From positions 808,501-872,500 of the forward strand of contig NC_135247.1 of the NCBI RefSeq assembly GCF_947623445.1: a DNA stretch of 64,000 bases, written 5' to 3'. Below, in pieces: positions 1-64,000 of the stretch. Origin of the DNA: Clavelina lepadiformis. Taxonomy: Eukaryota; Chordata; Ascidiacea; Aplousobranchia; Clavelinidae. Positions within the stretch are counted from its first letter, which is position 1, and the number at the start of each line of letters is the position of its first letter. The notes under the pieces are model-generated. The model was not told the origin of the DNA, did no database searches, and saw nothing but the letters and a program-made list of their open reading frames with translations. Position numbers and translations under genes: made by a program.

Positions 1-429
1 CGAGTCGACTTGGACAACTTCTACTATTATAGTCAAAGATTAGTGCTTTATGTTAAAATATTCGTTAAAATTATATATTTAATAACAGAAACAAATCATA
101 AACCGAGTTGAGATGGAGCTGATGAATAAACTGGATGCAATTTCTGAAGTGATGTCAGCAAATGTTTTGAAATAAATTGCATTTGGCTTATTAAGACTAC
201 CATCAAATTTCAGGTTGACATGAGCCAAAGAATTATTTGACTCAATGATTCAAGTCTGAAATATTTGAGTTGGTTACAATTTTGCTGTAACACACGATTA
301 TGCAAAAAGCAATGAAAACAATTTGTAAAACGTCTATGCTAAAAGCTATAAAAATTTCCATTTGCAATTAGAATTAATCACAACCCCCCAGTATGTTTGT
401 AAAACTTTTCACGTCGGAGAATAAGTGAT
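1..429. other. 5' flank of the first SPRY-kinase gene
   Basis: AT-rich sequence with no gene, RNA or repeat that I can recognise. A frame continuous with the first coding exon is open only back to about 403, where an in-frame TAA lies, so coding sequence is unlikely to extend far upstream without another intron. No TATA box or other promoter element could be called. Confidence 0.4.
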
Positions 430-3295
430 ATGGCAATGCCCAAAAGGTTCAGGAGCAATAGTATTCAAGTTGAGGGAAACCACCTCAGGTACTTCTATTG
501 CTGTGATGTTTATTGAAATATGTCGTTTATGCAACAATTTTACACAAAATTTTGTTTAATGTTTATTAAACCGATTAAGACAGTTTTCAAATAATTTTCT
601 CTTAGTATGTTGCAAACTCTTTAATAAAATCTGTCATGTCCTTGCACCACACTAATTATAATTGGGATTAAAAACCATTTGTTTTATGTTTGAACCATCA
701 TTTATGATAGTTTTCTGTTAAATTTAAAATTTGGTGACTATTAATTTCTTTTTATTTCTATTTCAGGTTTAATGGTGATTTATATGGTGGGTTTTGCATG
801 ACTTCATCATTGACATTTGAGAAAAATTACTTTGAAGTTAAATTTCTGGCTATTGGAATCCCTGCTTGGTGTAGGTTATATTTATTTTAAAGGAATATTT
901 TGTAATTGTTGTAGTGTCAGTGAGTGCAGTGTATTAGCTTTATATTGTCTATGTCTTATCTATTCATATGTTTGACATTAATTGTATCATATTTGTGAAA
1001 TGAAATGCAGGCACGATTGGTCTAGCACCTGAAAATTATGATCTGAACAATCAACTTGGCTGGTTTCCTGGATCGATTGGATTCAGAGATAAAGGATGGT
1101 AATTTTATGACGCAGATATGGTCAATATAGATGGTTAAATGGTCATAGTTTGAAAACAGCAGCACAATTACAATGAATCCAAGGCATTTAGCTAATTGAT
1201 ATCAATTAATGAGATAACATTTCAGTTTCAGAGTCTGGCGCAACAACAGGAGTGAAGAAATATCACAAGAAAATTTAAAATACCATAGAAATGACATAAT
1301 AGGATGCGGGATTAAGAGGACTCCAAATGAGTCAAGATGTACAGAAGTCTATTTCACAAAAAACGGAGAGCAGGTAACACTGAATATGTGGTAAAAATAT
1401 TTGATGGGTTGTCGTTAAAAGTTAACCCCTGGGGTTTTGTGTTCAATCATACTCTCTGCTTTTTATTTTCTAAGTATATGATATGATAACTGACCTGTAC
1501 AAATGTAACTTTTTGAATTAAGCAAAATCAATCATTGTTAATTTATTTTCCTGGATAATGGACTGAAGCCTTAACATTTGATTTTGCAGATTTACAGAAC
1601 TACCGTAAATAACTCAGAATACGAGTCTGGCTTTTATCCAGCTGTGGGATTGGGATTGCACGCTGAAGCTCAAATCTTGATTTGGCCAGATGATGATGTG
1701 AGTTCAGGAATGATGAACCATTTATAGGACCAGTCAGCCAACATATTATTATTACTTACATGTATTGAAATGCATTTGTTCTCATTATTTTCCAGTTGTT
1801 TGAAAAATATCTTGAAAGAATGAGTGAGATAAGAAATCTTGAACAGGTATTGCAGGTTTTGCTACCAGTGCTGCTGTGCACAGGTGTGGTCATGTGTTTA
1901 TAACATTGTTGATTTATTAAACTAACTTGTACTCAGTGCCCACTTTATCCCAAGCATCTACCAGCTTAATTTATTTCACAGATTTGTGATCAAATTTCAG
2001 AAACCCATGCACAAAATGCTCCGGTAAGTTTCGTTTGCGTAAATGCATCAAAAAAACATATAAATCATGTCAGCTTGTCTGCCTCTCAGTAAACTTGTCG
2101 CAATAACCATTTAATGTGATCGCTGCAAGTTGCTGGATCTAGTTATTCCTTAGATCAAGTATTATCCGTCTGCTGACGTCGAAGCAGTACAAGGCAACGA
2201 AGGATTTCTAGGCAGGGGTGGTTTTGGTTGTGTCCGTATGGCTTTTACAAAGTCCCTGGGTGTTGTGGCAGTGAAATGCTTTTCAGTATTTGGTGGACGT
2301 GATGATGTTCAACAGAGGGAAGAAAGGTGAGTACGCTCAACTTTGTTGATTGGTCATGGTTAAAAAATACCAACAATAAGTTTTAATGCTTAACCTGACG
2401 GCATTTTCATAGGTTGACAATAGAGCTTGGGCTGATTGCCAGTTCCAGTCATGTCAATATCATGAGAGTTGAAGGATTTACAACCTGGCCTGGGGCGATG
2501 GGAATCCTGTTAGAATACATGCCGGGAGATTTGTGCACTTTCTTGCTTTACAAAATCGACGATAGCTTTCGTATACCAAGAATCCCAGCTTTGATTAAGC
2601 TTCGCATCTGCACTGATGTTGCCAGTGGGATAACATTTCTTCATCACGGCTTTGCTGCTGATCAACGGATAACTCACGGTGACATCAAACCAGAAAATAT
2701 TCTCTTGACTGCTGATCTTCGATGCAAAATTGGTGATTTCGGAGCTGCTGAGTTGGCCACTGTTACAGGAAGCACAATGTCCACGGTTGAGCAACGATGT
2801 CGCGAGCAAACTTTGGTTTACTCCGCCCCAGAGCGCTTGCAGAATCCTCAACTTCAAACAAAAAAAGCAATGGATGTTTTCAGCTTCTCCATGACCATGA
2901 GGGCAACTCTGGTCCGGAAGAATCCAAATATGAATGCTCAAGGTGAAATGAGAGTCGAAGACTATGTTGAACTCATTCGAGAGAGACAGTACCGTCCACC
3001 TCTTGATGATGTTGAAGATCTCGAGGCAAGTTTGACTGATGATGCGGATGTTGCCATCATTGATCTTCTCAAGGATAAAATGGTGAAATGCTGGGAGCAC
3101 AATCCTGATGAGAGGCCTTCCATGATGGATGTTCGTGATCGTCTCCTGCAGTGTCTTTCTACCAAGGATCAATCTGTCATTGCTCAGCATGTGGCGGATA
3201 TCACCAAGCACATGGACATAAAACTACCATGTCGTCAGCAATATGCTTGTGCTCCGATTCAATGTTTTGTCGCTCCTCATTTTGATTCTTTGTAA
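430..3295 (+). CDS. SPRY-domain/TKL (RIPK-like) protein kinase, copy 1
   Basis: Nine exons splice into a 551-residue protein: 430-488, 767-870, 1011-1098, 1226-1373, 1590-1697, 1796-1846, 1982-2023, 2154-2326 and 2413-3295. Residues about 20-167 form a SPRY/B30.2 domain (NYFEVKFL, then FTKNGEQ and FYPAVGLGL). Two short exons (LFEKYLERMSEIRNLEQ and the next) form a brief coiled coil. The kinase starts near residue 201 with a GRGGFG glycine loop, VAVK lysine (about K241), catalytic HGDIKPEN (D about 348), DFG (about 366) and APE. HGD in place of HRD makes it a non-RD kinase, a class that includes IRAK1 and many plant immune kinases. The end of the lobe (CWEHNPDERPSM) is TKL/RIPK-like. All catalytic residues are present, so activity is likely. 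The start is supported because copy 2 begins with the same Met-Ala-Met and a 59-bp first exon. A possible AATAAA lies at 4157. Immune signalling is inference; substrates are unknown. Confidence 0.85.
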
Positions 3296-4559
3296 TTTTA
3301 CATTTTCATGAATTTAATTTAGAAACTTAGAATTAGAAATTTAAAAACAAGTATTAAGCTTGTTGTAAGTTTTAACTGTTTTTTTGCAATCATTGTATTA
3401 TACACATTTGTGATAGGTTATATTACATGGGCTTTATGAATAGCATTGAGCTATAGAACATTGTTAGAATTATTGAACCAGTAGTGACCAAGAAGGCCAG
3501 TTGTGTTTCTGTGATTTTATGTTCTCCGCTTGAAATAACTTTCACAGCAAGACAGGTTTTGTTCGATAAGTTGTTGACATGCTTGGTTGGTTGATGACAT
3601 GGGTTGTGTTATTTTTCAAACTACTTTAGTGTTGGCATATCTTTTAATTTGCTTAATTTAAGATTGCTGGAATGTCAGTGAATCTATATCTTAGCATGAA
3701 GTGACACATCATTGGTGTAATCCAGTTTTGTGATAAGCCGAGATCTTGTAATGTTTATAACAAAGTGATATGAAAGTGCTTTATGCAACGTTGGTGCTGC
3801 CCAGTGTTTAGTTTGTTGCAATCTAGTCCGATTCGCCTTGCTCTAATGCAAAACTCGTGATGTGTACTTGCAATCATGGCTCTGTTTTATTTGTGCATAG
3901 GAAAGGAAATGTTATTACAATGATTTCAATTCTATGATAGTTTCATTATTTGATGTTCCTGCAGCAGCAATGATCTATTCCGTAAAGTTCTGTATTTCTA
4001 ACATTTTGTAACACTTACCGCTGCGACCATGAACGGTCGCACAAACGATGAAAGCAGTTGCTTGCTTGTTAGTAAACTATATGAGATCCGTATTTAATTT
4101 GGCTGCCCAGCTACTAGTTTAGTTGTGTTTTCTGTCGATTGGGTTTTGGATTTTATAATAAAAAATTAGTGTAAATGGCTGTGTGCAATATATCCTGGAG
4201 CATCTGAAATGTCATTAAATACAGAACTTTATTTCCTATGTTTACCTTAATTTTATAATAAACAGTTGCAAGTTTTCCTCAAACAAATTTAACTTGTTTC
4301 TGGAGATCATGGGATGTTTGGCTGAGTTGTGTAATTGGATACTCAGTAATAATCGCAATTATCTCGTTTGGGTTTTTACAAAGTCATCACGAATTTGAAG
4401 AGGTAATTTTACTGCAATTAAATATTCAATTTTGAATAAACTTTTAAACGATCAATTGGATCAGCTTTACAGTGGTCGGTAAAAGACATGCGATCATAGG
4501 GACGTGCGAATTGCAGAAACCATAAGAAGTGATGGATTAAAGCCAGACATTACCAGGCC
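3296..4559. other. 3' flank of copy 1; no gene seen
   Basis: AT-rich sequence with stops in all frames. The first 40 bases or so after the stop resemble the 3' flank of inverted copy 2, then similarity is lost. An AATAAA at 4157-4162 is followed by a GT-rich stretch and could be the poly(A) signal, implying a 3' UTR of about 0.9 kb. Other AATAAA matches are less convincing. Confidence 0.35.
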
Positions 4560-4569
4560 TACCTAACTT

Positions 4570-5440
4570 CTTGGCAAACTGTGAAAATAGCGAAACTCCT
4601 ATGGGGAATTCTTGACAATCGAATTGATTTCTCGACAAGCTCTAAAATTAGGGAAAGAACCTACTTTCTTGACAAGTCTCAAAGATAGGGAAAGCACCTA
4701 ATTTATGGAAAAGTCCTAAAGATAGGGAAAACACCTAATTTATAGAAAAGTTCTAAAAATAGGGAAAGCACCTATTTTCTAGACAAGTCCCAAAGATAGG
4801 GAAAGCACCTAATTTACAGAAAAATCCTTAAGATAGGGAAAGCACCTATTTTATGGAAAAGTCCTAAAGATAGGGAAAGCACCTACTTTCTTGACAAGTC
4901 CCAAAGATAGGGAAAGCACCTAATTTACAGAAAAATCCTTAAGATAAGGAAAACACCTAATTTATGAAAAAGTTCTAAAAATAGGGAAAGCACCTATTTT
5001 CTAGACAAGTCCCAAAGATAGGGAAAGCACCTAATTTACAGAAAAATCCTTAAGATAGGGAAAGCACCTATTTTATGGAAAAGTCCTAAAGATAGGGAAA
5101 GCACCTACTTTCTTGACAAGTCCCAAAGATAGGGAAAGCAACTAATTTACAGAAAAATCCTTAAGATAAGGAAAACACCTAATTTATGAAAAAGTTCTAA
5201 AAATAGGGAAAGCACCTATTTTCTAGACAAGTCCCAAAGATAGGGAAAGCACCTAATTTACAGAAAAATCCTTAAGATAGGGAAAGCACCTATTTTATGG
5301 AAAAGTCCTAAAGATAGGGAAAGCACCTACTTTCTTGACAAGTCCCAAAGATAGGGAAAGCAACTAATTTACAGAAAAATCCTGAAGATAGGGAAAGCAC
5401 TTAATTTGTGGACAGGCCTAATTTGTAGAAATTGGAAAGC
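4570..5440. repeat. Satellite-like tandem repeat: 37-bp monomer, 222-bp higher-order unit
   Basis: Monomers of 37 bp, each ending in a GATAGGGAAAGCACCTA-like core, are repeated more than 20 times. Monomer variants recur in a fixed order of six, giving a 222-bp higher-order period. The variant carrying CCTATTTTCTAGACAAG occurs at 4771, 4993 and 5215, exactly 222 bp apart. The later higher-order copies are nearly identical while the left edge is more diverged, as expected of an array growing by unequal exchange. The array fills the gap between the tail-to-tail SPRY-kinase genes. There are no unique spacers, so it is not a CRISPR array. Confidence 0.95.
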
Positions 5441-6281
5441 TTCTGTGGGGAATGATCACGTAACAGCAGTAAGAATTATGCTTGGGAAAAAGCCTACCAT
5501 GATATTTATTTAAGTACAGAGCTATAAAGTCACGCTCAGGTGCAGATATATAATATAAGTAAGTCATATAAGCTAACCTTCGTGCGGGTTCACAGCGGCC
5601 CATGGCCGAGGGATAGGACTTAGAACGGCTTAAGGCCTTGTTTTGTTTTAGAGTGCCTTTTGGCCTTAGATTGGGTAAGAATGGCTTACCATCTGAGAAT
5701 AATCTAAATCAGCTTATGGCCGTAAATGAAGCTAAAGCACACATTGAAAGAATGGGAGACATTTTTTACTAATCATTTAACTATATCACATATAAAACTA
5801 TTTACAAAGTGCTCATTATGTCACGATATCAATATTATATTTGTTAATATCAATTTGTTATATCTTCATAGTATTGTTGATAATACAGAATTAATGCTAT
5901 ACAAATATAACAGAGCAATGAACCAAACGAAACGGTTGCAACAAACCAAACACGGGACAACACGTACAAAACCTACGTTGTAAAAGCACTTTCAAGACAA
6001 TGAGATACAAGAGCTACTGATTGAAGCTTGCTGAAAAATAAACAGCTAAAAACTAAGACATAACTTTGAATTAACTTAAACTAAAACTAGTAATACAACT
6101 TATAGCAGAGTGTATAGCATTTACGGTCAATGAAAAACTTCAAAGCAAAAAATGCAATTCAATATCTACAAATGGCCCAAGAAAGTAATCTTAAGCCAAC
6201 AATTAAAAAAAATATATAAGTAGGTTAAGTAAAAATTTACCAAAATACGCAATGTCTAAATTAATTGATGAAAATGTAAAA
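5441..6281. other. Spacer between satellite and copy 2; no gene seen
   Basis: AT-rich sequence. Short open frames here, such as 5726-5983 (+), have no recognisable motif and look like chance. The right end is the 3' flank of the minus-strand kinase copy 2. Confidence 0.4.
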
Positions 6282-9200
6282 TTAAAAAGAATCAAAATGA
6301 GGAGCGACAAAACATTGAATCGGAGCACAAGCATATTGCTGACGACATGGTAGTTTGATGTCCATGTGCTTGGTGATATCCGCCACATGCTGAGCAATGA
6401 CAGATTGATCCTTGGTAGAAAGACACTGCAGGAGAAGATCACGAACATCCATCATGGAAGGCCTCTCATCAGGATTGTGCTCCCAGCATTTTACCATTTC
6501 ATCCTTGAGAAGATCAATGATAGCAACATCCGCATCATCAGTCAAGCTTGCCTTGATATCGTCAACATCATCAAGAGGTGGACGGTATTGTCTCTCTCGA
6601 ATGAGTCCAACATAGTCTTCGACTCTCATTTCACCTTGAGCATTCATATTTGGATGCTTCCGGACCAGAGTTGCCCTCATGGTCATGGAGAAGCTGAAAA
6701 CATCCATTGCTCTTTTTGTTTGAAGTTGAGGATCCTGCAAGCGCTCTGGGGCGGAGTAAACCAACGTTTGCTCGCGAAAACGTTGCTCAACCGTGGACAT
6801 TGTGCTTCCTGTAACAGTGGCCAACTCAGCTGCTCCGAAATCACCGACTTTGCATCGAAGATCAGCAGTCAAGAGAATATTTTCTGGTTTGATGTCACCA
6901 TGAGTTATCCGTTGATCAGCAGCAAAGCCGTGATGAAGAAATGTTATCCCACTGGCAACATCAGTGCAGATGCGAAGCTTAATCAAAGCTGGGATTCTTG
7001 GTATGCGAAACCGATCGTCGATTTTATAAAGCAAGAATGTGCACAAATCTCCCGGCATGTATTCTAACAGGATTCCCATCGCCCCAGGCCAGGACGTGAA
7101 TCCTTCAACTCTCATGACGTTGACATGACTGGAACTGACAATCAGTTCAAGCTCTTTCTTAAACCTATGAAAATGCCGTCAGGTTAAGCATTAAAACTTA
7201 TTGTTGGTATTTTTTAACCATGACCAATCAACAAAGTTGAACGTACTCACCTTTCTTCCTTCTGTTGAACATCATCACGTCCACCAAATACTGAAAAGCA
7301 TTTCACTGCCACAACACCCAGGGACTTTGTAAAAGCCATGCGGACGCAACCAAAACCACCCCTGCCTAGAAATCCTTCGTTGCCCGGTACTGCTTCGATG
7401 TCAGCGGATGGATAATACTTGATCTAAGCAATAACTGGATCCAGCAACTTGCAGAGATCACATTAAATGGTTATTGCAACCAGTTTACTGAGAGGCAGAC
7501 AAGCTGACACGATTTAAATGTTTTTTTGGTGCATTTACGCAAATGAAACTTACCAGAACCTTTTGCGCATGATTCCCTGAAATCTGCTCACATCTCTGTG
7601 AAATAGATTATGATTAGGCGTATACGATTTCTGGTAGATGTTTCGGCAAATCTTTGCACTGAGCACAAGCTTGTTTAATAAATCAACTTCATTATACACA
7701 AACATATAACCATAGCTATTTAAGGCAGAATTAGTAGGAACATTTTTAACACCTGTTCAAGATTTCTAATCTTACTCATTCTTTCAAGATACTTTTCAAA
7801 AAACTGGAAAATAAGAACAGCAATTACGTTTCAATACATGTAAGTAACAATAATATGTTGGCCGATTTATCCTATAAATATAAACGGTTCACCATTCCTG
7901 AACTCACATCATCATCTGGCCAAATCAAAATTTTAGCTTCAGCTTTCAATCCCAATCCCACAGCTGGATAAAAGCCAGACTCGTATTCTGAGTTATTTAT
8001 GGTAGTTCTGTAAATCTGCAAAATTAAATGCCCATCACCCAGCAAAATAAATTAACAATGATCTGTTACCATTCACTTAGAAAATAAAAGCAGAGAGAAT
8101 GATTGAACACAAAACCCCAAGGGTTAACTTTTAACGACAACCCATCAAATATTTTTACCACATATTCAGTGTTACCTGCTTTCCGTTTTTTGTGAAATAG
8201 ACTTCTGTACATCTTGGCTCATTTGGAGTCCTCTTAATCCCGCATCCTATTATGTCATTTCTATTGTATTTTAAATTTTCTTGTGATATTTCTTCACTCC
8301 TGTTGTTGCGCCAGACTCTCAGACTAAAATGTTATTATTCCCAGTTTGTTTGAAAGCCTATTTATTTATGATTTTCTAAGATTTATGCAATTTATTTATT
8401 ATACCTTTATGCTTGTGATAAAATTCTATACCATAACATTACTTTCCCTTGTCTCTAAGCCCAATGGATTTAGCAAACCAGCCCAGTTCGTCATTCAGAT
8501 TATAATCGTCAGGGACCAGACCAATGGTACCTGCGTTTCATTACAACAAGATATTTATATCTAACAATAAAAGGTCTTTAATATTGTAATAACAAAACTT
8601 GTACAATGTATTCTCTTGACGACTATCTATAACCTACACCAAGGATGTGGATTTCCAACGTTTAGAAATTTGACTTCAAAGTAACTTTTCTCAAGTGTCA
8701 GTGGTGACGTCATGCTAAATCCGCCATATAAATCACCAGCAAACCTGATGTGTATAAAAATCGTTTGCTATTGTTATATAAGCTTTATTGCTTGCCACGG
8801 TTTAGCTCTATTTCTATTCTTCGTTTAACTTGCTGTGAATGCTTTAAACCAGGGATGTCCAACCTGCGGCCCACCTGAGATTTTTGTGCGGCCCCCTAGT
8901 CATTTTCACTACAAAACTACACTTTCACTACACTACTTCATGTACCCATTTTTCTTGAAATTTAATAGGTTTTGCGGCCCATTCAATTATTTCAATTGAC
9001 AATGCGGCCCACTATAATAAAAGGTTGGACATCCCTGCTTTAAACTGTCGTATTCCAAGATCATACAAATGGTAATTTTGTTATTGGCGCAAGACTAATA
9101 AGCCTAAAAGTATAAGGGTGCTCAACAACATTATGACATCGTATTATGTATACACAAAAGTGAAGGGATTCGCACAACGTGGTGACTTTGCTTTGCTTTG

Positions 9201-10127
9201 GAAATATTGTTGAACAACGACACTATACTGTTTGGGAGAAAACGACAATGGAGCGATACATAAACAGGCAAATTGATAAATTAAGGAAAAGACAGTGGCC
9301 TGGAAAAAAAGAGCTGTGCGTAGGTTGGGAGAAGTGTCACGTGAAAGAGGAAGTCAACCAACTGAAACGACTTCAAGGCTAAAACCGAAGCGTTCTTGGC
9401 GCGAAATTAAGCTGCTAAGGTATGACGCAATACTTGTTGCACATGCGCTTAGAACTGTTGGTCGTTGGCAACATGGAAGAGAGTAATATTAGAAAACATG
9501 GTGATGCAGACTACAATGAAAATCAAAAGTGTCTACTACGGCTATGTTGTTGCTTGAAACCTGATTATCTTGGAACCTCTGAAATTCACGCAAGCAAATG
9601 GTCTTAGAGAATCAAACGGGGGAGCCTTAGCAGAAAGAACGCAGAAAAAAGTTTTGTAAGCAATTTACAATTTTACAAAGCTTTAAATTTTTTACAAAAA
9701 TAAAACATTAAAAGTTAAAATTAAAAATTACAAAGAATATTACAAAGTATAAAAGTTCGTGAAAGCATCCAACGAATTTGCTAAAAGTGATTGTCAGAAT
9801 CCAAAAAATGTTACGTAACAGCAGGGATTCGTAACAGACGAAGTACAGGATATTAAAGAAACAAAGCCGGCCGGGAGATCCTCTTTTCTGCTTTTTATAC
9901 CGTGCTTGCACCGTGAAAAAAGTTTCATATTTAAAAACTTTCAGAAAATATTTTGACCCGAAAAATTATGGTAGGCTGCTTAATTTACACATTTATCTGT
10001 CATTACAAAGAAATAGTTTAAGAAAATCTATCGTTATCTCAACGAAATACAAAAAAGCGAATCCATACCTAAGATTATTCCCGTCAACTTGAATGGAGTT
10101 ACTTCTGTACGATCTCTGCATTGCCAT
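6282..10127 (-). CDS. SPRY-domain/TKL (RIPK-like) protein kinase, copy 2 (inverted)
   Basis: Nine minus-strand exons give about 552 residues: 10069-10127, 8638-8744, 8443-8530, 8176-8323, 7908-8015, 7753-7803, 7554-7595, 7251-7423 and 6282-7164. Intron positions and phases match copy 1, and exons 4 to 9 have identical lengths. The SPRY domain (SYFEVKFL, GLVPDDYNL) and short coiled coil (FFEKYLERMSKIRNLEQ) precede a kinase with GRGGFG, VAVK, HGDIKPEN, DFG and APE. The 277 residues from MRVEGF to the stop differ from copy 1 at 14 positions. Several introns, for example the last one and the one after exon 4, are almost identical to copy 1. The first intron is enlarged and carries a hAT-like MITE at 8850-9037. 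No disabling change was seen. It is convergent with copy 1. Function is inferred only by architecture: a non-RD kinase with a putative recognition domain. Confidence 0.84.
8850..9037. mobile_element. hAT-like MITE (188 bp) with perfect TIRs and 8-bp target duplication
   Basis: A perfect 15-bp inverted terminal repeat, CAGGGATGTCCAACC, bounds the element at 8850-8864 and 9023-9037. It is flanked by identical 8-bp direct repeats CTTTAAAC at 8842-8849 and 9038-9045. The 8-bp duplication and CAGG-type ends indicate the hAT superfamily. The interior has GCGGCCC motifs and no coding capacity. It lies in intron 1 of SPRY-kinase copy 2. Intact termini and target duplication suggest a fairly recent insertion. 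Confidence 0.93.
9046..10068. other. Remainder of copy 2 intron 1; no gene seen
   Basis: This part of the enlarged first intron of SPRY-kinase copy 2 holds overlapping plus-strand open frames between 9179 and 9607. None has a recognisable motif, signal peptide or splice context, so I treat them as chance. The extra length relative to copy 1 points to inserted sequence of unknown origin. Confidence 0.35.
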
Positions 10128-11871
10128 ATAGTATTTCTTTATTCTTCAAAAATAGATATAACCGTACAACAAATCATGTAATAGCCACAGCGATGTGTCT
10201 CTGCACAAAAATGAAAATGCATTGATTGTTGATGCAGTCATTTAATAGTTATAAGTTGTTGTGAAAACACGAAGTTTGCATAATTTGAAGAGCTTGCTTA
10301 AAGAAATTGAATTCCTCTGTTAAACGCCGATTTCAGAGGGTGCTAGCACATGCGGAAACAGCCAATTAAAATGAGGTACTTATATAGACTTGTATTTAAC
10401 GTCGAAGGAATGCTTAGAAAAGTTATATGCAACCTTGGTATTCTAACTTCTGCTATTATAGCCTCTTTTTAACAATAGTAATAAAGTAAAACAACGACTA
10501 TTCTGCTATCTAACTGGTCCAAACAGTCTTAATTTTTGGCGTTTGACTTATTAAAGCGAAGCATCCTGATAAGCTTGCGAGTGTGAGTCACTTGAAATGC
10601 TTATTTACCGAATCACCGGGAAACTTGCAATGTTTATTCGCATCTTTATAACATCTTATACCATTTATATATTTATCCCTTATTTTTGTTGTTTCGTTAC
10701 AAAACGTTGTACAAATAAGTTTAACCTGCCATACATGTGACATCAGGCGTCATCATCTACGCAGCGAAAGAACTCACCTACAGCGAAGCAACCAACCACC
10801 CAACTTCCGCTTTTTTCGCTTGTAGATTGAATCCTGCTTACGTAAACGGAAGCTGATAAATCAGTTGACAGAAACGTACGGTTCGACCTTAGTTTCATTT
10901 GGTCAGATTCATAAAACAAAATTTTGTGTAATCGATCTGGCCTGAACGCGAATCGTTTTAACTAAATATTATTTGAACAGGTTCTCGTATTTGGCTTGGT
11001 GTTTGGTGAAAATGCTTGGCTGGCCTGAATGTATATAGTTTTTACGATTGTTTGCAGTTGGGGTTTGGTGTTCTCGTTCTGAGCCCTGAACGCAAATTCT
11101 TTTTTACAACATCTTTAATAGAGCTCTCGGAACAGTTTGCGATCTTTCGCCAGCCCTTATAGTTCGGCTAAATTTTTAACCAGGCCCTGTCAGTAATGTA
11201 ATTGTACCACCTGGTTCTTAAACATGACTTGGTTTGCAAGTCTTTCCTGAGGTATTCTGGTGACATGATCAAACCATCGTAGTTAGGACCTTTTAATTTG
11301 AAGAAGTAAGGGCTCAAAATTTAAAGGATTACGGGTTTCGGTGCTGCGAGCTTGATCTAGTAACCTTACACTAAGATTCTAAAACTTGTCATCATATATC
11401 ACCGTTTGGTGTAAACGTCCCAGCTTGAATGTAAATCGTTTTTGTCGATTTCATTGATCTGGTCGAATTTAATGAGGTCATAAAATTTGATATGAATTTT
11501 CCAATCTTAGCGCAATTTGTTTTTACGATTTGTTAAAAAACGACCTTAATATGCCAGCAACGATTGTAGGGCTGAGCATTTTTCTGAACCGAAACCGAAC
11601 CTGAAAAATGAACGATAAGAAGCAAAATCCAAAACAGAAATCGAACTGTTTTAAGCAGCAACCACTTGTAAGCGTAACATTAAAAAATTCAAACTATAAT
11701 ATATTTGTTTATTTTGCCAGCAAGTTTTTTATTCTTGTCCCAGACAACACGCACCATGTAGGGCCGCACAAAACAAACTGATGGTCAGCAGTGTGGGCCG
11801 CAATTCACAAATTATCTCATAGTTGGCAATCAACGTGTTACACTGAATTTAAAATATAGAAAATGCTTTAC
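10128..11871. other. Intergenic stretch with degenerate repeated phrases
   Basis: No gene was found. Between about 10930 and 11560 related phrases recur irregularly on the plus strand, of the form CCTGAACGCAAATC followed by a T-rich run and ACGATT. They look like an old diverged repeat or transposon relic. From 11576 to 11660 there is an ACCGAAACCGAACC-rich stretch, and around 11745-11800 there are GGGCCGCA phrases reminiscent of hAT MITEs. None has clear termini. A kinase half for the neighbouring SPRY relic is not present here. Confidence 0.3.
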
Positions 11872-12968
11872 CTTTCGATAATTTGTTGCTTTATTAAAAC
11901 TTCGTCGACTTTTGACAGTCGAATAGCCGGATAAAAAGATACACCTCTGCCCATCGTACGTTTTGACTAGACCTAAGAAATTGAGAACATTAGGGGAAGC
12001 CTAATATCTTTCATACTTATTTGGCTTGGTTAGGCTACATCACAAGTGAAATGCTCTCGTACAATTAACAATACTTCAGTTCATTGCATTTATGTAAAAT
12101 GTACCAAATCCAGGCACGAGATAATATAAAATCTAAATAAACACAATGATAAAATTAATAAGTTTTGTTTAATGATAAGACAAGTCCAACATCTAAATAT
12201 AGCAAAAAGTGTAAAAACAAATATGTTTCTTAAAAGGGCATTTTCAGAAAAATATCGATAATACATGAACAAAATAAACATAACACGCCTCTATGCCATT
12301 TTTTGTGACAAAAGTATTTTGCTCTGTTGGTGAATCATAGTTTATGCCGACCACAACACAATCTCCAGAGGAAAATTTGTCTGATGATTCAACTGTATCT
12401 TCACCATCCTGTCTGATGCTATAATAGATTTTTACATGCCATGCAAACTATGCTTAGTCGATGTGCAGGTTTTGTAGAAGTTGCTAACAATTTAGATAAT
12501 TGTAAATGATAAAAAGCTGGAATCTTCTGTTCGAAGAAAGAGAAGTGTTTTCAGAAAAAGCAACACGGTATCAAAATATAATAACCTCAAACTGAAGAAA
12601 GTCTTTGCACAACTTAAACTTGGCGATAATTTTGCAGCTCAGACTCCATGTGTCGAGTTCGTCTGAAATCTGAATGCATTAGTAATAATAGTAATAATAA
12701 TGGTATTTGTTTATTTGATTTTTCTGGTTTTGCTTAAGATTTGAAATGTTCACCAGGTCCACTAAACAAGAGCAAGTGTCGTTACTGTCTTGCCCAAGTG
12801 CATTATAATGATAAAATTTCGTGGCATTGAGCATCAACCTGCATACATAGCTGGACATCTAGTTCTCCGGCCACTGCATAGACTACCGATAGACTTTACA
12901 CTGAGTGTAAAAAAGATCCAAGTAGGCTCTTCAAATCATGACTTTGGGAACAAGACCAACTGACACAT
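11872..12968 (-). pseudogene. Decayed fourth SPRY-domain paralogue lacking a kinase
   Basis: Three minus-strand blocks resemble successive SPRY exons of the neighbouring kinases. Block 12905-12968 reads VSVGLVPK and then, after a one-base frame change, SHDLKSLLGSF, aligning with GLAPENYDLNNQLGWF of copy 1. Block 12288-12422 contains SSGDCVVVGINYDS and TFVTKNG, matching the IGCGI...YFTKNG core. Block 11872-11966 contains VSFYPAIRLSKVDEVLIK, matching GLYPAIRLLCGARVQLLK of copy 3. Plausible splice sites persist at several edges. No kinase or coiled-coil exon follows downstream before copy 2 begins. The frame change and missing kinase argue for a relic, though a truncated SPRY-only gene is possible. 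Confidence 0.6.
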
Positions 12969-15420
12969 CTGCAAATACAAAAGCATCTTGGGAAAAATTA
13001 AAACAATGTTGACAGGTGTATAGTGCACCATCGGTATCTGGTATTATTGCCTTTGATGTTGTGTTGCTATGACACCAGTCAATGACTTGAGTCATATTTT
13101 TTTGAATGGCTGGACCGGAGTCAGTTTGTTGAAATGAGTCAAAACAAGTTAAAGTTGGCATGAAAACAGATTTCAAAGCTTTTATTTTTATAAATTATTA
13201 TTTGATGTTTCAAAAAGAAGTGAGCTTGCTGTGAGGTGACCCCGGCAAACAGTTTAAATCCACTTCACTTGAACTAATACACTGCATTGCTGTAATAAGT
13301 ATGAAGATTTCCAAAAACAATAAAAAGTAATTTGCAAACTACCTGAGTAGCACATGAGCGTTTGCCTACATGTTTCACTTCAAAACACTTGTTTTCCTCT
13401 TACGGCAAGGTTGACATGAAATAGCTCCATAGCTTAGTTGCATTGGCGTGTCTGTTAAAAATAATGTAAAGAAATATGCAACAGTTTTTCAATATTTGCT
13501 CATTTCTTTAGATGCATTAATTTAAATTCTTACTTGACTGAATTTCTACTCACTTTGATGGTTTTGTCTGTCCGACAACTTTTGTTTTCCATTATAGTTT
13601 GAATGGAATAGTTCTATTGAAGTTAAAAATAGCTTGGTCCAGAATGAAAATTTTTCTAAATATTACATCCACACTCCTTGAATCAGAAAAGTTATTCAAC
13701 TTTCACTGAAAAGTCTTTGGATGATTTATTTTGTCAAACTCCTTTGCTTTTATTATGAAGAAAAGTCATTTCAGTTCACTTTATTGCTTTTGTTGGATTT
13801 ACTGCTTTACATCACATGTCCATAGATTTGCGTACAACTAAAATTTATCTACCCAGTTCAAAATTTACAGGATTTCCTTTGGGCTATGTCAGTGAAAGGT
13901 AGATGTACTCAAAAAGAATGGGCAAGGTTTATATAATCAGCCAAAACAAGTCTGGGTGCAAGCGGTAACTCTGCTTTATTCCGCAACTCCATTTAAGGCA
14001 ATGTTTGATTAACAACCGTGTTTGATGGTGAAACTGCAATCATTCATCATTTCAAGAAAGAAATTGTGCAATTATATAATGAACACACGGTGCAAATTGC
14101 ATTTACCTTGAACAGTCCCAAATCCTGTTTGTACATTCAGAATCCTCATCGATTTTGTCCGATAAGGGTTAATTGTTACAGGGTCAGATAAGCAAACACA
14201 AAAGTGTAGCTGAGACCACAATAAAAATATAGTAAATTTTGGACCAAAAAAATTACAATTCATCAACACAGAAAAAAACTGAGTTAACAAATGTTTATCC
14301 TTACACTAACCTTGTATGAATATGACCACAGCAAGATGTTGAAATGTTAAATGAGCCAATGAAAGTTATCTTTGTAAGATTTTAAAGTCCCGATTATTTT
14401 CTCCTACTTTTGCATTAAGTGCAATTAAAAACAAGTTGAAAGAAAAATATAACATCATTACCTTTGCTTTTTTCCAATAAATTTTAGCATCCAACACAAG
14501 TGCAATTAGGTATTTTGGCCAGAAACGAAAACTGCTGGAAATTGTACAGGCAAAGCATGATCACAGGTATTTTCTATTTCAGCTCCTGATTGGTGGATTG
14601 GTGGGTAAAACGTGTTAGAGTTAAGGATTTGTACAAGGACATAATGCCATAAAGTTAGACTATACTCGCTCAGTTATCAGTCCAAGGTTTGTGTACAACA
14701 CAGCATTAATGAGCTGATACAGCATTTCTTTACACGCACATATGAAACACATGGCACTTGAATCTAACAAATATCTTGCAGGACTACAATAAAAATACAT
14801 TCATGTAAATTTGCACGAAAGTTGGCCCTGAAATATTCACAGCGGCATGATCAGTACGTAGCAGAAAATCTAGAGCCACAAAAAACTGTCAAACATCTGC
14901 ACAATTATTACTTGCATTTGAATATCAAGAGTAAAGCCAATAACAAATCAATTTACCAACTTAAAAATACGCTTTTGAACTAGCAGCAATGAATAAGTTA
15001 TGACTGATACATCAATATTTTTAAAATAATGGACAAAGCAGTCCTCTTTCTAGCTTCTAAAAAGCAGCAAAATTGTGTGAGGTTAGCTGGTGAGTTCGAT
15101 TGATATAAAAAATAGCAACGATGCCGTGCAAACAGGTAAAATTACTTTGAAAGCCGAAAACTGATGTTTGTTGTAAAATGATAAAACGTGCAAAATTTTT
15201 CTTTTCACTCAAGGACTTCTTAAGATAAATGGCAAGACATAAAAACTTCACACTACATAGTCCTAATAATTGCCAACACAAGCAGGTTTTTATTTCTTTT
15301 CATGACGATGTATGTGTGCATGCAACTAAACTAAAGCAAGTTATTAAAAGCTTAATCTCAGGTGAATTAAACAAGTATTTAACGTCCAAAATTCACAACA
15401 AATGTGACGAAACAATGCAA
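12969..15420. other. Intergenic stretch; no gene seen
   Basis: AT-rich sequence between the SPRY relic and copy 3. Short frames such as 14072-14290 (-) and 15057-15281 (-) have no recognisable content. I looked for the N-terminal SPRY exon of the relic (a FEVKF-like phrase) on the minus strand and did not find it. The part next to 15420 is the 3' flank of the minus-strand copy 3. Confidence 0.4.
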
Positions 15421-18400
15421 CTAATTACTTTTCCACTCAAACTTAGGTGCAGGAAATTGATCAATCTTGGCACAATCATACTGATGTTGACATGGCAATT
15501 TGATGTCCATGTGCTTGGTGATATCCGCCACATGCTGAGCAATGACAGATTGATCCTTGGTAGAAAGACACTGCAGGAGACGATCACGAACATCCATCAT
15601 GGAAGGCCTCTCATCGGGATTGTGCTCCCAGCATTTCACCATTTCAACCTTGAGAAGATCAATGATGGCAACATCCACTTCATCAGTCAAACTTGCCGTG
15701 AGATCCTCAACATCATCAAGAGGAGGACGCCAAGCGTCGCAAGCAAGATCAACAAACTTTTGTGTGGGTAATGTTTCATCTCCGTAACTGTTTGGATGTT
15801 TTCGGATCAGGGTGGCACGCACAGTCATACCGAAGCTGTACACATCCATGGCCTTACTCACACGAACTTGCCTATTTTTCAAGAGTTCAGGAGCTGCGTA
15901 GATCTTGGTCATTGCATGTTTTGTGTCATTTTTCAAGTGTGATTCACTTTCAGTACAGGTTGCAAAGTCGGCTTCACCTAAATCGCTGATTTTGCATCGA
16001 AGATCTGAGGTCAATAACACATTGTGAGGTTTAAGATCTCCGTGTGTGATGCGTTGGTCGTTAAATCCATGATGTAGAAAAGTGATACCGCTTGCAACGT
16101 CAGTGCAGATTCGAAGCTTAATCACAGGGGGAATGCAGGGAACATGAAATCGGTCGAGACATTTGCCCAAAATGAGATCTCTCAAGCTCTGACCTGGCAG
16201 GTATTCCATGATTAAACCTGCAGCTCCGTGCCAGTCCGTGAAGCCTTCGAGCCGCACCACGTTGACGTGACTCGATAACTTCAGGTTTTCAATCTCCCTC
16301 ATGTGCCTGCAAACAATAAACACAACATATTGATGTACCCTTGAACTTTGCGTCCCTGATTAACCAATTTGTAATTTACAACAAAATAATTAAAAAATGT
16401 TTAAACATCACGCATAGCAAAGACACTATACTATACAATACTTTTCACGAGATTCTTTAATTTCCTGCTTGGAACCAGACAAGGGCAGACACTTGATGGC
16501 GATGGCACCCAGCGCGGAGGTGAAGCCAAGTCTGACGCACCCAAACCCTCCCTTCCCTAGAAATCCTTCCTCGCTCTTCACAGCAAGGACATCCTTGGGT
16601 TGGAAGTGAGTAGCATGCTGGGATACGGAAGAAGAGAAATCATTTCATTGAAAATGCCGGCGAATGAACAAGCTTAATATTTCTTAAACAGAGTTAGAAT
16701 TAGTTTTAGGAAGGTGCATGAAAGAATTCCCGCAATTGAACACAGAATTTTAATCTATGTCAAAGTAAGCAGTCTTTTGTTGAAAATCTACTTGAGCAAG
16801 TTTCGTATGTGGTCAAGCATGCTCTGACAAGCATTGTACTCAGTTGCACTCCACTGTTCCATAATTGCAACGTAAAGCTTAAAAATCTTACCATCGTTTT
16901 GGCGATTTGACCTTTTTCAAATTCATTATAGCGCTTTTTGTTGACCTAACCATACAAGATTGCTTCATTAGCAATGCACAATAATATAAGCTGACAATTT
17001 GCAAAATGATTTCCATGAAGTTTTCTGTAAAAATAAAGGTTGTAACCATTGCTCCTACCTCATCCAATGCAGTGATTTTACTCTGACACTTTTTCAACTT
17101 GTTTTCCAAATCAACCACTTTCTCCTTGTAAAGTTTTATTTCCTGAAATTCATGAGGTATGTCTAAGTTGGCTATGATGGTTGTTGCACTCAATGGTCAT
17201 AATATCTGTTTGTCACAGCACAAAATACAGAATTTGTATTCATTAAAGCAGTGATGACCAGTAGAGAGCATGTGTGCCCAATGCAGCAAACCACAGGTTG
17301 TGAAATGGGACCACACAGGACGATTTGAATTGGAAATAAACTTGAAACTTCTTAGTTGTTTGTAGTCGTTTTCTCAATGTTAATTATAGCTAATTTTGTT
17401 TCACACTATTTTGCCCAAACGTTAAATCATAGACCACCCCCAGCAAGTGTGTTAATTTAATGCACAAAACAACTAAAGGTTAATATCTGAAATTTTTTAT
17501 TTAGAAGTCACATAACATTTCTGCAATCAGACATGAATGGTATATTTTAAGCGAATGCAAAAAGATACATAAAGTTTTGTTTTCTTGTGATAAAAGATTT
17601 GTTATAGCGTTGTGCTTCTGCTGTAACTTGGCAGAGTCGTTGGCAAGGAGCTCCCACATTAGAAAGCCATACTAAATTTATTTATTTATGAAAGTTTGGG
17701 CAAGATATGATCATGTAAGCGCAACAATAACACGTTGTTTAAAGCATCCAAAAATATTTATACTTCATGGCAAGTAAGTAGTATTAGACGTTAGAATGCT
17801 ATTGCATTTGTGCTGGACAGCTCTGCAGAAAAATCTTGTTATTAAGGCAAGTGACATCACATCACAGAATAATACCAACCTCTTCTTTTTCTCTGACGAA
17901 GCGTTGCAAGTTTTGTATTTCCTGCTTTGTCTTATTCAGTTCACTCTGAATATTGGGGATTCTCACCTTTTTAAATCATAACATGTCACCAATTTTTAGA
18001 CTAAAAACACAACAGCAATTATAATTATTCACACTTGAGGTTTAAAAGCTCGCCTTCTTCATACAGCAAATTTTTACCACCTTAGCTCATTCTTAAGTTT
18101 ACAGAAATTCTAGGGATGAGCTCTGGACACAACAAACTATAACTCATGATTGATAACAATTAATTAATAATTACAAGTACCGAAGATATTAAGACTTGAG
18201 ATATTAAGAAATGATACCATGGAGCTATAATGATACAAAACCCTTAACAATAAATACCATTAACATATCATAAGTAACCTAAATAAAAGTAGAATTCATT
18301 AAAAGAAACTGTAGAGCTTACATTTTCCAATTTGGCTACTTTTTCTCTAAAATTCTGAGCTTCCTGTCCATTGTCATCTGCCTTGCGTTTATATTTGTTG

Positions 18401-21400
18401 ATTTCCTTAACAAACAGAGCACGGTGCAGATTGTTACAAAATTACAGCAATTTGCACAGAAGTGTAACTAAACTTTGCAGACTTCAAAGTAATACCAAAG
18501 CCTCATACACAGTTATAACAAGTAAAACCTTTTCTTTTTCTGTGTTTTCTTGTTCAAGCAGGATAAGTTTATCATTGTTTATGTGGTTTGCAGTGAAGTT
18601 GGAATTCTATGATATAGATATATAAAAGCATTAGACGCATTTACAAGTAGCATAGCGGGATGTGGCTTGCCTAAACCATGGCAATGTCTGCAAACAAATG
18701 AGCTCAATGTCTGAATTAAAAACACAACCTCGGCTTTAGAAGTCCATTTCAAAAGTTGAACTCTGGCACCACACAAGAGTCGTATTGCTGGATACAACCC
18801 AGACGAGTTTGATGGAATATCGATAGTTGTTGAATAAAACTTCAAAAACAGTTGATGAATATCATTTAAGATTGTTGCAAACATCACATAGATTCAATGT
18901 TGCAACAGATCGCACAAAACATCAAACAAAATTACACAAAACACTTGCAACAATCAGTAGATGTGATTCTTAAAAATGCAGTAAATTGGCTAAATTGCTT
19001 TTTTTGCACGACTGCAGGTCCGTATGAAATCCTACCGACTATCACCATTTAGTTTGCTTTCACCTTTTCTCCATTTTTTGTAAAATAAACTTTGTTGGTT
19101 TTCTTTTTGAAGTGACCACACTGAGTAATCTCAATTCCACAACCGATTACATCGCCAGTCTCGCAAGTTCCAGTTGAGACTACGGCTCCATTTTTCCCAC
19201 TACCATCATGGAATTTTCTACAATAAATGTTTAAATAATTAATTTATTTACCTTACACAACGTACAACTTACTATTGCATATATCCGCAAATTGTTAAAG
19301 AATTCATAAGTCTGCTAACCCCACAGGTCCCCACCCCCAACAGCTCCACCAACAGATAATAATAAACCTGATCAGGGTAATTCCCAGGGATTTTTAATTT
19401 TTATCAGGCAGGAGTCAAAGGCTCGTAAGTTAGTGAACTATGGTTGTACCAATTAACCAGAAGATAAATGCTTATCAGCCATCTTGCTGGGTGATCTGTG
19501 ACTTTTTCTTGGCCCCTTATCCAGTTGTAATTATTAATTATCAGCCATAACTTATAAAATTGCCGCAGCATAAACAAATTAATGTAAATTTATAAGTTTT
19601 TACAACTGTATACAAATGTGATTTCCAGTAATTATCACATTGCCGCTTTGGAATGAAATGCATTATCTTAATATAGTTAACACAGATACCACTTGAGACA
19701 CTTGCAGACTGGCCAACACATGGCTATTTTCAACATCTAAGTGATATTCAAATGAGAATTCAGCACCCACCCACCATGCACCTACCCACTGTAGCAGCAA
19801 TAACCAATGGAATGAGGAACATAGCCGGGAGGTTCATCAAGTTGATAGCTATCTGACACAAGGCCAACCACAAGCACGGCACCTATAGTAGATGACAACA
19901 TCAACATCAATTAAAACAAACATGAATATGACTTGAGTATCTACTGAAGTGTTCGTCAAATAGAAAAAAATTACTGACCTGTTAGCTTTAGAATTTTCAC
20001 TTCAAAGTAGTTGATTCTTTCTGCCAGGGGGATCACACTCGCAAAATATCCAGCCACTTTGTAATCGCTCGCCCTAGAAAATAAACCAATTGCACTTAAA
20101 AATGGTTACTCACAGTAAACACAGGCGATCATTTTTTAAAGTGATAATTTTGCTGTTACTCAAACCACCGTCACGAACTTGTAGTTTTTAATGATAAAAT
20201 GAAGTGAACAGAAGAATATCTAGCAACTATTTGAGTCAACAATTTAATTCAGCAAAAGAGTGAAGAGATACAGCGAAAAAAGCTTTTCTTTTCTTCACTT
20301 TGATATCTTTGATATGACAATAACATACTGACTAACATAATAAATAGTTACAATGGTTGTTGCATATCCGTAAGCATGAAACAAAACATTCAGTCAAACT
20401 TAAAAGAGAAACAAAGTGCTAATGACAAATATATACCAAAGAACAAACAGAAAAGACAAAATTGACTTTAATAGAGAAAGCAAGAACCACACAGAATTGA
20501 ACACTACAGGGTGGCACGATTAAAACTTTGCACATTCTCTCTTCTCTGCATTGTAGAGCAAGGCTCTAAATGATACTACGCGTCACTTGAAAAATATATT
20601 TTATAAATAGGATGCCTAAATGCATGAACTCAAAACAAAATTTGTAAAGATGAATAATAAAAAGTGATCAAGTTTAATAGGAAAATCTTTTTTGCAGCTG
20701 CTAATTTTTGAGAGAAAATGCGAAAAATGTGCTGAACAAAAACAATGGAGAAAGTAGAAACAGAAGCTAAATTTATATATATAGCCAATTCCTCATTAAC
20801 TAACAAGCATACAAAGCAACAGATCAACGCATGAAATTGATGTGGAAATCTCTTAATACAAAGTGGAAAGTTTGGGAGATCAAAAACTGATGAATCAAAG
20901 AAAATATGCAGATAAATAGCTATGAAATGTGCAATATTCGCACTGTTTCACAATTAAAATTATAAAGTTTGGTTGTGTTCTGAAATGTGCAACATTCTTA
21001 ACTCCAGGTATCAAATATAGGTTAACAGCACATGGCGATATCGTTACACCCCATCAACGGTGACAATGTGCGTTAGTCCAATGTCAATATGCAGTATGTT
21101 TGCAATATTACCATTTTCTGTTTGATAATCTCTAGGGCAGAAAATTTTGTTAGCTTGTTTAACTCAACATAAATACAAGGCATTTACATAATACAGTGCA
21201 TAAATGGGAGGTTGTGCCCCCTTCAACCTTTAAGGTGGTCATATGGGGAATGGGGATAAACAAACCCTACAGTCCTATTGCAGCAGACGTGGGTCTTAAC
21301 CAGATTATACGTCTTGTAGTCTCGTCTCGTCACGTCATTACCTTCTACAACGCTAAACGTATGAAGTTGATGAGTTATAGCTAGGCCTGCTTACTAAGCG

Positions 21401-21568
21401 GTCATATGCTAGGCCTGCTTATGAGTATGACCTAAAACTGTCACAGTGTAGCCTAAGTGTTAGGCCTAATAGGATACTGTAGGCTACCATAGGCCTATAG
21501 GCTAATACTCACCGTAAAATGTCTCCTTCAACATCAACACCATTATGTTGCGACCATAGTCCCAGCAT
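15421..21568 (-). CDS. SPRY-coiled coil-TKL (RIPK-like) kinase, copy 3
   Basis: Thirteen minus-strand exons give about 659 residues: 21513-21568, 21112-21129, 19979-20073, 19786-19882, 19064-19217, 18729-18839, 18529-18606, 18322-18405, 17880-17966, 17059-17142, 16892-16945, 16442-16617 and 15421-16306. SPRY covers about residues 20-177 (NYFEVKIL, VYFTKNGEK, GLYPAIRLL). Five phase-0 exons encode a roughly 129-residue charged coiled coil (178-306), for example EIKLYKEKVVDLENKLKK. The kinase has GKGGFG, AIAIK (about K348), HGDLKPHN (about 453) and APE, with DLG replacing DFG (about 473). The last 80 or so residues are nearly those of copies 1 and 2, while the rest has diverged. The 18-bp micro-exon is the least certain part. 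The start aligns with copies 1 and 2 (VEGDILR against VEGNHLR). It is probably an active non-RD kinase; multimerisation by the coiled coil is inferred. Confidence 0.8.
21381..21500. repeat. TAGGCCT-rich short repeat cluster
   Basis: TAGGCCT and its close variants recur about six times in 120 bp in intron 1 of copy 3, including two copies of a CTAGGCCTGCTTA phrase about 30 bp apart. It looks like a short degenerate tandem or palindromic repeat. AGGCCT is itself palindromic. No function is evident. Confidence 0.4.
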
Positions 21569-22905
21569 CTTTCCATAATCTAAAAGTTCCTACAATGTCA
21601 GCAAAATCTTTCATTCTCTCTCATTCTCTAGCTTTGGCGCAAAGTTGTTTTCCAACGAAACGTTGTTTACATGCTTGAATGGGTCTTGTTTTGCCGCCGA
21701 TATCTTTCTCACACACGCTAGGGTTGTTAAGAGTTTGGAAGTAGAGCCTCTACCCCACCATTTAGAAGGCGAAAGAGAAAAGAACTCTCGGGTCAGCCAG
21801 TGATTTTGAATTGAATTAAAATAACAGCCAAGCACAGATTTTTGATTTTTCCACAATTCCGAAGAAGAGATTCTTTTTCGCTTTTTGAATGGATTGGTAA
21901 AAACGTAAAAAGTTTTACCGGGTTGGAAGGCGGCATGGTTGCCCCACAAAAATTTCGAAAGCTGTGCAACGACTCGTGAAAACGTTCCAAAGCGTAAAAA
22001 GCTCACAATCCATGTACACATTATACTTTGAATTTTAGCCGCATACAACTCGATTATCTAGTTATTATTGAATTAAACAACCGTTTTTAATAAACTCAGT
22101 AGCGAAGTTTTGGGAGTCATTGTAGCGACCATTGAGGATTTAGTAATTTGTCGCTGGTGGACGCCCTTAAGCCATTTGGCAATTTGTATAAAATTGTTGT
22201 ACTTCGATCAGTGCATGTACAGAACGTTTGTTATTCAGCTTGACGACCAAATTAAAGAGCCTCGCCATATTACAACTCATACGTAGAACAAATACAACAA
22301 CCAAAACAGCACATAATATTTTATTAATCATTCATTTCGGTCGACACAACAATCATTTTCTCAGTCAATTTGTTTTTCATACTGCAGATACCTCGCCTTA
22401 TTATTGATTCTCTAATTAGTCTAGTACATCGAGAATGGTTGATAAATCCACCGAAACGTTTGACTAACATAACATTTTTTATTGTGTTGGCTCGTGTATG
22501 CGTTCCAAGTGTGCTTTTAATAAATTTTGTGCTTGCGCTTGCGCTTGCTAAAAATCTCTTACAGGAAAGATGTTGGACATCCAACCGAAAAGTCACATTT
22601 CAAAAAAAAACTTAAATTTTATTTCAAACTAATTACTTTAAAAATAAAGTACTGTGCGTGCAAAATGGCAACAAACGCAAACAGAGTATAAAGTGAAATC
22701 TTCTACTAAACGTCAATAACAAAGCAAGATTAAAGAAATACTGTAAATCGCACATCTAACAATGAATCATAAAGCTGCATTTTCAGACAAATTTAATAAC
22801 TTTTCTACATTAGGCAATCATATATTTTACTGCATCACATCGCACTGCGTTATTGAACATATTTTAGATGAAAATGGTCGAAAGGGGCAAGCATGAGTTT
22901 ATCTT
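21569..22905. other. Region between copy 3 and adenylate kinase; no confident gene
   Basis: Both neighbours are on the minus strand, so this should contain the promoter of copy 3 and the 3' end of the adenylate kinase gene. A minus-strand frame at 21611-22048 (145 codons) abuts copy 3 but has no recognised domain and no clear splice into it. Overlapping frames at 22324-22615 on both strands look like chance. TTTATT at 22618-22623 reads AATAAA on the minus strand and could be the adenylate kinase poly(A) signal, about 0.28 kb after the stop. Confidence 0.4.
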
Positions 22906-25900
22906 CTACTGCAAATTATCGAAAATCTTTTCCACGTCTGCAAATACTGTTTCTACGTCTCGTTCGGAATCAACCTGAAACGAAAAAAAAAAAAAGAAAT
23001 TAATATTACGGGATTATCACAAAACACGTGGTCGGCAGAGCAGTTTAAATCGTATTGTTTTGCCGTCGAATTATTAGATGGTAATATTCTCGTGCCGGGA
23101 AGTATTATATGAAAATATCAAATAAAATTTGCGACAAACGGAACTTACACACAGGCTAGCTGGCAAATTGGGGCTCGAACGATGAACAATCATCGCCGGG
23201 TTTAAGTCGTGCAAAGACTTTCGTCAGTACGAGGATAAACATAAATTATATTATCCTACAACTATCAAACTAAGCCACCAATAACAATCCATATTCGCAT
23301 GTCAATTTGGTCAACTCTGGTCTTAATTGTATGAAGATAACTTACTCGCTTCACTTTGTTTTGTTCCTCGTAATATTTAATGACGGGTTCAGTTGAATCA
23401 ACAAAAGTTTTCAAACGTTTTCTGATCGTTTCTTCGTTGTCGTCGACCCTGCCACTGGTTTCACCTCGTTTCAGGAGACGTTTCACCATCGTGTCTTGAG
23501 AAACGTCGACCCACAGAACAAATGTGCAAGTTCCAACCTAAAGGCCACATAAATAACTCAAAGCAATATGATATCTGTAGTATATACAGCTAGAATTTAT
23601 GGATACGAGGTACACAGTATGTGCAGGCAAGGCACTAGTAAGTAAAGGCGCTATTTTTCAAGCGTTGCATCTTTGACTTACTACTTTCTCAAACTCAATT
23701 CCTTGTTGAACTTCACGGGGATAACCATCGATCAAGAATTCTTTGCTGTCAGGTTGCGCGGCAATGTTGTCTTTAATAAGCTTCAGGATTGTCTCCTGAA
23801 TGACAGAGCTGCTTAGTAAATATTTACAAAGTTCAAGCACAAAAAGGGCTAATGCACAATACGCCATAATATGGGTGTGATAAATCAACTGCAATACATG
23901 AAATATCAATTTGACTTTAGCACAAGTAGAAAAAACAAACAGGGCTTTACACATTGCAAAAGTTTTATAAAATCTCTGTAATTGCAAACAACATCCTTCT
24001 AATAACTACTTGAAACTTTGTAAGAGGTAACACAAATTATATCATTTCTATGGAGCGAGGAAAACTCCGGACAACAACTTACAAGAGGTACAAGGTCGCC
24101 TCTTTCCATCATCGCCTTCAACTCCTCGCCTCTTGGTGACCCTGACGCGACCTCTGCCCTCAGAAGGTCACCAGACGAAAAGTGAGTGAAACCATATTTT
24201 TTAACAATCCTCTCACATTGCGTGCCCTTTCCTGAGCCGGGGCCACCTTTAAATAATGAATAATGATTCATAGAACTGAAAATAACTCGATGTTTGTATC
24301 TCGACGTGAAGAACACAAATTAAGACAGATACTCAAGATATGAATAAGTCAAATAGAAAACATACCAATGACAAAAACTATCGTTTTGCTTCCCATAGCA
24401 CCTGCAACAAATACAGTAAAAATATCATCAAACTGTTAGTTGTGTATTTGTTGTTGTTGTAGAACTATCGCTAATTGTAATCAGTTCATTGCTATTGATC
24501 AAGCATGCCAAATCTTAATCAATTTAGTCTTAAACAAACATATAATTCACAATTTGTTATAAACACATTTCAGCCATATTCGTTACTGAAGACAAATAAC
24601 ATAGTATTTAGGGCTTATAATGTGACCACACACTTACCACTGGTCGTCTTTTCTCTGCTTCCTTCCTGCTCAATGTGCTGAAATCAGTCAATATAGCTCT
24701 AAGCTTATAAGTTATAACCTTACATATACAGCTAAGCATAAGCAATATGAGAGAATTATAAAGAGCTGATGACTAAATTATTAATGATTGATGTGGCAGC
24801 TGTGCCCCAGTACTCCCCAGCATATAGTAATGGAAAAGCACACCAAGCAAACTGGTCAAAGTCACAAACTGACATTAAATACCAGGCTATTCCACTTGAG
24901 TACACACAAATAGCAACAAGGGAAATGACGTCATGGGTTGTAAATTACTAGACATGAATAAGACCAGGCAGTGTGTTTGTTTGACTTAGCACACAGCATA
25001 TGTTCTGAGATTGTGTTACAAAACTGAAGCGTTAAAAGGAACAGATAGCAATGTAAATGTAAACTTATGGTAATGCGTTTTTATTATTAACATTAGATCA
25101 TTGTATTAAATATTAATAGTATTAACTGAACATTAAAGGTGCTGTCTTTTTATGTATTTGAATCATAAGATGTTAACACATATCTGCAATAAAAATTTAA
25201 GTTGTTAGAAACCAAATAAATTTAGTTTGGAAAATATGGCCATGTTATGAAAAAGTGAATATATACGTATATTGCAACATTATGAATATGAGTGCTTCCT
25301 GTATAACATGGCCAAAGCAAGCAATCTGGTAAGCCCAGTGTAAGAGTCACTTTCAAGATTGCAACGGAATAATCCTATCACAATCAAATATAAGCAGTTT
25401 GTGACACAGGAGAATACAATAGAATCCGGCAAAGAATGATTGATTAATACACAATGGATGTACATGTGGGCCACAATTATCAAACTGACTGGTTTAAAAA
25501 TGTCTGTGTAACTGGCATTATTTACAACCTCAGGGTTATAAATGCAAAAACATTGAACGCATTTGATGTAGTAACATGAGTGTGATATGATTTCTATCGC
25601 ATGAGGTTAAAATTTTAAAATACTTGCAAAAAAGCTCACAAACCTAAAAAGGTATTTCCATGGTAACAACCTTTAGAAAAGTTAAAAAAAATAATTGGTG
25701 TAAACCGGGGTTATACTGAACAACATCAATAATAATTGGTACGCGTTTACTAAGTAAATACTGGTGTAAACTCAAGCAGTACGTGATTCAATATTAGTTA
25801 TATTATTCAATATTACAACTAATACCTCGTGATCGGTTGTGGATAATTGTCCGAATTCTTGATAGGTCATTTGTGGAATTTCTTAAACAGAACAAACGAG

Positions 25901-26627
25901 TGAAAGCAGTTGTTTATAAAAACACATATAGTAATGATGATATAATTAACTGACGATGGGTGTGATGTATCTACATGCAATGGTATGGCATATACTATAG
26001 AGATAATCATCTGTTAAGTCCTTTATTTTCAACCGATTAAAATTTGTGATTTACCTTTTCAATAATATATATCTATGTTTTGAAAGGATATGATAAATTG
26101 CTATCCTGATAGTAACTTAGCACAAACTACAAAGATGTAATGTCCTGCCAACCTGTCTTAAAAATATCAGGTCCCAGAATGCTGGGAAAAATCGATGAAA
26201 CCGGAGATGAGGGAACGAAGGAATCCCATTTCACATGCTTGGTCCCTCCGATCCTTTTTGTGTCCTCGATGCAGGATTGCATGAAGGTGAGTGGATCTTC
26301 AGGACGTTCGTGGAGGAGTCCGATCATGATGCTCTACAGCAACATCCAATCAGGATAGAAGATTGACATGATACAATAATTACACTCGAATGTTTAACGA
26401 AACAAATTTTTGACTAGGAATAACTTTGAGACAAAAACTATGAAAAACAAATGCAATAATTGATGTGCAACTTGAGGAGAATTTTTTACCAGTATTACAA
26501 ATTATTTACCACAGCAAATGATTGGTACAAACATTTGGCAGAGTTAATGTCATGAACGTACCTCAATAACCTGTGGGATGCCATGCTCTGTGAGGTAATC
26601 CTGGCCTTGCTGCGGTGTCAAAGTCAT
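22906..26627 (-). CDS. Adenylate kinase, AK1/AK5-like, with AK5-type N-terminal extension
   Basis: Nine minus-strand exons splice in frame to 305 residues: 26562-26627, 26153-26333, 25826-25881, 24638-24677, 24366-24401, 24083-24246, 23682-23795, 23346-23537 and 22906-22974. The enzyme interconverts ATP + AMP and 2 ADP, presumably in the cytosol. The P-loop [10 protein letters not shown] is at about 127-136, followed by SSGDLLR, the AMP-site [12 protein letters not shown] and the lid motif [19 protein letters not shown], all canonical. The first 125 residues ([12 protein letters not shown], then [15 protein letters not shown] and [10 protein letters not shown]) match the N-terminal segment of vertebrate AK5 (EYLARREIPQLFE, KPEDPVEYLE, CDKVKWDTF). 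Human AK5 has two kinase domains; here only one follows. Upstream noncoding exons are possible. Confidence 0.9.
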
Positions 26628-29600
26628 TGTCCTTATTTCTTCATATTACCAAAACTAACAAATGACCTTTTTCAAGCTGAGTTATTAAACTAATATTTAC
26701 TGGAAATTTTATTTTAAAATCTAAATCATTTTAGCCAAAAAAATTTGAAATTTCAAAAATTCTTGTAGCTTCTACTTGGTAAATAAAATAAAATTTTTAA
26801 AAAGAGGTTAAGTAATAATTCATAATTTTCATTCAAGTGATTACATTGGTTCACATTTGACCAGCAAGAACCCATCGATTTTAAGTTTACATTTTAACCA
26901 TCCACAGCTTACACTGGTGTATACTGTGCACCGGCTTCATAGTGTACCGGCTACTGACCGTATGCGATTGGTAGAAACTGTGTTGCTGGTCAAGGGAGCT
27001 TATGAGTGCATTTTACTCTACAGACAGTGTCACACTCTTAATTATGTCGGTGCTTTGAACGACTACTACATGTGGTGGGCAACGACCTGGGACAGCAACT
27101 GGGCAACTACGTGTACACGAAATGGTTACGATTGTTGGGTTAGTTCCAAGTGGCTGGTCATCCACACAGAGTATTCAAATAATTTGACAGGGCTTTAAAT
27201 CTATAAATGAACTAAAATTTGAAAAGTTTTGATTAGAATTTTTTCTTGTTTCATTGCAGCCCGTACAAATTAAATTTTCAAAAGCTGTTCAAATACACTC
27301 TGTGGTTGGATAGAGAAGTATTCAAGGCAAATTTAGTCAGCCATTGTAGTACAGTGGTCAGATAAACTGAAATGAAGAGTGGAAACAAAGGGTAGCAGTG
27401 CCCATGTACAGTAACATATCCCACGACTGGCATTATACAATTTCCTGACACTTAAGCCACGAGTTGTCAATACAGGTGCTCAAACCAGCCGGATAGTTTC
27501 CAAACAGATCTTATATCAATCATACGTACATCTATCAAATATAGACCAGTTTTGTAAATATTTTTGATACACAAAAGCACAAGAACATTGCTGTGTAGCT
27601 TGTCTGAATAGTATAGCAGTTTTCGCAAGGTGTTGTCCCCTTAGATAGAAATTGGGGAAAAAGCCCAGACCAAGTGTTTCCCGATTTTCTTTTTCATTGT
27701 TTGAGACATCGTATTTAAGCAATAATTGTACAGTACAAATCAGATCAGAAATTGGTGTCTCTTTTTTATTTAGACACTGGTTTCTCCGGGCATGCAGCAC
27801 TGTTTTGGACAAAAAATCTAGGGTGTGCTCTTGCCATTCTCTACAGTCTTGCTGTGGAATACCGGCGCAACAGAACACTGCTAGGTGCTAATCATTAAAT
27901 TTTGGGCCAACTATTTTTCGACAATCAATCGTTGAAAGCATGAATAATAAAGTATGACAAATGTCAGCCTGATGCTGACAAATAGTAAGCAGAGCGATGC
28001 GAGAAAAATTATTAAAGTTTACACAAAGATGATTATTATGTAGGTCGACAAGAACAAATAATGAAGTGGTAAAGTTTTATCAAGTGTGCAAGGACTTTAC
28101 TTGGGCCACACACAGCGATAGAATCGCCCTTGATTCTCTGTGCACGCCTGAATGCATCCACCATCCACATCCAGCCTAAACGTTTGCAATTAAATTTGCT
28201 CGAAGAGAAATAGAGCAGTTTGGCATTTTAATTGGCTATGCAATTTCTGCACAGGTCAACTACATCCTATGGGGGCCTAATATAACGATAAGACCTTTTG
28301 TCACCCCAAGCCAAGAAACTGTCAGACTGCTAATTTTTATTAGACTGGGTCATTTATTTATCTGAATAGCGAAAAATAAATTTTTTCCTTCTCTCTAATA
28401 TTTATCGTTGTTGTTAGTTGTTACATTTGCAACAAGCGGTGTCAGCACAATTTTTCTCCCGTACAATAATGGCAAAAATAACCAGAATGAATAAATAAAA
28501 ATATTAAGAAAAACAAACCTACAAATTATACAATTAAGTAAATGACCTACGGTACCAACAGAGTCCATTCAGCCTTTCACTAATTTATGAGCCGAATAAG
28601 AAGGAAACTCCTACACTACAAACCTTTGTATGGATATATCTGCAAAATATATCTGCAATGATGACTTCTTCAGAATCTGAAAGCCAAAATTAGTAGGCTT
28701 CTGACGGGGATATCCCGAAGTGCACCGTTGCCCTGACGACTGTACCCACCTCAGGTTCAAGTCATAGACAACAAAGTATTTGGCAAGTCGAATAGACAAA
28801 ATAAAGAAAGATAGAAAATAATGAAACGGAATTTCCCAACCAAGACCGTAAGAGATTTGATTTTAAGCTTCTTTCTCATTACTTCTGTGATAATTATATC
28901 AATTAATGTAATATAAAATTGTGTAAAACATAGAATTCTCGTCTATCGAATCAGCGAAGCATAACACTGCGTGACGTAATCGATTGCTTCGTACTTACTG
29001 TGTGTGCATTTTGATTTATTCAGTCCCTTTGGCTATTACGTTCAACGCTGCAACATGTCTTTATGCTGTTGCTGTCACAATGTTCTATCTTGATTTATTC
29101 GTTCAAAGAAGCTTTAATATAATCAGAATATACAGTTGTCGAGGTGTGCAATTATTTCTAAGATTAAGAAAAGCGAAACAACGACCTGAAACTCATTTAC
29201 TTCGAGGACATTAAACAATTCAACAGAGAAACATTGTAATTGAAGTGATCGTCCTTACAGGCTAAGGAACGATAAAAAATCATTTCATTACACTTCTATT
29301 TTGCTAAATTTTCTTTGTTATTGTCTATTTCATTAAATCTCTTTTTTGGTTATACAAGAAATCAGCAAATAAGCATTCTATCACTTAATTCGTCATAGAT
29401 ATTAGTGATCTCCCTTTCATGCAGTTTTTTTGCGATTTCCTTGTTGGAATTCCTAGTGTTGTGTAATTGTGTAACGCTCAACGTAATACGGTTTCGGCAG
29501 ATTTAATTCCTGGCTGACTACTTACGTAAGCAACTTCTGCATATAAAGTTTAAAGCTGCGCAGATATAAAAAAACGTAGAACGCATACCATGGTAGTAAA

Positions 29601-31096
29601 TGAAAAGTACGAAATGTTTAGAATGTAAAGTACAGTAAGTCGTGTAAGTTTACCACATGATGACGCTACAACCACAATATTCTGTACTAAATTTTCAGAG
29701 CGCCTGGCTTTTGAGTAAAAATGAGTTGAACATTTTTGCAGCACACGGATTTGCGCAACGATCGCTCTGGTGTTATTTTGAAGATATACATCAAAGGCAC
29801 TGTCATCTTTACAAAAGTGGAGATAAAAAGTAGAACTGAAAATCCTTAAAATGATTTACAATCATTGCTTTGCCTTTAAGTTGTTTCCAACGAAGTATTG
29901 TGCCAGTTTACAGTCAAACTCATAAATTTTAACGTTGCATGAAATTTATCAGTAAACATCTAGAGAAAAACGTATAATATCTTACAACTTATTTAGATTT
30001 GTAAATAAACTTTGCCTTCTTGTTCGGCGTGTGATAGACAAATACTGACGTAGCAATTGCTGTTTTTTACTCTTTCTTGGCCAATGCGAAAGCGCAAGCT
30101 TGTTGTCAGCAGTGTAACACGGTTGCTAAGTTGCAGTATTCCGAGTAACGTTAAAATGCTACAACATGTCATAAGCCTACTATGCACCAGTAAACTGTCA
30201 TTGAAGTCTTCAGTTTGATAAGCACAAACATATAGGATAATGAAGATTTAAGTTTCTGGCAAAACGCAAGTTACTTGAACTGCAGTGAACATGAAATAAA
30301 ACACCATCAACATTTTAAGAATAAACACTTTTCAATTTTTCATATCATAAATAAAACAAAGTGGCCACCACAAACGTAATTTTCTATTCAAATAAAACTG
30401 ATAAAACGAAAGTATAGCATACAAGCTAAATGTGACATAAGGTTCGTTGAGTTGTCACCTACAAAAAATCAATGCTTAATATATTGCTATACAGGTAGAC
30501 AGCTGTAAACAAACAAAACGAAACGTGAGGACAAACATTTCACATTTGCTGTTGTATAGTAGTATATGTAAATAGTGTATAGTAGCCTATATAGTATATA
30601 TATTGTATAGTATATATGGTTCACTGTAATTGTTTTCGTTTACATTTACCTCGCCGAAGCTAACTTTTGGTGTAGATAAAACGAAAAATATGTTTGTCGT
30701 CTTCTACATCAAAAGAGATTTATTTTCTGGCTGTATATTTGCTAAATAAGAACAAAAGCAGACGTAGGTTATCGAGAACAGCAGCCCTTGGTCTTGCTTT
30801 TGATAGAAATGTGGTAATCAGCTTAACATTTAGCAGTCAATTTGGAAACTCGCATAGTGCACATTAGCAGGATTGTTGTTGTTGTTTTAATCAAAACAAA
30901 AAATACAAAGACCACAGCATTGAGATTCAGTCCAGAGAGGGCGAGTTAATTAACGAAATAATCAAACAATTTGTTGATTTATTCTAAATCCTGTGTCTAA
31001 TTGAGAAAATCCCATTTGATTAATTTAACTTATTTTATTATGTATAGACCGATAAGTTTATAGTATTAGGTTAAAACTTTTCAAAAGATCAATATA
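26628..31096. other. Gene-poor stretch of 4.5 kb
   Basis: I see no convincing gene. Frames at 26857-27198 (+), 27516-27878 (-), 28984-29214 (+) and others lack recognisable motifs. A 75-bp minus-strand segment at 28101-28175 is bounded by AG and GT sites and is open (WMWMVDAFRRAQRIKG). It could be a 5' exon of the adenylate kinase transcript or of an unknown gene, at low confidence. The right part should contain the promoter of the first small membrane-protein gene, but no element could be called. Confidence 0.3.
30553..30618. repeat. AT-rich simple repeat (GTATAGTATA-like)
   Basis: Irregular repetition of TATAGTATA and GTATAG phrases over about 65 bp. It is low-complexity DNA with no other feature. 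Confidence 0.6.
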
Positions 31097-33009
31097 ATGT
31101 GGCTGTCCGAGCTAAAAATAATCGCTTTTATCCTTGTCTGTGTCCTATCAAAAGCTCCATCAGCAGGTAATGCAAAGTGTGAGTTGCTTTATTGTGCGCT
31201 GTAACACCAACAATTAAAGTATGACGTAAAGCAAATAAAATCGATGATTTATTTTCGAAATACTACCGTAGGCTAATAACCTATAGTTAACGTAGGTGAT
31301 TATGTTGTGCGTATTCAACTAGAGGTTTAAGTTTAAATCCAATAATTGCTCAATCTTAAATACTAAAGATAAATAATGTAAATTAGCAAATCTTATGTCG
31401 TTGATTACATTTTTCTTGTGCTTCTAATATTCCCTTTGTTAGATACAAGTACAACAGACAGAACTGATTCCTTCTCGGGCGATGACAGCCCGACCTCAAC
31501 AATGGACTCGGTTACAAACGATACGGATGTCGAAGCGGCCATCACGACACCAACACGTATGCATGCAATGTGACATCATAATAGCAAAATATTACCTATA
31601 ACGCAAAGAGCGATTGCAAAAATAATTTAATCTTAAATCGACACAAAATTGTTGGAATGCATCTCGGACATCCTAAGTTTCACCACGTGTGCAGTGCTGC
31701 CCAGTTGCTCCAAGAGCGGTGCTTCCACTGTTTAATCAAAATGAGTGGTGCTCGTTTCACCAAATCAAAACCCAATTTGCATTTTTGGTGCACTTTTTAA
31801 AATTGCTTTTGTATGTTATGGTGCAAAACTTATTTCCAACTCGAATTGTACATAGAATCGTAATATTTATCATCATTACTTATAAAAGTTATAAGATTTC
31901 ATTTTAATAATTATGAAGTTCATTATGGCCGAGAGAAGTTGATTCATTAACCTTTCAATCTATAAATGCTCACTTTCATGAAGTTGTTAATCTTAAAATA
32001 TGATGTACATCAGTATATTAGGTCGGCCTATCGACCAATGAAGTCATGAAAACTGCAACTTGCCTGAAGCAGTGTTCTGGTGGAAGTGAGCTGTCAAATT
32101 AACATTACGTTCATCAGCGTCTTGTCGGGGTTGCTTTTGGTTTAATAGTTTTCTGTGCAATTGACACGCAAGTCATGTTAACAATATTTTTTTTCTATAT
32201 GCGTTTTTAATTTTTACTACCCGCTGGTAAATTCTTCTTCGCAGCGATATTAACACGTAGCTGAAAAACGAAGTGTTTAGTTTCCAGTTTGGTTGCTAAT
32301 TCTAACAAATGCGCTCCTCTATCATAAAAAAGAGCGCATTTGTCCCCAGCTTTGCATGTAGGCTACGGCCGGTTGTTTGGTAAGGGCATAGTGTTATGTA
32401 GATGACGTGAGTGAGAAAAAAACATTAGGTTGGGTATTTATTGCGAGTCTCCATGCAGCAGCCATCGTTAATCATTAACAAAATTTGAACAACGAAAAAC
32501 AAACGCATAGCACCATCAGGTAACTACAGATCAACGAAAAACTGTAGCCAGAGTGCTCACCTCCGTTTACTTGCTTGAAGCTTGAAACATGAAAAAACGT
32601 GTCGTTTACATCTGACATGCACTGAGCCTAGCTACATCCAATATCACCCAATGCTCGAATTTTCAGGCCAAAGTCGGAAGTATACGTAACTTGCTAGTCC
32701 AAAAGCAGTCTGGATAACACTTAAGGTCGTCTTCCGTTTGTTGCAGCAGCGTCACATTTGACTGAAGCTGAAATTGCTGGGATCGTCCTTGGAAGTTGCG
32801 CGGGAGTGGCGCTGATTGGTGGAGCCGGTTTCTATGGTTACAAGCACAAAAGCAAAAAGAACAAAGTACAGGTTTATTTTGATTTGATCAACCCGTCAAA
32901 GCGTGAAAAAAATTCATATATAGTGAAAATTATTGCTGACTTTGTAACTTAGGTCCTGCAAAATGAACCAATACTTAGGAACAACGCTTTTGACGAGGAG
33001 CAAGAATAA
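31097..33009 (+). CDS. Small mucin-like type I membrane protein A
   Basis: Four exons (31097-31166, 31443-31556, 32747-32871 and 32953-33009) encode 121 residues. Exon 1 is a signal peptide (LKIIAFILVCVLSKAPSAG). Exon 2 encodes a Ser/Thr/Asp-rich stalk. Exon 3 encodes the transmembrane helix (IAGIVLGSCAGVALIGGAGF) and a basic stop-transfer KHKSKKNK. Exon 4 encodes a short acidic tail ending FDEEQE. All introns are GT-AG. Without the last intron the frame would end at 32952. It has the same plan as the two downstream genes: signal exon ending in phase 1, Thr-rich ectodomain, small-residue-rich helix and basic juxtamembrane patch. It is therefore a tandem paralogue, though divergent. Function is unknown; the stalk suggests O-glycosylation at the cell surface. 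Confidence 0.72.
32305..32343. repeat. Perfect 12-bp inverted repeat (hairpin)
   Basis: ACAAATGCGCTC at 32305-32316 is the exact reverse complement of GAGCGCATTTGT at 32332-32343, with a 15-base AT-rich loop. It lies in intron 2 of membrane protein A. It could be the core of a small palindromic element or chance. No target duplication was recognised. Confidence 0.6.
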
Positions 33010-33919
33010 TGGATTGACCCACTGTAAAAATGATAAATTTAACTGTATCGTCCGACCGTGGCAGTGACAGAAGTTACCTGCTAATGAAACCCACTCCTGC
33101 CCAATCTGTGTATAGCAACTACGCCAGTGCTACATCCTTTGTACCATGTGTTTCGGTCGGTCGGTTAAACCGGTCGTTTAATAAATCTGATAAACATGTT
33201 TTGACTAAAGAGTCATCAATGCATTTACTCTCTATACCACTATACCGGGGTTTCAACATCACGTTGGCAGTAGTCAGAAGTTCAGAACCCCATTGTCCTG
33301 ATGACGTCATATCGCAATATATCTATTTCTTGAAGATATAAAGGAGAAAGCGTTTCTGCAATGCATCAAGCTAGCCAGTTTCCATCGATAAAAAACACTT
33401 AAAGTGTCGATATAACGTCAACAAAACAAAAATGTGATCTAATCGTTACAATGTCTTGTTGAAACAGGTTTTTTACCCAAGTCACAGGCATATCAACAAC
33501 ACAAAGATATTCCACTAACAAAAGCGCAGATCAGGTAAAAGAGTAAAACGCAAGCTCATGTTTGGTGGATGTCGGTTTGGTTAATCAAATAAAAAAAAAT
33601 TTTTGGCAATTAGGAGCGAAATTATTAAAATATTACTGTAACTAAATAGCTATTTACAGAAACAAATCCGATATTTAAAGACAAGTGAAAATCCAACCGC
33701 CAACTCAATCTCTACAGGTTGTGATGACAAACAAACCGTTTACGCGTAACTTGTTGCTATGCATCTGGTTCCCTGCGCAGATTATTTGCTACTTAACTGC
33801 TTATCAGTGAATAAATTTTGTAACCAATAGCAACAAGAAAACGGCGGCTACCAGCAAAAAAACAGTCTCCACTATTTTGCACTAACTTTCCACGAGCAAG
33901 GAAGACGCAGTTCAAAAAG
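33010..33919. other. Spacer between membrane-protein genes A and B
   Basis: No gene seen. A frame at 33030-33341 (+) has no signal peptide, domain or splice context. Part of the sequence just upstream of gene B (for example GGTTCCCTGCGCAGATTATTTGCTA, of which the core CCCTGCGCAGATTATTTGC is shared) recurs upstream of gene C near 38838-38860, so the two genes share homologous 5' flanks or promoters. Confidence 0.45.
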
Positions 33920-36896
33920 ATGTTTAGATATTTTTTAGTGAAAGTTGCGGTTTTTCTACTCTTCCTTGAACAAAGCAAATGTTTATATATCGGAGGTAAG
34001 AACAGTAGGTTTTTGAATGAATTACATTAAGTAAGAGAAATTTATCTTCTGAAAAACATACATGAAACTATTAACGAAACTGATAGGAGTATACTGTATA
34101 CTAAGGTTATAGGACAAGGCAATTATCTCACTGACTGTTATGGTGTTTTATCCGAAGATTTTCAAACTTATCCACATACTTTAGCTTCACAATGTTTATG
34201 GTTTCCTGGAAATTGTTTATTTTAACAATCTGGCTAATATAGACAATTTTATAAAATTGATCCAATCCAATCTACAAAATAGAAGCAGCGTTTCAAGACA
34301 TATAATTCCGGGAAACCCAACCGGAATCAGAATCCAGTAAGTTACGTTTTTCTGAATCCAAAATAAAACTAAACAGTAAAAGGTGAAGAAGCAAACATCC
34401 GGTATCAGAGCCGAAGATTTTACGTCAGTCACCACTTGTTAAGAGCGGAAGTCTCATAGAAAAGTTATTGAAAAGCCGTTTCTCATTATTTCCAAATACA
34501 TTTATATTCAAACGTAAAAAGTTCTAAACCAAGATTATAGTCACTCCAAATAAAACTCTATGAGATAAAGTATAGACAATGTTACTTTGCTGAAATACGT
34601 CATATGAACGTGTATGTGCATGTTGCTGAACCTGAAACGGAGAAGGTCATTGTGTGTCAATGCAAACCTGAACCAGAGTAAAACCGGAAAATGGGATTTT
34701 CTAAAACCAGCAACGGAGATGAACTATTTTCAAATACAGTTTGTTAAATTGACTCCTACAACCAAACAAGAATAATTCAACGCTGGTAGAAAATTTCTTT
34801 CTTGAAGGAGATAAAAAATGCCACGAGATGTTGCTTTATTACAAATATATGTGGACGCGCTTTTAAGTGTATTTACCCTTAATAAACACGACACCTATGC
34901 TGGAGACGGTGTTTGTGACGACAATGATGACAACGGCATACGTAACAACAATGATAGCTGTGCATTGCGCGGTGACCTCATAAAAGGTTGTAGAAATTTA
35001 TCAAACTTTGGTATTCTTTCGCTTTTTTGGCGAGTTATTTTCCTTCTCACAAATTTGAAACAAATATCCCTAAAAGTCGAGTTGCATCACTAAGGATCCA
35101 CTTCCATAGAAGAGACCCGGCTACACTTGTTCTGTACCGTGTTGTAAAACGTGTTGCCAGTTCACGTGTAATGATTAATTGCTGTGGGTTTCAGTCAGTT
35201 TTGTGCAGTCTGCCGTTTTTTTAACCTTGCAATTTTTAGATTAAATTTAGTCGCGTTTGCGTCGTTTTTGCCACTACCCTTTTTTACAAATACCCAAGTT
35301 TTAACTTTTAGTGCATGTTTTCACGTTTAAAAATCGGCGGTTAGCTCGAAATTACAAATTGTGTATCTTGGAAAAAAGTCTAACTTAGCTGCAGTAGTAC
35401 TGAAAAAAATAGTGATAGCTTTATCTTTATTGCAGCCTACATCACCCCCAGCGACCAAAGTTGTTTGGTTGTTAATGCCACCAGCAGTGTGTGAACTTTG
35501 GTTTTACGTTTGCTGATCCTGTTAATAATTTAATTACTGAAGACTTTAATTTTACTACCAATTGGGTGGTTTAAATGTTGGAACTTATTTGTAGATAAGA
35601 GCTTTAATTAATAAGCGATTAGAGAACTACTATCAGCAATACTTAGCCCAGCGCAAAGGTGCGTCTTAACCAGCCGTAAATAAGCGACAAAAAGCGACCC
35701 CTCAATACATAGTATTGTAACGTTTAGTTTGTCATTTTCTACAACCCCAGTAGTCAAGCTTTGAAAGTTACGATTGGGCTCAAAACCAGTAACTATGATA
35801 GCCTGAGTCGTAACCAAGTCATAGAATTCAGTCGCAAGATCTTTTGGAAGAAGTGACTCGAGTCATTTAGCAAGTTGGACCCGTCAAGTCTTTGCAAAAA
35901 AGTGACTTGACTTGTCTCGAACTCCAGTCGAGCCCCTTAGGGCTGTTGCTATAACAACACACAAAGACAGCAATGTCTGTTTACTAAGTTGTATTCCATC
36001 TATCACAGATTAATTGAATTTAAAAGAAATTTATCGTCAGAAAGATGGCTCTAAAATATTATCGAAGGAAACCAAGAGAGTTTATAGAAGACGAAGAATG
36101 AGACATTTACTTTATAAATGGCTGACGAATTCCAATCCTTTTACAAACCGAATTAATTTTTTATCTTTTTAAAAGTTAAACTAAGAGGACGTACTCGGCA
36201 CTATTAGGGCTGGGTTGCGTTAAAACAATACACTTGTTTACATGTTTACTCTTTAATGTACAACACATTCTAATTTCAGATGGTCCAGGGTTTCAAGACT
36301 ATTACAATGAGGCTGGGACTTTAGTTCAAAGATCGGGGTCGCCCCAGATCGCCGCTTCGTTGGTGAGTGTCGACGTTAGACTGATTAAATTCAAGTTTGA
36401 GCGCATTAAAGCGCACTGAGTTGCTTTTTCCTTATAGCTGAACATATCCCAACCCGTTAAGGAGGTGTCCACTATGGGCTACCTTAACTCTACCACGGAC
36501 AATAGAACCTTAGTATTCACCGAAGGAACCACAACTCAAAGCAATATTGAACCTACAACAAATGCGACCGACCCCAAAACGACAAACCGTCCACAAACCA
36601 CCACCGATGGACCTGATGGGGGTCTAAACACGGGGGAGATTGTGGGGATAGCGGTTGGAGCGACCGTGGGGGCATTGATCATAATCGGAGCTATTGTTTA
36701 CGTCGTCAAAAAGAATAAAAAGAAGAATGAAAATAAGGTGTCTTCGACCACGAGCGAAATTGTAAGAATGGCAAGACTTACTTTGGTGTTTTAAACAGAA
36801 ATGTTTGGTTTTAAAAACTGCTTTTGCGAATATTTCTAGGAGTTGAAAGATGAATCAAAGGAACAAAATCCTTCTTCGAGAACGGCGTCATGGTAG
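33920..36896 (+). CDS. Small mucin-like type I membrane protein B
   Basis: Four exons (33920-33995, 36280-36362, 36438-36761 and 36840-36896) give 179 residues. Exon 1 is a signal peptide (MFRYFLVKVAVFLLFLEQSK). Exon 2 encodes a 27-residue segment beginning GPGFQDYYNEAGTLVQRSG, almost identical in gene C. Exon 3 encodes a Thr/Asn-rich stalk with several N-x-S/T sites (NSTT, NAT) and many TT pairs. The transmembrane helix follows (IVGIAVGATVGALIIIGAIV), then the basic KKNKKKNENK. Exon 4 adds a short tail ending in Trp. The GxxxG-like spacing in the helix could favour helix pairing. Intron 1 is unusually long (2.3 kb). The family is not recognised. A cell-surface receptor or adhesion role is inferred from topology only. 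Confidence 0.82.
34890..34961 (+). other. Orphan thrombospondin type 3 repeat-like segment in intron 1 of gene B
   Basis: Within a plus-strand open frame at 34818-35093 the phrase AGDGVCDDNDDNGIRNNNDS resembles the calcium-binding thrombospondin type 3 consensus (DGDGVGDxxDxDDDNDGIxDxxDNC). No neighbouring repeats and no clear splice sites were found. It may be a stray exon relic or a chance Asp/Asn-rich match. Confidence 0.25.
35740..35955. mobile_element. Diverged GACTCGAGTC-type MITE fragment
   Basis: This segment carries GTGACTCGAGTCATTTAG, GTGACTTGACTTGTCTCG and CCAGTCGAGCC phrases, like the better-preserved element at 41094-41419. Clear termini and a target duplication were not found, so it is placed in the same family only by internal motifs. 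It lies in intron 1 of membrane protein B. Confidence 0.45.
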
Positions 36897-37690
36897 GAAC
36901 TCGGTTCTTGAGAATCTTCTAACAAACAGTAATTTGTGCAACAACATTTAAACTGACACGTGCATCCTTGGAATGAATGAAGATTAGATTTTCTTTTTTG
37001 TGATTTACGTTTACGCCCACATGTTCACTTCCAATGCTTTCAAAGAAAACTTTTTTGTGTTGGGTTTAAATTGTGAAGTCTCCAACTCGTCAATCCTGTT
37101 GCTCATTACATTTTCTAGTTTTGAAAAAAAATTGTTTCAAATGCTTACGTTAACTTCGCTTAGTTTCACTGTAATTTCAAGTTCTGTCTTTTATTGCGAT
37201 CTCAACAATTGAAATCAACAAAAAACATCAAACCTATATATTCTACGCTTAATTTGTAAAAGCTACAAGATATTTTTAGCTTGAGAACCAAATAGCAAAA
37301 ATCTATCAGCATGTCACCGTTCTTTCGTCTAACCCAAGTATCTCGGAGTAACTCTGTACAGTTCGATCTCGCACAACCGACACTTGTAGTTGCCGAACAT
37401 CTCGCTGGCGATTTGAAAACTGGAAGGTTCAAGCAAAAACTGCTAAATCAGTCATGACCACTTTGGCCATAGTCGACTTTAATGCTGAATACTACGCTCC
37501 TAGTGTCGCAAAAACCTACTATAACAAACCTATGTCACAAACGGTGCCTTGCGTGCACAGAATTGACGTTGGAATCCCACACCATCAGACAATCTTTTCT
37601 TGTTTGCAGCTGGTATTCCACCTGTTTGCCGCGAGGGAGCAAATGTTTGTTCGGGCTCGTTGAAGGGATGATATAATTGCAAAACGGAGC
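36897..37690. other. 3' flank of gene B; no gene seen
   Basis: Short open frames on both strands, none recognisable. The right part, from about 37400, may already belong to the degraded retrotransposon noted next, since its base composition becomes richer in GC. Confidence 0.35.
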
Positions 37691-38060
37691 GGCAATATTG
37701 TCTGGCTAAATTTCGCAATTTCATCGCCGAAGCCAACTTCCACCACATAGGACTTTCCCTTAATAGGGGATGGCCCGGATACGGCTTCAGTCGATTCAAT
37801 TCAATTCTCCACAAACTCTGTGACCTGCGAGTGTCGCGCCGAGGAGAGAACCGCAGATCACGTGCTCTGTTACTGCTCCATCTACTGAGCTTCTCGCAGA
37901 GCGCACGGTCGACCGGGTTTTGATGAGAGCGTGACTCGACTCCTGCCTCCAGATCTAGCCCGGGTGGCCGAAGAACGAGTCCAAAGAAGGCCAACGAGCA
38001 GGTTGTATCAGTCACAACAACAGATATCTCCAGCGACGTATTCATCAAACCATATTTTGT
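37690..38060 (+). mobile_element. LINE (non-LTR retrotransposon) ORF2 3'-end remnant
   Basis: The plus strand reads CECRAEERTADHVLCYCS, the C-x-C...E-x-T-x-H-x-L-x-x-C zinc-knuckle-like motif that ends ORF2 of many non-LTR retrotransposons. It is followed by LLPPDLARVAEERVQRRP. The motif is flanked by frame breaks, including a stop directly after the motif, and no reverse transcriptase core is present nearby. This is a 5'-truncated, inactive copy. A minus-strand frame at 37530-38048 is its shadow. Confidence 0.5.
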
Positions 38061-38983
38061 TGATACAAGTCGAAATGCAAACCAGTTAAGAATTAACCCT
38101 GATATTTTGGGCTGCTTTGGTTTAGGTTACAGAGGATCGATCAATCATTTTTCATATCTTTATCGTGTTCGTTTTCACGCGTATATGCTTCACTTGTTTA
38201 ATGTTGCACTGTCCATGTTAAACCCCTTCGCTTGGGTTTTTATTGAGAATTTTTTGATGTCAATTTGATTAAGTACATTCCGTGCTTTCTTGAGCCTTAT
38301 GCTGTGACCATCATTTCCTAACAGCAACAGCAACAACAAGTCAACAACGCCACAGCGACCACTACCTTGGGCATTACACTTAAAATTAGTGTCCGCTAGT
38401 TGGGGTAGACGTTGAAGCAATGCGTTGTTTAATGACTTTGCGCATCATTGTTATCACAAGGTTGTTAACGATTAACGATTAAAGATTAACGATTTTTTAA
38501 GACTAATTGCTAAACTAATTATTTCATAGTTAATTCGTTTACGTTGACTTGCTTAGTGGTCCAAATACATCAACATCAGACAAAAATGAAGGCAAACTAT
38601 CTCTTACTTAAGCAAACCCGTGCAGATGCTGAACTGGAATGTTGAAACATTCTTTCTAAAATAAAACTTCAAGACGGACAAATATAGAATAACACGGATA
38701 TAACACGGACGTTCTTACAAGTAGTTACGAGAACAAATATAACATTTCGAGGCGATTGATAACGCAAACGTCAAGCATATCTAATACAAGCTGGTTTGTG
38801 TTAACGATCACATCGAATACGCACATGTCGTTTGGTCCCCTGCGCAGATTATTTGCTATAGCTACTTAAATGCTTATCTAAAACAAACCATGAAACCAAT
38901 AGCAACCCGGTCTATTTGGATTCGATTCCAAACCGACGGCAGTGTTGTAACTTTTCCCAGGGAAGGAAGACGAAACACAAAAA
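38061..38983. other. Upstream region of membrane protein C
   Basis: No gene seen. A CAGCAACAGCAACAACAAG-like run near 38322 and a short GATTAAC tandem at 38465-38495 are simple repeats. The last 150 bp share blocks with the region upstream of gene B, for example around CCCTGCGCAGATTATTTGCTA near 38838, consistent with a duplicated promoter region. Confidence 0.4.
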
Positions 38984-40034
38984 ATGTTTAGATCATTCTT
39001 AGTAAATATTGGAGCTGTTTTGATTTTTCTCGGACCAAATGAATGCTTACGTGCTGGCGGTGAGAAAATTTATCTGATTGATTAAATTAATAAATAACTT
39101 AAGGAAACTATAAAAGAGTTGACGATGAGAGGAAATTAGACATTTACTTTAACAGTGGTAGAGGAATTTCGATCGTTCTACTAAAAAAATTACTTTTTAC
39201 CCTTTTACAGTTAAACAAAGTTTAGATCATAAGTTAGACAAGGTTTAGATAACAAAATAGGACGAGCTACCGCACAATTAAGGCTGGGTAGCGTTAAGAC
39301 AATAGGGTTGGGTTCATAAATTAGCATAAGCTGTTGTTAAATCTACAACATATTCTAATTTCAGAGGGTCCAGGGTTTCAAGACTATTACAATGAGGCTG
39401 GGACTTTAGTTCAAAGATCGGGGTCGCCCCAGGTCGCTGCTTCGTTGGTGAGTGTCGACGTTAGACTGATTTAGTTCAAGTTTGAACGCATTAAGCGCAC
39501 TGAGTTTCTTTGTTCCCCAGCTGGATAGAACTCGAAACAGCAAGAAAATGTTCACTGCAGTCGATCCTAACTCTACCACGGAAAAGAGCACCTTAGTTTC
39601 CATCAATGAGACCACCACACAAAGCAGTTTTCAACCCACAATGAACGTGACACGCCCTAAAACGATCACATATCCCACCAACATAACCGACCCTAAATCG
39701 ACAAACGATCCACAAACCACCACCAGGGGTCCAGATGGGGGCCTAAGCACGGGGGAGATTGTGGGGATAGCGGTTGGAGCGACCGTGGGGGCTTTGATCA
39801 TAATCGGAGCTATTGTTTACGTCGTCAAAATGAATAAAAAAAAGAAAGACAACAAAGTATCTCGCATCAAAAGCGACATTGTAAGAATGAATTTGAATTT
39901 TGTGTTTTAATCAGAACTGTTTGTTTTTAAACACTACCTCTGCTTATTTTAAGGACTTAGAAGAAAAAAAAAACGGCAATGAAGGAAAAATGGACCACGA
40001 CGAAAAGCTTCCGCCAAAGCTGTCTGGCTGGTAG
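38984..40034 (+). CDS. Small mucin-like type I membrane protein C
   Basis: Four exons (38984-39059, 39365-39447, 39521-39880 and 39954-40034) give 199 residues. The signal peptide (MFRSFLVNIGAVLIFLGP) resembles gene B. Exon 2 (27 residues from GPGFQDYYNEAGTLVQRSG) is identical to gene B apart from one Ile/Val change. Exon 3 has a Thr-rich stalk with N-glycosylation sites (NSTT, NETT, NVT, NIT). It then has the same helix IVGIAVGATVGALIIIGAIV as gene B and a basic MNKKKKDNK. The tail ends KLSGW. Intron positions and phases equal gene B, so this is a tandem duplicate. The stalk has diverged far more than exon 2 or the helix. The family is unrecognised. Confidence 0.83.
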
Positions 40035-40600
40035 GATTAAACATCGTGGGACACGGTAGAAATTTAAAAACAGTTTATATAAACTGGATACAAGCAATCT
40101 CAGCACTCTTTTGAATTAAGTATTTTATCTGGACATTTTGCATTTTGTGTTCAACTCATTCACACATTTTCAACGTGTATGAGCTCACAATAGCGCAAAT
40201 TATTTATGATGTTGTTTTGAATCGTTGATAGTCGGAGTCGTCATTGCTGTTGATTTAATTTTATGACTTTAAGGGATGAAATAGTTTCTGTTTCATGAAG
40301 ATGTTTGTATTTTGGCGTAACACAGTTTTACTTTTGATTTCCAACTTCGCTGTAGCGATGATATAAAACGCTAATATCGCAGACAAAGCTACATTGTTGT
40401 ACCCCGTGTTTACAGGCAGAAGACAAGCTTCTGAAAGCAAGAGGACATTTTAATTTCACAAAAAAGACAACGCAAAAGAAATAAAATTGGGTAATTCACA
40501 ACATGCAAAAGCAGAAAATAATGATCGAAGCATATTGCGCCCGATAAGAGCCGAAATATTAGAGAGCTTGCAACAAAGTCTGGAGCAAACGGTTCAGACT
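40035..40600. other. 3' flank of gene C; no gene seen
   Basis: AT-rich sequence with no recognisable coding content. It is the shared 3' side of plus-strand gene C and the minus-strand peptide gene. An AATAAA occurs near 40480 on the plus strand. Confidence 0.4.
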
Positions 40601-40906
40601 TTACTCGTGACATCTCGGGTAACCAGGGATTAGATCACAGAGCGCCGGCCAATCTTTTCCTGTTTCTTCATCCTGCTCTTCGCTGTTTGGCGCGATCTCT
40701 TCTCGAATCCGTTTTCCGACGGGAAGTAGACCTTTGTGACTGTCAGAGGAAGAGGAGAAAAGCGTTTTCAACAAGAAACACTTCCTTGGTCTACATCCGG
40801 GTGGCCTCGCACAACACTTCACGTAGCTGGGATTCATTCCTCTGCTCGAATGGAGCAATGCAAAAAGCATGACACAGCAGCAGAGAATTACAATGATGAA
40901 CTTCAT
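40601..40906 (-). CDS. Candidate secreted cysteine-rich peptide precursor
   Basis: A single open frame encodes 101 residues. It starts with a strong signal peptide (MKFIIVILCCCVMLFALLHS). The predicted mature part has six cysteines: an adjacent pair (VKCCARPP), then GCRPRKC, and two near the C-terminus (ALCD and RCHE). A Gly-Lys-Arg site (LLPVGKRIREE) could allow prohormone cleavage and amidation, followed by a Glu-rich acidic stretch. The short length, signal and paired Cys pattern resemble secreted peptide precursors, but I recognise no family. TATATA at 40918-40923 lies only about 12 bp before the ATG, too close to be its TATA box. It could have further exons or be chance. Confidence 0.5.
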   Translation of the reverse strand: MKFIIVILCCCVMLFALLHSSRGMNPSYVKCCARPPGCRPRKCFLLKTLFSSSSDSHKGLLPVGKRIREEIAPNSEEQDEETGKDWPALCDLIPGYPRCHE

Positions 40907-41093
40907 GACTCAGCAGTATATAAGGTTAAATGAATTGATGCAAAAGTTTTATCCGTTATGTTTTATCTCAAAAAAGGAACTGTTTTAAAACTCGTTAAAC
41001 ATTAAATTGAATACTTTTAAAAAATTAGATATATCCCGGTTCTTTCCAGACAGGTAGAATCGAATGTTAAATCGAGTCGTTTTAGGCTTCTTC

Positions 41094-41419
41094 CAGCGTT
41101 GTAATGACTCGAGTCATGTTTTTAAATTACTTGACTTGACCCGAGTCTCTGAAAGTAACTCGACGCGATTGATTAAATCTTAGTTGTTAATTTTTTGACA
41201 AACTTTAAATTAAAATTTATTGATTTATTGATTTGCAGACATTTGATTTAGTTACAAACGATCGGTTAAAGGTAGAGCCAATGACATGACTTGATTTGAC
41301 TAGCATGATACTTTTGCTTGACTTGATCCAATTAGTAATTTGACTCAAATTGACTTAAGTCAACTTCCCAAATGACTTCACTTGACTCGAGTCATAAAAA
41401 TGACTTGGCTACAGCACTA
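41094..41419. mobile_element. hAT-like MITE with GACTCGAGTC motifs
   Basis: The left end reads CAGCGTTGTAATGACTCGAG. The reverse complement of the right end reads TAGTGCTGTAGCCAAGTCAT, giving imperfect inverted termini. Both ends contain a TGACTCGAGTCA palindrome and the interior has repeated ACTTGACTTGA phrases. The flanking 8-mers GCTTCTTC and ACTTCGTC match at 6 of 8 positions and may be a decayed target duplication. There is no coding capacity. Family assignment is by end sequence and is tentative. Confidence 0.65.
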
Positions 41420-41468
41420 ACTTCGTCGTCATGCGAGTTGTTCAGAACTTTGAAGAAATGTGACGATC

Positions 41469-41817
41469 TGTGCCGGATTTACCAATAGGCTAGGCAGGCT
41501 GAAGCCTAGGGCCTCAAACTCCAGAGGCCTCGAAATTCAATTTCGAAATCATCGAATTTCGAAGATGCCGCTTTAATTGGTTTAGAGAACCTTACGTCTT
41601 ATGTTTAGGGCAGGGGTTCGTCTTTTGAGAATTTTGACACCTTTCGCATAACCATTTTGTACCAAAGACTTCCCAAAATTAAGAACACGCAAATAGTGTC
41701 TTGTTTTTTTTTTAGGAACATTGGTTGCTTTGCACGCACAGTCGAATCTGACTTCAGAAATAAAATAAGGGGCCTCACAAATGGAATAGCCTAGGGCCTC
41801 TAATGGTCTAAATCCGA
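41469..41817. mobile_element. hAT-like MITE with CGGATTTA termini
   Basis: The element begins TGTGCCGGATTTACC and ends TCTAAATCCGA, so both ends carry CGGATTTA in inverted orientation. Near the ends it has GCCTAGGGCCTC and GGGGCCTC, typical of a widespread hAT MITE type. The flanking 8-mers TGACGATC (41461-41468) and TGACGATG (41818-41825) differ by one base, supporting an 8-bp target duplication. Non-coding and moderately diverged. Confidence 0.72.
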
Positions 41818-43322
41818 TGACGATGAAGGCGACTTTGCCTCATACACTTAGCACGTGTTTGAAATTTGGTGGCAATTTTTCATGATCTCGGGTAACCTCA
41901 AACATTATACTGCAAACTGGCTAGCTGAATAATCTTGGACTTTTAATGCCTAATCGGTCCTTTAATCATCTATCGCTATCCGACCCCTACTCCTTCTCTA
42001 CCAGTTACTTAGTTTGCATTGCTCTGACTGAAAGCGCTGTTAGAAGCTCACTTGTGCTTATATAGGCAAAGTTGCGAAAGACATTGGAAGAAGTTGGGCT
42101 TTTCAGCACTCTCGTCATGAATAATGAATCAAGTTTAATAAAGACATGAATATATTTCATGACATAAAAATTATGAACGCGCTATTGCACAAAAACTTAG
42201 ACAATAAATAATAAATGACAGTTTAGTCTCAACAGTCTAAATTTTGACGCATTTCCGCTGATTTAACAACCACGACTTAATATTTCATATAATCCCAAAC
42301 AACTTTGGTTGACAAATCAAGAAAACGACGATGGGGCTGTTGTAAAAATTCTGACATTTTGTGTTTCGGATAGAGAAAATACAACCACAAAACCAAGCAA
42401 GATAAACCAGATGTCAAGGCGTCTTATTTTTGCGAAACAAACAAAGAAGTTGGGTAATCGCTGTTGGCTTTTAATGTATTTGTAGCATAACTGCAATGCA
42501 GGCTAAAACATAGTACCTATAACTCATATACGATTCATAAATTCATGAAATGTTTAAATGGAAGCAATACATGAATAGGAATGACGTGTCATGACGTCAC
42601 TCTTTCTTGTTTGACAACTGGTAAGTTTGTGGTAAAGGTTTTAAACAAAATTGAGTCAAACCATGAAAAAGTGAGTTTCGTCACAGACAAAATGTAACGC
42701 AACTGCACGCCAGTTTCCAGCAACTGGTCAGATCAGGCAGCTGATGACCAAATATGGAAGTCAATGTGATGACAATCAAACCATCATAAAGGCGATTTAA
42801 GTCCACGTTACTCTCAATGAAAGTTACCAAGATCTTTCGGTCTTGATGGCAAATGTCTTATGTCTCGTGACTAGTGGTTTCGTTTTAACCAGTTGTCATG
42901 ACAGCAGTGGGTAGGACTAAGAGCGAGATAGAGGCGGTGAAAGCTGGTTGTCAAGACAAATAGAACGATAGCAAAGCAATCTTGAAGTTTATAATTCCTT
43001 CACGTTTCGGTAGAATCAATCGATCGATTTATTTTTTGTCTTTAGCACATTAGAGATGGAAGAATCAACGCCAGATGTTATTAAAATGCCCTAATCCGGA
43101 GGAGAAAGTGATGAAGAAGCAAACATTTTGTATGAAAATGACAATCGAAATAATTTTCTGGCAAAAACTAGCGCAACCAACGAGCTCAAAATATAAAAGA
43201 ACAAAAGTTAAAAGTTTATACATAACTTAAATGTTGTAAATTAACGAGGATTGTAATTGAAAATGAATTTATTGGCCTGTGGTTTAATAGCAAACCAATA
43301 TTTTACTTCAGGTTCTCTACAG

Positions 43323-43340
43323 ATGAAATGGCAGCGATAA
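43323..43340 (+). promoter_or_regulatory. Five-codon overlapping uORF at the TLR start
   Basis: An ATG five bases before the TLR start opens a five-codon frame (MKWQR) that ends with TAA at 43338-43340, overlapping the TLR start in another frame. If this ATG is in the mature mRNA it could reduce TLR translation. If splicing to the nearby CTCTACAG acceptor places the 5' end here, it would lie at the very start of the exon. Confidence 0.5.
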
Positions 43341-46300
43341 GGTTGATTTTATTTGTGTTTTTGCTTATGTTGATAAGGGACGGGAGGACCATCTCCATCG
43401 TCGATCCTTGCGACGATATGACTCATAACATAACCATTGCCGAGCTCGACACAGGTTTAAGCGACATTTATGACGACATCGGCTACCCCCAGTGGATGCT
43501 GAAGCCGTTAAAGTTCATCCTCTGTTCATCGAGAGGCTTATCGAGCGTCCCAGAGACACTTTCGGACGAGGTTGAAATCCTCAACCTACAAATAAACGTC
43601 ATCCGAGTTTACCGGAAGAACAACTTCCGAAAATACGCCAACTTGGTTGCCCTCATGCTCGACTTCAACTGCGCGGCCAGAGCCACGGAACAGGGATTCC
43701 CCGTATGTCATGACGACGTCACAATCGAAGCGGGTACTTTCGTGTCACTGCGTAAGTTGAAGTATTTGAATCTGCAGGGAAATAACATGGCGTCACTTCC
43801 GGAATTACCATGCTCCTTAAAGTATCTGGGAATCAGCCAAGTTTACTTGAACGCGGTGACAACAAAAGAAATGTGCTTTCGCGACCTTGACGTTCTAGAC
43901 GCGTTCGACAATTACAACGACGTCCAAGGTGATTTGCCAAAGGGTAGAAAATTTTCACTCATAAATAACGAGGGTAAGTCCTCTAAATCGAAACTTAGAA
44001 GCTTGAAAGTGAGATACAATAACTGGAAGCATGTGCCAGTGCACTTGTTCAGCAGAAACATCTTGATTCTTGATCTGTCCAGCAATCCCATCGGTAAATT
44101 ACGTCAAAACGACTTTCGAAATATCCCCAAAGTAAAGTACCTGTACCTGAGAGAAATCCTTGCCAATGACAGACCTGCAGAATTTAACGGTAAAATGTTT
44201 CAATATCTCCTAGAGCTCGAGTTTCTCGATTTATCCCAAAACAGCATCCATCATTTTTCTGACGATTTGTTTGTCAACAACATCAAATTAAAACACCTCG
44301 ATTTGCGAGAAAACTGCCTCTGGCGTTATGTGGCAAACCCTACCTTCATACCCTGGCAGAATCTAGAGTATTTGGACATCTCGTTAAACGGAAACTGTCT
44401 ACCAGGATTAATACGGCCCACCACTGCCACAACGTCATCACGGAATTCAAGCAGAGAAAAAGAAAGCGCAGTTTTCAACAACGAAACAGCTGCAACGTCA
44501 CCAACATCAAGCTCATCGCTGCTTGTTCTAAGAACAGGTGTCTTGCTGACAAACGCTACAGGATGGTCGACAAGTCAAGACTCAACGACTGCAGACATTA
44601 CTACAGTTGAACCAAGTGTCGATGAGACAGCCCACGAGCGCAACACTGACACTGTAAAACGAAAAAACGAACACTTGGTACTTGGCAAATCTTACAGTCG
44701 CTTTTGGAAGTTGCGGTATCTTTACCTCGGACCTCCTCCGAAAGTTGCCGAAGAGATGAACGAATGCTACCGCCATGTTATCTTTCACCGTATCAATTCT
44801 AGAAGTTTTCGGAATGTCGAAAATCTTATTAACTTGACTGACGTTAGTCTTACCTGTCTTAGCGTGCTTCATTTAGCGCCAGATTCATTCGTCAACCTTT
44901 CCGCGTTGAAGAACGTGTATGTTTCTAAAAACCGGCTTCGATATGCGGAAGACATCAAGAAATCGAGGAGACATACCGGCGGCAAAGTTGAGATGAAAAA
45001 ACAGCATAATTGTGAACGCAAAAAGTCTATTTTTGATGCTTCACATAACAGTTTTGAAAAAATACCAGAAGATATGTTTCAGTCAATTCCGTTTGTGACT
45101 CATATTGACATATCCTCAAACAGACTAAGTTCAATCCAGAAGAATAACTTCGAAATCACCCCGTGCCTAAAACATTTGGACTTACGGGGCAACCTTATCG
45201 ACTATGTAGACCCGTTGGCGTTTGCCACCTTAGCCAGGCTTTCTCATCTTTACATGGGTGGTGAAACTGCCGGGCTCACGGGGCGTTCCAATTTCGACTT
45301 CTTGGCCAACATAAGGCGTTCAGGTCTCAATCTAATCTTCCATTACAGCAACATTTTCGACCCTGGCTATCACTCGGAAGAATTTCTGGCAGACAAAGTT
45401 ACTCAGGTCGACCTCTCACACAGCGACATAAGTATCATGACACAGAACGACAATCAAGAGTTCTGCAGACATTTTCCTTACCTCCAGCGCATCACAATGG
45501 ACTTCTGTGCCATCGACTATGCAACATTTCTCGATGATTGTAGGTTGGTCGAGTACCTCAGTTTGCAATCAAATCACCTTACAATCTTTCCAATGGATAC
45601 ATTTGTCAAGATGAAGCAACTGACCATTTTAAAGATGTCATCAAACAGATTGACTGAGCTGGATATGGTTCTGGTGAAAAAGCTCCCGATACTGGAAGCA
45701 TTATTCGTTTCAAAGAACAGAATCAAAACGATAAGAAACGGACATTATTTAAAGAAATCAAACTCTTTAAGATACTTAGATGTGAGTAATAACTACATAA
45801 AGCATGTGGGCGACCAAGTCTTTCCATACTCGTTTCTTTTAACGGTCGAAATATTGGATTTAAGATGGAACCCAGTAATCTGCGAATGTAGCATGCATAG
45901 AACATTTGGGAAATGGTTTAAAAACGACGGTGTGGATTTGGACAAAACACCGGGATTTTTCCTGCAATGTACTCCGAGCACCGATGTGTATCTTACGTAC
46001 GCAAGCTCCGGAGGTTGTGTACAATGCACCTCGGATGAAAACGGTCGATCCCTGGTTGACTACACCATCCTGGAGGAGTGCAAAGGTTATTTTCAGCAGT
46101 GCCTGGCCACCATATTTTCCACCTTCATCTTAGTATTCATGATAAGTGGGATGGCGGTGAAGAGCAAAACCTTGCGGAGGAAAGTTTACGAATATATCGC
46201 AGAAGACATCCGCAAGATGTCGCTGATCGCAAAACCGAAGGCACGAAGGCGACGTCAGAATTACATTTATCACGCGTTCGTCGTTTATGACGCAGACCAT

Positions 46301-46729
46301 ATACCGGCGGGGGATTGGATAGAATATGAGCTTGTACCACGATTAAGTGACGGGAAGCCATCGTTTCATGTCGCTGTCCTCGGGAAAGATGACCAATGCG
46401 GCATGACGCCCGTGAAACAACTCCTCTTCAATCTCCAGGCGAGCCGGAAGGTGATCCTTGTGATCACGGACAATTACTTCCGAAGTGCCAAGGGTCAGTA
46501 CATCATCGCAGTCCTTGAAACTCTCGCCTATGAGCACCAGCACGACAAGATGATCTTGATACAGTACGAAAGTGACAGGAAGGCCGGAGGTTTGATTAGG
46601 AATCGTCTCCGTAAGAGGCCGGAGACAGTTTTGACTAAACCGGAGCTAAAAGAAGACCAACCGCTCTTCTATAGCGCTTTAAGGATCGCTTTAAAATCTG
46701 AGGTTTTAATTTCTGAGGATGAATGTTGA
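43328..46729 (+). CDS. Toll-like receptor (LRR-TM-TIR), single coding exon
   Basis: One exon encodes 1133 residues. It has a signal peptide (MAAIRLILFVFLLMLIRDG) and leucine-rich repeats in two blocks, about 60-360 and 455-845 (for example LEFLDLSQNSIHHF and LRYLDVSNNYIKHV). A single C-terminal Cys cap follows (ICECSMHRTFGKWF to CVQC, about 850-900), then a transmembrane helix near 924-943 (CLATIFSTFILVFMISGMAV) and a TIR domain from about 979 (YIYHAFVVYDAD, WIEYELVPRL, SRKVILVITDNYF). One cysteine cap places it with vertebrate-type TLRs. It should sense a ligand at the surface or in endosomes and recruit TIR adaptors. A Ser/Thr-rich insert (about 365-450) splits the LRR array. The BB-loop region reads GKDDQCGMTP rather than the usual RDxxPG, and box 3 has FYSAL instead of FW. 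Upstream is an acceptor and a short uORF; AATAAA lies at 47009. Confidence 0.93.
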   Translation: MAAIRLILFVFLLMLIRDGRTISIVDPCDDMTHNITIAELDTGLSDIYDDIGYPQWMLKPLKFILCSSRGLSSVPETLSDEVEILNLQINVIRVYRKNNFRKYANLVALMLDFNCAARATEQGFPVCHDDVTIEAGTFVSLRKLKYLNLQGNNMASLPELPCSLKYLGISQVYLNAVTTKEMCFRDLDVLDAFDNYNDVQGDLPKGRKFSLINNEGKSSKSKLRSLKVRYNNWKHVPVHLFSRNILILDLSSNPIGKLRQNDFRNIPKVKYLYLREILANDRPAEFNGKMFQYLLELEFLDLSQNSIHHFSDDLFVNNIKLKHLDLRENCLWRYVANPTFIPWQNLEYLDISLNGNCLPGLIRPTTATTSSRNSSREKESAVFNNETAATSPTSSSSLLVLRTGVLLTNATGWSTSQDSTTADITTVEPSVDETAHERNTDTVKRKNEHLVLGKSYSRFWKLRYLYLGPPPKVAEEMNECYRHVIFHRINSRSFRNVENLINLTDVSLTCLSVLHLAPDSFVNLSALKNVYVSKNRLRYAEDIKKSRRHTGGKVEMKKQHNCERKKSIFDASHNSFEKIPEDMFQSIPFVTHIDISSNRLSSIQKNNFEITPCLKHLDLRGNLIDYVDPLAFATLARLSHLYMGGETAGLTGRSNFDFLANIRRSGLNLIFHYSNIFDPGYHSEEFLADKVTQVDLSHSDISIMTQNDNQEFCRHFPYLQRITMDFCAIDYATFLDDCRLVEYLSLQSNHLTIFPMDTFVKMKQLTILKMSSNRLTELDMVLVKKLPILEALFVSKNRIKTIRNGHYLKKSNSLRYLDVSNNYIKHVGDQVFPYSFLLTVEILDLRWNPVICECSMHRTFGKWFKNDGVDLDKTPGFFLQCTPSTDVYLTYASSGGCVQCTSDENGRSLVDYTILEECKGYFQQCLATIFSTFILVFMISGMAVKSKTLRRKVYEYIAEDIRKMSLIAKPKARRRRQNYIYHAFVVYDADHIPAGDWIEYELVPRLSDGKPSFHVAVLGKDDQCGMTPVKQLLFNLQASRKVILVITDNYFRSAKGQYIIAVLETLAYEHQHDKMILIQYESDRKAGGLIRNRLRKRPETVLTKPELKEDQPLFYSALRIALKSEVLISEDEC

Positions 46730-49700
46730 AGGGGTCACTAATATTCATAAATGTTGTGTAATGTACATAGGCGTGTAAAACCGTGGTAATCTTCCTTTCC
46801 ATATGCTTTGAATACTTTGATTTCTTTTGCAGTTCTTTGTAGCAATGAAATACATGAAAAGGTTAAGTACAAACGTTTCATCTGTTTATTATAATTTCGA
46901 CCAGCGTTCACAGCTTTCTTTGGCTCATTAAAACTTACAGGAATTATCGGTATAAAAAAATCCTTTCCTTGTGCTATGAATATGTGTTCCGGGTTATGAA
47001 TCAGAACAAATAAATCAGGATTGTGTGTAAACCACTCACAGAAATAGCGACGTATTCTCACGATCTTTCCTGCACAGTACTTTAATTTATTAAAAAAGGA
47101 TGCCATTTACTTTTGCGTCATCAACCACTTGCGTTGTTCACATCATTCTGACTATTAGCAACCAAGGCCCGGTAGAGAGGTCAGCTATCAGGAATTTCAT
47201 GACTTATTTCATCACTTGATAATAGTCAAAATATCTGCACCAAGTCACAAGTCAGAAAATTTTAAAGAGAAACATCACACTGAGGTCACACGCCAAGGTC
47301 ATGCGTCACGGAGCCACACAACGTTGGCATCAGCGACGTTTCCACAAACTTTGTGGCATCACAATCGTTAAATTCACAGCAACGCGATATCATGTCGTTG
47401 CTAGGAGCGAATTGACAAACTTAACTGACTATAATCATAATCTTTTAGGAAGAGTAACACCTTTCAATCACAGCCGGTTGCTTTGTATGAGCAAAATGTA
47501 CAAAATGAGTTACAAATAGCAACGTGGAGCCTTTGACGTTAATTGAAAAGAAATCAGTTAATTCTGTAATAATAAGAAAAGAAGACATTTCATATCTCAC
47601 ACACATATCCATCAAAGTCGACAAACAATGTCAAAAGTATTTATGGCGACACAAGCGAACTATTATGGCAGCAGACAAATATTTAACAACTTATGCTCCA
47701 TGTGCTGATAGACAACGTCTACTGTACGGGCCAGGAAAGTGGGAATTTTTGTTTTGACACGTCTCAAATACCAGTAACATGCTATAGCTCTTAACGATCC
47801 AAACTGGCGGTATGTTTCGCCACATTGTTTATGCTTAATGTCATATTTAAGGTGTGCTCTATCAGTCACCGTGATAACGTAGACCGGGAAAGAAACAAAA
47901 ATTCTGGAGATTATGATTCATTCAAGTTATGGTTAACGCCGCCTCCTTCCAAACTTGGTTTAAAGCACTGACTGACAAAAAGAGATGGTTCTTTAAACGT
48001 AAATTACAACCTACTGGTAAGAACATGAAGAGATCCATATAAATTTAATTACAATGAAGCTGTGTTATTTAGAAATTCTTGTTCAAGAAATGTAACCTGT
48101 ACAATGATAAATAGAAGACGTATATTATTGGTGCCAGCCGATTCAAGACACAGCCTGAGGCCAGATTAGCGTGGCAATAAAGCAAGCTATGACCAGACAT
48201 ATTTGCTATTTAACGTAGAGAATTTTAACAGATTAGTCGGTTAACTCTTGTCATGAGTGAAGTTCATTATCGCGTCGTTGAAACTTCAACGCACTGTCGA
48301 AGACTTCAAATTCTAAACAAACGCTGGCAAGTGATAACGATAGATTTTAAACAAGTCAAAAATAATGAGCATCCTACATAAACATAAACAGACTGTGGGG
48401 AAAACTGGTTGGAAAGTATGAAGTGCAAGCAGCAAAACGTCTGTAAAGTGAAAAGAGCAACCAGTCGGCTGAAAACTAAGTCAATAGAAACGAAAGAGAT
48501 ATAGATGATTAAATTCAACACTCAAGCCGTCGCTTAAAGTACAGTAACCACACAAAGCTTGAGTGATTGAGAAAACATATTACGCAAGTAACAGACAAAG
48601 CGAACAGACAAGAAAAAACGATCAGTTTTCTCAAAATGACACCGCCTTTAGTTTATTCTTTTTAGAAAGGCAGAAAGAATGACATAACGGTGCTCAGGTA
48701 TAGCAAAGTGGCCTATACTCAAGCCTGATAATCCATTCCGCAGTCAAAATAGAAAATTATAAGGCAAATAGTGTCGAGCTCACATAGCAGACGGTCACCT
48801 GTCAGGAGTAAATATTGTTTACGGTTATTTATGAGCGAACAAAGAAGACATAATCGGCTGTACCGTTGCACTGAACATCAGTTACTAGGCCCATGCTGAG
48901 TCATGATGGGTGCGGTTTATCTTTGTCAAAAGATAGTCAGAATATCAAACGCCACAAGATTACGATAAAAGATATAAAGATTCGGCCAAAGTTAAGTTCA
49001 AAATGCTTCAGGTAAATGATCTTACACGGCCTGAGGGCAATCAAACAAGATGACCACGCGTAAACAATTTGTTCTGTTCACTCTTACATTAGCTTGCAAC
49101 GACCAACTAAGGAATTTTTCAAACTGTGCAAAGTATGTCGAAGAATACCAAAAATGCCCTACACTGTTAATTAGGAGATTGAAAAGATAAAGGCGCTAAT
49201 AAATGACCCATAACACTCAGAGTCTGCAAAATCGCTTTATGTCGCTTGGGGATTTCCCTATTTGAGCCTGAAACCATCAGAATTAATAAAACGCGTCTCG
49301 GTGCGACTGATACTGGGTTTAAGTTATATTTGTCAGCAAATAAGCATGAACGTTGTTAAGTGAGAAATGCGATACACGATGAAACGGTACAGCCGGAGAG
49401 CTACGATATCTTTTTCAGTACCTACAGCAAGTTGACAAAAGACTCCGAGGTAAAAAGCAGAAAATAACCAACATATTTGGTGGCGTGGGCAGACTGTCGC
49501 AATTGCTACCTGTTTATAAAACCCACAACTATAATATGTACGTAAAATTGGGCAGATGAAGAGCTCTGTTTATTCTTATAGGTATCGACAAAAACAAGGG
49601 AAACATCGTATAGGAAAAAAGAAATGACTAAATAGTTCAACCTTACTTACGATTGGCAGCACGTCATGTTCCTTATAACCAGACCATTAAAGCCGCATCA

Positions 49701-50918
49701 AGGCGATTGTATGCGGACAAACAGTAAACAATGCTTACTTCTGATTTATGAAACGAACTTCACCAACCAGGATTTTGCGTATTAAGTGCAGACAGTTTAT
49801 TGACAGAGCACTCCATAAACATACAGTGTTTTCGCAACAGGTTTGTTTAGTTACCTTTTAAGGTACAGTCAGTCAGCAAACGATGAAATGTGCGGTATGG
49901 GTTTACAATTTGCAATTGTGCAGAACCTAAATTAATAAGCTGGTTCAGTAGGCCTAATGAGCCGCATATTACAAAGAGTTTAACACACCGCTTTACCGAA
50001 CGTGTGAGCTTCCAAAAAGCATAGCGTCAGATACAAGTTCGTGACAAGTGAAAAAGTATTTGAGGCAACACATGCCTCGATCATTTCCGGCCGCACAAAG
50101 TTTTAAACATTTATCTGGTATCGTAGTTTCAGCTAGAAAGCATACGGACTGGTTTGAGCAGAAGAGTGTAAGGCAATTACCGGTAAATTAGTGTACAACA
50201 AAATTACGGATAGAAATAAAATAACAATTTTACCTGAGAAACCATTCCTCTTTCCTGGTAATTTAGCAGTGGTGTTGAAGATAATAATCATTATTTCAAA
50301 GCAAATGTTCAGTTTACAAAACCTCAGAGATGAAGTAGTTCCGCTCAGGGGTATTCAAACTTCAAGCTAGCAGTTTTCATAATGGCCAGGTCAAAATGAT
50401 CGTCCAATAATGATTTAATATCAAATGCTAAATGCATGGAATTGCTTATGCATTAAGTCTGTTAGAGCAACTGTACTTACAACATTTTTGGTTTTTTGAT
50501 CAAGAAATGCATGTATACGTGAAGGCCTAAATGGCCTAGGAGTTATACCGTAATACAGAAGAAATGATTGCGTGCTAATTGCTAGAGCAAAATTTAATGA
50601 ATCCAGATACTTTAAGGAACAATAGAACGGCTTACCAGTATGCAAAATAAAGCAAAAAGTAGAATAATAAATAAATATCGCAATAATTTTTGATTGGCGT
50701 GAAAGTGGGTACAACCGACCATAATGAGCACTCCTGGTCTAACGAGTCAGCAATCTAGCCGACTGCTGTCATCTAATTTGCCGCTTGCTCTTAATTCATT
50801 GTGACGTAATAGAAATGTTTTTAGCAATCAACACAATAATTTTTTTGGTTTCCGCCATTTTGTCTTTCTCCAGGCTATTTTGGCGTGCTCTTGGATTGCC
50901 GTTAGCTACTGACGAAAG
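46730..50918. other. 4.2-kb intergenic region downstream of the TLR
   Basis: An AATAAA at 47009-47014 is the likely TLR poly(A) signal. A minus-strand frame at 46738-47106 (122 codons) overlaps this 3' UTR and has no recognised domain. Other short frames are not credible. AGGTCA half-sites occur as a direct repeat spaced by 7 bp at 47284-47302. No repeats or RNA genes were recognised. Confidence 0.4.
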
Positions 50919-52794
50919 ATGCGTATTTACCACCTTGTAATTAGTGTCTGCATGTCCTTAAATGTACTTTGTTACGGCAAGCAACGGAACGAATCCAGTA
51001 AAGATGAAGTTTGCCCAAGCAATCACAGTGATGCGTGCCAAGAAGGCATTCAAGAGAAGGAATATTTTACACCTTTCAAATACGAAACCAGCCAAAACTG
51101 GGTCGCGCTGGAAAAAGTTTTCCCACTTTACACAGCATGGCACAACAGGACTTTGGAAAACAGTGGAATACCTTGCAACGAGAAAAAGTCGTTGGTATTT
51201 ACTCCAAACGCTGGACTGGGTGATTCTATAGGGGCTTTGACGTCCGCATTTACGTATGCTGTGAAAACCGGCCGGTAAGAACACTGGTAACAACTTGTTT
51301 AACCTTGTATAGTTATGTAATAACCGATGTTGACTTAATACGGTGCTTTAGGTTAGATTTATGTGATAAGAAAACTTTCACGCCTTTTTTGGTATTTTAA
51401 CGCGGTGAAGTATGCTCGTGCTTTGTCAGGTGATCAATTTCAATTTAAACAGATGTTCAAGAGCTTTGTCGTTTACGCGCCGTTTCACGCTCAGCAGATG
51501 GAGAGAAAAACGTCAGAATTAGTGGCACAAAATTGCACTTTTAAAACCGCAAATATGCAAAAATGCTCAAAAAATTACCTTTAACGAAATTATCTATCAC
51601 GCTTCATATGCTGTAGCCCTGTTAAGACCTTACAACTTCACTTTTGACTTAAAAAGGTTTTCAAAGGATGCATTATGATGCTAGCGTTTAAGTTTAAAAA
51701 TCAGCATTCTTCTCACCTTTTGGCCATCATTATTTTTGCATAAGTCTCAGAATGCAAATCCATTTCTGGTATCAGGTTTGATGACTTGCGTGAAGGACAT
51801 TAAAGCCATGGTTTTGTATTGAAGTTGATGCTTATTTTTCAGGCTGTTTTTTATCGACTGGCAGCCTTATGAATGGACAGTTGGTTTGAAAACGTTACCT
51901 TTCAATTTCGATTATGGAAAAGTTACATCGCTCAAAGATCCTTTCAACGACGAGCCACTGATCTGTGATCATGACAAGGCCTCCTTTCTAACCGGTCACG
52001 CGACTCAGCAGCACGCGGTTGTAAACGAGCCTGTCGTTAATGACATTGTGAGTACGAATATCCCTGACGCAAAGGCTCCGATAAACAAGTGATGATAACA
52101 AATGTGTTGCATTAATGGTCGTTGTTTCACTCTGCAGTACTTCTCCTATGAGCACCTGGCAGCAAAGCTACTGCAACCTTCGCCGAAAGTTAAGCGCATC
52201 GTGGATGAAGTTGTTAACTCCCGACTGCAACCTAGCGGCAAAATTGAAGGAGGGTATTTAAACCGCTCGGTGGCAATCGTGATGCGAACGGGAAATTCCG
52301 ATTATGTCCAATTCCTGTCCGAAGACGACGAAATGAACTTCGTGAAATGTTTTCGGAATTACGCAAACATTTACGTCAAAAAACAACCGTCACAAGTACG
52401 ATTTCGAGTATTCGTGACGTCAGACAGTGAAACTGTTAAAGAAAGAGTCGTCGATGAACTTGAGAACGGCGATAACGGTGACGTCACACTAGAAGTTGTG
52501 ACGTTGGACGATTCCATCATCCACGTGATGCATGTGGAGGAGAAGAGCAAAAGGAAAAAGTCGGTACGCGACAAAATCCGGAAGACCTATGCAGAGTTCT
52601 TCTTGATCGGAAGATGCGAAGTGCTCTTCCTCACGCATGGAAGCTTGTTCGGGCGAGCGGCGAGTGACAGAGGAGTCGCGAAGGAGTCGGACGTCCACTT
52701 CATCAGCGACAGCAAGTGCGACGGGAAGCGCGAAAAGTATTCCTACCTGCAGTGCCATGAACCTAAATACCCCAAAGTTTGTGGCTTTGACTAG
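50919..52794 (+). CDS. Secretory-pathway fucosyltransferase-like protein
   Basis: Three exons (50919-51274, 51843-52047 and 52138-52794) give 405 residues. The N-terminus (MRIYHLVISVCMSLNVLCYG) is a signal peptide or anchor. Then comes NAGLGDSIGALTSAF, ending in the exon junction that yields GRLFFIDW. This resembles the GxGN...SAFxYA...R.L.IDW motif of GDP-fucose-dependent fucosyltransferases with the NodZ/GT37/GT23-like fold. VAIVMRTGN (about 232-240) corresponds to the conserved IxxHxRxGD-type donor-site motif, and FFLIGRCEVLFLTHGSLFG (about 342) to the C-terminal 'cD..i.s.sSFg..a' motif. It probably acts in the Golgi on a glycan acceptor. The acceptor and linkage cannot be told. It is convergent with the retinoic acid receptor gene. 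Confidence 0.72.
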
Positions 52795-53616
52795 AAGTCC
52801 CGGATGTATCAATCGAAGACATTCCGCGCACGTCCTTAGTCAGGGATTTTAGCCCACGACACGATCAACACTGTGCTGTGACTATGTTGTGCTCGTGTAA
52901 GGTCAAACTGCATGGTTCATGAGCTTGTGTTTCTTATTCTATTTACATGTTTGCTCATTGTACTAAATAGCAATTACAACAAGTGTTTCCGTTGATTACA
53001 CTTTATTCAAGTTCTGCACGTGACGTAATGCAAACAACACTAACATGATAATGCACAGTTAACTCGACCTTCTGTCGATCACGTGACTCCGTCACGCTGC
53101 AGTAAACACGATGCGTCACAACTTAACTCTAAAACAACCAATGAGCGGAGGTAATTATGACATCACTATCAACAGGATGATACGCAAGCAGCAAGAAGCG
53201 GTTATGAGAAAATAGTGGGGCGGGGACCAACCAACTGAAATTGCCGAAAAAAGGCACTCCGCGAAGAAAAGAACTCAAACAACCACGTGACGTGGACAAG
53301 GTTTGATTGGTTGAAAATAAATGCGAATACTGAAAGATAACACAAACTTAGGCTGCTGACGACACAATGGCAAGAAAATACGCAACCTCAAAAACAAAAA
53401 ATTCTATCTTTCAACGTATTCTTTCGTTATCGGCTATGATGTCATCAGAAAATGAAGTCATCATAGCACACGAAGCTAAATACAACGTAATGGGCGGCTG
53501 CATTGTAAACGTCCATCCACGTAATAGTGGCGTCATCTTTATACGTAAATTCCAAGAAAGAAACATTTCGCACAAAAATGAAAACACGTCATCCACCCAG
53601 TTACGTCATTGTTGCA
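52795..53616. other. Convergent intergenic spacer between the glycosyltransferase and RAR genes
   Basis: Both genes end here. TTTATT near 53000 reads AATAAA on the minus strand and could end the RAR transcript; AATAAA near 53317 is on the plus strand. A plus-strand frame at 53367-53654 overlaps the RAR 3' end antisense and has no domain. Confidence 0.4.
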
Positions 53617-56600
53617 TCACTCAGCTTCGTCATTCTCCAACATCTCTGACATGAGAGGCGGCATCGCGTCAGAAGGAATCTCGGTCTTCACGGAGACGAC
53701 CCGGTCCGCTCCTTGAGTAACACAGATGACGTCACTTAAAAACTACAAGGAGGTTACGCAAGGAAAAGCGTTCCTCACCTCGCAAACTTATGCTCCTGAG
53801 GTCCGAGATCTTCATGATGAGCTTTGGGAAGACCTGGGGTGTGTCCGGCCTCCTCTTCCTCGCATAGAACTTTAATCCTTCCACGAGTGACTCCTGCAAG
53901 TTCTCTACCTTATCCGGCTCCTCGAGATCAGGACGATCTGCAAAAATAAATTCATCTACGAGAAACTGAGCTGGACTAAAGTGATGAGGAGGATGCAAAT
54001 GAGCACTAACCTGCGCACACGAGGCAGATGGCGCTGAGCAGACCGATCTCCGTCGGATCAGCATCCAATGGATGCAGAGATTGGGCGAACGTGAAAACCT
54101 TAGCAAAACAAGGAGTTAATACTCACAATTATAATTGTTACTTCACAATCAAAAATGGTTGTACCTGATCTGTGATTGGTCCAAACCCGCAGATCTTCAT
54201 TTGCTGCCGATTGAGTGTGAGTCCGTCCGAGAAGGTCATTGTGTCTTCTTCCGGGTTGTATCGCGAGCAGATCCGAAGAAACTGGAAGGAATCAAAATTA
54301 CACCAAATGCCACTTGCAAGAGGACTGCAACCGCATCTACGAGTCCTCACCAGCACTTCGAGACAGGCGCATTTGAGCAGAGTGATTTGATCAGCGATTG
54401 TGAAGTCTTGAAAGCCGGGAATCCCCTTTGCAAACTCGACGATCTTGACAATGCTTTTGGTCGAAAGTTCGGCGAACTTCTCCCACAAGCGATGATCTGT
54501 TGCTACCCCCTGCGGCTTTGTCGGACGCGTTCCTGGCTGTTGTGACATCATAATGGGTGGTAGACGGCATGTCATAGAAGAGCATGGAAAATATCGAGGT
54601 GAGAACAATTAAAGTTTGCACTAAAGTAGATAAAACGTTTTAGCTAGTACAGGAAAACCCAACCGCCAGCGTAGTCGGCCGCTTTGTCGATACATTGACG
54701 ACCCAAACGTGGGTGAAGAAATCATGGCAAAGGCAAACAATGACCATGGAAACAAAAACAAGCGTATCGGGATAATTTATGATTGTAATCGGCCAAAAAC
54801 ATGTCAAAACCCGGTCGAATGACCTACTGGAAAGGTTGTCGGGCAATTTTCAATCAAAATTGATACGAGGCGGCATTTGGAATAGGAAGTTATGTGGGAA
54901 ACATGGGCCGAGCTGCAGCCTAATTGAGAAAAACATGAACCGGCGCGTCGGTGGACTTTGGAGCTATTATTTCCGTTTCAAATTGCAAACGCGTTCAAAT
55001 AGCTAAAACACGGAACGCTGCAATGCCAAAGTACAGGCTTATTGTCATGTAGTGGTTCTTGTAATTAGCTTATCGCAAAAACTGATTGGCATTCTGGAAC
55101 AGTGCCAACGGCGTCAACAACAATGGTGAGAAAAGCTAAATTCATAGAACAGGAAACTCACCATCTTGTAAGTACTGAGTGTGTTGGCATTAGGGAAAGT
55201 ATCCACGTGGAACTTGGCAACAGCACTGACGAGGTTCTCTATTTCCGGCGAACAGGTTAATTCTTCGGACGAATTGGGGCTATTTCCGTTCTGCTCTCCA
55301 TTTTTGGGGTCTTTTTCTTTCCCGCGACGCTTGTTGCGATCATTACGAACCGCTAGATAGCGCAAGAAGCATGTTACAATGACACACTATGGCATCAAAA
55401 AGAACGATTTGTTAATAAGTTATGATTCACTCACATTCTCTCAACATTCCAGCCTGGATACATTTCTGCAGGCGGCAGAACTGGCACCTGCTTCGCGTCG
55501 ATTTGTTGATGACGCACTGTTTGTTGCGGTGACATGTGTATTGCATATTCTTCTGCACGCTGCGACGGAAGAATCCCTAAAAAGAAAATTTCTTTAACTG
55601 CTAGTGATGCATATTTTCGTTCAATGATTTATGCTCAGGATGATTTCCATCAAAGCCGCGCGTTTTTTCGTCACTACAAGTAAAAAAGTGATATTATGTT
55701 ACGTCATTTCACGAACGTGTTTATGACGCTTCCCTCTCTTCGGAAATAATAGTTGCGCGTAAATACAAATGCTTTTTGGAAGTTTTTAACATTTCACGGT
55801 GCTAGCGCTACGCAGAAGAAACCCACTCGACCCGTTCAATAATGACGTAGATAAAGGGCGCGCGAGACGTGAATAATATATGGGGGCGTGGGGCAACGTG
55901 CAGAGAAATTGGTAAAAGTCCTTGAAAGCGCAAATTTTGAGATTTTGAGCGCAAAATTTGGCGGGAAAACCGAGAAGGTGAGAACGTCACGGTTGACCGA
56001 ACATGCCAATCGCATCAATCATTCAATCAGAAAATGAGCCTGGAGAGGCAGAGCTCTCACAACAAAAGCTCAGATTACAGTCAATCAGCGAAACAGGTGA
56101 AGCGAAACGTTTTTGGGTATCGACTAAGGCGATGACGTCAGAGTCCACTGGAGCGGAACAACTGGAAAGCTAGAATAAGGGCTGGTGCAAGGCAAGCAAA
56201 ATCCTTTGAAAAACAGTCAATGCCGCAAGTAACCAGATAACAGTTGTGTGCGATAGGCGCCGACGGGAACAATAACAACGGAACTGCTTGGAAGCATTGT
56301 TCCAGAAAGTTCTGTTCGTAACTTGTGTTCCTAATTGGCTAAATCGTTGCATTTGTAAAGGTAAAAAGCCCCAGAAAAGCTGCGTGACAAGCACAATACG
56401 TTTGCATGAATTGCAGATGGACGATTGCAGCTGGTCATGCGACACGTAAGCTGTTGTGCAAAGTGACCGAGGAAATATGCTGAAAAGTGTAAACAGCTGA
56501 GCGGATCAACACCTCCACTACCCGGCCTGTGAACACGAGACAGGATGCGATTCAAGGCAACGTCAAGCAAACCTGAGAAATTAATATCAATAAAACCGTC

Positions 56601-59600
56601 GGCGGCGGCGCATACCAATCAACGATTTTCGACACTGCTTGAGCAGTTCTAAGATGATTAAGTGGCTTAAAAGATCTTCAATTGTTGCTGCTTCTCTGCG
56701 GGCGAGCAAAGCGCTTTTAAGAAGTTCGTCGCCGACTTCATAAAGTGTGTGAATTATTCAAGATAGTAAACAGAGAAACAAATCGTATAATTAAAGCGAG
56801 AATAATGTTTTGGAACTACATAAATATTTCACACGAACTAATTTGTTCCTAGATTGTTGTGGACGTTGAAGAGAAGTATCAAACAAAGGTGTTTATTAAT
56901 AGACAAATAGAAATCGTGTGATTTAGATATGATTCACGTAAGGGGCGGTCTTTGCGTAAATATCTTCAATTATTATACATTACTGTAAGTCATCCATTGC
57001 ATATATCACAACCCTCTCTGGCGTATTATAATGTGTCTTATGCTTCACGCTTGGATGCACCTACCTTGCAACCCTCGCAAGACGCGACCCCGTAATGGTA
57101 TCCCGATGATTTGTCCCCGCACACGAAACAGGGCTTGTATGTTCTCGGAGGGGGTGGTGGAGACGGGGGACACTGCTGCTGCCCTCCTGGGAGCACACCA
57201 TCCGACTCCGAACCGGAGTAGCTACTTCCCGTTGATGAAAGACCAACGCTATCAGGTGATGCTGAAAAAATTTTAAAAAAAATGTCGTTAACTAGATACC
57301 AATTAATCGCACAGGCATGGGACCAGACAGTTACAGAAACCGAGTCTTAATTAATGGGCGATGAACGTGATAGGAAACCGCGAAATCATTCACACCATGA
57401 CATAATATTCAAGCTAACTATCAACCAATTTGACGTGCAGTCCACCAAAGCGCTTTTGGTTGAAGCCTATTAATTATCGATCTCGATTTGACGCTCTTTG
57501 ACCAACTCGTACAAGTGCTGTTTAGGTTTAGGCTGGCGTTTCAAGTGCTAACTACGCTTTAAAACCCTATGTGACCATGTGAAGTGGCACTGATTATCAA
57601 AAAAAATAGAGAAAACACGCTTCACCCTGTGACGACATAAGCGGCATACAAGCGATGTAACAAGGCACCTCGACACGCCCCAACGCGCAAAGCCACAAAA
57701 CCTTCGTTTTGGGGGAAATTACTAAGTTTCAAGTTGTGCGAAGATGAAGTTGAAAGGCAACCGACTGAAACCAGTAACTCGCAAGTCTCATCGTAAACAT
57801 CGTCTCGTTTGTATTGTTCACACTCTTTGGAAACCGAAATATTCTTGTTAATAGCTGGTGACAATACTTTGCAGACTTGCATGCGCTGATGCAGCATTCG
57901 ATGAAGCAGTAAACAATGCCACCATGAAGAATGAATCTAACGCGGCCTGAAAGATGATGCAGTACTCTGGCAATGAAGCACAGACGATTTGTCAAAAACA
58001 GTCAAAAAAGGTAAGAAGCGCTCCTCGATTTTTCATAAAACAGATGCGACGCACATTAAATTAAGCGCTTTCCAGTAATTATACACGTTTCCATAAAACG
58101 TTTCCACAAAACGTTGTGCTAAATTTGATTCTACATTAAAAATTTAACTTAAGTGTTACGCTGTTGGCAGCAACTAGCGCCAGTTGGTTAAGCATGAGCT
58201 GCGATTGTGACGACATAAATACGCACGACCGGTTTTCAATAAGAATAAATAAAGAGCCTTCGTCAAGCTTGATAAGAAGTAGGCCGGAAAATTGCAGCAA
58301 ATGTCGCGGCCTTAATTGCATGGTTTGAGTGAAATATGACATCGTTCACCCCATGTTGGATTGGTGTCATCAGCAGATTTTTAAAACAAGTGACGTCACG
58401 ATAACGACGTACAATCACGAATACAATGGAGTGTGCGGCGCGTTATAAATCATAAGATCTTTATTTGTATCAAAGATCTTTCAAGCGAACAACGTTACTC
58501 AACTGGTGCTGGAACATACGCTCAGCAAAGCAGGAGAGAGAAGGTGGAGACAAGCCCAAACAAGCAATAAACGCGACAGTCTGGTCTACCTTTAAGTGGA
58601 TTTTCTTCGAGTTCTGCTTAAATCCAAGTAAAAATGCAGGATTAATCGAAGTGCCCGGGAAAAAGTCGTTTCAAACAAACACTTTAGCGAATTAACAATG
58701 CTAAATAAAACCGATGAAAGCTGAAAATGTCAAAGCGATCGGTCGGAACAATCGGTTAAAACTTTCATCTTCAAGCCATGGTGCAGAACTAATTTATTAA
58801 TTCATGATGATGAACAAATGTGTTATTAGCAGTGACGCCACAATTCCAATTTAAGTTACTTATTCAATCTCGGACAATCATAATTCATTAATAATAAAAG
58901 ACGACGTCATCCAGTAAGTACCGGAAGCGCATGTGATTTCTATGTAGTCTTACAACACTTTGAGTCATCAGACGTGCCATGAATAACCATAGCAATAATA
59001 AGCAGATAAATTCGCTGCAATCACATATCTGTCCATCTTGCTGTCATATAACTACCGACAAGCAATTGTGTCACAAGAAAAATACAGTATTTGCATTTAT
59101 CCAACTTACATAATAAGAATTCTAAAGATTTTTGCCAAATTCTTTAACTTTATTCAACACTAATGCTCAACTTTTAAAATTATCTGAAAACTTCGAAAAT
59201 ATAAACAGGTTTCTATATTTAGCCTGGTATCTCCCGTGGGGTGTGATCATTTCGGTAAATGCATATCGCTGGGAACTTAAAATAGAATGTGACATCACAC
59301 AACTTAAACCAAAAAATCAAAAAGCTAATTGCCAGTCAAGCTATATTTATTGCAAAATCTGGTTTTCGCATTGAATTATGACGCAAGAATGAAAGACGAT
59401 GGGCTGGTGTCGAAGCCGTGGCGACCAGGAGCGGAGATTTGCAGGCGTGGTTATTTGCCAGCAAATTTGGTTGAATAAAATCGTCGAAAAACATACACTG
59501 GAGAAGTACGTGCTATGGCAAGCGCATGCCTCATTGCTACGTAACAACTGACACTTTGCTGCGTGTTGGAATTAACGCGCGAAATTGGACGTTCAGCTTT

Positions 59601-61547
59601 ATGCAAACTCCATCAATATTTGATAGATACATATTAATGCCTTTGTAAGATAAAACCATCGCAAAAAAATTGCAATTTATTCAATGGGAAACTCTTGTCA
59701 AGCTCCAACGTGAATTAAGAGACAGGCTGGTGGTACGAATACGTCACGGCTGTCTGACTTCAAAAAAAGTGGTTAATTTGCGAGAAGGAAAAGTCAAGTC
59801 ACTCAGCAAGTTGCTCAAGTGAAAAGAATGGTTAAAAAACTGACATCGAGAACTGACAGCGGCTAAAACAACCCGAACTTCAGCTCTTTTCAAAGCCCTG
59901 ACGCTGCTTTCAGTGTGACGTAATACTAGCTAAAATCCATCAACAACTCGTAAAGAAACGGGAAGTAAAGACAGCCACGGTCAGCGCCTGTGTTCGCCAA
60001 AAATAATTCCGCTTTGGTTGCTAAAAAAAGAAAATATCTGCGCCAGCATCCATGCAAAAGCACTGCTTGATGGAAAACTGTTAACACCGACTAATAACAG
60101 TTTAAAAATGTGCTTTAGATTCAGATTTGTAATCATCACCAAAAGACTCTGAGAAACTAAATCTACAAAGAAAATGCTAGTGCCAAAGCTACTGCGGATG
60201 CGCTCACCAAAAACTCGGTCACTGTTGTAGTCTTCCACAGACATATTTGCACCAAAAAGTTATGCTAGTTTTGGTGGCGCGCTTAGCAAAACAATGACAT
60301 GCATGAGACGACAAAACTTGCCACTAAGTGGTTCTGTCACCTTGCAGATGGATACACAGATAAGATTCAAGTGCAGCCATGCGTGAAGAACTTAAGCTAT
60401 CAAGCGCTTTTCAGCAATCTATTTAAACAGCAGGTAATATTAGCAATTAGTGCCACGTGCTGGAAAATCTAAGATTGTGTTCGGAATGCTGGTAGTCATC
60501 GAAGCATGACGTGCCAGTAAACACCTTTTTAGGCAAAAATCAAAACTGCAGACGTACAACGTTGGTTAAGGATAACGCAAGGCATAAATAAGGGTAAAAA
60601 AGGAAAAGTGTCATAGCTTTCTCCAGTTAAAAGCAACAAGAAGCTCCCTTGTCGATTGAGAATGCTCTCATGGGAAGGTAATATCGCTTAAGCCGTACAA
60701 CGATAAAACAACCACTTATTACATAGCGTAGGATGAACACTAAGACGAAGACGTATGTATGATGTAAGCCGTCACACTCATAAAACAGTCCATCATACTT
60801 GCAACGGAATATCATGCATTTCTTCGTATCGTACTTATTAGCAGCGAGTCACCTATCACGTATATGCTTAAAACTTGCAGAGTGTCTTGTAAGATCGTTA
60901 GAATGGAATCAACATGGCGGTAACACCAGTCGATGCCCACAGAGCGCCTCAAGCAATGTTTGACGCATGCTTGTCATCGAAAATAGAATTTCATCATCAC
61001 GTCGTTAACTTAGTCGCTAAGAAAGTAATCTCCATTACGTCAGATTAACATCGCCTACAGTGTCACATCTAACTATTTTTTCACAACTAATTAGACGATA
61101 ACAACCCGAGCTGGGAAATACATCAAACTGAAACTAGCAAGGTCGCCAACGTCGCCGTGTCAGCAAGAGCCGCCCCGCTTGTTTATGCGCCCAACAACTG
61201 CAGCGCATGCATGTCTGAAGATAATACTTAAGAGAAGCCTTGCTTGAATACGGTAACTTACAGGATATGTTACTTGCTTTACTAACGCGCACTAATTTCA
61301 TAAAATACCTACATCTTTGGCTGTAATCCCATTGGCAGTATGGGTTTGGGTGATAAGCATTTTGGGGGTTCAAGCTCAGATTTTGAAGGGGAGGCGGCGA
61401 ATCCATCATAGCGGACATACCCCCGTAAATAGCCCCCATTCCATTACCTAGACCCCCATTCATGCTTGGTGGAGGATGAAATAAATCAGTAAGGATCCCG
61501 TTCATCCGGTTCCTCCATTGTTCTTGAAACTCCATGACATTCATCAT
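53617..61547 (-). CDS. RAR: Retinoic acid receptor (nuclear receptor NR1B)
   Basis: Nine minus-strand exons give about 466 residues: 61309-61547, 57065-57248, 55435-55576, 55162-55352, 54351-54536, 54165-54281, 54011-54098, 53779-53937 and 53617-53711. The A/B region ([14 protein letters not shown]) and [11 protein letters not shown] precede a two-finger DNA-binding domain ([16 protein letters not shown]-box CEGCKGFFRRS, then CQFCRLQKC), split by an intron right after CEGCK as in vertebrate RARs. The ligand domain ([43 protein letters not shown]) keeps the retinoate-binding Arg (about 321) and Ser (about 332). The AF-2 helix is PPLMSEMLE. It acts as a RAR/RXR heterodimer on direct repeats in the nucleus. 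The junction of the first and second exons is the weak point: 57248 keeps the frame, whereas 57261 would need another exon. Confidence 0.93.
57262..61308. other. Large first intron of RAR
   Basis: About 4 kb between the A/B-domain exon and the first zinc-finger exon. No alternative A/B exon, repeat or canonical DR5 (AGGTCA-N5-AGGTCA) element could be called by eye. Short frames such as 59981-60244 (-) and 59132-59374 (+) are not credible. In vertebrates this interval holds isoform promoters, so it is a reasonable place for regulatory DNA, but I see no direct evidence. Confidence 0.4.
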
Positions 61548-64000
61548 GATAACGGCTCACGGAATCACGTGAAACGAAGTTTGTTTGGCGTGGGAAAATT
61601 CCCAATCAAATTGCCTCAAATCAACGTCTCTGATGCGTATTGTAAGTTAACAAGGTCAACACAGCCGGTTGCTTCAGGATAACTCGGCAAAGACCTACTT
61701 ATCTATCTGCTGAATAAACAGACAACGCGTTAAGTGCAAATTGGCCAAGTACAACAGACAAGCGATCACTCCTAATCGTTCAGTAAGCTTGGAATTATGG
61801 ACACTGTGTGAAAACACACGCAATAAAACGACACGAACAGCTTAAAATAGAGTTTGAAAGTAAAGTACATCCGGTACTCGGCAAACTGCGGCTGCAAGAA
61901 CAGTGAGCCGCTGATTATGACGTCGTCATACAACCATTGTACAACGTTTTCTGAACGTCGAAGTTCACTGGTACCAGAAGTACGGTTGCAGACCAACGGA
62001 TTAAACGATTAAAATAGTTGCTACAAAGCATCAAGTTGCACTGACAGCTAATACTTCAGGCTTTTTCTTTAACCCATATTACCTACGGCTTGTCTCACGC
62101 ATAATCAAAACTAGAACTTGAACCAAAACTAAGCACTTTCACACTTAAGGGCTAATATTTCGATCACAACATTACACCTCAATGAAATGCGACAGTCAAT
62201 CAGCAATGAAATTACCGATGCCGTTATGACAATCTGTGCTAATAACGCGGATGGTCATGTACAGTTTGTGCAGCCATACGCAGCGTTTTGTGAGCCTAGC
62301 TTCCGCTAAAATTTGATAAACTGAACTTGCTGTAGTTCGTTCCCGAAATGCAACCCGGCCTTAAACGTGGGAACGCATTCACAACGCCGGCACCAACCCT
62401 TATCTTTACACAAAGTTATATTGTAACCTGGCGAAACATGCGTCACAATTGCCTACTTCCTACAACTACTGAACACTCGACGCGAAGTCGACTTCATTTC
62501 CACCACCCTCCGCTCTCCCTTTTTCTCTTTTTCTCTTTTTCTCGCTCCCTTACCAGCTTTTTCTCTTTTTTCTCTCGCGTAATCTTCTCGCTTTCTCTTG
62601 TATCTAATCTAGTAAACAAGCATGTTGGAGCTATTCGACCGACACGTTAATCGACCTCATAAAACTCGTTAAGGCCAGCGCCAAGGCTGAAAAAGTCCCA
62701 CTGGATTAAAAGGCAATCTGGTAAGAAAACTCATTTTAATAACGCGGCAGCAATGATAGATTTGAATTTCTTCAAAACAACCCGATCAATGGTGGCCGGC
62801 AACGCGTAAACAAGATAGTTTTGTTTGAAAATAATGCGATTAAAATAGTTGCAACATAGTTGGACGGTTTACTGCTGTATCCAGTTAATTATACCCATCG
62901 ACTCGCTTTTAAACGGAATCTATTGTTTGTGTTGTGAAACCATTATAGGCCGCTAAAACCTCTTCTAACAATTCAAAGCAGTGATGCCTTCTAAATTGTT
63001 CCAGAAAATGACAATGGCTTGGACCGAACGACTCGCAATTTAAAACAATGGAGACGTTGCAACTATCTGCTTCGAATGAAGAAGATATGCGGAAAATGTC
63101 TCGATGTGGATGATTAAATACGAAATCTAGATCTTTAACAAAGAAAATAAAAAGATAATGTATCTCTATTTCAACACTTCTATCATTACGGTTTGTTATC
63201 TAACGTCGCTTGTATGTCTTCAACACAGCTCATATAACTCACTTAACGGGCTGTCTCACATTATTACATTTCTAGAGAAATATCGAATATTTAGAAGAGA
63301 ATGTAACAAGACTCTGCTTTGAAGCTGGAAAACTATCTCCACAACTGAACGTTCGCCTCAGCACAAGCTAAAAATCTCGAAACGATCCTTGATTGTTGAA
63401 CTCATTTGCCAACGTTACAACTTTACATAACAATTTTATATAATGTAACAGTTGCTGATAAATGGCGCAGTGAGTAGCTCAACTTGCCTATCTTCACCAA
63501 GCAACCTTATAAAGTTTTATTATTCAACCGGCATCTCGTCTTCAACTGCTTGTAAACCGCCACTGAGAGCTAGTATCAGTGAAGCTATCATTAGTCATAT
63601 TTCCGCGTCAAACGCATCTCGTTTGTACAAAAAGGGCTAAAACAAAATTACTAGCGGCATGGGCTCCACCAAAACGGACAGAGTTCAGTTTTCGATGAAA
63701 CGTTCCGCTTCGTTTCACACGTTCGCTGAGAAAACTTTGCTAAACGAACATGATAAGACATCACTGCTGCTAAGCTAACATAATAACTTTGTTACCAGTA
63801 TAAAGCACCAAGGGAGATGTTCTCGGCTTTGGCAAATGCGTTGAGACAGTGAAAAGCTCACTAGACATTGGAGCATTTCAACTATTCACGATTATCTAAT
63901 AACTACATCTCTGATCATGGTGAGGGAGGACTTTTGAAAGCAAAAACAAAAGTTTTCGAAATCCATCTGAACAAACAGACTTCTCCCTGAGTGATGTCAA
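61548..64000. other. 5' flank of RAR; no gene seen
   Basis: Should hold the RAR promoter. Single AGGTCA half-sites occur (for example 61649) but no retinoic acid response element pair was found. Frames such as 62348-62650 (+) run through a CT tract and are not credible. No other gene is recognisable to the window end. Confidence 0.4.
62500..62600. repeat. Polypyrimidine (CTTTTT) tract
   Basis: About 100 bp of nearly pure C/T on the plus strand with a TTTTTCTC repeat. It lies about 1 kb upstream of the RAR first coding exon. Such tracts can form triplex DNA, but this one may be a simple microsatellite. Confidence 0.75.

Follow-up and report, generated by a model that had tools for sequence, protein, structure and literature searches.

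A local family of predicted SPRY-kinase genes in the ascidian Clavelina lepadiformis suggests one-piece cytosolic receptor-kinases

The window, a 64,000-nucleotide stretch of the Clavelina lepadiformis genome, contains three gene models (A, B and C) whose predicted proteins share one order of parts: an SPRY domain, a helical linker and a C-terminal kinase with an HGD catalytic loop. Gene A (430–3295, plus strand) encodes 551 amino acids in nine exons (430–488, 767–870, 1011–1098, 1226–1373, 1590–1697, 1796–1846, 1982–2023, 2154–2326 and 2413–3295). Exons 1–5 (430–1697) supply the SPRY domain, which Pfam places at residues 40–159; exons 6 and 7 (1796–2023) form an in-phase linker; and exons 8 and 9 (2154–3295) carry the kinase, with an HGDIKPEN loop, a DFG motif and a conserved C-terminal tail. 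Gene B (6282–10127, minus strand; 552 amino acids) is an inverted copy of gene A (91% over 1778 bases). Its nine exons (10127–10069, 8744–8638, 8530–8443, 8323–8176, 8015–7908, 7803–7753, 7595–7554, 7423–7251 and 7164–6282) include SPRY exons 1–5 (7908–10127) and kinase exons 8 and 9 (6282–7423), again with HGDIKPEN. Gene C (15421–21568, minus strand; 627 amino acids) has eleven exons (21568–21513, 20073–19979, 19882–19786, 19217–19064, 18839–18729, 18405–18322, 17966–17880, 17142–17059, 16945–16892, 16617–16442 and 16306–15421), comprising SPRY exons 1–5 (18729–21568), in-phase linker exons 6–9 (16892–18405) that look coiled-coil-like by eye, and kinase exons 10 and 11 (15421–16617), in which the loop reads HGDLKPHN and DLG replaces DFG.

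All introns in the three models are GT-AG and the frame is open throughout. In A, B and C, respectively, Pfam SPRY was matched at E = 1e-10, 1.3e-9 and 1e-11 and Pfam Pkinase at 1.2e-30, 2e-29 and 1.8e-34, all above the gathering cut-offs; apart from SPRY and kinase families nothing, and in particular no nucleotide-binding domain, exceeded the Pfam cut-off in these genes. A first-pass annotation had proposed three local genes joining an N-terminal SPRY domain to a C-terminal RIPK/TKL-like HGD kinase, and the predicted models, which span 430–21568 exactly, bear this out. Each gene appears to encode a single predicted protein in which a RIPK-like signalling kinase follows a probable binding domain, SPRY. 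Between B and C, decayed SPRY exons (12280–13450, minus strand) were read by eye, with no kinase seen and no entry in the tblastn list; this relic and the extension of the family beyond the window are additions to the earlier description.

The kinase most resembles the RIPK family. For gene C the nearest solved kinase by sequence is RIPK1, followed by RIPK3, RIPK2 and IRAK4, and the predicted structure of the last exon of gene A has RIPK1–3 as its nearest relatives by fold. In RIPKs the kinase lies at the N terminus, ahead of CARD, Death or RHIM parts, whereas that of A–C is C-terminal, behind SPRY, and Pfam found no CARD or Death part in these genes (a RHIM is too short for Pfam alone to exclude). 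IRAK1 also carries HGD, but A–C have SPRY in place of the N-terminal Death domain of the IRAK family, which Pfam did not find in them. The catalytic lysine, the HGD aspartate, the asparagine and the DFG/DLG aspartate are all kept in these three genes and in a fourth, gene D, described below; D, like C, has DLG. The HGD loop, which the first-pass annotation had made a feature of the SPRY-kinase genes, is present in A, B and C but is not particular to them: all 30 kinase loci fetched from the 135 genome matches, A–D included, carry it. Because HGD is common to the whole kinase family, it is uninformative about the SPRY fusion, and we rejected it as a hallmark.

The closest solved relative of the SPRY domain is SPRYD3 (2yyo; 1.3e-18 for gene A and 3e-21 for gene C), which is the best solved match for A, C and D. 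A SPRYD3-like gene on the same chromosome shares intron phases 1, 2, 0 with A–D. That gene carries SPRY twice, and the 7 kb of it that was read showed no kinase, whereas A–D each have a single SPRY stretch and a kinase. An analogy with TRIM proteins, also drawn initially, was not supported: no PRY, RING or B-box was found in A, B or C by Pfam at E<=0.01, and with SPRYD3 closest we rejected a TRIM-type PRY-SPRY identity.

Comparison of A with B revealed an excess of synonymous over nonsynonymous change in SPRY exons 1–5 (p=4.8e-7), the linker (p=0.029), the kinase N-lobe exon (p=0.019) and the last kinase exon (p=1.3e-4); SPRY exons 4–5 alone offered too few differences (p=0.63). By this measure, purifying selection acts on the predicted SPRY, linker and kinase exons of A and B, and no positive selection was found on the SPRY domain in this pair (dN/dS 0.28). 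Among the five A–D pairs other than A/B, dS is 0.20–0.31 over the last 100 codons and ranges from 1.4 to saturation over SPRY and the first part of the kinase. Judged from these rates, A–D share a homogenised stretch of 100 codons at the 3′ end, while their SPRY halves have diverged.

The family extends beyond the window. The genome contains four intact-looking SPRY-kinase genes together with relics; the fourth, gene D, lies ~0.7 Mb from A–C with relics close by and has a single SPRY stretch, found by Pfam. The four best of the 135 matches in a genome search with the kinase are A–D, and all four have SPRY exons. A search with SPRY exons 4–5 returned six places (two each in A and B, one each in C and the SPRYD3-like gene) and missed D, and a six-frame Pfam SPRY scan listed 13 places, none of which lay in A–D or closer than 15 kb to a kinase match. 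No SPRY match was present in the 7 kb upstream of one further kinase locus, C8:624890. A kinase tree, built without a named outgroup from 28 of the 30 fetched loci chosen by the motif HGD[LI]K (L024 and L025, with HGDVK, were left out), grouped A, B and D with support of 98/95; all four genes came together at only 58/65, so that C is not firmly joined to the others.

Other relatives of the A–D kinase appear, from gene sketches, to be joined to different modules: GBP-type GTPase exons at two loci and a NACHT domain at one. At the latter, NACHT and kinase lie in one frame with a single short phase-0 intron between them; at the former, the GTPase exons lead through same-strand, mostly phase-0 helical and coiled-coil exons to the kinase. 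These sketches, and that of the SPRYD3-like gene, were made with a gene finder that over-splits exons, and the GBP exons come from a separate analysis rather than from a Pfam scan of the two sketches. Proximity alone is weak evidence here: the 15 kb upstream of a kinase match contains a same-strand GBP match in 2 of 123 cases (shifted mean 0.26, P 0.057) and a same-strand NACHT match in 1 of 123 (shifted mean 1.28, P 0.47), in counts that took in 123 of 135 kinase, 62 of 101 GBP and 97 of 97 NACHT matches and for which the shuffles are weak. When ten helical exons from related kinases were run singly, Pfam reported no match above a curated cut-off. An impression that the long middle of gene D was GBP-like was dropped, there being no GBP_C match at E<=0.1. 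Upstream of a chromosome 5 kinase lies an ankyrin stretch of FEM1-like appearance that may be a neighbour or a fusion. With a GBP-type GTPase or NACHT domain apparently placed ahead of the kinase in some of these genes, the family may swap its sensors and retain a common output module.

Taken from sequence, A–D are best read as belonging to a modular family of one-piece cytosolic receptor-kinases in this genome, of which they form one branch. As SPRY is joined to a RIPK-like kinase in one predicted protein, recognition and signalling may share a single molecule. The N-terminal SPRYD3-like SPRY would bind a protein ligand. The linker, helical or coiled-coil, would gather molecules so that activation occurs by clustering, and the C-terminal kinase would phosphorylate a neighbouring molecule and next a downstream partner, with a putative role in defence or cell-death signalling. 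We put the chances of this receptor-kinase reading as a whole at about even. Counting against it are the lack of positive selection on the A/B SPRY, the loose placement of C in the tree, the DLG of C and D, the six-frame SPRY scan with no listed place in A–D or near a kinase match, and the weak proximity counts for the sister fusions. A sensor role is plausible, and the apparent attachment of GBP or NACHT modules to related kinases helps the case for it. More tentatively, one RIPK-like kinase module might stand behind interchangeable SPRY, GBP-type GTPase and NACHT sensors to give one-protein immune pathways, with gene conversion in the SPRY branch keeping the output uniform as the sensors diverge; we regard this as possible but doubtful.

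The strongest competing explanation accepts the proteins as real and assigns them to ordinary cell biology, with SPRY picking a self substrate for the kinase to phosphorylate, perhaps in controlling the cell cycle or budding. The closeness of the SPRY domain to SPRYD3, the intron phases held in common with the SPRYD3-like gene, and purifying rather than positive selection on the A/B SPRY all suit this explanation, as does a report that, in spindle assembly, SPRYD3 confers substrate specificity on the MYCBP2 ubiquitin ligase (PMC12664034). Set against these points, relic-rich local turnover, gene conversion and NACHT or GBP sister kinases would be more usual in defence families, and we consider a housekeeping role somewhat improbable, though deserving of real weight. 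The genes could also be partly decayed, or encode pseudokinases without activity that gene conversion keeps temporarily. The many nearby relics, the DLG of C and D and the homogenised 3′ end are compatible with decay, but all four genes are free of stops and retain the catalytic lysine and aspartates, and the kinase exons of A and B are under purifying selection, making this unlikely. That SPRY and kinase belong to adjacent genes with separate transcripts, or to an ascidian-type operon, could draw on the predicted nature of the models, a possible short read-through end in SPRY exon 5 of gene A and a methionine in its linker exon 6, but is very unlikely given that the pairing recurs in four genes with common SPRY-exon intron phases (2,1,2,0,0), that the N-lobe exon of each has a glycine loop with no preceding methionine, and that the linker is under purifying selection. 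Identical phases in A–D despite dS of 1.4 to saturation outside the converted 3′ end (pairs except A/B) argue that the pairing is not due to chance. Individual genes may still yield alternative products, either SPRY alone or a kinase form that starts at some linker-exon methionine.

The receptor-kinase reading can be set beside other known designs. Dictyostelium SplA pairs SPRY with a TKL kinase in one protein, as the predicted proteins of A–D do. Its kinase is assigned to the TKL group (PMC1420674). SplA is a protist protein for spore differentiation, whereas in Clavelina the closest relatives are RIPK/IRAK for the kinase and SPRYD3 for the SPRY domain, which suggests that the join arose independently of SplA. 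SPRY or kinase also serves as an immune-receptor module in NLRs. Teleost NLR-B30.2 receptors use SPRY in this way. A fungal study describes 46 NLRs with SPRY, in every case at the C terminus alongside ankyrin repeats, as well as a single NLR that ends in a PKinase domain (PMC12258605). NLRs are built around a nucleotide-binding domain, whereas A–D have none and join SPRY directly to the kinase. No described animal SPRY-kinase family was found among the literature matches listed, which is no proof of absence.

Vertebrate NOD receptors reach RIPK2 by CARD recruitment (PMC6321704). If the receptor-kinase reading is true, SPRY, NACHT or GBP modules joined straight to a kinase in an animal closely related to vertebrates would amount to an alternative way of wiring such a pathway, and sensor and RIPK functions that are split in vertebrates would run within a single protein. 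Such proteins would be a compact setting in which to study how the clustering of sensors turns on a RIPK-like kinase, with the diverged SPRY halves and the uniform 3′ end providing a natural split between variable input and constant output.

The window lies on chromosome 8 (C8:808501-872500) of the searched genome, which comprises 209,060,895 bases in 95 contigs (given below with C numbers); the published account of the Clavelina lepadiformis assembly kaClaLepa1.1 gives nine chromosomes and a total of 210.1 Mb (PMC10884593). Three genes were reconstructed from reading frame and splice sites: gene A (430-3295, + strand, nine exons, 551 aa), gene B (10127-6282, - strand, nine exons, 552 aa) and gene C (21568-15421, - strand, eleven exons, 627 aa). 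All their introns are GT-AG and the open frame is kept; the first exon of gene B sits 1.3 kb upstream, beyond an enlarged intron. Each model contains a SPRY and a protein kinase domain above the curated Pfam cut-offs, which bears out the pairing proposed in the first-pass annotation. A and B form an inverted pair with 91% identity across 1778 bases, and between them lies a tandem array (4637-5412, 37/111-bp unit, 20.5 copies of 37). By eye, exons beside gene C (23265-24319, -) resemble a UMP-CMP or adenylate kinase gene, an open frame of 1167 aa (43226-46729, +), which carries leucine-rich repeats and ends in a TIR-like part, looks like a single-exon Toll-like receptor, and an open frame at 54138-54608 (-) resembles a portion of the ligand-binding domain of a nuclear hormone receptor.

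The best four of 135 kinase matches in the genome were A, B, C8:1540336-1541202 and C. The third of these matches, 63% identical to A, marks gene D, which lies ~0.7 Mb from the window genes and scores E 9.4e-11 for SPRY and 2e-33 for kinase. Its first exon resembles those of A-C, and its linker, the exons between SPRY and kinase, is far longer than theirs. Four facts support the prediction that SPRY and kinase form a single protein in A-D: the pair recurs in four genes, which outside the 3' end show dS of 1.4 to saturation in all pairs except A/B; all four share SPRY intron phases 2,1,2,0,0; no methionine precedes the glycine loop in any of their kinase N-lobe exons; and, per site, synonymous change between A and B is greater than nonsynonymous change in each part compared (p=4.8e-7 for SPRY exons 1-5, p=0.029 for the linker, p=0.019 for the N-lobe exon, p=1.3e-4 for the last kinase exon). 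Exons 4-5 of the SPRY, with dS just 0.04, differ too little to be informative by themselves (p=0.63). The genes may also yield isoforms with SPRY alone, or kinase isoforms that begin in a linker exon.

By sequence, the closest solved structures to the gene C kinase are RIPK1 (6.9e-22), then RIPK3, RIPK2 and IRAK4. A structure model for gene A's last exon (298 residues, mean pLDDT 82, 18-row alignment, lacking the glycine-loop exon) likewise points to RIPK1, RIPK3 and RIPK2 as best fold matches among the 50 listed, where one receptor-like kinase from rice takes rank 3. The catalytic residues (lysine, aspartates, asparagine) are retained, and DLG replaces DFG in C and D. The HGD catalytic loop noted earlier in the window genes was confirmed, but it is not peculiar to SPRY-kinases: all 30 kinase loci fetched from the 135 matches, A-D included, carry it (29 read directly; in the thirtieth, L031, the motif lies in another piece of a split frame). 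HGD is therefore a mark of these kinases as a family rather than of their fusion to SPRY.

The suggested analogy to TRIM recognition modules did not hold. No PRY, RING or B-box was found in A, B or C at E<=0.01 (Pfam), and SPRYD3 is the top solved match of the SPRY (A 1.3e-18, C 3e-21, D 1.7e-18), so a TRIM-like SPRY was rejected. PMC12664034 reports that human SPRYD3 serves the MYCBP2 ubiquitin ligase as a substrate-specificity factor. The likely donor is a two-SPRY gene at C8:998500-1005500, whose first SPRY has intron phases 1, 2, 0 at places matching A-D and is 33-40% identical to them. This falls short of proof, since L001, another SPRY protein of the genome, is about equally close to that gene (32%).

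Across the last 100 codons, dS is only 0.07-0.31 in the six A-D pairs, whereas in the SPRY and first kinase part the five pairs excluding A/B have values of at least 1.4, up to saturation. The simplest reading is that gene conversion homogenised the 3' end, extending to D ~0.7 Mb off. In the A/B comparison, conversion also seems to have reached exons 4-5 of the SPRY (dS 0.04) but not exons 1-3 (0.6 and above). No nonsynonymous excess was seen in the A/B SPRY (dN/dS 0.28). A kinase tree built from 28 loci places A, B and D together with support 98/95; A-D as one group reach only 58/65, and the placement of C is not firm. Relics lie immediately left of the window (C8:806393) and on the downstream side of the C8:1531225 kinase, a kinase fragment at C8:291264 carries a stop, and a decayed SPRY copy, read by eye and absent from the tblastn matches, lies between B and C.

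Related kinases appear to be joined to other modules. At C8:19061888-19064420 (L028, L044), a NACHT exon, the best of 97 NACHT matches in the genome, joins a kinase exon over a single short phase-0 intron (~134 bases). The resulting protein, in one frame, matches both NACHT (1.6e-21) and Pkinase (1.9e-41). This gene is predicted to encode an NLR with a built-in RIPK-like kinase. Apparent GBP-kinase genes occur at C3:2682896-2697300 (L048, L042; best GTPase exon E 1.3e-15) and C2:2377505-2386600 (L049, L016; 1.2e-4), where GBP-type GTPase exons lead, on the same strand, into a run of mainly phase-0 helical and coiled-coil exons that ends with the kinase; both sketches come from a custom gene finder prone to over-splitting exons. 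These readings rest on splice geometry for NACHT and on the exon chain for GBP, not on proximity, which alone was weak against shifted controls (P 0.47 for NACHT, 0.057 for GBP; 123/135 kinase, 62/101 GBP and 97/97 NACHT matches included).

Other arrangements were also observed. At C5:1755000-1762400 (L041), ankyrin exons of FEM1-like appearance lie upstream of a related kinase on the same strand, as a fusion or a neighbour. Related kinases form tandem clusters at C2:3.31-3.43, C4:22.3-24.5, C5:21.8-21.94 and C9:14.69-14.75 Mb, and TPR-like helical exons were read by eye after kinases at C2 and C3:2.78-2.79 Mb. NACHT matches number at least 97 genome-wide, mostly in a long array at C4:0.3-5.4 Mb and also on C5.

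Searches of the open-access (PMC) literature brought up no description of an animal SPRY-kinase family among the papers listed. Dictyostelium SplA is a precedent, pairing SPRY and kinase as A-D are predicted to do. PMC1420674 assigns SplA to the TKL group. For the SPRY-kinases we favour defence over housekeeping, given their turnover and gene conversion and the sister kinases with NACHT and GBP modules; they may instead act in cell biology, as SPRYD3 kinship and purifying selection would allow. In the most likely mechanism, drawn largely from general RIPK biology, the SPRY would take up a ligand, the linker would gather molecules into clusters, and the clustered kinases would cross-phosphorylate and then signal.
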